Shown here: positions 1 to 64,000 of the stretch, piece by piece
How positions within the stretch are numbered: the first letter of the stretch is position 1
How the letters are laid out: every line of letters starts with the position of its first letter
Assembly (NCBI GenBank): GCA_034190875.2
Contig: CM067349.1
Span: 2,701,624-2,765,623, forward strand
Length of the DNA: 64,000 bases
Direction: 5' to 3'
DNA from: Urechis unicinctus
Lineage: Eukaryota; Annelida; Polychaeta; Xenopneusta; Urechidae
The notes under the pieces: generated by a model
What the model was told of the DNA's origin: nothing
The model's input: only the letters and a program-made list of their open reading frames with translations
The model's database searches: none
Translations under genes and position numbers: made by a program

Positions 1-965
1 AACGCAATACACAATGTCAATGAGGGCTCACAAGATAGACAATTAATCCGTCAATAGCCAATAATGATTCCGGTATCAAATGGATTCATGAACGAATGAT
101 TTGTTTGTTGCCTAATAGGCTGAAACGGGCTCATTCTTTCATTCTGTTGTTGTTCCCTCCGCTCTATTAATGTAAGCTGCATCATATAGTGAACTTTAAT
201 TTGCAAATTGTCGTTTTTCACCTCGAAAGCAGTCGTTGAGTATAGGTTTCCGTAAACGTACTTCACACAGGTCAAACGATCGGTTTGGTAGTTGTTGTGA
301 CTTTTTATTGCGGTAATTAGCTCAAATCTTCACCAGCGCGACGGCGTTGTTACCCAGAGGGTTCATTGTAGTGAGCATATGTCTCATACCAAACGATTTT
401 AATGAACAAACAAATAACGACAACGTTTCCACTTATGGTTGTGTATCCATTTTTTTAGCTGACAAAAAAGACGCAACTAACGTCGAGCATGTTGTCTTGC
501 TGTGCACAACTATAGTAAATGCTTGTTATCACCATTTAGATTCGCGACACATCTAAATACATGTAGACGTGTCGCAGTGTGAATTGCGGTGCTTATTTCA
601 ACAAGTGCCGGCTATAACCAATAAAGACCAATCTTTGCACAGAATTCTAAGACTGCACAGAACGCCTTCAGAACCCAGCTAAAGACACAGGCTTTGAAAC
701 GTTTTAGGTTTTCGGTTACCGGTGTTAGTGTGAGGGTTAAGTTTGGTGTTACCATTTGTGTTGCTAAATAAATGATCGTTCCACTTCTTAATACCGTGAT
801 ACATTTTCAAGGATTTGTTATTCGGATGCTTAATTTTTCTACTCCATAAAACTGGCTGAAATCACGTTATGCACGATTGAAATTATAGGATCCTGATGCA
901 TAGAGAATACGCATCGAGACATGCAAGACAAATGTCAATAATATTGTACGCCAAGATCTCTCCAA

Positions 966-1040
966 GTGATACGTCAAAGGCACATTATAATGATGCGTCA
1001 TAGGCACGTAACAATGACGCGTCAAAAGGCCCATCATAAT
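966..1040. repeat. 24-bp VNTR in A1
   Basis: About three degenerate copies of a 24-bp unit of the type GATGCGTCATAGGCACGTA plus five AT bases. The same array occurs in A2 and A3 with different copy numbers. Confidence 0.75.
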
Positions 1041-1111
1041 GACTTTTTAGTTATCTATTTCCTACATCACGACGCTATTGAGACTGAACTAATGCGTGAA
1101 TATAACAAGGG

Positions 1112-1122
1112 TCACGTGACGT
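1112..1122. promoter_or_regulatory. Conserved E-box/CRE-like site (A1)
   Basis: TCACGTGACGT combines a CACGTG E-box with an overlapping TGACGT half-CRE. It is kept in all three A copies (18,197-18,207 and, with one change, 50,251-50,261), followed by ATGTTAAT and a G-rich GGGCGGGAA-type stretch. No transcript start can be shown, so the regulatory role is inferred from conservation and known motif types only. Confidence 0.3.
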
Positions 1123-2829
1123 ATGTTAATGTCAATAAGGGCGGGAAATATGCTTGCTGCAAACGAATTCGGATGATTGATACAATATACCCAAATTGGT
1201 ATTTTTCCTGGTGAATTTGTCTATGGTGCAACTGATGTTGGAGTATAAGCACTGACAAATCGTAATGGTAATTGGATATGAGACACACAAAGCGGCCTTA
1301 ATTGATTTGCATCAATAAGGTATACATTAGAGATGTTCTATTTGCCAGGGTTCACAGAGTGAACCATCATAATTGACTTATTTCCAAAACATACATACAT
1401 TTGTTGAACATGTCAAATCAAGTGGACGTGGGCGCACTCCACAAAGACAGATCATAGCGACATTTGCAATAAATATAATGAAATCCTTACCTCCATAGTA
1501 AGTTGTAGGAATATACTTTACACCTACCTGAACGTTCTAGCACCGTTATATTTGATCCTTAACTGGGTACGACCGACGTTCTCCCGGTCCCGAAGATACA
1601 TTCGACGGTACAGCACGAAGGTATATGTACACATATGTCTTCTGTCGCTGGCTTTTGGTTGTGTGACTGCACCGTTCGCCATATGCTGCCCCATGAATAT
1701 TGCGTCATTGTGTCAATTGCTTATAAATAAAAGCATAGGTTACAACTATGTGGCTGGCGCAATGTGAGTCCCTATTGATATAACCCTGTGCAGTACAAGG
1801 ACATGAGGACAATGTTTTAAAGTGTTTCAACCTGGCGGAGAGTTTTTGGCTAGGCGTTTAGCCTGAATAAAGTTTGTACACGGCTTTCGATGGCAATCGC
1901 CGCATACATAACACACCCATCCTCTACCATATTCAACAAGTCCATTAATAAACTAACGTTTCCAAATAACAGGAAATGTGTAAATGTTACACAAGTATTC
2001 AAAAGAGTCGTGATACATGGCATTGAATTAGTTAAGACAAGGTTTATTAGTGGTGTCCCTGTGACCCGCTTTTTTCTAAATCTGCATAAATGATCTTACC
2101 AGCGCTGTTGAAACAATGTTGAAAATAGCTGCAGATGACCCCTCACTTTACTCCAGAGTGAAGACAAACAGCAAGGACCAACTTTAAAACAGAGTTCACA
2201 TAATACATAGCACCAGAGAAACGATTGACAATTAAACTAATTGCTCAACGGGAGGTTTGATCAAACTTTATAAATCGTGCGAGAAATTTCCATTAAGTAA
2301 TAACACCAAGATTGCGAAGTCGCTGGTCTGTAAGGTGCTTCTAATCAGATTACCAAATTCATGTTGATCGCTCGACGGCATTTAAAAAACTTTATGAAGG
2401 CGATAAACGACATAAAAACTACGGTAGGCCATATCATAATGAAAAAAACAAGTTATATTGTTATAACCACTTATCCTTGTACGTGTATAAAAAAGGGAAG
2501 GTTTATTACTTTTGACGATGGTGTAGAAAGTAAATGAGCCAGAGGGTTCGCTGGACTTTAATTGAAGCAATCAAGCTCAATGCCTTCAAGGCGATAGAGC
2601 AAAATCAGTCATAACATGTGTTTAAGAATTTAAGCATCTACTGTCATTTTCATTGGCGAAATATAACAGCAACTAACACTGAGCATAACGCATTGGTAAT
2701 GTAGCAAGGTGCTATGAAAGCCAAATATGTGCCTTGTGGGGTCTCGCCACAGCCGATAGCTTTGGCTGTAACGCATTCAACATGTCTTCCGCATTAAAAC
2801 CAACACTTATTAGAGGGATTGCTACACTG

Positions 2830-3310
2830 ATTAGCCCGCGGGTTCGTGGGTTCGTTTTTGCCTATATTTTTTATAGTTTAGCAATATAGCCCTGCCACGC
2901 AATATACCTGACAGCCATGCTTACTATAGGAATGTAAACAATAAAACACCAAAGCATCGGTTAAAGGACGACATGCGCTTCCAGAAAATGCATCTACACG
3001 TATTATGTACTACATCACGTCGCGAACCTACTGCAACTTGGGCTAGAGTTATCTTGTATCTACAATAGCACACCCGACACGACATATCGTGCTCCGCGAG
3101 CGCACTGCTAATTGATGATGGTTCTGGAAAGCAATTTCTGCAATTGTTTTACACCTCTCACGGGCCATTAAACCAGCTCAGAGGTAATCGCCTGTGTTAT
3201 TTTGCTGTTTTTGTTGATGCATCGGTCAATATGGAGCACAAACGGTGGCACTCAGATGTAAGACCACGAATAATGTTATACTCAACGTTTAATATCGTTG
3301 TTTTGACACA
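2830..3310. repeat. Block B1
   Basis: Matches B2 at 56,480-56,985 in the same orientation, from the TTAGCAATATAGC landmark to the ATATCG(T/G)TGTTxTGACA landmark. Indels are frequent and no frame is preserved between the copies. The next bases are a (TA)n array. Confidence 0.8.
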
Positions 3311-3318
3311 AAAACAAC

Positions 3319-3695
<377 letters not shown>

Positions 3696-3859
3696 TATAT
3701 TTCTTAATCATAGATATATGGCCAGAACGAGGCAGTCCATGTAATTTTTTGCCCGGATAGCATATCATAGTCCGAGATACGGGTCCGTTTCGATCAATGA
3801 ATTACGTTTAATTTTATGTCCTTTGAGGAAGTAATCCGTATGTGTGCTCGTGACCAAAT

Positions 3860-4860
3860 ATAACGAGCGCTGTGATCGATGTCAGTTACAATGCATTCTT
3901 CGAGTACGTGTGTCAACGGTGGTCATTATAATGGCTGCATTAAGTGGTGCCACCATCTGACGAATGGCATTTGTGTTTATACCGGTATTAAACGTCTTAT
4001 TAAGTTAATTTTGTTTGTGAGATTTGACCAACGCCTCGACAAAAACAGCAAGTTAATGCAAGCGATCGCCTTGTAGGAGGATCACATTTTCCGTGAGAGA
4101 TCCAAATCAATTTCAGAGATTGCTTTGCCGCATACACGTCAATAAGTTGGGCGCTCAGGCAGTACAAGATATCCTGCCAAGTGTGAGAATCTAGACGTCT
4201 CCCAGTGACAATGTAACATAAGGTACATTAGTTTCTGGAAGCGATGCAATACATTATATAAGTGTAGTACTTATTGGCATTGTGTATTGAGCCCACAAGT
4301 GGATGCTTTCACGACTTATTGTGTATATTTAGACAATGAGCGCGACACCCCGGTCGTATTTGGTTATGGGGCATCCTGGTTTGTTTATGCTGGTGACGTC
4401 ATATGTGCACTCCTTACAGCAGATGGCATTTTATTGACGTGTACTTGCTGCATGCTATAATAATGGCTGTATTGGTTGGTGCCACCAACAAAGAGGCACT
4501 TTATTTCTTTTGTTTGCAAATCACACCATAGTTATTTCATAAACAATCACGCCCGATTTATCATTAGAGTGCCTTTTAAGACAAACTGCAGGCAGGTGCC
4601 TGAACAATGCAATTGACATAGCTCAGGCACTGTCCATCGATGGCCGAGAATGAACCAGGTTATTGCCAACGATGCCAACAGACAACCTGTTATACCGCCC
4701 CTAGCAAATGCAATTCATGTTTGTTAATGGAGCTCGGACCCAGTAGAATCAATGCAAAAGTAACTACATCCTTGAATGACAATGAATCACTTATATAAAG
4801 TTTCAGTCAATGTGATAATTACATTGTGTGCTTTCCTTGCGCAGACATAGCTGCATATTT
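3860..4860. repeat. Block C1
   Basis: Matches C2 at 26,485-27,315 in the same orientation, including CTTACAGC(A/G)GA, TGGTGCCACCAAC and CAATGCAAAAGTAACTACAT landmarks. C2 has a 194-codon open frame. C1 breaks that frame by small indels near 4,350, which argues against a conserved gene. Confidence 0.85.
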
Positions 4861-5116
4861 GGGAAATGGAGTTTAATTCGTGTATATATACAGGTGTGTA
4901 AGGAACGCATCCATCCATTGAGACATCGACATAGATGTACACATACATGATGCACTTATTGGTTGTCCGGTATTATTGACATGCACATGTCATATATTGA
5001 TCTGCGTTATACCCAGTTAACACATCGGCCAAACAAATATATTTCCGACCTTCTGGGTAGAAAGACAGTAATAAAATTTAACTACACCATGTCTTTTGCC
5101 GCTTTGGCTGATTAAA

Positions 5117-5241
5117 ATGTGTGTTTGTGTGTGCGGGTTTTGTGCCCGTGTTTATGTGTCGGTGGTGTGAGTGAGTGTGTGAGTGTGTGCGTTTGTGAGT
5201 GTGTGCGTGTGTGTGTGTATCTTTGTATGTGTGTGTGATAT
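5117..5241. repeat. GT-rich simple repeat
   Basis: Imperfect (TG)n/(GTGA)n run. The predicted His-Thr-rich and Val-Cys-rich frames over it are by-products of the repeat. Confidence 0.9.
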
Positions 5242-5691
5242 GGACAGAAACGAGTCTATAGCCAGTATTGATCAATCCTACGAGATATTATGTCAGACTC
5301 TTTTTAGCAAATACGCAGCCGTGCTAAAATTGAGATATCTTATCAAACTCTTATTAAACCTAAGACGGCGGGATGTTATTCCATTTTTCTGCGATATATC
5401 AATCACGTTCATCATTTCTCTGTAATGCCTTACTCAATGTGTGCATTAACGGTACTTGATATAATACGAACCATAAGTTGAACAGGAAGCGTTATTCAAT
5501 ATGATTTAGCTTAATATTACCTGATATGTGTACATAAAGAAGCCACTACCCGTGCTCCGTCCTGATTTACTCATCGACAAAACAAGCCAAATAACACAAT
5601 ATTCTGTGTGGAGAAAAAAATAGATATATGATTGCGTAAACTCACATGCAGCAATATGCTGCGCGCTCAATCAGTACAAAGATGACTTGCC

Positions 5692-5747
5692 AAGTGTGAG
5701 TTTCGTTCACAAGTGTGAGTTTCGTTCACAAATGTGAGTTTCGTATA
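5692..5747. repeat. 19-bp tandem repeat
   Basis: Three copies of AAGTGTGAGTTTCGTTCAC, the last slightly diverged. E2 has only one copy near 63,483, so the expansion is specific to this copy. Confidence 0.85.
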
Positions 5748-6214
5748 ATATTGTAGTAAAGTTATATGCTGATATTTCGGCGGCTGTACTGCAACAATAA
5801 TTAAGCGGTTCCTGTACCCGGATTCTCTACCAGATGTTGTGCTCAAAGAAGCAAATGAAGTCGCTTAGTGATGAATCAACAAGACAACACTATAGTACGC
5901 CGAAGGCAGTCCATATTTTGTTATTATGCTGCTATCAAAGATGAGTCGGGCTGCATTCATTTAGCCCTTTGTATTAGTATGCTTTCGCCACAATTCATTA
6001 TTTTTCACAAAGTACGGTTGCCTCGTCACTGTTAATTCGATACAAATTGTCGTCGAAGTTTCAATGATAGATGTGAACAGCCTTTCTCATTAGTGCAAAA
6101 GCGGAGAATTAAATTATTAAGGATTTATCGTGCTATTGCACATTTTACGGATAAGGGCGCAAAATACGCTCTTTGAAAACCATTTAGTAGCTGGTCTAGC
6201 AGCATCATACCAAA

Positions 6215-7050
6215 TTACCTCCAGAGTTTTAGATATCTAACATATTAAACGCTTACCGAGCCTTACAATGGATTCAAATCAACAAGCCAGATTTTCCTCA
6301 GTACATGTATACATATATTCTTCGGCCATGGCATATAAATACGCGCGGATATGCGCATTAAAATAGCAGATGACGCTAGTTAGTAAAAAAGATATACATT
6401 GTTATTGCCTGTGTAGCATAGTCATGTCTTTTCAACATATTCACCTTTTTTTATTTACCGTCGGTCATCAGCCAACCAGTAGTACCGAAATATATCTGCT
6501 TTAAGCTGCCTTCATGTTTGACGGCAGTGTAGGTCAAGCTTACTCAGTCGCCACATCCGTGGCAGAATCCCTCTGGGATTACACCCGTCAATACTGATTA
6601 TAAACCACCCGTAGAGAATAATACAAGCACATATCAGTTTCATGTCAATAAGACAAATGTTGCATTAGGCCGGCTGTGAAGTGTTAGTGCAAATATGTGT
6701 GAATCATGAAGGCAGTTAATGTGTATGACATTGTGCAGCCGGTCCTGAAGCAACATTGATAAATACTTCTGCTAACATCTGGGTATGATTTATGTTACAC
6801 TTTGCAACATAGTCAAGCATAGGCAAATATGTTACTGCCAAGCAGACTTGATAATTTTGTAGAGATATGTGTAAGCTTGTGTCCTGATGCGGCGATGAAT
6901 GATTCAGACAAGCTGATATCGTTGGCTCTCGGCTGTTTATGCTAAATCAACTTCTCTTTCCAGTGATTATTATTTGATTTACGTCATACGCACGAACTGA
7001 ATGGGACAACCGTTCTGTAACATTTACCTAAGCAACACGGTGCTTAACGA
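6215..7050. repeat. Block D1
   Basis: Matches D2 at 27,380-28,205. The stretch around 6,460-6,600 (AACCAGTAGTACCG, GACGGCAGTGTAGGTCAAGC type landmarks) is the best preserved. No open frame is shared. Confidence 0.85.
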
Positions 7051-9285
7051 AGACAATCAGAATGTTACATGTTCTAACTGATCACAAATTAGTCGGTTAT
7101 CTTTTTGTGGTGAAAGCTGCTTCCAGTAAAACATGCATAATCTCATGACGCGCAATTAGCAGGTAACGTAAAACTTTACTAATGGAACTCTCTCAATACT
7201 GTGAATGTGAATACTAAAACCCTCGTGTTCAACTCCGAAGCAATACCCAGATTGGTAATATTGAGTCGTATGTGCACAAAATGCAATATTGACAGGGTTA
7301 GACTTTTCCATCATTTACATCAAAATTACTGCCCAGAACAAAGTTATGCACAGTAATAGCTAGCTGTCTATGGCATTGAATCGAAAAAACATCAGTGCCT
7401 CTTGGTTTGAGGCTGGAAAATTGTATTGCATACTTCGAACAAGATAGTCAAAATGTCTACATTGAATCAAAGTATTTGGGTTTACCGGCCCTTTCCTTGA
7501 GGCCTGGAGGACGATATCTATAGTTGTGCTGTCATTACCTCGCAAAGTGTTTTTTAATATCTATTGTACAGGTTTGTAACGGACGTACGCCTGGCATACC
7601 ATTTCTTTTGGTAACCACACGCCCTCGTCAATTCTTTTGGAGAGTGGATACAAATGGAAAGCCAGAATTTTAATGAGTTTTATACTCCACCTTTACGCTT
7701 TTGACCTAGTTTATGTCATAGTGATAGTTCAACTGCCTTGTATTCCTTAAGGCATTATTCTAACGTACATAAAGAGTATTCAGGCAATTAGTCTAGGACA
7801 GCTAATTGATTTAGCCATCAAGAAGAATTCTGCCCAGCCTGTGGTCAAACAAATGCTTTTACCAATGTCTGGATCCAGTGAATTATTTTCGGAGCCGCTG
7901 CTAAGCATAGAGGATTGTCACAGCAGCTGTCCATATGATATAGACTGGTCCACGAGATTACTGTAACTGCCACACAATATATTTTTTTGCAACGATATGA
8001 GTCAACTCTACGGTTTATAAAACCTCCTCAGTTTTTAATCGATGCTTCTAATGGAGTTGTTTTTGTTGGTATGCAACTTATCAGGCCAATCAGTGAGTGA
8101 TTTTGCATTATCTTTCAGACTAAGGTGGAAAATATACTCGAAATAACCACACCTTCATATAGTCTAATTGCTGTTTAACACGTGTGCGACTTAAAATATA
8201 CATCATATATATGCACCAGCTGTTACAATTCTGCATTCTCACTTTTTCCTTACACAGCATAGGGACCGAATAGACGAACTATAAGTTGCATATACAAATA
8301 AGTACATATCTGTGCAAAGCAACTTACAAGCAATCAAATGCAGCAGTGCTATGACCCGCCAATAATAAGAAAAATCAATCAATAGATTAATTTCTTCATC
8401 AGCGCTTTGTTTATTAATTATACAGCTGATTGGTTGTTCCACCGCATAATAATTCGCGTTGTTTTTGCATCCATAACCACGCTCCTTCATGAATAACAGT
8501 TGCTGATCTATGTCTGAAACATGCATTAAACTAATGCTACAGTGACTTGATGCTTATATTAATTGGACACTTGCACTCATGAACTTGGCAAAGGAAGTGT
8601 TTGTGATATACGTCGTGCTTACCTAGTCCCCCTCTGTGAAGTACAAGAAATCGCTCACAGCAAGCAACTAGACTAACTTGGAGACCATAAGTGAAACGAT
8701 ATAGATAACTGCCGGGCCTGTTAAGTTAAACATTAGACATTTGCGATTTCTTACCCTTGATTGTGCTTGTGTAGTGAATGCTTATTGCACCAGTCATGTT
8801 GCTTCGTCTTGGCCTATTGATATTCATAAGGAAGAGACAAAGGGACGAATGCGATGAGTTGAGCGAATTATTGTAAGTTTGGTGTCCCTTGTACAATTGA
8901 CTATCAATATAGAATCCCCTGGATAAGGTTTGTTTTTACGGTTCGCTGCAAGTATCCTCAAATCTATTACGCAACTTTGTCGTGGTCTTGTTATGAGCCT
9001 AAATGTTATATCTACGGTCAAACGATGAAAACAGATATGGTACTATAATCATGTGAGTGAACACAGAATTGCTGCCTGCAATCATTTACATCATATACAA
9101 TAAGATTAATTTATCTCAAGGTCACACACTACTAGTCAGTAAGGTTCGAAGGAGGATGGAGGGGGAGGAGGGTGGTGCTCAATTGTCCTCATTAAATTAA
9201 ATTAATGTAAAAATTGCTCGTTTTCTCAAGTTTTACGTTTCTTAGCTGTGGATTGGGATGAATAAATCTGTGAGGAAAGCATACC
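7051..9285. other. Inter-block stretch of X1, no gene seen
   Basis: No recognisable gene, RNA or mobile-element terminus. The part around 7,590-7,800 weakly resembles 15,600-15,790, as a diverged internal repeat. An open frame at 8,239-8,526 on the minus strand has no recognisable features and no counterpart elsewhere in the window. Confidence 0.5.
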
Positions 9286-9289
9286 AGTG

Positions 9290-12250
9290 CCATGGCACTT
9301 GGTTGAATGACCGACCTAATTTTACGAGTAATGCTATCTGATGTATTGTCGTTGAAAATGTAATTGATCTTATCAATATAATTATTCTGAGCAAGGATAT
9401 CGAATGATTAATAACATACTAATGATATACTTCATTTGTCTACGATGTGAAGAGTGTTCTATAAAAATAGGAAGCAATGCATCAACTAATTGATAACTGA
9501 TGAAGAATTGTGCGGATACTCATTTGCCAACAGCCTTTTGTCATTTATGTGTGTGCGTATTCCATTGCATTCTTAAAAGTTCATCGATCTAAACAACTTG
9601 AACAAATGGACCACATTCGGTGAAATGTCAATTAATATTGACTTTCCGTTCCATTGTTTTCTTCTAACGGTTCCTTAATGGGTATTCAAAATGTTCATAA
9701 AACAACTAAATATTTTATTGTACTGCATTAGATTTTATTGCAGCGGTTATTCATTTTTGTTTTTTCCTCACACCAACATCATGGGAGTCGTTCCAGCAGC
9801 CCGTTTTCGTCTTTGTCTGCATCTGGATGTGCCCTTTGTTTTGCAAATAAATCCTTACATGCTAACGAGGGAATATTATAAGACTGTTGCACAGCAGCTT
9901 TGCTATGTAGATCGGTGGGTGGTTGAGTATGCTGCGGTTGAGAGGACGCTTCTTTAATACAGCATCACTTTGCGTGCCACGTTCATTATTTTTCCTAGCA
10001 GTCCGTTTCTCCTCTTAACATTTTAACTGGCACCATTAACTTCCCCTAAAATCGGCATAATCCTGCTTTCAACATCATTTAATGCACCATAAATTTTCAC
10101 AACAATGAATGTGTCGTGCATTCAACATTTCTATTGCTACTACGTTATAATATGTTTACCAATTAATACTACACGTGATCACGAGTATATGACCATTCCA
10201 TACTGCGGCACTTTCATCAAAGGGTTGAACTATGTGCACGATGACATTAGCTTACATACATTCGTTTCTTAACTTTGATGACAACCACTTCCAAGAGCAG
10301 CTACCGAGGTTTTCATACACGTTTGTTTCTAACAAAGGAGGCGCGGATCACCGCAACCTGTCTACACATGTCAAAGGTTTACCCGCTTATGCAGGATGTG
10401 GTGCTGTAAATTCTGTTATTCCTTATTGTGTCTACTTAATTAGGACCTATAACATGACAATACGTATCATGTTGGAATGTACCGTTACAGTTAGTAGCCT
10501 GTGGTGTTGGCAGTCTTCTTACGGGTGAAATGGTAGAAGTTGAAACCACATGGAGGGTACAGCTGATACCGATACAACTAAGATAAAAAGCTTTAATGGC
10601 GGATATCAGTGAGTGAGCGCTATGAACCAACTTGACATGATATTGTACATTCACTATTTGAAGTCAAATATGTAATAAAACAAAATCCCTAACTATAAGA
10701 GAAGTTGCTGTTTACCTTGGAAATGCTTTCACGAGGCACTGCAATCATAACAATAGACACACCATCCGATGTTGGCAAAGCTTAACGTACAACTGCATTC
10801 CGTCGTGGAACTACTTCGCAAGTTCAACACGCTTTTAGAGTTCAGCTGGTCCTCTTCATTGTCCATGTGGCTAGTGCTCCGTTTCACCTGGACCGCGCAC
10901 TCACTCGTTGCTGAGCAGTATGTTTTCGTACCACCCTGTTACTTTATAGCTCCTGTGGCTACGCTGCATCGTACTCGGCATTACGATGTTCCCGCAATAA
11001 TATCCTGTGTTATGACCGAGACCATGTATAGGGTCCTGAGGCAGTATTCATGATATAAGTAGCAAGATATTTTCTGCCATAAACGGACACTTCACAGTAG
11101 ATATTTCAGATCCTATATGGATCAACTACTGTCCCTTAGGATGGTGGGGGTAGATTGTTGCCTCTTTATGGAACAATGCAGATGGATAATCGTGTGGATG
11201 TGGCTATTATTAATGATACCCTGTTAACGCCAAATAGATAACTTCAACTAATAAATATATTGAAGTTAGAAACTTATTCTTGTTCAAAACCAAACAGTGG
11301 AGTGCCGTTGTGCAACCACCATGTAAATCTACCCCTGAAATTAATGCTCGGTTATGGGTTCAATGCACACTTTTCTTGATACCCACGCATATATATTTGC
11401 GATTTCGCATGACCGTATTGACGGCTGCTTTAAGAACCTACGGCACTAAAAATACATAATGATGACATAATGGACTGCGTGGGAGCCTAGAATGTGCTTA
11501 AGAAAGGCAATACTAATAATGTTGTGGATAACCGCATTCACAAAGTTCTGTATGTAGCGTGAATTATACTGGCAATCGGACATACTATATTTTAAATAGT
11601 TGAGCCGTACTGCTATTTATCCCGTGTAGACTATCACAATAGAACAATAGGACATTATAGGTATCATGTTGGTTATAGTTTATGCACCAGCTTATGCAGC
11701 TATGTGATCGTTTAACTGGTATTGGTGTCTCATCGTTTATTGGATTCTCATCATTAGCTTGTATTTTATCATTTAGCAACGCTGTGCTTTGTCACACAGG
11801 CAGTCACTTAGCATGTGCTCGACAACATTTCTATATCCAGAACTGGTTTTATCTTGATCCTAACAGTGGAAATTAAGGAATCGTGAATTGGCACCGCTTC
11901 ATCACATGCTTCAATCGCTGAGTCCTGATGATGGTTGCACTGCTGAGTGATTTGCACAGGCCTAATAGATCGCCCTAACTTGTACTTTGTTTAAAGAATA
12001 TGTTTTGCAAGAAGTGACGTTGCAAGTGATTGTAACAGGGAATAAATGTTTTATGAAGACATAGGGAGCTTCATGCTAGCAGACATGACGTTTATTAAAG
12101 AGTGCATACTTTCGCGAGGGCGTTTCACTTCGAGTGGCTTTGTGGTGATTGTTTCCCCAATTGTAATGAACTACAATCGTTAGGTGGCACTACCGTGATA
12201 TTAACAAAAACACATTGGAATTCTGGGCTGACGTCATTGTGATTGATGAG
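9290..12250. repeat. Block F1
   Basis: Matches F2 (about 31,800-35,250), clearly from 9,880 onward. Compared with F2 it carries about 345 extra bases at 10,396-10,740 and about 110 at 11,110-11,228, and lacks the F2 insertion of 33,862-34,686. A 94-codon plus-strand frame at 10,769-11,053 is roughly mirrored at 33,117-33,401, but the two diverge at both ends. Confidence 0.82.
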
Positions 12251-15200
12251 ACCGGGAAAAAATGGCGTGTCGCAGAAGTATATTTTGCCTTAACGCTTCT
12301 AAACCCGTCGGACACAAAAAAGAAATAAAAACTACCATATGCAATATTGATATATTGCCCAAGTAGACCTATCGAAAATAGATCGTTTTCTACGTGATTG
12401 TTAAGGGACCCTGTGACAAAGCATCGCAGGCAACCTAACAGATGTCGTCGTCACATCTTTTCCTCGGGCATGCGCTTGAGTGGGCGGTCTTAGCAACGCT
12501 GTACACTCTTAGTAAATACTAGTATAAAAACATGTCATCATATATGATAATGACATTGTGCCTACCAAGCAATGTATTAAAAACTTACACCTCTTCACGC
12601 ATCGTACACCGGGTTAAAGATAAACATGCCATTCTTAGCACGGATGCCTTAATCGGTATATGTGTCACACTAGGGTTCAATTTAACTACACATTGGTCGT
12701 ACATAGGCAATAGCATAAATCGACTACTCAAAGCAACACCTGTGCATGAGATTATGCTAATCATATGCTGTCAGGAATATTTTGTACATCCAGCCAATGA
12801 GCAAAACAACCCAGTTCTCAACCTTCTTATCAACGCTCAATACATGAGCGCTCTGCGGACAAGGCATGAGATTAGATGTGTTGCTGCTCCTGGGACTTGA
12901 TACAGATTTTTTTCCATTACGACTCGATAGCACATAGTGAGTCGTTACCAAATTATTGTGTTGGAGCTCGCCAAGTCCCAACGTCATAGATGTTATGCTT
13001 TAGCAAACACAAACTCGTAGTACGTTGATAAAACAACGCACTGCCATATTCATGAATTGCTTGGGCATACGCATACTCGTTACATTATGTCACCTGACCG
13101 ATAATCGGAAGCTTTTAAGCCAACTTTCGATGTGCCGATTGTGTTGAAAGAAAGACTTACAGATATGTCATTCTATTCATGCAGCTTGCCCCTTTGCTAA
13201 GGAAAATCACATTAAACATCCTGACTTGTTAAACACTCAATGGACCTAACCGACTTTTTTCTGGGAAAGGCTTGCGTCAGTATGGTTGAGTCACTGATGC
13301 ATCGCATCGGCATAATGTGCAGTATTATAGCATGGTGATGGCTTTTGCAAAATCTTACAAGTGTTATTGTACTAGATATTAGCCTTAACAACCCCACCCA
13401 TTGATACATATACCATGTTATCCAAACAACACCCAATCAGCGTCATGCGACTTTTTTTAATGCGCGTCGTTCACCAGCAAATCATGCTACACAGTGGTGT
13501 AGCCTACATGTGGTGCACTGTGCTTAAAGTGCAATTTTTTTATTTTTATTTGCTGCAGTTATGGACAGCGACATCTACCGGGGTAATCAAACGGCCTTAT
13601 CCACGTTGGTCAGCAGTGACCTTATCAGATGCTCGTTGTTCAATGGTTGAAGATACACAGCTTCACGATGTACGAACCAGAGCGTGGTTATATGTATTTC
13701 CATGTTTTATATCATAATAAATTGTGTATCTGCTTCGGTATTTATCGTACAGCCGTGACATCATATGTGTTGTGATCCCAACGTCGGGTACATCCTCGTA
13801 TTTGTTTGTGGCCTTACTGATTCACAACTAATGTTTACAATTTGACAATGCTGGTGTTTTAATCCTTGATGTTTTGATACCAATATAATCCGGCATCGTT
13901 AGCAGCCCTCAACTTGTTTGAGCAAGATGCGTTAAACCTGTATAGAGAGAACAGCTGACGTTAGCACAAGAAAGTCCCAGTTGTGGTTTACATTAACTGT
14001 GCGCATTAAAAAGTGAGTTTTATTATTGATTTGGGTGTTAATATATTTGGAAAACGAAACAGGCTTAACAAATCCGTATATGAAATGAGCATGCGCTGCT
14101 CGCCATGATAACGCTAACCCAGAACCGTGCAATCATTGCAATTGACTCAGGATTAGGATTAGGCTTGAGTATTTCTTTCTATAAACTGACAATTCAAAAT
14201 AGGTAGTGATTTGTTTAGGCCGAGCACAGATAGTGGCTCGGCAAATGACTTAAACAACACCATTATTGGATCTGCAATACACCTCAGATTGGCAGTAGTA
14301 GAGGAGCTACATTTTGACTCTACATTACAGGGCCGAGACTGAGCATGGAAACAACGAGTATAAGGATAACTATTAGCAAGTAGCCTGTGGTCAGATGGCA
14401 GCCATTAGTACAATTACGACAACGATGGTAAAACCTTGAATAATTTTGTTCTTGTGGCATTGATTATTGCGATTCGTTAAGCCAGCGATATGGCTTTAAA
14501 TGCATTTTGTAAGGTTGTCGGGTGCTATCAAATTTCGCATGTTGGACGTATCTTGAAGGTATCATTTAAGGCCCTAATGCTAGCACGCGGAACACGTAGG
14601 TCCCAGGAAGACAAGGACATACCTTCGTTACAGCAAGGATGAAACTTAATGACATGACGAGGACGCTGGAGACCAAAAGCATTATGTAAAACGATTCATT
14701 GGCGATAAATGTCATGAAAATGTATACAATTTGTTGAAAAAAAACAATCACAAAGTAAATTCACATTGAGATTCATATGTGTGTGTGTGAGTGTGCTTCC
14801 GGCAAATGCATTCGCTACAAGGTATGTTTTAATCCCAATCTTTTGATATCTCGGGGTTCGTTAATACACATTACTTACGCGATAAGACTAATTGATTGAT
14901 ATCTTAATAAAATCTCTGAGGGCTTTTTCGTTAATCTTTCAACATGGTAGCCGGCACGTAACATTGATTGACATGTGTTTTGCGAATTACATGCTTCAAT
15001 TGACATGACCTTACAAGGCTGTAGGGCTATGATATTCGGCATTTGAAACATGGTACAGATTTATCCCAGCCGTTTTTTGGAAGGCGCGGTCAGAACTTGC
15101 CTAATGGCGGCCCGGTGGAATCCCACGTTAAGCGTCGCACGTCTGTCAACAATTTCGAGTGCCCCTGCACAGGAAGCTCGATTTTGCAAAAGCCCTAAAA

Positions 15201-16080
15201 ATATATGGCTTCCGGTAGGTGCAATATTTGTTTAAACTTGGCTTGATATTAGTAGTCTTTCTATTCATTCTATTCCCGGTTAAGTATAGTTAGGCATACC
15301 TATTGTTATCTGCTAGCTTATGAAACGCACACTATGTATCCTCATCGCATGAATGTGTATGATGGTTCATCCGCCCTCTACCGTTAATTTTAGTTGCCTT
15401 TAGCTCTATAAACCGTGCTGCCAGTATCTCTACAAGTTTCCTTGCTTAATTGTGCCGGACCTATTTTGTCAGGTGCACCATGATAAAATCATTGATATTA
15501 ATCATCCATGGTCCATGCCCTGGGCTGCTCGTCACAGATATGAGAACTCATTGCATACTTATCTTGCTTAAGTGTCAACGGACTCTGATGTAAAGGAAAA
15601 CGGTTTGTTACATATCATATCAATTCCACGCTCGTCAATCTTCGGCGAAGTGGATTATAAAGGAATTTTAACATGTTAGAGAGTTGAACTTAGCTTTACG
15701 CTTGTGACTTAGTTAATACATGTGGGCGGTTCTTCAAACCTTGTTTTACATTATTGCATTATTCTGACGCATATAAAAAACCATCATTATCGGGCGGCGT
15801 TCTCTTTTTAGCTGTATAATGAGACATTATTCATGCCATTATGCTAGGAAATGACGGGTTGGAGCTCATTGCGTTAACATAACTTAATCGCGTATCATTC
15901 ATGATTTGAAACAAAATCACTATCGAGGTGCTTCTTCAAAGTGTGTCCTCCCAAGTAGAAGAATGATTCAATACATTGTTTTCAGTTGGAACGGCCCCTA
16001 TTATTAGGAATCCCATTATAACGTAACCTTAGTGATCTAAGCCAGTAATGATTGCCATAAAAATTAAAGAGAGTCACTCA
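12251..16080. other. Inter-block stretch of X1, no gene seen
   Basis: About 3.8 kb between F1 and G1 with only short scattered open frames and no recognisable domains. Around 15,600-15,790 it resembles 7,590-7,800. Simple GT at 14,778-14,796. Nothing else could be supported. Confidence 0.5.
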
Positions 16081-16084
16081 ACAG

Positions 16085-17440
16085 ACGGACGTCTGCTTTG
16101 TCATTACTTATGACAAACGCAATATTTGACACTACACCTACCGCCTAATACGCTGTTGATCAAATATTTGCTTGACTGCCACTGTTTCACTTGGACGGTT
16201 AAGAAACGTTTGTGTTAGTGTTTAACGGTGCAATATACATTTACCTTACAGCCAATAGCACCCGCTGACCTCGCTGGGTGCTTTTCACGCTTACATCTCA
16301 CGAAAGGAAGGCTATATTATTTACGCTATGCTACCGCCTTATGACTTATATCAATACATAAAGCGAAAATTGGCAGTTACAGTTGTCTATTATTACTCGT
16401 GGTGCGCTTTCTGCACTCACGCGGACGAGGACGATGTGTGATAGACCAAATTGTGGATCAACATTTGCCATGTCGACTCTTAATGATGTAGTATCAACTT
16501 GTCGCCAAATGGATTGTTACCTTGTGTTCTTAAAGCCAGCCGCTCGACACTTGCACTAGAATACACAAGAATATGCACCATGGATTTGGATATGAAAGGT
16601 ATATCATAACGAGGGTTTTGAAGGACACTTATAGACAAGCTGTTAAGCAGTGAGCTCATTACTCCATGCTCATTTGCACGTATCCCAACAACAATAGATG
16701 GCCACGATTATTCAAACGCTAACTTAACTGGTATGCAACATAAAGATTCAAAGCACTATTGAAAAAGAACATATTTACAGGTACTTACTGGATAGCCTGC
16801 AAGTATGTGCCATATATTATGCCGTGGGATAGGTCGACTTTTGTAGACTGATTTAACAGCGAGGTATAACGCGCTGCAGGGACAAAGGTCTTACGGTCAT
16901 TCCTAGGGTATGTCACGTTAGCAACATTTGGCTCAAAGTGCTCCTCGCACCACGAAGGCTGGTATTACACTTAAGCTGTGCAATTAACTTCAGGGTTGGT
17001 GCTGTTTGTTGTGTCTGTCAAGTAATATCGATGTCATCTCGGGGAATTTAATTTACACCCTTGCGTTAGGCCCAAAAGATAAATCCATGGATGCTATTCA
17101 TGCGAGAAATTTCAATTGGGTCGAAACTCCCCAATTGTAAAGAAGCTAGTGATTAAGTTGCTTATAATCAAGGTAGCAATTACATGCAGTTAGCACTAGA
17201 GTAGAAACTACGGCTTGGATGAGGGTGAACAAGGCGATAACCGTCATATATGCGATAATCAATAAACAAGCTTACTAGTGTTACGGGGGTTGGCATATCC
17301 AATTTAAGTTGGATTTATCTCACTTTCAAAAGCTTTGGCTTTCACGATAGTCAAGCGAGCAATATTTTTAGATGGTCGCACTAAATGAAAGTGTTATCGA
17401 GGGGTATGTTAATTGAAAGTCGTCTAATGTGTGTAATGAG
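16085..17440. repeat. Block G1 (holds the empty Polinton site)
   Basis: Continuous copy of block G. Its left part matches 36,425-36,944 and its right part matches 48,076-48,870. At about 16,624-16,640 it reads GGACACTTATAGACAAG straight through, where X2 carries the 11.1-kb element. It is therefore the unoccupied target. A 135-base stretch (16,186-16,320) is identical to 36,471-36,605. Confidence 0.92.
16257..16282. other. Conserved short hairpin
   Basis: AGCACCC and GGGTGCT form a 7-bp perfect stem with a 12-base loop. The same hairpin lies in the identical stretch of G2 (about 36,542-36,567). Its function is unknown. Confidence 0.4.
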
Positions 17441-17449
17441 AACGATCAT

Positions 17450-20400
17450 TATTTACCAAGCGGGTTTATTGTTGTGAGCGAATTTCTTATACTAAACGAT
17501 TATTATGAACAAACAATTAATGACAACGTTTCTTCCACATTGTGAAACCACATTTTGGCTTGTATATTCATTTATTTAGCTGGCAACAAAGACGCAACTG
17601 ACTTCGAGGATGTTGTCTTATTGCACATAACCATACTAAAGGCTTGTTGGTGTTATCTCCATTCAGATTCGCGGTTTGAACGACATATCTAAATACATGA
17701 AGACGTGACACCAGTTGCCGCGTTATGTCACCGTTTGAGCTGCCGTGCTTATTTCAACAAGTTACGACTATAACTGATAAGATAGATATTTGCGCAGAAT
17801 TGCAAGACTAAACATAACCAGCTAAAACACGGGCCTCTAATTGTATTAGGTTTTCGGTTACGTGTGTTTGTGTGAGGGTACAGTTTGGTGTTACCATTTG
17901 TGTTGCCAAATCAATGATAGCTCCACTTCTTAATACCGTGATATATTTTGCAACGATTTGCAAATCCGATGCTTAGTTTATGTACCCCTTAAATCTGGCA
18001 GAACTCACGTTATGCACAATTGAAATTATAGGATCCTGATGCTAAGAGAATACGTGTTTGTCATAGGCACTTAATAATGATGCGTCATAGGTACGTAGTA
18101 ATGATGCGTCAAATGCACGTCATAATGAATTTTAGCCCTCTAGTTCCTACATCACGACGCTTTTGAGACTGCACAAAGGCGTGAATATAGCAAGGGTCAC
18201 GTGACGTATGTTAATGTCAATAGGGGTGGGAACTATGTTTGCCACCAACGAATTCGGATGATTGATACCATATATCTCCATTCGAATTTTTCTGGGGCAA
18301 CTTGTCTATGGTGCAACTGACGTTGGAGTATAAGCACTGAAAAATCGAATTACATTTGCCCAAATCAAAAATATTATGACAATCAATAAGTTTTGCCGTC
18401 TCTACATGTTGGTGTTCCATGAGCAACTGTACATCGTTCTGTTAGAATTGATTTGCATGTAAATGCGGCCAAGTTTGTATACATTGGAGGTGTTCACTCA
18501 GCGAATCATCATACCTGACTTATTTCCAAAACATATATAAAACTGCTAAACATGCAAGTCAAGTGGACGTGGGCGCACTACACAAAGACAAATCAATCAC
18601 TTAAAGGATTATAGCGACATAAGCAATTATTATAATTAAATCCTAGCCTTCGTAGCAGGTTGTGGGAATATGCTTAACACCTTCCTGAACGTTCTAGCAC
18701 CGTTATATTTGAGCCAAAACTGGGTACGAAAGATTCCTCCCGATCGCCAAGAACGGGGTTGATAACCGATACATTTTTCCATTTGCTGTTGATAAAGAAC
18801 TATAGGGTTGTATTGACCAACATGCACAACTACATAATAAAGCTGGGATCGGTTTGTATTTAGCCCAAATGCCAAGCACCTTATTTATTGTCGATACATT
18901 TCACCATATAAAAAACAGTGCAGAGTGCTATAACGGTGCTATAACAAAGTTCAGCATATGCAAAAAGAACACCTGACACGTAATCTGCAGGCGCTTTTTA
19001 CAACATGTTCCTTGTTCTGATAGCGACAGCGTCGGTGATAATCAAAAGATATTGTCGGAATAACTGCCGCCGTCATGTTAATAACCGAGGAATGCACATC
19101 CAGCCTATTTTCGATATGTGGTGAGTTAAATGGTGGGGGCGATTTAAGTGCAGCGCTACGGCAGATTTGGCGAGTCTGACACCCGCCTAAGCCTGCGAAC
19201 CTAATCTCTATAAGCAAGAAGTTAAAGAGGAGGGGTTTTTATGACTCGATAACCTGTGATCCTAGTAAAAAGTGGATACAGTCATCTTGTGCTATGAGAG
19301 CAATTGGCATCAAAACGGGGGTGAGGATCTGTAATCAACTAGAGTGTACTAGTGTGAATGTTCAATTGAGTTAGTTGAGTTAGTTATTTAGACAATAATC
19401 TTGTCCACGATGATGTTTTATGATTTCCCTGTTGTTACTTCTTTGCCGCCTCAATGATCATGATAATACAACTCTATAAGCATCTTAATTAAACCAAAAT
19501 GGCTTTTCCTCAGCCGTCGTCAGAATAGACGGGATGTAACATCAAGTTTATTCTGATTAAGACTGCATCTGACGCATTCGATCCTCACGATCTAATCAGG
19601 GTTTCTTCGCTACGGTAGTGCGATAGACTGGTCAGAAGTAGGTTATCTCTCTGAGCGTTTCTAGTTTGATGCCGAGTATTAGGTGTTGATATAGCCTACT
19701 CTTTGTTCTTTTGTCCGCTATCACCATAGGAACAAAGTCGATTGTTGGACGGCATTATCTTTAACAAAATGTGGATTCTTTATTTAACTAAAGAAGGGCT
19801 TCACTGTTTATGTTTGATTGATAGTCGCAATTAAACATGAACCAGTGCTGTTCCTGTCACTGCGGAATCACATCGCATTTCTGATTCTAGAACCAACAAC
19901 TTGAAGGTCATTTCACGATGTGCCTCTAATTATGGAAAACGGCACCTAACATACATTCGAAGTTCGCCTTGCGCGACATAAAGCAAATAGAGGTGCAATC
20001 GGCTGATATTTGACATTCACCCGTGCTTCATTTTGGGTAAACAGGTAATTACTTTGAATATGAAGAAAACGTCATGAAATGTCACGTTCTTATTACTAAT
20101 CTTGGATGATGCTGTTATCATCCCGCATCATCTGACATGTAGAAAGTCTTGAAGCTTAGTTGATACAAAGGACGGACATTTCATCGTTCATCAACTTAAG
20201 CCACAAACACCGAACACCTGGCATCACTCGAATGCCGAGGCACAGTTATCCATGGCATACAATATTTTGCAAGAAATATTCGTCACGTTTGTTATAAGTA
20301 AATATGTGATTTTAGTACGGGCTATGAGCAAAGTGCAAGCAATCGTATTCCTTGATGAAAATATATGTTTTGTGCAAATGTGCATTCAACGAGGGTAGTG

Positions 20401-21990
20401 ATAAATGCTAATTAAGATAGTCAAAATTGAAATACAGTAGTCCAGAGGCATGCTGATATGCACATAGCCGAGGAACATCGCAGAGATATGAACTGTTGGA
20501 TATCAAAATGTGTAATATATTTTTAAATAATTCATTGTAATTGCTCTGTCCATGGTCGTTGCATCATTACTATCGAGATAGGAGGAGAACAATGAGCAAT
20601 AACCCAGCGGTCAAATATTTTCTTTCGACAGAACAGCACGGAGGTACATGTACACATATGTCTCCTGCTGCTGGCTTATGATAGTATGACAGCACCGATC
20701 ATCATATGCTGCCCATTGATTATTGCGTCAATTGCTTATAAATACAAGCACAGGTGACAACTGCGTGGCTGGCGCAACGTGAGGCCCTATTGATGTTACC
20801 CTATACAGTACAAGGTAATGAGGACCATTTTATATTGTGTCTTGCCCTGACGGATAGTTTTCTGTTAGGCGTTTGCCTGAATCAAATTTGTACACTATGT
20901 GAGCACAGAAATAGGTTATATTTAACACATATTTGACAGTATAACTCCTGCCGCTATTAATGTAAGTTTTGCTGGAGCCTTTTTAAGCTTACTAACGATC
21001 GTAATTTGTAAATTTGTGCACAGTGAGAGGATAAATTGAAGTCAATTCTAGTCACGCCATTGCATTAAATTGATGATATTGTTCTTGCCTTACCGAGTGT
21101 CCATCAAAATAACCCTTGAGATGGTGTGTTTTACGCAAAGGTACCCCTAGTCGTAAATAACTATAGAGACTGGGTCTACTTTGCATTCGATCATTCTGTC
21201 AGGCGCCGAAGTAGAACACCTGCCAATCGGTCACTTTGGAAACCGCGTTTTTCAACAAGGGCCATCCATTTATCACTTTATTTAGTGGTCCTAATGCATT
21301 TTCTAGCACCATGGTATATGTGATATACGGCCTCATCAATATGCTGCCTTCAGTTGGCATTACGGAATGCCGACTACAAATATCACGAAAGGCATGTCTA
21401 ATTGTCGCCCGAGTTTGGTGAGTTCTATTTGTGCCAGTAACGGCGTCTTATAAATGGCTATTCTGATGTTGCATTTATCAGGGCTTATTTGGTGCTGTTA
21501 ACCGGCGGTAAAATTAAGCAAAGTTATTCAAATATTTTCCAAGCACACTTATTCAGCCAACGCAAAACAGATACCGTTATGGTTAATTTAGTCGTGTGGT
21601 ATTGTGAGCGGCCTGCTGCCATGTATAACAGGTGCAGCAGACACGCAATACCATTTGTGTTGCGGAATCGGGGAAATGGAACACAACAGAGCTTACACTA
21701 GCGTGCAGAGCATGGCTAATCAGATCATGGAGTTTGAGGATGAGGTTTGTTCTAGTTTTTTCTAGTTTGTTCTAGTGTGAATATTGGAGATGCCGACATT
21801 ACACTCGAAAATTACAAGCTGTTGATGACACCTCACTTTACTCTAGAGTGAGGACAAGCAGCAGGCGCACACCTTAAAACAAAGCGTACATAATGCGTTA
21901 ACCTACGGAAACGATTGACAATTTAACTAATTGTTCGGCTGGAGGTTTGATCAAACTTTATAAGGCATCTGTACGGCCCAATTTACAATA
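17450..21990. repeat. Block A2
   Basis: Copy of block A in X2, aligned to A3 from about 49,475 to 53,960. Landmarks are the VNTR at 18,050-18,130, the TCACGTGACGT site at 18,197, the minus-strand open frame at 18,951-19,217 that is also open in A3, and the region near 20,690-20,900 shared by all three copies. No recognisable gene. Confidence 0.82.
18050..18130. repeat. 24-bp VNTR in A2
   Basis: About three copies of the same 24-bp unit, next to the TCACGTGACGT site 70 bp downstream. Confidence 0.75.
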
Positions 21991-22429
21991 GGCTAATCTG
22001 TTGTGGTCACCATTTCTTCAGCAAGGTATCAATGTATTAAGCATCATACAATGCCGTGCCGCTAAGCACGGAGTCAAACAAACCACGATTGCGCTTGTTT
22101 GGACTGATAACTAGTAAAATATGGCTTTTCCGCTGGGACCTCATACAGATATATAGAATTTTTTATGGATAGCACAATAGCAATGTATATTGCAATCATA
22201 CCAATGTCACGTTTCTTTAAGCTGCTCATATCGGTCACAGGAAGCATCCCATATGAGACATTAACAACTCTACACAGTAAAATATGTCAAAAAATTATTA
22301 TTGTTAATAGACTAGCTTGACAATTAGCCCGATCGAAGCTACAATTCTAGCCGCTTGTCAAGTAGTTGTGTGGTTAGTGTTTAGTCCTGGTGTGATATAT
22401 CCATACTCTATCGTTGTTTTGAAGTGTAA

Positions 22430-25400
22430 AATCGTCATTCGTGCATAGCAGTTGAAGTTCGACTTTATCTGCTACGCGTCTCTCGCAATTATTTTGATAC
22501 GCATAACCAATCAACTTTGCGTATTTTCGATTATTTCATCATCTTCAGGCGGAAATGCGGTTTGGCCTGAATAAACTAATTCAGGTCAAAACGAAATCGG
22601 CATTTTGTTGTTCCAAGCAATGGGAATTAACCCGAAATATAGCTGGCACAGTAGCGTTACAGTAGAGGATCTACTGTCTGATGGAATGACCACAAGATAA
22701 TCATAATTGTTTTGAGACCAAAGCCGTGTACCCTCGAAGTAAACTTTGTACCTTGAGTACCAGAGGCTGAAAGGGGGAAAAGTGTCTAGTCAAAGCAGTC
22801 AAGTTACTTCCTCTGGTAATTTATTCACGTTGATGTTGAACGCTGTTGTCAACCTAACTTCCGTTGAACACATTTGCTCCCTCTTTCGTAAGAGAGGTCA
22901 TCGCATTTCCAATCAGGGGCATTGTTTGTCTATCATCGTAAATGTCAATATGAGCTAGTACGCGGCAATCTCTTATCAAAATGCCAAAAGCTTAATTCGA
23001 TGAAGTTGCTGACCAAATCGAGCGTCTTGAGATTGGATTTAAACTTTGTAATCAACTGGCGGTGGGTGGTGCATTCCTTAATGCTCTGGTACCGTTTTAC
23101 CGAGGACACTATTCAGGTTGGCGCTGTTCGATTAACAGCATTAAAGGTGAATAGCATAATTGTGCATGTAGTACGCATTTCCACAGTAAGCCAATGAGAG
23201 GGTCCGCATGTTGTGTTACTTGTCCCCTTCAGAGCTAGGCGGGTGGCCGTTTGAGGTAGGGTACCAATGGACTCAATCCAGCAATGAATTGCAACAGACA
23301 GGTCGATACGATATAGTTGCTCCGACAAGAATATCAGTGGTGGTTAATATAATGTCATCATATCTGCTAAGATATTTGGGGACTGACCGTCCTGTAGCTT
23401 CGTATTTTTCTTATCTTGTAGCAGTGATTGCACAGTCCTATAATGATTATACGGGTCATTACCGTTCTTCAATATATCTGCCCTCAGACACGCATTTGCT
23501 GCAGCATAAAGTGAATCAACCCGCCAACCGTATGTAACATTGCTTTGTCACTCAACTTGAAGTTAAGATTCTGTGGGCTTGTTTCTCCTTTCTGCTGCCA
23601 CAATAAAGCAAATATATGTTTGGGCTGATAGTGATTGCTCTGTGCAATAGTGGAGCATACTTATCCAAAACGCACCCGAGCGCGCCATCATACTGTTTGA
23701 CGAGATCGACGCTTCCACCATGCGTTAGCAGGTTAACTTAGGAAACCTGCCGAGGATCGTATTTGAACGACATCTAGACAATGTTTTTAAGCTTTCTCTA
23801 CATTATGTTCTTATGCTATCGTGTGTGAGGGTGCATGGTCCGAAATAGCTGGAAACTGAAACTGTCCCTTGCAATACCACTCCACTGTTCTTCTGTTAAC
23901 GTGGTCAAAAGGTAAATCAATGACTATGGTATATTTGCAAATATGTTGCACAATGTCAAACGACAACAAAGCCTTTTAACCTGGGCTGCCACGGTATAGT
24001 TAGCAACATCAACATGGTTATTAAGATTCAAACAGCAGATTTCTCTGACAGTTAATTCCGGCTGTCTCTGCCTGGGCTAAGATGTCTAAATTGAGATCCA
24101 CAATATTTTATCGTCTTTGTCCGTAACTGACCTGGCGTTCGGCAGGCCTAACATGGTAGTATCGTTCTCCGCTCTCGACTCAGCAACAATCTCTCTTCTC
24201 CTTGTGCAAGGGCGTATTGCACTTAAAAGTTTCCAAGTGGTGATGTATACATCCTTTGGAAGTTGAGACCATATCATGAATGATGTCAAGGTAAGTTGCG
24301 TCAGATGGCTGATCGAACCTCTCACGGCAGTATTGAATGATTGCGGAAGTATACGGCCTGTTCGTTACACAGGGTTTATGGGTTTGGCGAATATCCCAGT
24401 GGACGTTGAAACTCGTATGAAAACAGCATCTGTTGGAAGGAATGCCGCAACACATTGACGCAGAGCGTCATTTAAGAAACTCACATGTAAACTCTGCGCC
24501 ACTGAAGGACTTGTCATTCTCGCAGGTTAGTTAACAACAGGCAGTGCAGATTTTGTCGTTGGTAAATTATCTAATTTGAGTTGTCCCATAGAGAAAACCA
24601 CTAGGTTTATTGAGCCAAGCTATGATATCAATATTTACTTTCCTCTGCAATATACATAAGCAATTGAGGCAATGGTATTAGAAAGCGTAGGTCGCTGAAC
24701 AATAAGCCATTCTTGGGCAATCAACACTGGTGTGATGGATGCTGTTGTCGGTTGCTGCGGAAGTCATGTTAACATTGAAGAGATTTCTGTGTTTTTTTAC
24801 CTGGTAATCAAACCTGTTGATGGGACATATGGAGTAGAGAGTGAATGAGGAGAGCAGCGCATCTGACTCTACTGACTGTGTTCAGTGGATGCGGTTATCA
24901 AACCAGAAATTTTCATTTGCAATATATTTCAATGTGTCAACATGGTGCGGCATAAACAATGCTGATATGGAAAATTTAGAATCACTGATGCATCAGTAAT
25001 TTCTTAAGTATTGAGCTTTTCCATTAACCTGGGGTACAATGTTATGTCTTTGCTAATGCAAATTACGTGGACGAATAAGTGACCAATCAACCGTCAAGTA
25101 TTTGCTTCTAATACGCATACAGAGGCAGGCCATTAGGTCAGTATTTCTTTGTGCTGAAATGAACATAAATCCCTAACGTGATAATGTGAGGTAGTATAGA
25201 ACGTCAAGCAGCCAGCAAATTTAGTGCAAAAAAAAAAGCAGCAAGGAGGGTGCTGTTTTAGGGTTATGAAATAATTCCTTTTTGCACATGTGTGTTCGAC
25301 ACCGATGGAGGCGAGGGAATTACATAATAATCCAAAATATTGGTGGCCCATGCAACATAAAACAGAGGCTGTGTCGCTGAGGGCGTTGACGAATCATTAG

Positions 25401-26091
25401 TCAGAGGAATGCTGAGGTATGAAGTGACCTAAGAGATCATCTACAAATGTCGACGTGTGACGCGGATCCCGTCGTTAGCGTTGATGAGTGATTTTCGTTC
25501 TCCTGCCTAGTTAAGAAAAAGATCGTTTAAGGCGGTTAATGAATTATGTCTTAGTTTTTTCGAAACTGTATCTGACACGGCAACACAAACATTGGTTCCA
25601 TCAATTTTTCAAGAGACAAACGTTGGTTCGCTCTGTTATGTGCTTATCTGCACCTGCAGCGATCAGGATATTCAATAACTTTTAAGTATGGTAGAGTTTG
25701 ATGTTCCGAATGGGAGACTGGCAATGCCTGTATAACTTTTGAGAACATTTGATAAAAGTAAATTACCAGGCAAGAGCACGTAGTATAATGATGTATGTGA
25801 TGCATTCTCAGTATTTGTTTTCACTTTTCACACGGGTAATTGATCGCGGTTAGACCAATTGCTTGTGTTATTTGGCTGTTATTTTGGGTGCATTGGTACA
25901 GATCCAGTAAGAATAGTCATTATCGAATGATTTATGTATGCGAATAATTTATTCTAAAACTCAGTCGAATTAACAAACATTATAGCGACTGGTTTGTAGG
26001 TCCAAGCGCTTGCTCTGGTCCCAACATAACTAAGACTGTTAAAGGGCACAATTAAAACCGGTATTTCAATTGAATGTCTCAATGTCTCATA

Positions 26092-26095
<4 letters not shown>
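22430..26095. repeat. Block H1
   Basis: Matches H2 at 57,740-61,090 from AGCAGTTGAAGTTCGACT to AATGTCTCATAT. The stretch 22,801-22,903 is identical to 58,112-58,214 (103 bases). It is followed directly by a (TA)n array, as is H2. Short open frames such as 22,922-23,197 continue in H2 only in part. No recognisable domain. Confidence 0.88.
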
Positions 26096-26408
<313 letters not shown>

Positions 26409-26484
26409 GTAAATTGATTATATTTTATTTGTATTCATTTTCAGGCAGCGAATCGCAATCCGTATGACTTGCTCATGATTAAAT

Positions 26485-27315
26485 GTAACAAGCGCTACAC
26501 CCGATGTTAATTCTAATGCAATATCAAAGGCTTTCATAAACGGTGGTCGCTACATTGCAATCAGACTGAGGGCAGATGTGATTAAGCCGTTTTAAACGTC
26601 TCATTTATTTTGATCTTTGTGTTACGTTTAACCAACTCCTTGACAAAAACTGCAAAATAACGCAAGCGATTGCATTTTCGCAGGATCACGTTTTTGTCCG
26701 TGCGGAATCTGAAACAATTCCAGAGATTGCTTTTAAGTGCATGGCGCTCACAAATGGATGCTTTCACCGCTTACTGTGTATATCTAGACAATAGGCACGA
26801 CACCCCGTCGTATTATGTTATGGGGTATCCAGGTGTGTTTATGCTGGTGACTTCAAATGTGCACTCCTTACAGCGGACGGTCTTTTGTTGCAGTGTACTT
26901 GCTGCATGCTATAAAGATTGCTGTTTTGATTGGTGCCACCAACTAAGAGGCACTTTATTTCCTTCGCTTGCAAATCGCGTCATAATCATTTCTTATATAA
27001 ACAATAACGCACAATTAATCATTCGAATGCCTCTTAAGACAAACTACACGCAGCTGCTAGAACAATGGGTTTTATGTAGCTCTGGCACAGCCCATCGAAT
27101 GCTGAAGGTGGACCAGGATATCGCCAACGATGCTCAGAGGCACCAACAGACAAATTGTTATACTACCCGTAGCAAATGCAATGCATGTTTGTTGCAAATT
27201 AATGGAGCTCCGCCCAATTGGAATCAATGCAAAAGTAACTACATCCCTGAATGACAATGAATCGCTGATATAAAGTTGCAGTCAATGTGTTATAAATATT
27301 TCGTGTTTCCCTTGC
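26485..27315. repeat. Block C2
   Basis: Matches C1. It holds the longest open frame outside the mobile elements (26,670-27,254 plus, 194 codons, Cys-rich). No signal peptide, transmembrane pattern or known motif stands out, and C1 does not keep the frame. It is treated as a chance or dead frame. Confidence 0.82.
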
Positions 27316-27379
27316 GCTAACCTATTAGTCCCATCCCTGTCGTCAACGTTTTAGTGATTGGTGAGAAAGGCCTTATCTC

Positions 27380-28205
27380 CCGTGTTTAAATATCCAACAT
27401 ATTTAACGCATGCCGAGCCTTACAAGGGATCAAAGTCAACTGGCCAGAGTCAGCTCAGTACATGGATAGACATATTCTTCGGATAAAGTATGGAAAACGA
27501 GTATATATGCGAATTAAAATAGCAGATCACGGTAGTTAATATAATACGATATAAGTTATTAGCGCCTGTGTAGCATAGCCATGTCTTTTCTACATATTCC
27601 CCTATCTTAATGACCGTCTGTCATCAGCCAACCAGTAGTACCGGAATATATCGGCTTTAAGCTGCTTTCATGTTTGACGGGAGTGTAGGTCAAGCTTACC
27701 CAGTCGCCACATCCGTTGCAGAATCCCTCGGGGATTACACCCGTCATTACCGATTATAAAACGTCTGTAGAGAATAATACAGGCATATCAGTTTTATTGA
27801 AGAAAGGTCTGACAAATGTTGTATGAAGCTGGCTATGAAGTGTTAGTACAAAGTCATGTGGGAACCATGAAGGCGGTTAATGTGTATGACTTTATGCAGA
27901 CGGTCCTGGAGCAACATCGATAAATACGTCTGGTAACATCTTGGTATGATTTATTTTACACTTTACAACACAGCCATGCATAGGCATATATGTTACTGCA
28001 ACCCAGACTAGATAATTGTGTAGTGATATGTGTAGGCTTTTGTCCTGATGCGGCAATGAATGATTAAGACAAGCTGATGTCGTTGGCTCTCCGCTATTTA
28101 TGCTAATTCAACTTCTCTTTCCAGTGATTATTATTTTATTAGCCAAATGTCTTACGTGCGAGCTAAATGGGACAACCGTTCTGTTTAGTTCACCAAAGCA
28201 ATGTA
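27380..28205. repeat. Block D2
   Basis: Matches D1 with the same landmarks, including AACCAGTAGTACCG and GGCGACTGGG-type sequences on the complementary strand. No gene seen. Confidence 0.85.
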
Positions 28206-31200
28206 GCTAAGTGAAGATGATCGTTTTCGTTACGTTAAAGTGGTTTGCTAATTACACCGAGCGTTTGAACCGCGTGTTTTGATACCTGATGCCAGTCGCA
28301 ACCACCAATACTACATATCAACAAATATCTGTTAGCTCTTTTTCGCAGCAGTTCATTCAAACTATAACGGCGTGGGTGTGAATAGTAAGGAAAAATTAGG
28401 GCACAACTTGAAGTAGCTTTAAAGTACTGTACACCAGTGTGCAGTGTAAATAAGATCACGGAGTTGGAGGCTGCGGTTTGCTCTAGTTCCCAAGACGTAG
28501 CTGCTATAACTGAGAGTTTGGCACGTGGGAACACTGGAGATGCTGAAATAACACTTGGATGTTCCAAAAGGTTCACAACGCTTACATGTGACGCATAATG
28601 TTATTAATTTGCCATAAATCATCGCATATGATATGCCGAATGTTTCGGAACGCATTGAACATCGACATGCATAACTCGCCCGGGATCGGCGGTATGCGAT
28701 TTTCCTTGTTATATGCCACGTTGACGACCCATAGGGTCAGTAGGCACTTCATGTCGTATATTTCGCGCCTAGAGTTCGTATGAGATATTGCTTTGCGCAT
28801 TCATTTATAATACTTAGGCGTTATTGAACAATGTCACAATCAATAAAATGAAATTAAAGTCGAGTTTTTGCATGGTATGCTTTTTGGGATGGATGACGTT
28901 CTGTTTGTGTAAAGACAAATCATTGTTTTTCGCTAGGTTTGTTAACACATGGAATGAGAGACATCTTATGAGGTAGCAGTGCGATTGCAAAATCTTTACC
29001 TAATAAAGGCCCTGTCATTGGATTAATTTAAACCATGACCTGATATTCTCAAATTGTATAGTAAGGAACACATGGAATTTATTTAATGTTCCTGTTGCTT
29101 AACACTAACTATGGGGAGTGCTAGTATACGGTCCATAAATCCTACAATGTCGTTCTTTTCAGTTGGTATGGTATATCTAGTGTTACATTGCTATATAATA
29201 AGTTTTGAGAGTGTATAGTTTATATTGACACAGTGTTCGCTCATTCACGCGCTGCAATAAAGATACACAACGCTTGATGCTGCTATTACAAATGCAATAC
29301 TACATCCTTCCCACCGTTTAAAGTTATGAGTACGCATCAGATGAAGTGCAATTGTTCAATACTTTTGGAACAACAATATGTTTTTGAGACAATTCTATTT
29401 GTAAGAACGTCGGGGCTGTAAGGATTCCACTTATTGAATTACTTCCATTTAGTGCTGTTGCTTTCAGTCAGTCTGAAACACTTCACAGTAAAAATCATTT
29501 GTCAATAGAGACGTCGGTGCATACACGAGTTAGTCAGCAATGCTAGGAAAATGCGCTATGCAACCATGAGTAATCCAACCATAAACACGGCTACGTCTCC
29601 GCAAATGCACCTATGTTAGCCATATATCGGTCATATTGTTGGCTTGGATGAGATGGGATAAACGGAATTACAACGCAGGTCATAAACACTTATCAAGCAG
29701 AATCTTGGCCCAAGCGACATACAGCGCTAAGTATATTTGGGTGGGGGGGGGGGGGGGGGGGTCGTAAAGCATGGACATCTTGGTCATATTCTACATTAAA
29801 ATAGTGTGTACGCCCACAGCATTTGTGCTTTGTGCGGGACAAAAGGCTTTTAGTACTATGCGCTATTGGAATGATTAATTGGAGTCTGCCGTGTTGTAGC
29901 TGCATTTGTGCATTGTAGGAAGCAGAGAAAGATGTGAATATGGCGGGCGGTGCACCAGTTTTTTGAATCCCCAATTTCTACGCCTTATGATATAAGAGTC
30001 GTAAGCGGAAGAATGGGATAGTAACAAAACTAACTAAAAACATTAACCGTTAAATTTTTTACCTAAATATGGTGCATACAACGGGATATTGTACAGCATG
30101 TGGCGACGAATATATGTGCTTCATCACGTTAAAAATCACCCGTAAGAAATTATCCTTGCGATGTGTCACGTTAGCGACTGTCAGCTCATAGTGTGACTTG
30201 GCACTTCATGGCAGTCAGGTTTGTTTCCATCGCTTGTAGTAAATAACTCTTCGGTCAAGGTAATGTCTTGTGCTGGACCCGTTAAATCGCAGGGCCGTGA
30301 ATTTAATCCATGACATCAGGTTACACGGGTAAATAATCAGATGCTATTCAGGCGAGTCCATCATATTTCGATAGATGATCGCATATATATAGAAGCCAGG
30401 CTTCCAACTGCTTCAAATAAGTGAGACAAATGCACTTAAATAGCTGTTGAGTTTGAACGAGGGCGAGGTCACAGCGATGATCATAATGAATGTGCCAAGC
30501 ACTGTAGTTATAACAATGGCCTCTTTATTCATTGCCAATGATGTGAACGCTGATCATACACTTCCTTGCACGGATGCCGCGGTCACGATAATTGTTAGGT
30601 TTTATCGTCGAGTATAGCGATTGTGCTGTTGCTTGCAGCGCGCCTCCCCAACTTTAACGCCACTGAGAGCAGCATTGTTGATGAGGTATATAGATACAGT
30701 CTGTGCTTGACGAGACGCTTATACGCCGTCGTGACCATGACCTGTTATATCGTGTGCGTCTAATATCTGATTAAGTAGCAATCCTATAAATAACACAAAA
30801 CAACGCGTCATCATTCTGACGGTCAGAGGTTTGGAAAAGCACCTGAGAAATGTGGGAATGTTTCATGCTTACCTTTTGCATCATGCTTCATCGGGTAAAT
30901 GTGCATGAGCGCAAAAGTCTAGCTGCTTCATTGACTATGTCCTTGCCTTAGTACCTTCATTTTGTATAAGATCAGATTATTATACTGTTCATAATGTGAG
31001 CTAGCACATGAATCGTGCGGCGTGGTGCGGTTTATGTGTGATCGAATGACGAGGTGGAACTGCACTTTGATGCTCACTGAGAAACTAATTCAATCATGGA
31101 AATAAAATAACATTGAAAAGTAGCTTCATGTGTACTCTGATGCTCAATAATAAAAATATAATAACATTGCAACGTAACTTTCATTGGGTTGTCTAAAAAA

Positions 31201-31795
31201 ATAATTTCTCGAAATTTTACTTGTGTCCAAATCCAGTTTCAAACTGTCAAAAAGCTTACAATATGCTCGTTCATGAGGTGCCGCTGGTTCTAACTGGAGT
31301 AGTTCTGGCTACATCTAGCCTCACACGTAAGCCCAGCCGTGCATTGGCATCAATTTTCAGGACATTGCGTTCCTCCAAGCACAATAAGTTTCAAATATCT
31401 TTAAAAAGAATTATGTCTGCAAATCTATCACTGGCTGGTGCAATGCATTGCTGCCGGTAAGCTCCGTGACATCCTCACACGATGTTGGTGTTTTCAAATA
31501 AGTCCAGCAACAGTAAATATACCCCACGATGCATTTACCTTTCAGTCTTGTAGCCTGCGCATTGAAGACCTGCCACCAAGTCCAAACGCCCTCACAGCAC
31601 TCTATCCGGGGACGATGGACGGTAGACATTATGCTTTAAATTTATTTCAAACAAGATAATAAATTTATTAATACTGTTCCTTTATTAAATAAAATATGTA
31701 GCATTCAGTAAATTCCTATCTGTAAAACGAGGGCGTATCATTGGGAGGGCGTATCGTCCCAGGGGGGAACTGACCAGGGGGTGTACCGTCCCAGG
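28206..31795. other. Inter-block stretch of X2, no gene supported
   Basis: Contains a coding-like remnant at about 28,445-28,575 that resembles sequence in A2 and A3, a 19-base G run at 29,743-29,761, and a diverged copy of part of block G around 30,160-30,560 (TGTCACGTTAGC and GATGCTATTCA landmarks). Otherwise nothing recognisable. Confidence 0.5.
29743..29761 (+). repeat. Poly-G homopolymer
   Basis: Nineteen consecutive G after GGGT. It may form G-quadruplexes and is a likely sequencing or length-variation hotspot. Confidence 0.95.
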
Positions 31796-31799
31796 GGCG

Positions 31800-34700
31800 A
31801 TCTGACCCGCAACCATCTGATGTATTGTGGTTGACAATGTAATTGATCTTATCAATAAGGTTATTCTATACATGTTCTTCTGAGCAAGGTTCATCAATCT
31901 TCAAAACATTGTACCGGCCCCACACGAGACAACAGGACATGTCGCAAAGGCCCGCAATGACTAGCATGGTTTGTGTCCGAACCGGGCCCGTAGACATCAC
32001 GTAGGCAGCCCGTAAGCCTCGTGTGATTTAGTCTTTAGTAAGCTCTGGCTAGGGATTTAAGTGTACATTACAACTTTACAAGGATTTTTGAGAGCACGAT
32101 TTTGGAGCCAGAGGGTCTGAAGAACGTGAAAATGTTATCAACAATTTGTGCGACAAAATAAAACACATCAGACATCAAACCAAACTATGTATAGACCGTG
32201 AAGGTGTAATCAATATCGACGATGGTGTCAATATTTACAGAATGACGGTACACGGATCTCTGAGGTCTGAAAATGAATAAACCAGTATAATTAAATCAGC
32301 ATAACAGCGCTTGCAATGTTTCGACGCTGGTTGTAATATCTAGTTTTTGAAGCTGCATTTGTACAATGAAGTGTTCAATGATCAGTACATGCATCAGATA
32401 GCGCAGCCGCAGACGACATTATCAATATATAGTCGCTCACTGTGTTGAAGAAATCTGTTGATTGTTCCTTAGCAATTTAATGATGTAGCAGCAGCTGGCC
32501 CTACAATTGTTTCTGCCCTGGATGTTTTCATGATATCTGTCTGATATTGCTTTGCTCATTTGGCTATGTTATTTTCTCTGGTCATTCCACACTGTAACGA
32601 ATAAACATTCTAAGACTGCTGCACAGCAGTTTCGTTCTGTGGCTCGGCGGGTGGTTTGGTGTGCTGCGGTTGAGAAGGCGCTTCTTTTATACAGCATCAC
32701 TACGCGTGCCACGTTCACTATTTTTTACTAACAGCACGTTTCGCTTCTTAACACCATCAACTTGTTGAGCATAATCCTGCTCCCAGCATCATTTAATGCA
32801 CCATAAATCTCTACATCAATGAATGTGTAGTGCATTCGACATTTCCATTGCTACTACATTATAATATGGTTGCGTATTAATGCTACACGTGACCATGAGT
32901 ATAAGACCATACCATACTGCGGCACTTTCATCAAAGGGTTTAACTATGCGCACGATGACCTCAGCTTACATCCATTAGTTACTCAACTCAGATGACTACC
33001 ACTTCCAAGAGCGAGTACCGAGGTATTCGTGCACGTTTGTTTCTAACAACAAAGGTGCGGATCACCGCGACCTGTCTACACATGTAAAAGGGTTACGCCG
33101 TTTATGTCAGACTTTATTGGACAATAGACACACTATCCGATGCTGGCAAAGCTTAACGCACGACCCCGTCGTGGAACTACTTCATAAGTTTAGCACGCTT
33201 GTTTTGTTCAGCTCGACCTCTTCATTGTCCACGTTTGAGTGGCTAGTGCTCCGTTGCACTAGGACGGCGCACTCACTCTTGGCTGAACAGTATGTTTTTG
33301 TGCCACCATGTTACTTTAAAGCACCTAAGGCTACACTGCATCGTATTCGGCATTGCGATATTACCGCAATAATAACATTCGGTATGACCGAGACTAAGTA
33401 AAGGGTTCAGAGGCAGTATTCATGATATAAGTAGCAAGATATTTTCTGCCATAAACTGACACTTCACAGTAGGCATTTCAGTTAACGTCTAATAGATAAC
33501 TTCAACTAGTAATTATACTGAAATTAGAAACTTATTCTTGTTTCGAACCAAATAGTTAAGTGTTGTGCTACAACCACTTTGTTAATCTACCCCTGATATC
33601 AATGCTTGGTTATGGGTTCAGAACACACTTTTTTTGAGACCCACGCATATATATTTGCAATTTCTCATGACTGTATTGACAGCTGCTTTAAGAACTTACG
33701 GCACTAGAAATATATATTGATGGCATAATGGACTACGTAGGAGCCTATTATGTTCTTAAGAAGGGCAATGCAAAGTTCCGTAATTAGCTATACTGACAAA
33801 AAGGAATCGGATGCACTACATTTTTTAAATAGTTGAGCCGCACTGCTATTCATCCCGTATAGGGCCTACATGAGCGCACGACCCTGGAAAAGATAAGGAT
33901 TTTATTAACTGCCATCTCAGTTATTTATTGTTATTGATGATGTGTAAGCGTATGTCGCAGTGCAAATACCGCAACAAGTAAGTATTTTTACATTCCACAA
34001 CCCCACGTGAGAGATATATTTATGCCAGATAATGTCATTTTGGTGAAACAGCACGGCTGCAAATATGCTAGGGAGTGAGTTGGTACTAATAAGGACAACA
34101 AAGTCGTATATTTCTGTGTAGGCAATCAATCATTGGCAATATTCATAAGCCATGAATTTGTTTAAATCAAACTCATCCCATAAAGTGAGTAAAACAATGT
34201 GACAATACCATGGATTCGCCGAAAGCAAAGAGAGAAGCTACGCCATGAGGCCGATTAGAAAATTACCAGTTCGAAGCAGTCATGCATCAAAATGTCTGAG
34301 TAAAGGAACAGGATATCTTAACGTTCATATTCGGTCATCGATGGTGCACTCCAATGGTAAAAGCTGTCATATCGTGAATTTTCTTTAAACTAAATAATTA
34401 AGTATGAGCACTCATCACATAATTACAGTTAGTGCGTTAGCATCGGGCAACCAGGCAACCAATGAGTACTGGCCCCTTTAATGAACAGCCTGTCACATGG
34501 TGGTTTACCTATTTGATTGCACTCATTATGCGGCTTACCGTTATGGTAAGACTACCAACTGGACGGCTAAATTAAAACTTTGTCCTGTTAAATATCAGGT
34601 GAACGTGCACACGGTGGGTAGGTAGCATGTTAGCTAGTTAAGTGGATAAGTGGGTCCGTCTTACAGTTGATGTTATTGTTGAGAGTGTATACTATCACAA

Positions 34701-35250
34701 TAGAACAATAGGCTATATAATTGTTTAACGGGTATTGGTGTCTCATCGTTTATGGGATTCTCATCATTAGCTGGTATCCCATCATTTACCAACGCTGTGC
34801 TTAGTCACACAGGCCGTCACTTAGCATGTGATCGACAACATTACTACACCCATTTTAAACTGATTTTATCTTGAACCTAGCTGTGTTAATCAATGAATCG
34901 CAAATTCCAACGCGCCATCACATGCCTCAATCGCTGCGTCCTGATGATGGTTGTACTGCAATGATTTGCACCGGCCTACTAGATCGCCCTCACATCTACT
35001 TTTTTTAAAGAAGATGTTTAGCAAAGAGTGACGGTGCAAGTGAGTGTAACAGGGAATAAATGTTTTATGAAGACATGGCGAGATTCATACTATCAGATAC
35101 GACGTATATTACAGAGTGCATAGCTTTGTGAGAGAGATTCACTTCGAGTGGCTTTGCAGTGATTGGTTCCCCAATTGTAATGCACTGCAATCGTCAGGTG
35201 GGGCTACCATAATATAAGCAAAAAAACATTGGGATACTGGGCTTACGTCA
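31800..35250. repeat. Block F2
   Basis: Matches F1, clearly from 32,605 to 33,860 and again from 34,690 to 35,240. The two parts are separated by an extra 825 bases (33,862-34,686) absent from F1. The plus-strand open frame at 33,117-33,401 is partly shared with F1. Confidence 0.85.
33862..34686. mobile_element. Putative insertion in F2
   Basis: This segment interrupts F2 at the point where F1 (near 11,624) is continuous. GTATA occurs immediately before (33,857-33,861) and immediately after (34,687-34,691), consistent with a 5-bp target duplication. No terminal inverted repeat or coding region was recognised, so the class is unknown and the duplication could be coincidence. Confidence 0.4.
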
Positions 35251-36424
35251 TGTAGGGTTACATCATAACGGGATGTGGGACGTCATACCAAAGATTCCTC
35301 AGGATACATGTAAACAGACGCATCAATACAAATGCGGTTCATAACTTCGATCTGCGAATATGAATAATGGTGATTCTCAAATGCCTCGTGGTTTATTCAA
35401 CTTTCATCATATTGCAATGATATCAAAATATTGTTCGCGCAGTATTCTGTTGGCTCATTGTTACCTCCGTTTGTCAGGGCTCGATGCTGTAAAAAATATT
35501 CATGTGATAATTACTTGTTGCCTTCTGCAAAAGAAAGCCAAACTGAAATTACTTTTCAAGGTTCAGGCAACTTTAGTCAACTGTTATTGTTACCTGAGCG
35601 AATTATCCATATGGACGACTTGCACACATATCAGTGCTCAAAGTAACGTTAAAGCGTTTGAACATTATTAAAATTAATAGCGAAGTAGCAAATATATCCT
35701 GCATACGGATTGATGTTCCGTATAACAGAATGCAGGTGCCGACGATGTTGACGATGACTGGTGTAATACTTGGTCCAAACAATGTTAATCTATATAACAC
35801 GCGTCGAAAAGCACGTAGACCGGAAGGCTGCAATGAAAGGTACAAAAACGATACCCTGCATTTTACACATTACTACCTTTGCTTGCCGTGTCAACATCGA
35901 TGTTTCATTGTTGTTGTTGAGTTCGACCGGTGGATGATGCTACGTCTTTTTGGACGCAACAACTGACGGCGCCAGAAAATAGAACAGGTCAGGATAATGT
36001 ACAATATTCCGACACTCTTGTTGCAAATGCGATGCTCTACGGAAAACACATAGGTAATAGTTGGTTAACTGCGGACGCAGTGAACATGATACCCAATAGC
36101 GAGAGTCATATATTTCCTAGTCTCAACATTGTGTATTACCAATTACACCTCCACTTGCTGTTAGCAAGGCAGAGCTGATAATGATTATGGATGCAGCCGG
36201 TGCTTCACGAGATGCTCATTTCCTGTTGTGTTAGAGTAAAGCACCGGTTACTATAGTGATCAGGATTGATTAGCTGACGTGCTTTCTAATGACAATAGCT
36301 GTAAAGAAGTGAGTTTACATTAAAAATGTACATATATGTTGGTGCGCGCGTCTGATAATTTCAGTCATTTCACAACCATCATGCCCTTATTCGTTAGTCG
36401 CGCTTATATGGACAGTTTGTCTTT
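35251..36424. other. Inter-block stretch of X2, no gene supported
   Basis: Overlapping short plus-strand open frames occur at 35,360-36,178 (up to 110 codons). No known domain or start context is visible and there is no second copy in the window to test conservation. Confidence 0.4.
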
Positions 36425-36944
36425 AGCGTCTAATACGCTGTTGATCAAATATTTGTTTGACTGCCATTCGTTCACTTGGACGGTTAAGAAACGTTTGTGT
36501 TAGTGTTTAACGGTGCAATATACATTTACCTTACAGCCAATAGCACCCGCTGACCTCGCTGGGTGCTTTTCACGCTTACATCTCACGAAAGGAAGGCTAT
36601 ATTATCTACCCTATGCTACCGCCTTAGGACTTATATCAGTTTCTCACTCTTTGCTGTACACAACACGAAAATTGGCAGTTACAGTTGTCAATTGTTACTC
36701 GTGGTGCGCTTCCTACATTCACGCGGACGAGGACGTTGTATGTTGGACCAAACTGAGTATCAACATTTGCCATGTCGACTCTTAATGATGTAGTATCAAC
36801 TTGTCGCCAAATCACTTTATTGTTACCGTGTGTTCTTAAAGCCAGCCGCTCGTCACTTTAACTTAGCGATAAGATATACAAGAATATGCACCATGGATTG
36901 GGGTAGGAAAGTTATATAATAACGAAGGTTTTGAAGGTCACTTA
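36425..36944. repeat. Block G2, left part
   Basis: Left half of G2, ending at the Polinton insertion point. Bases 36,471-36,605 are identical to 16,186-16,320. Confidence 0.92.
36939..36944. repeat. Polinton left target-site duplication
   Basis: CACTTA. The last A may instead be the first base of the inverted end, which would make the duplication 5 bp. The same six bases occur once at the empty site in G1. Confidence 0.85.
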
Positions 36945-36955
36945 GTAGTATATAT
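36944..36955 (+). repeat. Polinton left inverted terminus
   Basis: AGTAGTATATAT. The complement of the right end reads the same for 12 bases and then diverges. This is much shorter than typical Polinton terminal repeats, so one or both ends have probably been eroded or rearranged. Confidence 0.75.
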
Positions 36956-37302
36956 AGTCGCGCCTTGGGGTAAGGGTTAGATATTGATATTTGTCCTTCT
37001 ATCTCGCATTCTTTTTTATTCACTTTATCAAAAGGGTTTGTAGGTGTACAGGCAAATGAAGGACTCTGTTTAAACCAAATTTGGTTTATTTTCTGTTTCA
37101 ATCCACAAGCAGAACACAATGTAGAAGTACGTGAGTCTCTTTTGAAGCCTATCTTGAAGTTGACGAGAGTTTCCTCAGAAACCCTCGCTTCAGTTGCAAG
37201 CTTCTTAATAGCTGTTATGCCTTTCCAGTAGCTCTTAGGTCTATAGTAGATCTTTTGCATGCGACGATCCATACAAAGTAAACGCCCGAGTCTCCAAATG
37301 AC

Positions 37303-37713
37303 CTACTTAGCACGCCTGTATGCAACCAGCCCAGTCGCGGCCATACCCAGTAATATGAACGCCATCTTAAGCCCTTTTTGACCATCTGAGGGCTCGTAGA
37401 AGCTGCAGCTGCATCTCAGAGCCCTGCTGGTCAACGTAATAAGGGAGTACTCACACATAGTCTCGTCCGCATCCTAAAAAGTATGCTTGGCATGTCCCTG
37501 GCGGCGCAGATGCTCACTGATGAAGTCTAAACGCTCAGTCCGCTTCTTGGCCCATGCTGCCTGAGCAGATTGAAGCTACTTGATTGCTATATCATGGCGT
37601 TTAAGCTCCGAGTCCACTTGGCTGCCTCGTTATTTAGAGAATAAAAAGTTGCTCCCAGAGAATGCAAGGGCGTTAACAAGAGCACCCCCAACAAGTAGCG
37701 CGAGTGTGGCCAT
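37303..37713 (-). pseudogene. Small conserved Polinton membrane-type ORF 1 (three in-frame stops)
   Basis: A 137-codon frame starts MATLALLVGGALVNALAF, a hydrophobic N-terminus with an LVGGA-type segment. A charged coiled-coil-like middle follows (KKRTERLDFISEHLRRQGH). It ends with a second hydrophobic stretch, MAFILLGMAATGLVAYRR, and a basic tail. Three in-frame stops interrupt it at about codons 28, 47 and 79. I recognise the arrangement from capsid-linked Polinton clusters but know no assigned function. A membrane-associated virion or assembly role is inference. Its ATG overlaps the stop of the upstream ORF in a TAATG arrangement, suggesting translational coupling or tight packing. Confidence 0.7.
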
Positions 37714-37946
37714 TACTTCAGTATATCAACTGGTAAGATTCCTTGTTTAATTAGCATATCCTTTGTGGCCATAGCTAGTGATACATCGGCAATAGCCAGG
37801 TTCCGTGGGGTGAAATCCAGACGTGGCACCCCACCACCCAGAGCCATCTTAGCAAGCTTGGCATAACCTATTCAAATACTGGAAACAACTGCACTGTGGT
37901 ACAGAGCGTTGACGAGCATTTTTCCATCAGTAATTGGCGTTGTCAT
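37713..37946 (-). pseudogene. Small conserved Polinton ORF 2 (one in-frame stop)
   Basis: Seventy-eight codons including the stop, beginning MTTPITDGKMLVNALYHSAV. An internal TGA lies at codon 25, where a hydrophobic segment would run on, followed by a conserved-looking half (LDFTPRNLAIADVSLAMATK) ending VDILK. One hydrophobic helix is likely near residues 17-35. The TAA stop overlaps the next ATG by one base pair step (TAATG). It starts one base after the stop of ORF 3, so the three genes form a compact minus-strand cluster downstream of the ATPase. Function unknown; the family is recognised only as a companion of Polinton capsid genes. Confidence 0.7.
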
Positions 37947-37947
37947 C

Positions 37948-38335
37948 TTACTCCAAATAAAACGGATCCTTTAAATGAGCGTCCGGAGGCTTTTGTACCG
38001 CAACCGGTTTAGGGGGTGCGGCTAGTTTTTGCTTGTAGCATTACAATGCTAGTCCAAACACCCCAACGCCGCCGACAACCAAAGGTGCGTCCAATGTTGG
38101 CCACGCCCACCTTTCCGGAGACTTGCTCGTTGATGTTGGCTCGATAGAATTATCTCTAGCATCTGTAAGCGCGGCCTTAGCCTCTCGGAGCTCTCTCACA
38201 AGCATATGTGGATTGTCTTTTCGAGCTGTATCACCTTTTCGTCCTGCCGCAAACTTTTTAGCGTTTTTTTGTAGTGGTCGCTGACGTTATCTCCACCGGT
38301 GTAATCTCCCCTTGATTCGTGTTTGTTTCTTCCAT
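37948..38335 (-). pseudogene. Small conserved Polinton ORF 3 (frameshift plus stop)
   Basis: Starts MEETNTNQGEITPVEITS, then loses frame within an A-rich run at about codon 23. In the neighbouring frame it continues with basic/charged sequence (MLVRELREAKAALTDARD), a Pro/Ser linker and a single hydrophobic anchor (APLVVGGVGVFGLAL), then an internal TAA and a tail ending LKDPFYLE. The length of 388 bp is not a multiple of three, in agreement with one indel. It looks like a small single-pass protein with a charged cytosolic or virion-internal domain. It lies 3' of the 22-bp tandem repeat array, which separates it from the ATPase gene. Confidence 0.7.
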
Positions 38336-38376
38336 GTTTACTTACTAAATTTATTTTTCCAATTGACAGCTCTTAG

Positions 38377-38486
38377 TAAGCACCTGTTATAGCAGAGTTA
38401 AGCACCTGTTATAGCGTAGTTAGGTACCTGTTATAGCGGAGTTAAGCACATGCTAAAGCGGAGTTAAATACATACTATAGCACGCA
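38377..38486. repeat. Five-copy 22-bp tandem repeat inside the Polinton
   Basis: Units of the type TAAGCACCTGTTATAGCGGA plus GT, five copies with growing divergence to the right. They lie between the ATPase stop (38,531) and the start of small ORF 3 (38,335), the only sizeable non-coding gap in the minus-strand cluster. A promoter, enhancer or 3'-end role is possible but not shown. Confidence 0.85.
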
Positions 38487-38530
38487 AGTGGTGTCTTCCT
38501 GTCCTTCATATATCTACATTTCCGGTGCAA

Positions 38531-39034
38531 TTAGGTTCCGTTCCCCCGGACTTTGTCTCCACTAGTCGTGTCCTGTTCATGAAGTTTATCAATAATGGTA
38601 TCAGGATCCATGAATATACTTATACGCCTTCGAGCTTCAAACTTCTGCACCGGTAGCCAGATGAAGAAACGTTCCTCCTTGGTTGGAATCACATCATTTT
38701 CATGTAAGGCGTCTTCAAACCAGTCACGGTCCTTGGTGTGAAATAGCACCATCCAGCGAGTCTGCTCACGTAGGTCCTTTAGCACAGAGTTGTACTTTTG
38801 GGCGAGGACCCAGACACTTTGTTGCGCATGGCTGCCGCTAGGAGCCGGTTCTTTCTTCTTGGTTGGGATCTTTGTTGCCGAATAGTCATCAATAATGTAC
38901 AGGGTTGGATCGCCCTTAAAACAACGGTATAAAGCCCTCAAGTGGTCATGGAGCCGCTCCCCTGGATCAATGACGTAGACCTCTGAATCATCCCACATCC
39001 ATGACCGCGACTGATAGGCCTTGTTGAAACCTAT
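38531..39034 (-). pseudogene. Polinton packaging ATPase, C-terminal part
   Basis: Encodes the Walker B half of an FtsK/HerA-superfamily (A32-like) packaging ATPase: LYIIDD is the Walker B motif (38,879-38,905 region), followed by SVWVLAQKYNSVLKDLREQTR, characteristic of the sensor region. The frame runs upstream to the exact edge of the inserted foldback element at 39,035. Sequence near the C-terminus (after about VIPTKEER) departs from the expected helical end and suggests local frameshifting. In intact relatives the enzyme uses ATP to pump DNA into the capsid. Here it is separated from its Walker A half by 1.1 kb and cannot work. Confidence 0.85.
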
Positions 39035-40129
39035 TGTTGAGTGTCATTAGTACATTATGCCACAACCTTGTCCATCGTCATAACGTGCCCCTCTCAGTCA
39101 TGCCCACGAGTGACCTTCGTGTCACCTCACCCCCTGTGCTCATACATACCCCATATTTAATAGCCACGCCCATCCCCCAGTCGTCTGACCAGGCTAAGGC
39201 ATGTCATCAAATTGTTCTGGCGCCTTCCGGCAATGAACAATATCTTCAACACTTGACCTCAAATTATCGGGCAGTCTTGCCACTTCGCCAATAGACTCGA
39301 CTAGCTCCTGAACTGAATCCTCATACAATTTATGCAATTTCACGCAGCACTTACGAAAACATTCATTACGTGACTTGTCATAACGCATCTGACAAAACTC
39401 ATAGTCAGCCCGCGCTAATGCCACACGCGAACTCGCTCTGTTATACCTCTCCTGTGGCAACTTATAATTTTCCTTCACGCATTCATGATGACGCACAACT
39501 ACATTCAAACGACTGGAACACTGATCTATTTGTTTATGAATCCTGCGTGTGAGAACTTCACATTGATTTTGCAAAACTTCAATTTTCAATGACAAACCCA
39601 TTTGAACCGACCATGGAAAAATTCCAAGAGGAAATAGAATAAATGGAATATTTAAAAACCTGTACTTACAATTTGGTAGCCAGAATCGAGTGGATTCTTC
39701 ACCAGATGTCGTATCGCTAACTGTGGTGTGGGATGTGCGCCACGTGCTTGAGGATGTTGATGAAAGAACACGAACGGCAGGCGTAGGGTTTAGAAGAAAC
39801 TTAAACTTTATTGATAACTATGACTTTAGAATTTAAGATGGAACTTTGCCAAAAAGATGGATAGAGAAGTGTCGAGCTCGGAGGCCAGGTTGGAACTGAA
39901 TTTTAAAGGTTAAAACGATTCCCGCGACGACTCAGGCACGCTATCCCAATTCTCATTGGACATGCCATAGCCTGGTCAGAGGACTGGGGGATGGGCGTGG
40001 CTATTAAATATGGGGTATGTATGAGCACAGGGGGTGAGGTGACACGAAGGTCACTCGTGGGCATGACTGAGAGGGGCACGTTATGACGATGGACAAGGTT
40101 GTGGCATAATGTACTAATGACACTCAACA
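39035..40129 (-). mobile_element. Foldback insertion inside the ATPase gene
   Basis: A 1,095-bp insert with 171-bp inverted repeats (39,035-39,205 and 39,959-40,129) differing at only two positions by eye, so young. Read on the minus strand, the right arm and following sequence resemble an LTR: TG start, TATTTAA box, CAATAAAG signal near 39,805 and a possible ...CA end near 39,705, followed by a TGG that could begin a primer site. The left arm would then be an inverted LTR piece. A clean target duplication is absent; ATACGT and ATAGGT near the two edges are an imperfect candidate. Alternatives are a non-autonomous DNA transposon with long inverted ends, or a rearranged LTR element. Confidence 0.8.
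39194..39601 (-). CDS. Hypothetical 135-residue coiled-coil-like protein in the foldback insert
   Basis: Open frame of 135 codons with no stop, rich in charged residues and regularly spaced leucines (VLQNQCEVLTRRIHKQIDQC, VQELVESIGEVARL), suggesting an all-helical or coiled-coil fold. Its last residues are encoded by the inner edge of the left inverted arm, so its C-terminus was probably made by the rearrangement. If the insert is an LTR element this position fits the start of a gag-like gene, but no zinc knuckle or capsid motif is seen. Function unknown. The ATG was chosen as the first in frame; a GTAAGT just upstream (minus strand, near 39,668) could also be a splice donor. Confidence 0.45.
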   Translation of the reverse strand: MGLSLKIEVLQNQCEVLTRRIHKQIDQCSSRLNVVVRHHECVKENYKLPQERYNRASSRVALARADYEFCQMRYDKSRNECFRKCCVKLHKLYEDSVQELVESIGEVARLPDNLRSSVEDIVHCRKAPEQFDDMP

Positions 40130-40297
40130 TCGACACGTATGGTGGGGCAGAGGATGTTCAAAGGCGCCGAAGAAGGGCCCTTCAATTAGGCCGAGGATGA
40201 ATACGGTTTTCCTGCATCCTGTCTGCCCACAAACAACAGCCGAACTGGTACCATCTGGAAACGTAAACTTAGTAGACTGCACTGCCGAACCTGCCAT
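40130..40297 (-). pseudogene. Polinton packaging ATPase, N-terminal part
   Basis: Begins MAGSAVQSTKFTFPDGTSSA and carries the Walker A segment GQTGCRKT at residues 24-31, in which the glycine normally before lysine is Arg, likely inactivating. After GAFEH the frame shifts and then meets the foldback insertion at 40,129. The start codon lies inside the capsid gene end, so the two genes overlap by 29 bases in different frames, an arrangement typical of compact viral clusters. Role in relatives: DNA packaging motor. Together with the part at 38,531-39,034 it would make a protein of roughly the usual 200-250 residues. Confidence 0.88.
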
Positions 40298-41539
40298 CTT
40301 TAATGTTAAGCTGTGCATCCATAACAATATACATATAGACTATCAATGCACCGGCTGCCTGTGATTTATTTGTAATCTGTATGGTGATACCCTCAGACGC
40401 ATTCTCCATGGCCCTGCTACTACCGTGCAGCTGGTCATCATCACTCGACCTAATGTCGAGCCACAGAGCATATTTACTGGTTAGGTACTCTCCTAGGGAT
40501 ACGTCCGACAATGCCAGGTCTTTTGCAGCTATTGCTACACTGGGGTCTCGTTTACTCGTTGCAGCAAAGGCCTTCTTCCCCTCATCCCACTGCTGGTAGC
40601 CACACATGCCTTGGGCATAGAGTTCATTGAGGATGCCCTCAAAGGTCACCTCAGCTTTTGTAATCTTTGGGTTGTAGAACGACTCTGTGTTCCTGGCGAA
40701 TGAGGCGTTGGCTGGGTCATCAAATAGCAGTAGGATGCAATTCATGCTGCGAGCAGGCACGTTCAAATTGATGTTACTCAATGGATCTCTTTTATTGTAC
40801 ACAAACTTCCTGTGACGAAGCACACGCTCATACAAAATTGCAAGTCGACCTGTGTACTTGGTGCGTATCATGCGGGCCAACTCTGGTTGCATAACCATGT
40901 CATACTCTAGGGAGATGCCATCAATTTTGTAGCTGGCAGCAGTGTTTCGTGAATTACGCGGTTGTAGTCTTTGAACGTGAGCTCGTATTTCAAGCCTTTC
41001 ATTAAGTGCGCTCTGGTAGAATGGCATGTGGCTCTCCAGGAGTTCAAAGTCAAGCGGAATGTAGAACCTGTTACCATACACAATTGCTACGGCCTTGTCC
41101 TCTTACTCGGTCTCATCCTTGTTTCTTGCCCCCATTTGCATCTTAGTTGTGTTTCGGTCATCTGATGTGTCAATGCCCTGTTACTGGAGGCCTTGTCCCT
41201 CCTGTGCAGTCCGTCACAAGTCGTGGTAACAGTAGTACACATCGCTGTCATCACTAGACATGACCTCATTGCCAGATTAACCACGGCGCGGCCCAATTTT
41301 TGCACAACGGTGCGGTCAAGATCAGCTGAGGTCAGCGTGATTGTAAAGTCCAACGGTGCTGTCCCTGGGGCAATGACGTCGTCTGCGCCTAGATTGGGGA
41401 AGCGAACCAGCAGTTGCTGGTTCTGGTCAGTAGTGCTTGGATTGTTTGTAATAACCACAGACTGTCACAAGCCCTTTACCCCGAGGGGTTCGACTATCCG
41501 GCGGTGTGAGTTTAGTTTGCGCCTGTAAGTACTAGACAT
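40269..41539 (-). pseudogene. Polinton major capsid protein (double jelly-roll type), broken
   Basis: Starts MSSTYRRKLNSHRR and stops after KDGRFGSAVY, about 420 codons, somewhat short for the family. Recognisable segments in order: NNPSTTDQNQQLLVRFPNLG, then the DFTITLTSADLDRTVVQ strand region, the YGNRFYIPLDFELLESHMPF stretch, LNVPARSMNCILLLFDDP, ARNTESFYNPKITKAEVTFE and a C-terminal ALIVYMYIVMDAQL strand. Disruptions: TGA at codon 25, a frameshift near 41,275, three more stops before about 41,100, and a short out-of-frame patch near 40,950-41,000 that later returns to frame. In relatives this protein forms the hexagonal capsomers of an icosahedral shell. The last 29 bases overlap the ATPase start. 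It diverges from the plus-strand gene at 41,580. Confidence 0.88.
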
Positions 41540-41579
41540 GTTGAATGCTTTATTACAATTATATCTTTGACATAGTAAC
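41540..41579. promoter_or_regulatory. Divergent intergenic gap between capsid gene and plus-strand gene
   Basis: Only 40 bases separate the two start codons. The gap is AT-rich, with TTGAATGCTTTATTACAATT-type sequence, so any promoters of the two genes must be overlapping or bidirectional. No clear TATA box was assigned. Confidence 0.35.
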
Positions 41580-42676
41580 ATGGAGTTTGATAACAGAACA
41601 TTTAACGACGCAGTGGAGGAGGATTGGCACAACGCTGGAAGAGAGGATGAGGATTGGCCCGCCGCTGAAATAGAGGACGAGACACTCCCAACTAAGAGTG
41701 CTATGGGAGGGGACATTCAGATGGATACGTCTATACCACAGGGAGGGCGATTAGTTATAGGCGCTGTCAATGATTATTATGATGTATTGGCTGCAAAAAG
41801 GTTGCAGACCCCGTCCGCGATTATACAAAGTTTGACCTTGTTGAAGGAGAGTTACGTTTGAAGGACTACCCTGACATAAGTATTACAAATTCTCGTACTT
41901 AAGCACCGCTTTCACTTCAAACCATAGCTAGTAGAAGGGGATGGGGGAAAAGGACGTCCGATGGTTTGGGGTTTACTGTGTGGCCCTGAAAAGTGGTGTC
42001 ACAAAAGGAAGCATCAGGCTCTCTAAGGCTGCTAAAGCCGCAGAGTATTTAGAAATGAGCGGCCCTGAAGCCATGACAGAGGAATGTGGTGTGGAAGAAA
42101 AAAGCTTCATAGAGGGCGTTCATAACGCCATAGAATACCTAGGTGCACAAACAGACAACGAACTACCACTCAGAGAGCTTATATGGCTTGACAAGGCTAT
42201 GCAGACCAAGAGGGGTAAGCTTGTCAACAACCTGGCTAAGATAACTGAGATAGGATGGGATATAGACCAGCGGGAAGCTAAAATGGCAAGCTTGGAGGAG
42301 GAAGGGAGGGGTGATAGTCGAGCATGAAAATTCCAAGCAAATGAGATAACAGAGCTGCAGGACCTGCGGCGTGTCCGTGTTGAGGCTGCCTCTGTTAACC
42401 GTGAACGTCTGCGAACCCAAATTAACCGCATCAGGGAAACGAGGACACAACGCTAGCTGAGCGTGTACGCACCCTGTTCGGGAGCAAGGCATAACAATCG
42501 CCTCCATCCTCATTGCGATTGGATTGGCAATCTCGATCTTGGTAGTTGCTTTGACGGGTGGAGGGGCACTAGTTCAACCCCTGCACCAACACTGACGCCA
42601 GCTGATAAGCCTGGTGTAAAGGAATTGATTAAAAAAACAGCTGAACTCATTGAACACCGACGAGCGTATTATTGAA
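41580..42676 (+). pseudogene. Conserved Polinton plus-strand gene (acidic N-terminus, coiled coil, membrane anchor), broken
   Basis: Starts MEFDNRTFNDAVEEDWHNAG, a strongly acidic N-terminal region. It continues through VNDYYDVLAAKR, DLVEGELRLKDYPD, APLSLQTIASRRG and KSGVTKGSIRLSKAAKAA. A helical stretch (RGKLVNNLAKITEIGWDID and following) then leads to a hydrophobic anchor (GITIASILIAIGLAISILVV) and a GVKELIKKTAELI tail. The pieces lie in several frames with stops at about 41,862 and 41,900 and after 42,327, so it is a pseudogene. I recognise the gene as a regular partner of Polinton capsid genes but not its assigned name. A virion or membrane-associated role is inference. The usual longer C-terminus is absent; sequence changes near 42,650, shortly before the gypsy insertion. 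Confidence 0.75.
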
Positions 42677-42699
42677 CGTGAGGGTGGTGAGAAAGCGTT
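42653..42699 (+). pseudogene. Coiled-coil Polinton ORF, piece left of the gypsy insertion
   Basis: Short charged stretch (TDERIIEREGGEKA) ending at the GCGTT target duplication. It is the likely left shoulder of the coding-like sequence that resumes at 47,608 on the other side of the gypsy element, although the two sides are not in one frame. It may instead be the end of the preceding gene. Confidence 0.4.
42695..42699. repeat. Gypsy target-site duplication, left
   Basis: GCGTT, repeated directly after the 3' LTR at 47,608-47,612. Five base pairs is the usual size for this superfamily. Confidence 0.92.
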
Positions 42700-42885
42700 T
42701 GTAGCATATTCAATTGCAACGTTATGATCAGATGTTCAACTTGTCGTAAAAATCATGTTAGCCGGCAAGTTGCCGTCAATCGTTCGAGGCCAGGTTGGTG
42801 GTGATGTGGCATAAAATAAAACGCAACGGACTTGTGAACATCAAGAGTGTTTCCATCAAGAGTGTTTTCCTGTAGAAACATTACA
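42700..42885 (+). repeat. Gypsy 5' LTR
   Basis: 186 bp, TG at the start and CA at the end, with an AAATAAAAC stretch near 42,812 that could serve as TATA or polyadenylation signal. Five transitions relative to the 3' LTR. Confidence 0.95.
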
Positions 42886-42886
42886 T

Positions 42887-42902
42887 TGGTGGCAGCGGTA
42901 AC
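42887..42902 (+). promoter_or_regulatory. Candidate primer-binding site
   Basis: TGGTGGCAGCGGTAAC begins two bases after the 5' LTR, the normal position for pairing with a tRNA 3' end. The tRNA was not identified. Confidence 0.6.
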
Positions 42903-43166
42903 AAAGAACCTCGCTAGCCTTCGGAGTACACAGCAAAGGTGCTTCCGTAAGGTGCAAAAGAGACAAATTTGTTAATGAGCAAGTTTTAAAACCGATTGCT
43001 GTCAAATGCCAACGCCGGTTGGAAATTGATCGACAGACGAAAGGAGGAATATGCAACTGCCTAGGACGCTTCGTTCCAGCTGTGCTCTTGCTTAGTATGA
43101 CAATGGTGCGCTACCACAACTAGACACAAACTGTAAGTGACTGAACTACCAAAGTAATTTACAGAA

Positions 43167-43961
43167 ATGGCTGAATCAATCACACCAAACATTGACTGGA
43201 ATTCGCCAGACTAAGCCGGTACACTAAATTTTTTCAAACAAAAATGCGGCCTATATTTCTCGGTAAAAAATATCCAAAGAGAAAAGCAAGTTGACCACAT
43301 ATTATTGTTTGCTGGGAATGAGAGACTAAGCATCTATAACTCATGGGGTCTAGGTGAGGATGAAGGAAAGAATCCTGAGGTGGTATGGCAGCGATTTGCA
43401 ACTCAAATTGAACCAAAGTCAAATTTTCGTGTAGCTCGTTTATACGTGCATAAGTACAGACAAAATGAAACAGAAAACATTGACTCTTTCCTGTCACGAT
43501 GTAAACTACAGGCACAGAAATGTGACTTTAACCAAAAGGAATTCAACGACAGAATCATAGAGCAAATTATTTTCGGTACCAGTCACCCAGAGCTTCAAAA
43601 ACAACTTCTCGGCAAGGGAAAAGAAATGACCCTAGATCAGACTGTGGACATATGCCGTACTTATGAAGCTGCAAACGAACAAATGAAACAGCTCGCAAGT
43701 GTCCAGTCAAATCAAAATGTACACTTGCATTCAATTCACAAAAAACCACAGACTGCCAAATGTCAGAATTGTTGCGGTCATCATGCGAGACGGAGGTGTA
43801 CTGCATACAGAACAACATGCAATAAATGTGGTAAACCAAACCACTGGCAAGCAATGTGCCGATCATCCTACCATAACAACACCATTTCTCACAGGCAAGA
43901 AGAGCCACAACCACGGTTGAGTAGAGACCAAAGACAAAACAGCAACAGGCGCACACACTAA
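43167..43961 (+). pseudogene. Gypsy Gag (nucleocapsid with two zinc knuckles), in-frame stop
   Basis: The frame starts at ATG 43,167 (MAESITPNIDWNSPD), with a TAA at codon 16, then is open to 43,961. The middle holds the typical retrotransposon Gag capsid pattern (VWQRFATQIEPKSNFRVARL, HKYRQNETENIDSFLSRCKL, FNDRIIEQIIFGTSHPELQK). The C-terminus has two Cys/His knuckles, CQNCCGHHARRRC and CNKCGKPNHWQAMC, that in relatives bind the element RNA. It would form the cytoplasmic virus-like particle. At 264 codons it is a normal size. It ends at a TAA directly in frame with the downstream protease, so the native element probably had a fused or readthrough Gag-Pol. Confidence 0.88.
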
Positions 43962-44396
43962 CGCAGTAACGTCCACTCAATAAATCAAAACGATACTAGT
44001 GATGAACTCGGTGATGAGTTCAGTGAGTTAACTATTGGAACTGTTAAGGTGTCAAGCATTAGCTCTATCAAAACAGATATAAAAGATGCAGCCTTCATTC
44101 ATATATCAGCCAAGGTTGACTACAAGAAGACAGTAATGAGAATAAAGGTAAAAGTGGACACGGGAGCTCAAGGGAACACAATACCGATTCGTATGTACAG
44201 GCAGATGTTTCCAGAAAACATCAATGATGATAGTTACCCCAACGAGCAAGACTCCAGCAGTATCGGAGTCAAGCTAACAGCATACAATGGAACTGAAATT
44301 CCACAATATGGATGAATCCAACTACCGTGCCGGTATAAACAAAAGTCATGGATACCTACAGATTTCTACATTGTCGAATCAGAGGGACCAGCGATC
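43962..44396 (+). pseudogene. Gypsy protease domain
   Basis: In the same frame as gag. Coding starts right after the TAA (NVHSINQNDTSDEL), and the aspartic protease active-site motif is VDTGAQGNTIPI at about 44,155-44,190. A TGA at 44,313 interrupts the frame after EIPQYG. The downstream half continues in frame (SWIPTDFYIVESEGPAIMGL), including the conserved ILG-type segment seen here as IMGL. In relatives it cleaves the Gag-Pol polyprotein. Confidence 0.82.
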
Positions 44397-45112
44397 ATGG
44401 GGCTACCAAGCTCACAATATCTCAATCTCGTTACCCTTCACTGCGCCATCGAGAAAAATATGCAGTCGATCAAATCAGTGGAGGATCTGAAGAGCCTATA
44501 CCCCAACCAATTTGATCGCATTGGAAATTTTCCTGGCACATATCGCATCACTTTGAAGGAAGATGCACAACCTGTTATACATGCACAGCGCAAATTTCCA
44601 ATCCAGTTAAAAGGAAAACTCAAATCTGAACTCGAAAAAATGGAGCAACTTGGCGTCACCTGCACAGTAGACGCAGCAACAGACTTGGTTAACAGCATGG
44701 TCGTGTCACACAAAGACAATGGAGACCTGCGGGTGTGTCTTGACCCCAAAGACTTATACAAAGTGCTAAAACGCACACATCACAAAACCCCAACCCTTGA
44801 GGAGATTACATACAAGCTACAAGGTGGACAGTACTTCAGCAAAATGGACGCCAAAAACGGCTACTGGTCAGTTAAATTAGATGACATGAGCTGCCGACTC
44901 ACAACATTCAATACACCATTTGGCAGATACTGCTACAAACGCATGCCTTTCGGTTTGGTAATGTCGCAAGATGTATTTCAGCAAAGGATGGACCAAATAT
45001 TAGAGCATTGTCCAGGTACAATAAGCATCGCAGATGATGTAGTAGTCTTCGGACGTACCGAACAGGAACATGATAACAACCTCCATAACTTTATGCCAAG
45101 AGCTGCACAAAA
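44397..45112 (+). pseudogene. Gypsy reverse transcriptase, main part
   Basis: Long open stretch with RT motifs in order: VVSHKDNGDLRVCLDPKDL, QYFSKMDAKNGYWSVKLDD (first catalytic Asp region), TTFNTPFGRYCYKRMPFGL and the catalytic ISIADDVVVFG box at about 45,022-45,054. It is continuous with the protease frame. Near 45,112 the frame is lost at the start of the thumb and connection region. The family copies element RNA into DNA inside particles. Confidence 0.92.
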
Positions 45113-45420
45113 TGGTATTCAACAGCGCAAAATGTGTTATCAAAGAACCTCAAATCAAATTCTTTGGTGCTCTCTATGACAACGAAGGCATACATCCGGA
45201 TCCCACTAAAGTAGAAGCTATTAAAGCCATTAGTGCCCCAACTAACAAAAAACAACTTCAAGAATTTCTTGGGTTAGTCACTTACATGGGGACATTTATT
45301 CCCAACTTATCATCACACACTGCCAATCTGCGCCAACTGTTGAAGTCTGACATTGAGTTTGAATGGTGCGAATCTCACCAATTATCATTTCAACAAGTTC
45401 AGGACATTTATCTGCAGTGA
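45113..45420 (+). pseudogene. Gypsy RT thumb/connection, shifted frame
   Basis: Continues RT in the next frame: VFNSAKCVIKEPQIKFFGAL, DPTKVEAIKAISAPTNKKQL and FLGLVTYMGTFIPNLS, typical of the gypsy RT C-terminal subdomain. Ends at a TGA at 45,418 after a second frameshift near 45,395. Confidence 0.88.
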
Positions 45421-45851
45421 AGTTACACTGGCGTTCTTCAACCCAAACAAACCAACAACAATTCAAGTTGATGCATCCATGAAAGGACTGGGGGCTGCCC
45501 TTATCCAGGACAACAGACCAATAACTTTTGCGTCCAAATCACTATCTGAAACAGAGCAGAGATATGCAAATATAGAACGGGAAATGCTCGCTGTAGTGTT
45601 TGGATGCGAGCGATTTTACACATACGTGTATGGAAGGCCATTCCTTGTGGAAAGTGACCACAAACCATTAGAGATGATATAACTCAAAAACCTGAGAGCA
45701 GCTCCACCGAGACTACAAAGAATGCTGCTCAGGCTGCAGAGCTTTGATATGACTATCAAGTACAAGGCCGGAAAAGACATGATCATGGCTGATAGTTTAT
45801 CACGACTACCATCACCTTGCAACACACACATCAACCTAAAATCTTCAGGTT
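45396..45851 (+). pseudogene. Gypsy RNase H
   Basis: Starts after a frameshift. Catalytic residues are visible: Asp in TIQVDASMKGLGAALIQ, Glu in ANIEREMLAVVFG and Asp in FLVESDHKPLE. A TAA at 45,680 interrupts the frame. The downstream tether KYKAGKDMIMADSLSRLP, usual between RNase H and integrase, follows in the same frame and stops at a TAA near 45,849. Confidence 0.9.
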
Positions 45852-45857
45852 AACTTC

Positions 45858-46256
45858 GTGCAGTTCACCGAGGAAAAAGTTAACCAACTTAGAAGTGCGA
45901 CACAACGTGACCCAGTTATGACTACACTCGTGCAAACTATCACTGAGGGCTGGCCCGATAGAATGAAAGATCTGCCAACACCATTACGCCTGTATTGGTC
46001 CTTCTTCGATGAGATGTCAGTTGAGAATGGACTGGTTTTAAAAGGTGAACATGTGGTGATTCCTCGATCTATGCAGAAATACATTCGTGAGAAGATACAT
46101 GACGGACATCAGGGCATGGAAAAATGCAAATTGAGAGCCAAGGACTGTGTTTATTGGCCTGATATCAATAAAGAAATAGAAGCCAGAACAAAACAATGCA
46201 AAACGTGTCAGCATTATCAGAGGTCACAGGCCATTAAAAACACTGATCCCTCATGA
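45858..46256 (+). pseudogene. Gypsy integrase, zinc-binding N-terminal domain
   Basis: Open frame with the HHCC zinc module: the histidines lie in IHDGHQGMEKCKLRAKDCVYW and the cysteines in CKTCQHYQRSQ. Preceded by QFTEEKVNQLRSATQRDP, a typical linker. Lost at a TGA at 46,254, with a frameshift just before the catalytic core. Confidence 0.9.
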
Positions 46257-46674
46257 AATACCAAATCGACCATGGCAGGTGGTAGGGACAGATCTATTCC
46301 ACTTTGAGGGAGACACTTACCTCATTATTGCTGACTATTTCTCGAAATTCTCATTTATCAGGAAAATGCCTAATAACTGTACAAGCCAAGCTGTTGTCAT
46401 CGCGACCAAACACATATTCTCAGAGCAAGGTGTATCTGAGAAAGTCATAAGTGACAATGGCAGACAGTATGACTCGGAGGTCTATAAAAACTTTGCCACG
46501 TATTGGTCATTCAAACATACAACCAGTTCTCCGCATTACCCTCAGTCTAACGGTCTCATCGAAAGAACTATACAGACAGTAAAAAACAGCCTGAAAAGCA
46601 AAGATGAGCGGATCAGACCCATACATGAGCCTTCTTTGTTTACGATCTACACCCCTGGACCATTCACTACCTAG
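46257..46674 (+). pseudogene. Gypsy integrase catalytic core
   Basis: DDE-type core with all three acidic positions in place: WQVVGTDLFHFEGDTYL (first Asp), EKVISDNGRQYDS (second Asp) and QSNGLIERTIQTVKN (Glu). The frame shifts near 46,610-46,625 and the residual frame ends at 46,674. In relatives it inserts the cDNA with a 5-bp target duplication, matching GCGTT here. Confidence 0.92.
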
Positions 46675-47196
46675 CCCGGCAGAACTTCTGTACCATAGGA
46701 AGAAGATCAGAGGAAAGTTACCCGTACACATCCCGAACCACGCTGACCTCAAAGATCAAGTGTATGAAAAGCTAAAACAGAATCAAGATGCTCAGAAGCA
46801 GCGCTTTGACCAGCATGCTATTGATCTACCACCCTTGATAACTGGTCAGAATGTCCTCACGCAAGATGTTAGAAATGGTTCTTGGATGCCTGCTACAGTT
46901 TTGAGCAAATGTGAGGAACCACGTTCATATGTTATAGAAACCCCAAATGGATCCACTCTTCGGAGGAATATGAAGGTCCAGATTCACAAAAACAAATACA
47001 ATTCAGCTCTGACCCAATTATTCCTGCTCCACTAATGCCCATCAGCACCCCGGACACAACTGAACACAAAGAACAATCGGTTCCAATAACACAACCTCCC
47101 AACACGCCTCAAGACCGAACGCTTACAGACAATACGGACCAAAATCGTACCAGATATGGACGCATGATAAAGAAACCAGATAGACTGGCTATGTGA
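46604..47196 (+). pseudogene. Gypsy integrase C-terminal region
   Basis: After a frameshift the sequence resumes with YMSLLCLRSTPLDHSLPSPA, ELLYHRKKIRGKLPV and a C-terminal chromodomain-free tail with NGSWMPATVLSKCEEPRSYV, typical of this lineage. A last frameshift near 47,000 leads to the end RYGRMIKKPDRLAM, stop at 47,194. The following bases to 47,346 are non-coding. Confidence 0.85.
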
Positions 47197-47346
47197 ACTA
47201 TATGTGTCATAATGTTATAAGCGACCCACAAATCACAACGTTATATTGTTGAACACTAGTAATTTCTTCAAAAGATCAATTATTCAACACACATAATGTT
47301 CCTTGAATGGTTATGACTATCATCTAGTTGAAATGCAGCTTCCTCT

Positions 47347-47358
47347 GAGAAAGAGGGA
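47347..47358 (+). promoter_or_regulatory. Polypurine tract
   Basis: GAGAAAGAGGGA abuts the first TGTAGCAT at 47,359 and would prime plus-strand synthesis. Its position means the 3' LTR formally starts at 47,359, not at 47,422. Confidence 0.8.
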
Positions 47359-47421
47359 TGTAGCATATCCAATTGCAACGTTATGATCAGATGATTAACT
47401 TGTCGTAAAAGTTGCCGTCAT
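47359..47421 (+). repeat. Partial LTR duplication
   Basis: 63 bp equal to the first part of the LTR with an internal 17-base deletion, placed directly before the full-length 3' LTR. The 5' LTR has no such duplication. Confidence 0.9.
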
Positions 47422-47607
47422 TGTAGCATATCCAATTGCAACGTTATGATCAGATGTTTAACTTGTCGTAAAAATCATGCTAGCCGGCAAGTTGCCGTCA
47501 ATCGTTCAAGGCCAGGTTGGTGGTGATGTGGCATGAAATAAAACGCAACGGACTTGTGAACATCAAGAGTGTTTCCATCAAGAGTGTTTTCCTGTAGAAA
47601 CATTACA
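47422..47607 (+). repeat. Gypsy 3' LTR
   Basis: 186 bp, ends ATTACA directly before the GCGTT duplication. Confidence 0.95.
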
Positions 47608-47612
47608 GCGTT
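47608..47612. repeat. Gypsy target-site duplication, right
   Basis: GCGTT, copy of 42,695-42,699. Confidence 0.92.
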
Positions 47613-47808
47613 GATGTTAGATACAGATTATATGACAAAATGGATCTGGAGTGCGAACTGAGTGATATGGTGACTAAGTATGATAACCTTGTGGAACACC
47701 TGAAGGACATGGACAGAGATCTGGAGGTTGATAAACGATGATCTTATGGAGCGAGTAGAGCGTCTAAAAGGCCTCGTTAGCCGACACCTTGGCCTATGGG
47801 CACACTAG
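47613..47808 (+). pseudogene. Coiled-coil Polinton ORF, piece right of the gypsy insertion
   Basis: Reads YRLYDKMDLECELSDMVTKY and LVEHLKDMDRDLEVD, then shifts frame near 47,738 to DDLMERVERLKGLVSRHLGL, ending in a TAG at 47,806. Heptad-like spacing of hydrophobic residues and high charge suggest a coiled coil. This would be the last gene before the right end of the Polinton. No function is known to me; spike/fibre or scaffold roles are possible. Broken by the gypsy insertion and at least one frameshift. Confidence 0.5.
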
Positions 47809-48063
47809 ATCGACAACAAACTAGCCCCTCGGCCCCGTTTGTGGGGTCGGGTCCGAGGCGCCCTAGGGTGAGAACAAATCTTGTGTAAGCTGCCACGGGG
47901 TGAGTATTATATATAGTGGGGTACTGCGCCAGTACCCATATGAGATAGGTGTGCCAGAACCCATGTGAGATAGGTGTGCCAAACCCTCTCCTAGGATGTG
48001 TCCAAAACCGTTCCTCCCGCAGTGCCAGAACCCATATGAGATAGGTGAGCCAGAATCCCCATC
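47809..48063. repeat. Polinton right-end region with short direct repeats
   Basis: GC-richer stretch with three copies of a CCCATATGAGATAGGTGTGC-type motif (about 47,935, 47,960 and 48,032). Includes a TIR-like GTATTATATATAGTGGGG at 47,911. No open gene is supported. Confidence 0.65.
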
Positions 48064-48075
48064 ATATATACTACT
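48064..48075 (-). repeat. Polinton right inverted terminus
   Basis: Reverse complement of the left terminus. A similar but imperfect motif (GTATTATATATAGTGGGG) lies internally at about 47,911-47,930 on the plus strand, hinting at an older or shifted end. Confidence 0.75.
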
Positions 48076-48081
48076 CACTTA
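48076..48081. repeat. Polinton right target-site duplication
   Basis: CACTTA, followed by TAGACA as in the empty site of G1. Confidence 0.85.
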
Positions 48082-48890
48082 TAGACACGTTCTTAAGCAG
48101 TGAGCACATTACTCCATGCGCATTTGCACGTATCCCAATAACAATAGATAGCTACGATTATTTAAGCGCTAACTTGACTGGTATGCAACATAAAGATTCA
48201 AAGCACCATTGAAAAAACCCATATTTACAGTTACTAACTGCATAGCCTACAAGTATGTGCCATATTTTATGCCGTGAGATAGGTCGACTTTTTAAACTGA
48301 TTTAACAGCGAGGCATAACGCGCTGCAGGGACAGAGGTCGTACGATTATTCCTAGGGTAAGTCACGCTAGCAACATTTGGCTCAAAGTGCTCCTTGCACC
48401 ACGGAGGTTGGTATTACACTCAAGCTTTGCGATTAACTTCAGGGTTTCGGCTATTTTTTGTGTCTGTCAAGTAAAATCGATGTCATCTCGGGGAATTTAA
48501 TTTACTCTCTGACGTTAGGCTCAAATGATAAATCCATGGACGCTATTAATGCGAGAAATTTCATTTAGGTCGAAACTCCTCGATTGTAAAGTATCTAGTG
48601 ATTAAGTTGCTTATAATCAAGTTAGCAAATACATGCAGATTGCACTAGAGTAGAAACGACGGCTTGCATGAGGGTGAAGACGGCGATAACCGTCATAAAT
48701 GTGGTAATCAACAGATAAGCTCACTAATGTTATGGAGATATGCCTATGCAACTTACGCTGCATGGTTCTCACTTTCAAAAGCTTTGGCTTTGACGAAAGT
48801 CCAGCGAGCAATATATTCAGATGGTCGCTCTAAATGAGAGAGTTATCGAGGTGTATGTAAATTTCCAGTCGTTTAATGTGTGATCAATAT
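48076..48890. repeat. Block G2, right part
   Basis: Resumes the G alignment right after the element, with CACTTATAGAC matching G1 at about 16,627. It continues to about 48,870 and matches G1 to about 17,420. Confidence 0.92.
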
Positions 48891-49120
48891 TAAAATGAGT
48901 GCATCATTGTGATTGGTTGGCCGTGGCATTAACTAACACCGCATCGGACGCATCACTTGATTCAATTACCTCAGCTGTTGCTGCACATCCTGTCCCAGGC
49001 AGACCGGAAACGCAAGACGCAGTGTAAGTGAATAAAGTGCACGATATAAAATTTAACTAGTTGATATTGCTTATTGAGGATTAAACTATGCATACTACTT
49101 ATTAAATTGAATGCTAGATG

Positions 49121-52100
49121 TACAATTCACAAAGTCAATAAAGGCTCACAATGTGACAATTAATTTGTCAATAGCTAATAATGTTTCCGGTATTAATAAG
49201 GTTCATGAAGAAATTATTTGTTTGCTGTTGTGTGCATAATTCGCTGACCCGGGCATGTTGTTTTTCTCTCCCCTCTATTAATGTAAGCTGCATCATACGC
49301 CGGGCTTTTATTTGCAAATTGCTCTTTTTTCACCTGATATAAGGTTATAAAGCAGTCTTTGATTTAAGGTTTCCGCAAGCGTGTTTCACGCAGGTCAAAT
49401 GATTGGTTAGGTAGTTGTTGTGACTCTTTTATAGTGGTAAATAATTCAAATCTCTATCAACGCGACAGCGTTGTTATCACGCGGGTTTATTGTTGTAAGC
49501 ATATGTCTCATACTAAACGATTATCATGAACCAACAAATAACGACAACGATTCCACATTGTGGCTAATTATTATGTATTCATCTATTTAACTGAAAAAAA
49601 AGACGCAACTGACGTCGAGGATGTTGTATTATTGTACATAACCATACTAAAGGGTTGTTTGTGCTATCACCAGTCAGATTCGCGATTCGAACGACATATC
49701 TAAATACATGAAGACGTGACACAAGTTACCGCGATATGTCGCAGTGTGAGCTGCGGTGCTAATTTCAACAAGTGACGACTATAACTGATAAGATTGATCT
49801 TTGCACAGAATTGCAAGACTAAACATTACCAGCTAAAACACAGACCCTTAATTGTTTGAGGTCGGTTACGTGTGTTAGTGTGAGGGTGCAGTTGGTGTTA
49901 CCATTTGTGTTGCTAAATTAATGATAGTTCCACTTTTTATTACCGGGATATTTTTTTCAACGATTTGCAAATCCGATGCTTCGTTTATGTAGCCCATAAA
50001 ACTGGCAGAACGTTATGCACGATTCAAATTATAGGATCCTGATGCTAAGAGAATACGTGATGCGTCCTAGGCACGTAATGATGATGCGTCATAAGCACGT
50101 AGTAATGATGCGTCATAGGCACGTAGTAATGATGCGTCATAGGCACGTAATAATGATGCGTCAAATGCACGTCATAATGAATTTTAGCCATCTAGTTCCT
50201 ACATCTCTCGAAGCTATTGAGACTGCACAAAGGCGTGTATATAGCAAGGGCCACGTGACGTATGTTAATTGTCAATTGGGGCGGAAAATATGTCTGCCGC
50301 AAACGAATTCGGATGATTCACACCATTTCCTAATATTCTGGGGCAACTGTTGTGTATGGTGCAACTGACGTTGGAGCATAAGCAATGAAAACTCGAATTA
50401 CATTTGCCCAAATCAAAAATATTATGACAATCAATAAGTTTTGCCGTCTCTACATGTTGGTGTTCCATGAACAGCTGTACACCGTTCTATGTGAATTGAT
50501 TTGCATCTAAAAGCGGCAAAGTAGGTATGCATTGGAGATGTTCACAAAGCGAATCATCATACTTGTCTTATTTCCAAAACATATATAAAATTGCTGAACA
50601 TGCCAAGTCAACTGGACTTGGGCGCACAACACAAAGACTAATCAATCACTTAAAGGATTATAGCGACATAAGCAATTAATATAATTAAATCCTAGCCTTC
50701 GTAGCCGGTTGTGGGAATATGCTTAACCAGTTCCTGAACGTTCTAGCACCGTTATATTTAAGCCCAAACTGTGTACGATCGATTCATCCCGGTCGCCAAG
50801 AACAGGGTAGATAACCGATACATTTTTCCATTTGCTGTTGATAAAGAACTATAGGGTAGCATTGACCAACATGCACAACTACAGAGGAAAGCTGGGACCG
50901 TTTTATTTTCTGCACAAATGTCAAGCACCTTATTTATTGTCGCTACATTTCACCATATATAAAACGGTGCAGAGTGCTATAACGGTGCTATAACAAAGCT
51001 TAGCATATGCAAAAAGAACATATGGCACGTAATCTGCAGGCGCTTCTCACAACATGGTCTTTGTCCTGGTACTGACAGCGTCGGTGATAAGCAAAAGATA
51101 TTGTCGGGATAACTGGCGCCGTCATGTTAGTAACCGAGGAATGCACACCCAGCCCATTTTCGATATGTTGTGAGTTAAATGGTGTGGGTGGTTTCAGTGC
51201 AGCGCTACGGCAGATTTGGCGAGTCTGACACCCTTCTAAGCTTGCGAATCTATTCGCTATAAACAAGAAGTTAAAGAGGAGGGTTTTTTTAGGACTCGAT
51301 AACCTGTGATCCTAGTAATAAGTGGATGCAGTTATCTTGTGCTATGAGAGCAATTTGCCTCAAAACTGGCGTGAGGATCTGTAATCAACCAAAGTGTACT
51401 AGTGTGAATGGAGTTGATAATCATAAATGATTCGTTTTTTAGTCAATAATCTTGTCCACGTTGATGTTTTATGATGTCCTGGTTGTTACTTCTTTGCCGC
51501 CTCCATGATCATTATAATAAAACCCTAGAAGCATCTTAATTAAAATGACTTTTCCTCAGCCGTCGTAAGAATAGACGGGATGCAACATCCAGTCTATTCT
51601 GATTATGACGCATTCGATCCTCACGATCTAATCAGGGTTTCTTCGCTGCGGTAGTGTGATAGACTGGTCAGAAGAAGGTTATTGCTACGAGCTTTTCTAG
51701 TTTGATGCAGCGTATTAGGTGATGATATAGCATACTTTTTGTTCTGTTATCCGCTATCACCATAGAAACAAAGTCGATTGTTGGAATCTTTAACAAAATG
51801 TGGATTCTTTATCTAACATTAGAAGGGCTTCCAAACATGAACCAGTGCTGTTCCTGTCACTGCGGAATCACATCGCATTTCTGATTCAAGAACCGACAAC
51901 TTGAAAATCATTTCACGATGTGCCTCTAATTATGGAAAACGGCACCCAACTTACATTCGAAGTTCGCCTTGCGCGACATAAAGCAGATAGATGTGGAAAT
52001 AGAGGTGCAATCGACTGGCGAAAAAAAGGCTGGAGATATTTGACATTCATCCGTGCTTCATTTTGGGTAAACAGGTAATCACTTTGAGTATGAAGAAAAC

Positions 52101-54420
52101 GTCACGAAATGTCACGTTCGTATTACTAATGTTGGATGATACCGTTATCATCCCGCTTCATCTGACATGTGTGAAGTCTTGAAGTTTAATTGATACTAAG
52201 GACGTACATTTCATCGTTCATCAACTTAAGCCACAAACACCGAATACCTGGTATCACTCGAATGCCGAGGCACAATTATCCATGGCGTACAATATTTTGC
52301 AAGAAATATTCGTCATGTTTGTTATAAGTAAATATGTGCTTTTTGTACGGGCTATGAGCCAAGTGTATGCAATCGTATTCCTTGATGAAAATATATGCTT
52401 TGTGCAAATGTGCTTTCAAGAGGGTAGTGATAAATGCTAATTAAGAAAGTCAAAATTGAAAAACAAGATCGGTTGCATGCTCATATGCACATAGCCGAGA
52501 TACATCGTACAGACATAAACTGTTGTATATCAAAATGCATTACTTAATTTTAAATAATTCATTGTAATTGCTCTGTCCATGGTCGTTGCATCATTACTAT
52601 CGAGATAGTAGGAGAACAATGAGCAATAACCCAGCGGTCAAATATTTTCTTTTGACAGAACACAAATGACTCCTGCCGCTGGCTTATGATAGTATGACAG
52701 CACAGATCACCATACGCTGCCCCATGAATATTGCGTCAATTGCTTATAAATACAAGCACAGGTGACAACTGCGTGGCTGGCGCAACGTGAGGCCCTATTG
52801 ATGTTGCCCTATACAGTACAAGGTAAGGACCATTTTATATTTTGTCTTGCCCTGACGGAGAGTTTTCTGTTAGGCTTTTGGCCAGAATAAAGTTTGTAAA
52901 CTCTGTTAAGCACAGAAATAGGTCATGTTTAACACATACTTGGCAGTATAACTCCTGCCGCTATTGATGTAAGTTTGGTTGAAGCCATTTTAAGCTTACT
53001 TGCGCTCGTAATGCACTAAAGCAGATGAAGTTTTTTGCACAATGAGGAGATAAATAGCCGAAATTGCATTAAACTGATTAAATTGCTTTTGCCTTACCGC
53101 GTGTACATCAAAAATACCCTTGAGATGATGTGTTTTGCGCAAAGGTACCCCTAGTCCTAAATACCAATAGAGTCTAGTTCTACTTAGCATTCGATCATTC
53201 TGTTAGGCGCCGACGTAGAACACCTGCCAATCGGTCCCTTTGGAAACCGCGTTTTTGCGGTTTTACACTCCGTGAGTTTCAACAAGGGCCACCCAATTAT
53301 TTGGCGCCATTTATCATCTTACTTTGTGGTCCTAATGCATTTTTAGCACTATAGCATGTGTGATCTACCGTCTCATCCATATGCTGCCATCAATTGGCAT
53401 TACGGAATGTTCCTGCCGACTACAAATATCACGATAAGCATGTCCAATTATCGCCCGAGTTCTATTTCTGCCAGAAACGGCATCTTATCAATAGCTATTC
53501 TGATGTGGCATTTATCAGGGCTATGTTTGGTGCTGCTAACCAGCGGTAAAATAAAGTTATTCAAATACTTTGCAAGCACACATATTTAAGCCACCGCAAA
53601 ACAGATACCGTGATAGTTTATAATTTCGTTTTTAAGTTAGTCGTGTCGTATTGTTAGCGGCCTACTTCGATGTATAACAGGTGCAACAGACACGCAATAA
53701 CATTTGTGTTGTGGAATCGGGACAATAGAACAAGACAACAGTGTTTACACTAGTGTGCAGAGCATGGCTAATCAGGTCATGGAGTTAGAGGCTGAGGTTG
53801 GTTCTAGTTCCCCAGATGTAGCTGCTATAACTAAGAGCTAAGCACGTGTGAATATTGGTGATGCCGTTACATTTGAAAATTATAAGCTGTTGATGACAAC
53901 TCACTTTACTCCAGAATGAGGACAGACAGCAAGCGCATACCTTAAAACAAAGCGTACATAATGCGTTAAACTTTAACTAATGGTTCGACTTATATTATCA
54001 TAACTACATAACGTTGTAGGTGTATAAAAAAGAGATGGTTCATTACTTTCGACGGTGGTGTAGAAAGTAATTCAACCACAGGGTTAGCTGGACTTTAAAT
54101 GATGCAATCAAACTCATTGCCTTCAAGGCAACGATGAACAAACAACCGACATGTTTGGCGATAGAGCAAAATCAGTCATAACATGTATTTGATAATTAAA
54201 ACATCTGCTGTCATTGTCAATGACGAAATATAACAGCAACAAGCACGGAGCATTATGCATTGATAATGTTGTTTTGCCCTGGCAAGGTGTTATGCAGGCC
54301 TAAAATGTGCCCTGTGGGGTATCACCATAAACGATAATATAGATAGCTTTAGCTGCAGCGCATTCATTATGAAGCGAGATAATTAATAGCATTCAACGCC
54401 TTCATCAGTGATCCAATGGA
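49121..54420. repeat. Block A3
   Basis: The longest visible copy of block A. It includes the part matching window positions 1-330 that A2 lacks, and the 1.9-kb part that A1 lacks. The stretch 53,990-54,380 matches A1 at 2,430-2,780. No recognisable gene. Confidence 0.82.
50058..50178. repeat. 24-bp VNTR in A3
   Basis: Five copies of the 24-bp unit containing GATGCGTCATAGGCACGTA. The unit length is a multiple of three, so it reads through as a repetitive open frame. That frame is a by-product of the repeat and not evidence of a gene. Confidence 0.85.
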
Positions 54421-55640
54421 AAGTAATCACAAGTTAAATGAGGGAACACTTGCCAACGACCATTGTGTGTTGATTGGGCGATGAGCCACACCAAAGGCTA
54501 GTGAACGTCTGACTGGTTATTTGATCAAAGTGTTAATGGCTACGCTAAGATGGCTCACTACGCCAAATTGATTTTTAAAATTCACGCCCGTCATCAGACA
54601 AGAAACCATGAAAACAACCAACATCAGTGGGGTCGTCGTCTGCAATATATTATGAATAATCTGATTGTTCGAGGCAGCAACACTCCTACATTAATCAGAT
54701 TATTCCATCTGGATATAAGAAACGATATGACAAAATAACACTTGCCTCACATAAAACTTCTTCGCAAATTCACTCGAGTGTAGGTTTCGGTTAACTCACT
54801 TAACGTAGCTATAAGCTCTTTGTTTAATTACCGATTCAATATAGACTTCACGTTATCTGCAAATAATTCTATTCCGCTTGAGGGAATATATTTTGCAATG
54901 AATTGTTATCCACTTAAGCAAGCAGTTATAGTTGCAGGCAGGTTCAGCCACGGCGGAATATGACCATCTATTACATCGTCAGTCGTAACTAGCGACCTTC
55001 AAGTATCGTCGCCGTAGTAAGATCTCTCCTAATTGGTTAACGAAGATGATAAATGATTCAGAAAAGAACAAGTGCATTTAGTCACATTCCTTAAATTGTG
55101 ACACCCGCGATCCACTGTGATAAATATTATTTTAGTTTACTTCAGTAGTTCTAGCGATTTTTCAACGATGATGTTTCCTGAATCATAGCTCGCTTGTATT
55201 CAGGTCTGTGATGTATCCTGAATAATGTCTAGCGTGCCTTGAAAGGATTTGTTGCCACAAAAAGGGTGATAGAATGAATAGCGGGATAACGAGGGCCTAA
55301 GTGGCATAACGTTTCGAACAATGTATGTAGCACGACGTTTCAGATACATGAAGCTGTATACACATGCTAAGAAGATAAATGAAGGCGGTTGGTCTATATA
55401 TCACTCAGTTATTGCTATGAATGTTATTTGTCTTTCGCAGACATGCTTTGTGTAAGTTGCCATTCCATCGTTGTTTATACATATGACACTCATCTTACAC
55501 GCATGGCAGCTGTTATCCTGGCCAAAGAGAGCATTAACCGGTACTTATGTGAAAGAGACGCTACACCTGCTAATTGAATTATACTCGTGCACATCTGTTT
55601 TAGTGGTGCAGCTTCTTGCAAGAGGAAGGTATTTTATATC
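54421..55640. other. X3 stretch between A3 and the TA array, no gene supported
   Basis: Only its end (55,635-55,770) matches X2 (about 22,240-22,345). A 62-codon plus-strand frame at 54,550-54,738 and two short overlapping frames at 55,389-55,728 have no recognisable features. Confidence 0.4.
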
Positions 55641-55779
55641 GGCCAAAGGAAGCATCACATATGAGCCATTAACAACTCTACACTTGCGATTATTTGCAGT
55701 AAAATATGTCAAAAAATTATTATTGTAAACAGACTAACGTGACAATTAGCCCGGTCGAAGCTACTTCGGTGACAATTCT

Positions 55780-55863
55780 ATATATATATTTATATATATG
55801 TATATATATATATATATATATATACATATATTTATAGATATATACAAATATATATATATAGAT

Positions 55864-55938
<75 letters not shown>

Positions 55939-56144
55939 ATATATGTTTATATGTGTGTATATATTTATAAATATAGATATATATGCATTAAGCTAGAAAA
56001 ATAAATGTATTTATGCATACTCCCTTATATATGTATTCATATTTATGTGTAAATATATATATATACATATATATATATACATGTATATATATGTTTATTT
56101 ATTATATATAGATATATACATAAAACATGCATATATAAATATAT

Positions 56145-56230
<86 letters not shown>

Positions 56231-56325
56231 TATACATATATACATATATATATATTCATATACATGGGTATATAAATATGTAATATATATTATATATATA
56301 TATATGTATATATATATATTTAAAT

Positions 56326-56409
<84 letters not shown>

Positions 56410-56412
56410 ATT

Positions 56413-56462
<50 letters not shown>
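55780..56462. repeat. (TA)n-rich microsatellite complex
   Basis: Several TA arrays with interruptions; the purest are about 56,148-56,228 and 56,334-56,406. Predicted Ile/Tyr frames are by-products of the repeat. It precedes block B2, whereas in X1 the array follows B1. Confidence 0.97.
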
Positions 56463-56464
<2 letters not shown>

Positions 56465-56479
56465 ACTTTTGGGTGGAAT

Positions 56480-56988
56480 CGCTACACGGATTTGCCCGCG
56501 CGCACGTTGTTGGTGCGTATATATTCGATAGCTTAGCAATATAGCACCGCTACATTATATACCTGGCAACCATGCTCACTGTAGAAAAATATACAACAAA
56601 ACAACAAAGCATCGGTTTGAAGGCGTCATGAGATTCCAGAAATGCTTCGACACGTATGAAATAATGTATTACATGACGTCTCGAACCTACTGCACCATGG
56701 GATAGAGTTATCTTGCATCTATATTCGCACACCCGACAAAACATGTCGTACTGCTTGAGCGCGCTGCTTAATCATGTTTGTGCTAGAAAACAATTTTTAG
56801 TATTGTTTTACTCCTCTCACGGGCAATTGATCCTTCTCAGAGGTAAAGGCTCGTATTATTTGGCTATTTTTGTCGATGCATCGATTATGATGGAGCACGA
56901 ACGATGGCCCTCAGATAATGCAAGACCACGGATAATGTTATTCAAAATAATACTTTATTCACCGTTTAATATCGGTGTTATGACATGA
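56480..56988. repeat. Block B2
   Basis: Matches B1 throughout; see the B1 landmarks. The open frame at 56,713-56,988 is not kept in B1. Confidence 0.8.
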
Positions 56989-57739
56989 AACAAAAACTGT
57001 TTGTGCTCGCCGTGACGATGATAGTGAAAGCTATATCACCGTGTTGCCAAGCATACAAATTGATGTGTCGCATCCCTGAAGAAACACTAATTCAAGCAAA
57101 TGGGGAATTCTTTATTTGTCGGCTGCTTAGTGTCTCAGAGTTCACATAATCATATTTGCAAGTTACAGAGCAGAGCTCGATAAATTTGCAATATACAGGG
57201 ATTCTATTATCCATGGGCAGTACAACTTCTAAAAATCATTGTTATCAATGCCATTAAAATTTCTTTATCGCAGCAGCTAATTGCAATACGCAAACCCTAG
57301 ATGCTATACAATATAATTTTTGCAATTATATAATCCAGCATAATGGTCTTCAACCTTTTTCTGCGAAAATTTATTCTCCTAAAGGTCAATAAATACCAAA
57401 GGTCACGTTTCTGTAAGCTGCTCATGGAAATATCTGTACCGATGTTAATACTACTAATGAAGCTTGATCATTTGTTGTAAATATTGCTTTGCGACTCGGA
57501 AATGAGACACGTGTCGTCACAGACAACCATGAGTAACAGAAACATAAAGGAACATCTTGTTCAGTTTGGCATACAATAATTATTCGCCGCGGATAGTTCC
57601 CATAAATCCATCAATTTAATACTTCATCTGTGGATCGGTAGTCATAACATGCCATATCATTTTAATAATACATACTGATCATCGTGTCAGTGGACACAAA
57701 CTAACACGTCACTTACTTTCGGAGCACCAGCCAATATTT
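56989..57739. other. X3 stretch between B2 and H2, no gene seen
   Basis: AT-rich, with short open frames only. A short match near 57,405 (TCACGTTTCT) to about 22,207 shows it belongs to the same unit. Confidence 0.4.
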
Positions 57740-60700
57740 ATGCTATATCGGTGTGTAAAGCAGTTGAAGTTCGACTCTAGCTGCTACGCGTCTCTCGCAA
57801 TTATTGTGATTCGCATAACCAATCAACTTTGCGTATTTTCGATTATTTCATCACCTTCAGGCGGAAATGCGGTTTGGCCTGAATACACTAATTCAGGTCA
57901 AAACGAAATCGGCATTTTATTGTTCCAAGCAATGGAAATTAACCCGAAATATAGCTGACACAATAGTTTTACAGAAGAGGATGTACTGTCTGATGGAATA
58001 ACCACAAGATAATCATAATTGTTTTGAGACCAAAGCCGAGTACCCTCGAAGTAAACTTTGTACCTTGAGTACCAATGGCGGAAAGGGGGAATAGTGTTCA
58101 GTCAAAGCGATAAGTTACTTCCTCTGGTAATTTATTCACGTTGATGTTGAACGCTGTTGTCAACCTAACTTCCGTTGAACACATTTGCTCCCTCTTTCGT
58201 AAGAGAGGTCATCGTATTTCAAATCAGGGGCATTGTTTGTCTATCATCGTAAATGTCAATATGAGCTAGTACGCGGCAATCTCTTACCAAAATGCCAAAT
58301 GCTTAATTCGATGAAGTTGCTGGCCAAATCGAGCGTCTTGAGATTGGATTTAGACTTTGTAATCAAGTGGGGGTGGGTGGTGCATTCCTTAATGCTCTGG
58401 TACCGTAGGATGTCATGTTTTGATATTTGGGGACCTGCATTTACCGAGGACACTTTGCAGGTTGATATTCAACAATCAGTTCCTTTAGGTAGTTTGGCGG
58501 GGTTCTATTAACAACATTAAAGGTGAATAGCATAATTTGGCATGTAGTGCGTATCTCTACAGAAAGCCAATGAAAGGATCCGCATGGTGTGTTACTTGTT
58601 CCTTTAACAGCTAGGCGGGGAGCCGTTATAATGATTATACGGGCCTTTACCGTTCTCCAATATATCTGCCCTCAGACACACGGCATTTGCTGCAGCATAA
58701 AGTTAATCAACCCGCCGACCGTGTGTAACATTGCTTTGTTTCTCAACTTGAAGTTAAGATTCTGTGGGCTTGTTTCTCCTTCCTGCTGCCACAATTAAGC
58801 AAATATATGTTTTGGCGGATAGTTATTGCTCTGTGCAATAGTGGAGCATACTTATCCAAAACGCACCCGAGCACGCCGTCATACTGTTTGACGAGATCGA
58901 GGCTTCCACCATGCGTTAGCAGTTTTACAATGGCTTTCGTGTGTAAAGGAGCACGGTCCGAAATTGCTGAACGAAAACTGAAAATGTCCTATACACTACC
59001 CCCGCCACTGTTCTTGTGATAACGTGGTCGAAAGGTAAATCAATGACTATGGGTATATTCGCAAATATGTTGCACGATGCCAAACATCAACAATAGCTTT
59101 TTAACATGGGCTGCCACGGAATTGTTAGCAACATCAACATGGTTATTGAAATATTCAGCAATAAGCAGAATTACCTTTCGGTTAATTCTGTAACGGCGTC
59201 TCTGCCTGGGCTAAGATGTCTAAATTTGGATCCACAATATAACTATCGTCTTTTTTTCTAACTGAACTGGCGTTCGGCAGGCTTAACATGGTAGAATTGT
59301 TTCCCGCTCTTGACTCAGCAACTTTCTCTCTCCTCTTTGGGCAAGGGCGTATTGCACGTTAGAGTTTACACGTTGTGACTTACACATCCTTTTGAAGTTG
59401 AGACCATATCATGAGTAATGTAACGGTGAGTAGCGTCAGCTGGCTGATCGAACCTCTCACGGCAGTATTGAATGATTGCGGAAGTAGTTAAACAGGGTAT
59501 ATGGATTTGGCGAATATCCCAGTGGACGTTGAAACTCGAATGAAAACAGCATCTGTTGGAAGGAATGCTGCAACACCTTGACGTGAGGCGTCATTTAAAA
59601 AGCTCACATATAAAATCTGCGCTACTGAAGTGCTTGTCATTCTCGCAGGTTTTTTAACAACATGCGGTGCAATATCGAACAAAGGCAGTGCAGATTTTGT
59701 TGGCGGTAAATTATCTTATTGGAATTGTCCCATGGAGAAAACCGCTAGGTATATTGAGCCAAGCTATGGTATGTATATTTTCTTTCCTCTGCAATATACA
59801 TAAGCAGTTGACGCAATGGTATTATAACGCGTAGGTCGACGCTGGTGTACTGGATGCTGTTTTCGGTTGCTTCCGAAGTTTTGTTAATAATGAAGAGTTT
59901 TATTTATTATTTACTTGGTAATCAAACCTGTTGATGGCACATACTGAGGCGAGAGTGAACGAGGAGAGCAGCGCGTCGGATTCTACTGACTGCGTTTCAT
60001 TTGCAATACATTTCAATGTGTCAACATGGGGCGGCATTAAGAATGCTGATATGGAAAATTTAGAATCACTGATGCATCAGTAATTTCTGAAGTATTGAGC
60101 TTTTCCATTAACCTGGGGTCAAATGTTATGTCTTTGCTAATGCATATTACGTGGACGAATAAGTGACCAATCAACCGTCAAGTATTGGCTTCCAATACGC
60201 AAGCCATTTGGTCAGTATTTCTTCGCGCTGAAATAAACATAAATCCCTGACGCGATAATGTCAGGAAGTATAGAACGCCAAGCAGCCAGCTAATTTAGTG
60301 CAATAAACAGCAGAGGGGAGTGTGCTGTTTTAGGGTTATTAAATAATTTCTTTTTTGCACATGCGTTTTCGACACCGATGGGGGCGAACGAATTACATTA
60401 TAATCAAACATATTGGTGGGCCATGCCACATAAACAGAGGCTGTGGCACTGAAGATGTTGATGAAAAATTAGTTGAAGAAATGTTGAGGTATGAAGTGAT
60501 CTAAGAGATCATCTACAAATGTCGAAGTGTGACGCGGATCCCGTCGTTAGCGTAGATGAGTGGATTTTGTTCTTCTGCCCAGTTAGGAAAGAGGTCGTTA
60601 ATGGCTGTTTATGAATTATGTCATAGTTATTCGAAACTGTATCTGACAAGGCAACTAAAATATTGCCTGCCTCAATTGTTCAAGCGACAAACGTCAATCC

Positions 60701-61090
60701 GCTCTGCTGTGTGCAAATATGCACCTGTAATGATAAGAGTACTGAATAATCTTTAAGTATCGTAGAGTTTGATGTTCCGAATTGGTCTTTTAACCCGACA
60801 AGAGCACGTAGTATAAAGATGTTTGTGAAGGAAAGCAGTCTCATAATTTGTCTCATAATTTGATCGCGGTACGAGCGATTGCTTGTGTTACTTGGCTGTG
60901 ATTTTGCATGCATTGCCACAGATAAGGTCATTACCAAAGGTCGGATGCTAGCGAATGATTTAATCCAAAACTCAATCTAATTCAGGAACTTTTCTGTCCA
61001 AGCGATCGTTCTGGTCCAAACATAACGAAGACTTTTGAGTGCACAAATAAAACAGGTATTAGAATATAATGTATCAATGTCTCATATTAA
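57740..61090. repeat. Block H2
   Basis: Matches H1 throughout, with a 103-base identical core. H2 has 30 bases near 58,407-58,440 that H1 lacks, while H1 has a longer insert at about 23,240-23,430. No gene supported. Confidence 0.88.
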
Positions 61091-61185
61091 GTAAACTTGA
61101 ATACCTTAAAGAGCAGAATATACAATGTACATAACTTTCAGTACCTACACACAATAATACACATTTTCATGATTGTCATGTGTGT

Positions 61186-61335
<150 letters not shown>

Positions 61336-61679
61336 CGCGAACGCGACCTTTAGTGTACAAACCGCCAACCTTTCGTAGACTTTGGTGCACGAAAGGATAT
61401 ACCAGTATGTCCTCATAAAGTCAACGCACATTTTCGTCCAAAATAATTGAAAATATTTTGGTTTAACTAGTCGAATGTGGTAGTCTAGTCTTAGTAACGT
61501 ACAAAGATAACATTTCACGCGTGATTTATTTGGTTTTTGAATATAATAGCGAAATAAAATTTTAACAACTAACCATTCGTTGACATATCCCGCAAACATC
61601 AATATCTTCCGTTCAACCATATATACTTCGATCCAAATTGCCGAAATAAGTTTTAATCATGTGTGATGGATATGATTAT

Positions 61680-62240
61680 TTGAAAAATTAAAATATTTAA
61701 TTTATCTTGAATTTCATTACCGAAATACTCTATTTTTCTCCTTATTCATCAATCTACAACATTAAATTAGATCGCGAAATGCTACCAATGGTTCATAATG
61801 ATCTTATCTACAACAAATATTATGTTTCTAATCCATGATGACTGAAAATGATTTAAATATTTCATTATTTCGCAAATATTCGAAAATATATATGGACACG
61901 AAAAGTTGGATTTACGTATAAATTAGTGTCTTGACCTTTCGTGGACGACCTATCGAGGACCAAAAGTATATACCAGGAATAAAAAGAGTCAAAACGTTTT
62001 TTATTGGCATTAAACTAGAATATTGTATCAATTACAAAATGCCGAATAAATAATTGATTATTAATAATAGCACGAATGTATATATGTAATCGATACTATA
62101 TATATATATATATATATATATAGAGATATATAGATAGAGAGAGATATATATATATAGATATATATATATATAGATATATATATATATATATATATATATA
62201 GATATATATATATATATATATATATAGATATATATATATA

Positions 62241-62278
<38 letters not shown>

Positions 62279-62285
62279 ATATATA

Positions 62286-62338
<53 letters not shown>

Positions 62339-62364
62339 GTATATGTATATATATATATAAATAA

Positions 62365-62420
<56 letters not shown>

Positions 62421-62880
62421 TTGACTCCAACCTTTCGTGGACAAATATACATTATTAAGTACATTTTATACTATATATAAATGTGTTTTTATGTAATTAT
62501 TATTATATTCGGTATACCTTAATATAATATATATATATAAAGTGTACATGTATGCATGCACACAAATAAATATCTTTTTTCCTTTAAAATCGTGGTATAT
62601 ACTTTTGGTCCTCTAAAGGTCGTCCACGAATGGTCAAGATAGTATATATATATAGTATATCTAATCCAACCTTTCGTGCCATATATATATGCGTATTTTT
62701 GCGGAATACATAACTTTTCGATATCTTTTTTTCCGTCATTATGGATTCGATTTATGACATTTGTTGTAGATATAAATATACATAGTATGGACCATTGGGA
62801 GCGTTTTGCGAACTTATTCAAAGTTATAAATAGACGAATTAAGAGAAAAATATACTTTTCGTAAAATTGTAAATTTTTTA
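61680..62880. mobile_element. Foldback structure with a TA-rich loop (X3 only)
   Basis: The left arm (about 61,680-61,975) is matched by the reverse complement of the right arm (about 62,596-62,880). Shared landmarks include CCAATGGT, ATCTACAACAAAT and CGTGGACGACCT followed by GAGGACCAAAAGTATATA. The arms are diverged with small indels. The loop holds TA arrays. It is not seen in X1 or X2. It could be a foldback transposon or an inverted duplication; no target duplication was found. Confidence 0.6.
62095..62419. repeat. (TA)n microsatellite with GATA variants
   Basis: TA array with TAGA and TATG interruptions, in the loop of the foldback structure. Confidence 0.97.
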
Positions 62881-63049
62881 AAAGAATTCAGATTTTTGAA
62901 AACTTAGAATTTACATATTCTACGTCGTGCCCTTATGATTAAACATTATTTTCATATGGCCAAAGTATGTATTGTTGTTATTAAACATTATTTTTACCAT
63001 GCATTATTAAAATGGATCAAAATGCAAGTTTGTATGTTGTATGAAATTG

Positions 63050-63960
63050 TTGTTAGATAGTCCGAGTGGATCAATCCAACGATATTTTAGCAAGTACGCA
63101 TCCGTGCTAACATTGAGATATCTGATTAAACGTAAACCTTAGGCGGCGGAATGTTAATCCGTTCATCTGCAGATAAGCCAATATATCAATCACGTTCATC
63201 GCTTTCTCTACAATGCCTGACTCAATGTGTGAGTCAGGCATATAACGGTGTTCGTTATAATACGAATCGAGAGTTGGAATGTTATTGAACAGGACGCGTT
63301 ATTCAATATGATTTAGCTTAATATTACCAGATATGTGTACATGAAGGAGCCACTACTCGTGCTCCGTCCTGATTTACTCATCGACAAAACGTGCCAAATA
63401 ACACAATTTCTTGATATGTGATTGCGGAAAATTACATACATTACACATGTTGCGCGCTCAATCAATACAAAGATGACTTGCCAAGTGTGAGTTTCTCGCA
63501 CTAATGCCCGGCACTATACTGTAGTAAAGTATATTCTAAAATTTGGGCGGCTGTACTGCAACCATATGAAATGCAGAACACATCTCTCGCTAAAAGCCAA
63601 ACGGCATTCTTTCGGACTATTCGGCATACCTTCATAATATTCAACGAATAAAGCATTTGGACTCCTTTCGGCCCACATCTGTATTGTCTTGCTGATTCAT
63701 CACCAAGCGACTTCAACTGCAGCTTCAAGCACAACAATATATTGTTTAATATATGTAGCAGTATTTTATTCTTAGAGCGCGTGACGCCCTTAAAAGTCTT
63801 CTTTTCCCTATTATTGCTAACCCGGGCATATGTGGTTATTTTACTGCTATCAACGATAAGTCGAGTGTCGTTCAATAAGCACTTTGTATGAGTATTCTTT
63901 CGCTACAATTCATTATGTTTCCAGATTAAAGCATGCGGATGTGCTTTCACACAATACGTT
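63050..63960. repeat. Block E2
   Basis: Matches E1, from CAAGTACGCA(T)CCGTGCTAA near 63,090 to the ATTCATTAT landmark at 63,910. An inner segment (about 63,575-63,830) is inverted relative to E1. The 124-codon minus-strand frame at 63,501-63,875 spans the inversion and is not evidence of a gene. Confidence 0.8.
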
Positions 63961-64000
63961 TGCCTCATCAATGTAAATTCGTCGCAAAGGAAACCGATTG

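Follow-up and report, generated by a model that had tools for sequence, protein, structure and literature searches.

Target-site duplications of Polinton/Maverick elements (polintoviruses) have been described before. In the excerpts of PMC8097293 considered here, vertebrate elements with the end motif (AGT)2//(ACT)2 or (AG)3//(CT)3 have perfect 6-bp duplications, while PMC8547959, in the part consulted, gives 5-6 bp for Mavericks. The latter part also describes endogenous mavirus-like elements, whose duplications were read off empty sites of related elements, the sites being sometimes paralogous. Here we analyse a stretch of 64,000 nucleotides from Urechis unicinctus (contig CM067349.1, positions 2,701,624 to 2,765,623; "the window"). 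The element inserted in it is of a known type, in degraded form, and its insertion is ordinary; its value lies in a clean before/after view of Polinton integration, with four element-free paralogues.

The insertion and its empty site

Self-comparison of the window delimits an insert of 11,132 bases (36944-48075) in unit G2 of a local tandem array. The left flank (36424-36944) aligns with 16139-16631 of the neighbouring unit G1 (87.1% alike) and the right flank (48076-48882) with 16626-17433 (87.6% alike), the two aligned flanks being contiguous in G1 and 11,132 bases apart in G2. At the left junction CACTT (36939-36943) is followed from 36944 by AGTAGTATATATA, at the right one TATATACTACT, ending at 48075, is followed from 48076 by CACTTA, and the empty copy in G1 reads GAAGGACACTTATAGAC from position 16620. 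An 11.1-kb insert flanked by CACTT(A), with short inverted ends and a neighbouring copy that reads through the site, had been proposed in a sequence-only reading of this DNA. Self-comparison and both junctions bear this out: G1 is intact across 16626-16630, and the inserted DNA ends in AGTAGT//ACTACT. The inverted ends can be followed for 12 bases, since other sequence takes over from the left terminal repeat beyond its 13th base. Chance is an improbable cause: of 200,000 random breakpoint pairs in the window, 0.03% had 6-bp inverted ends and 0.14% had 5-bp direct flanks; here both coincide at the homology break that bounds the insert. The same reading held such a before/after comparison to be rarely available; the empty site is indeed clean, but similar comparisons already appear in the consulted part of PMC8547959.

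The element is present in one unit and absent from G1 and three further paralogues, all in one chromosome region (L097, L098 and L095, which are 75%, 64% and 74% alike, respectively, L095 having a 10-bp gap at the site). As four paralogues lack the element and a single unit has it, the event was an insertion into G2 rather than a loss from G1, and the empty state is the older one because it extends to the more distant paralogues. An ancestor of G1 and G2 that carried the element, followed by its removal from G1 through precise or imprecise excision or gene conversion, is therefore highly improbable: sequence exchange does occur in tandem arrays, and no two of the paralogues are closer than G1 and G2, but the three more distant paralogues are also empty and the site in G1 has no extra bases. 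Imprecise loss from G1, which had been raised as the outcome that could overturn the proposal, is thus answered by L095, L097 and L098.

Termini and length of the target-site duplication

The ends of the insert fit the Maverick motif quoted above from PMC8097293, and a search of the genome, recommended together with the initial proposal, recovered the same terminus at other loci, the pattern for element ends giving 488 matches and the reversed pattern 108. In two end pairs (C16 and C17) a terminal repeat of about 125 bp or more is found at both ends; the window copy, with 13 bases of its left repeat remaining, has no such long terminal inverted repeats.

Fourteen sets of ends (P1-P14) were chosen by eye among the 100 places listed of the 488 matches, on contigs 1-3. 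From the duplication count we dropped P1 and P2 (a motif internal to the terminal repeat) and P8, P9, P11, P12 and P14 (true ends beyond the stretch fetched); the C9 pair, whose flanks read GCGGT/GCGGT on condition that a single AGT is taken as its left end, was set aside, and P4, for which two stretches on either side have identical flanks, was counted once. The ends of P10 and P13 are of the AGTAGTATAGG or AGTAGTATCGG type, read by eye, and the right end of C12 has one substitution (AGTACT for ACTACT). Among the 11 end pairs, of which P3-P5, P7, P10 and P13 are putative Polintons by their termini and P6 encloses an integrase-region match, the 5-bp duplication is exact in seven, agrees at four of five bases in three and at three of five in one (P7), while an exact 6-bp duplication occurs in none. 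Mismatched left/right combinations of the nine tabulated pairs, used as a control, gave no exact 5-bp match in 72.

It had been assumed that Polintons are established as making 6-bp duplications and that one A was shared or lost here. On the first point, PMC8547959 (in the part consulted) gives 5-6 bp; the second is not supported by the end pairs, which fit 5 bp. A classical duplication of CACTTA whose left copy later lost one A is very improbable: CACTTA is indeed the sequence of the empty site, which by itself cannot separate 5 from 6 bp, the lost A would adjoin AGTAGT on the left, and vertebrate elements with this motif have perfect 6-bp duplications (PMC8097293, excerpts), but both the end pairs and their mismatched control speak for 5 bp. 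Judged from these sequences, the left copy need not have lost an A, as a 5-bp duplication suffices. Whether in this host lineage a Polinton group with the same ends as the vertebrate Mavericks has an integrase whose stagger is fixed at 5 bp, which would mean a change of joining distance within one group of elements, we regard as an even question. That the best-matched pairs have 5-bp duplications is a small testable fact on this integrase group.

Composition of the insert

The insert had been taken for a single virus-like element of 11.1 kb, and this did not hold. It comprises 4.9 kb of decayed Polinton (44% of its length), the remainder being other mobile DNA: a Gypsy-like LTR retrotransposon of 4.9 kb, a nested element of 1.1 kb with inverted repeats, and 214 bp of an LTR (Table 1).

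Table 1. Features of the insert, its target site and the empty site (window coordinates)
Feature	Position	Strand	Basis or remark
Empty target site CACTT, tandem unit G1	16626..16630	+	alignment through site
Target-site duplication CACTT (5 bp), left copy	36939..36943	+	junction reading, alignment
Left Polinton terminal repeat, remaining 13 bases (AGTAGTATATATA)	36944..36956	+	same terminus in relatives
214-bp fragment, LTR of another LTR family	36957..37170	-	replaces rest of left terminal repeat and integrase core
Polinton integrase gene, N-terminal remnant	37171..37272	-	39/39 other listed matches start at 37168-37172
A32-like packaging ATPase gene (Polinton), C-terminal part	38531..39034	-	557 homologues; Pox_A32 in both scanned homologues
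Nested 1.1-kb element, 171-bp inverted repeats 98.8% alike	39035..40129	.	splits ATPase gene
ATPase gene, N-terminal part, Walker A-like GQTGCRKT	40130..40339	-	by eye against P0121, P0132
Major capsid protein gene remnant, in pieces, frame breaks	40269..41464	-	1865 homologues of longest ORF
Polinton ORF region, function unassigned	41571..42652	+	common to other copies up to 42652
Internal deletion junction	42652..42653	.	about 1.97 kb of C17 copy missing; L105 1-81 then 2049-2097
Left 5-bp duplication GCGTT of retrotransposon	42695..42699	+	sequence reading
Nested Gypsy-like LTR retrotransposon	42700..47607	+	186-bp LTRs, 97.3% alike; C17 copy without it
Right 5-bp duplication GCGTT of retrotransposon	47608..47612	+	sequence reading
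Polinton right arm and right terminal repeat	47608..48075	+	138-bp tandem-repeat stretch before terminus ...TATATACTACT
Target-site duplication CACTT (5 bp), right copy	48076..48080	+	junction reading, alignment

The left terminus rests on the 13 terminal-repeat bases, the homology break and the duplication. We rejected the left 226 bases as a Polinton terminal repeat, as from the 14th base onwards they are those of an LTR family that also occurs at unrelated sites; of the 40 places scored for the 214-bp fragment, 39 lie elsewhere (nine loci aligned). Beyond this fragment only the N-terminal remnant of an RVE-type integrase is found. In another copy (L007) the remnant sequence is followed by an rve match that is weak and below the Pfam cut-off (E 0.0026), the integrase pieces of that locus having a weak rve match or none, and tblastn with these pieces gave no match in 19 end loci (L039-L057). 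The sole rve match found in the insert belongs to the nested retrotransposon, and automatic annotation would assign to the Polinton an integrase and reverse transcriptase that are those of the retrotransposon.

The packaging ATPase is of the A32/FtsK-like type according to its homologues (PF04665 in 106 of the 120 listed), and its gene is broken in the window copy; the window piece itself has no Pfam match, and a PHROGs search with it gave one weak terminase match (E 0.0053). Among the homologues of the capsid ORF one is named Major capsid protein (Elysia marginata, P0111) and two have a weak Capsid_N match, below the cut-off. The window capsid piece itself has no Pfam match, the profile of its homologues has no match beyond chance level among solved structures, and a structure model of the piece (mean pLDDT 45) was too weak to use; the gene is a candidate for the double jelly-roll major capsid protein of Polintons. 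No Pfam match to a protein-primed PolB was found in the 30 ORF pieces scanned, a subset of the ORFs in which some overlap and some lie within the retrotransposon, nor one to a cysteine protease or penton protein in the scanned pieces. Solved-structure searches returned chance-level rows only (E 0.4 and 0.65), and Rfam gave no match in the whole window at gathering thresholds.

The nested retrotransposon has the features of Gypsy elements, namely LTRs, a 5-bp duplication and the RT-RNaseH-integrase order, its domains being a zinc knuckle (just below the Pfam cut-off), RVT_1, RT_RNaseH, Integrase_H2C2 and rve. The divergence between its LTRs (K2P 0.028) compares with 0.09 for the left and 0.13 for the right flanks of G1 and G2. 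We rejected the idea of a hybrid between retrotransposon and Polinton that would have a reverse transcriptase of its own: the LTRs, the GCGTT duplication and the C17 copy, which lacks the retrotransposon, show a nested insertion.

Origin and decay of the window copy

The end motif, the capsid and ATPase homology and the empty paralogue support the Polinton/Maverick origin and precise insertion that had been proposed. Very probably, a Polinton/Maverick with many copies in the genome integrated once into G2, duplicated CACTT and then decayed, most likely in place. The likely mechanism, inferred from its ends, the duplication of 5 bp and the paralogues that are empty, is a retroviral-type joining by its integrase with a 5-bp stagger. 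In this copy the LTR fragment has taken the place of the integrase core and of the left terminal repeat from its 14th base on, about 2 kb is absent at 42652, the 1.1-kb element splits the ATPase gene, the capsid gene has frame breaks, and the Gypsy-like retrotransposon lies near the right end; any order of these events is presumptive. Judged by its sequence, the copy is not expected to produce an integrase or a capsid of its own.

The copy might instead have been defective already at insertion, deleted and carrying the LTR fragment, and have been moved by the integrase of another copy. Its termini and duplication are intact despite the truncated integrase gene, and the genome has elements of 2.6 kb and about 3 kb with both ends (the C12 and C9 pairs), but we consider this course of events unlikely: none of the 39 other listed matches crosses 37171 as the window does and none of the 44 other rows passes 42652 (the best 40 of 2282 and the best 40 of 3164 candidates were scored), so that both deletion joints look private to the window copy.

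Comparison with known systems

With Polinton/Maverick elements the window copy shares the AGTAGT//ACTACT ends, the A32-like ATPase, the capsid homology, an integrase N-terminus near the left end and the many dispersed copies per genome; at another locus (C16) matching ends lie 19.8 kb apart. It differs from them in having only about 4.9 kb of Polinton sequence, without the integrase core or a detected PolB, and in a duplication of 5 bp where theirs is 6 bp. The stretch 42700-47607 agrees with Gypsy elements (Metaviridae) in its LTRs, 5-bp duplication and the order of zinc knuckle, RT, RNase H and integrase, but it is a separate insertion within the Polinton remnant and not part of the Polinton. 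The endogenous mavirus-like elements with nested Ngaro retrotransposons, as described in the consulted part of PMC8547959, are likewise virus-like DNA elements that reside in a host genome and contain nested retrotransposons, and empty sites reveal their short duplications; they belong to another host and element group, whereas the window has a Gypsy-like LTR nest and its empty sites are those of tandem paralogues.

Insertion into one unit of a tandem array

Comparison of the window with itself revealed tandem units that, in stretches free of inserts, are spaced at about 20-23 kb. One of them (G1, 16139-17433) aligns to its neighbour (G2, 36424-36944 plus 48076-48882) with 87% identity on each side, and the two halves of G2 are separated by an insert of 11,132 bases. 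With a slash marking the junction, the left side reads CACTT/AGTAGTATATATA and the right side TATATACTACT/CACTTATAGA, while the empty site in G1 is GAAGGACACTTATAGAC. The alignment and the junction readings thus confirm both the coordinates of the insert and the empty site proposed in the sequence-only reading. Of 200,000 random breakpoint pairs in the window, 0.03% had 6-base inverted ends by chance and 0.14% had direct flanks of 5 bases. TATATA-type microsatellite blocks recur in the array units.

A search of the 1.19-Gb assembly (926 contigs) with a 601-base query across the G1 site returned six matches, all on contig C8 at 2.625-2.773 Mb, namely G1, both halves of G2, and the paralogues L095, L097 and L098 (74%, 75% and 64% identity, respectively). 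L097 and L098 are contiguous across the site and lack the element, which is also missing from L095, where the site has a 10-base gap. The G2 flanks fused with one CACTT give GGTCACTTATAGACACG; L097 has GGTCACTTATGGACACG at the same site. Since the element is absent from four units and present in one, the insertion is the derived state, and loss of the element from G1, the alternative raised in the earlier reading, is contradicted by the three further element-free paralogues. The unit preceding the window (L091, C8:2697124-2701700) is uninformative on presence of the element, as its homology to G1 runs only from 16629 rightward; the match starts three bases inside the target site, and its left side is rearranged.

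Length of the target-site duplication

The ends of the insert fit the published Maverick motif (AGT)2//(ACT)2 (PMC8097293). Among eleven end pairs (the window insert and pairs elsewhere in the genome), seven have an exact 5-base duplication, three match at 4/5 bases (C16, P3, P13), one at 3/5 (P7), and none has an exact 6-base duplication. Nine pairs were tabulated by script, whose output was inspected by eye for P10 and P13; a pair on C9 was left out of the count, as its GCGGT fits only if the left end has one AGT. None of the 72 mismatched left/right combinations of the nine tabulated pairs agreed over 5 bases. With end pairs exact at five bases and none at six, no A need be lost, and the 6-base duplication with one A shared or lost, as postulated earlier, is not supported.

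Structure of the insert

The Polinton-derived part amounts to 4,915 bases (44% of the insert); the rest is made up of an LTR fragment (214 bases), a nested element (1,095 bases) and a retrotransposon (4,908 bases). Together these pieces account for all 11,132 bases.

Features of the insert, related duplications and array repeats (window coordinates)
Feature	Position	Remarks
Insert	36944-48075	
Polinton-derived pieces	36944-36956, 37171-39034, 40130-42699, 47608-48075	
1.1-kb nested element	39035-40129	171-bp inverted repeats, 2 differences
Open frame of the 1.1-kb element	39194-39817	207 codons, minus strand
Nested retrotransposon	42700-47607	Gypsy domain order; GCGTT at both flanks
Partial additional LTR start	47362-47420	directly precedes the retrotransposon 3' LTR
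Repeat stretch in the right terminal repeat	47938-48075	imperfect CCAGAACCCATATGAGATAGGTG repeats precede the terminus
Microsatellite blocks	3300-3720, 26030-26470, 55780-56990, 61030-62590	TATATA type
Exact 5-base duplications		window CACTT, C12 ACATC, C17 GCATT, P4 GGAGC, P5 CACTG, P6 TCCGG, P10 CCCTG

At the left end, all 39 other matches listed for query 36925-37400 start at 37168-37172. In L007, a locus elsewhere in the genome, the sequence runs on past that start into the remainder of an integrase-like frame, which from its likeness to known ones we take to be the Polinton integrase; it has a weak rve match (E 0.0026, under the cut-off), and its next piece had no match. In the window the integrase remnant instead adjoins 214 bases of an LTR family; of the 40 places scored for this family, 39 others besides the window matched. 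This family starts sharply at one common point in eight of nine loci aligned, and clean 5-base duplications were seen by eye at two (GACCC in L013, AAGAT in L014). The left terminal repeat is thus reduced to 13 bases and the core of the integrase is gone, which explains the short appearance of the inverted ends; in the C16 and C17 pairs each end has a terminal repeat of at least about 125 bases. What counts against this simple picture of the left end is that a tblastn search using the integrase pieces of L007 gave no hit in the 19 end loci L039-L057, which extend 1.5 kb inward.

The ATPase gene is interrupted by the 1.1-kb element, whose open frame had no Pfam match and in whose flanks no target duplication was recognised. 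The ATPase piece has 557 homologues (PF04665 in 106 of the 120 listed), and Pox_A32 was named in both homologues scanned. The capsid gene is fragmented, with pieces in differing frames; its longest ORF has 1865 homologues, two of which matched Capsid_N under its cut-off. Few relatives of the two proteins are named; among those are proteins of Elysia marginata, a sea slug, and of genomes of symbionts of lucinid clams. Neither the ATPase nor the capsid pieces of the window itself had a Pfam match, PolB was not matched among 30 ORF pieces scanned, modelling of the capsid piece gave a structure too weak for use (mean pLDDT 45), and the capsid profile found nothing above chance level among solved structures. 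None of the 44 other matches listed for query 41400-42694 extends past 42652; the sequences joined there in the window are separated by about 1.97 kb in the C17 copy.

The C17 copy also carries the same Polinton sequence without the retrotransposon: window 42651-42699 corresponds to 2049-2097 of its locus L105, and 47607 onward to 2092 onward, the overlap being the duplication. The retrotransposon encodes, in order, a zinc knuckle (slightly under the Pfam cut-off), RVT_1, RNase H, Integrase_H2C2 and rve, the last being the sole rve match found in the insert.

Several of the end stretches L079-L090 contain repeats similar to those of the CCAGAACCCATATGAGATAGGTG type. In L031, L039, L054 and other ends of relatives the end motif is repeated in reverse ~40 bases inside the terminal repeat, so that its tip is an imperfect palindrome. 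Two short elements with both Polinton ends, of 2.6 kb (C12:28002826 to ~28005430) and about 3 kb (C9:26555671 to ~26558699), are perhaps non-autonomous derivatives. Polinton ends with identical or almost identical outer flanks were seen in the pairs C4:60553654 and 61038380, C9:4457265 and 4526526, and C15:63811488 and 64051817, suggesting that the element was copied as part of segmental duplications.

Order of events and comparison with known elements

Divergence between G1 and G2 (K2P) is 0.09 in the left flank and 0.13 in the right, against 0.028 between the retrotransposon LTRs (5 transitions over 186 bases) and 0.012 between the inverted repeats of the 1.1-kb element. The simplest order would be duplication of the array, followed by insertion of the Polinton into G2 and later by its decay and the nested insertions, although this picture could be blurred if units exchanged sequence by gene conversion.

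The insert is thus a decayed but well-documented Polinton copy of a known kind. Passages of PMC8547959 describe empty-site comparisons, some at paralogous sites, in endogenous virophage-like elements, and retrotransposons nested within them, and PMC8097293 reports erosion of 96% of vertebrate Maverick loci. That paper gives 6-base duplications for Mavericks with the (AGT)2//(ACT)2 motif, whereas the window insert has an exact 5-base one. A passage of PMC8547959 puts the duplications of mavirus and Maverick/Polinton elements at 5-6 bases, and one of PMC12220804 puts those made by the rve integrase at typically 6, so that five bases lie inside the published range.
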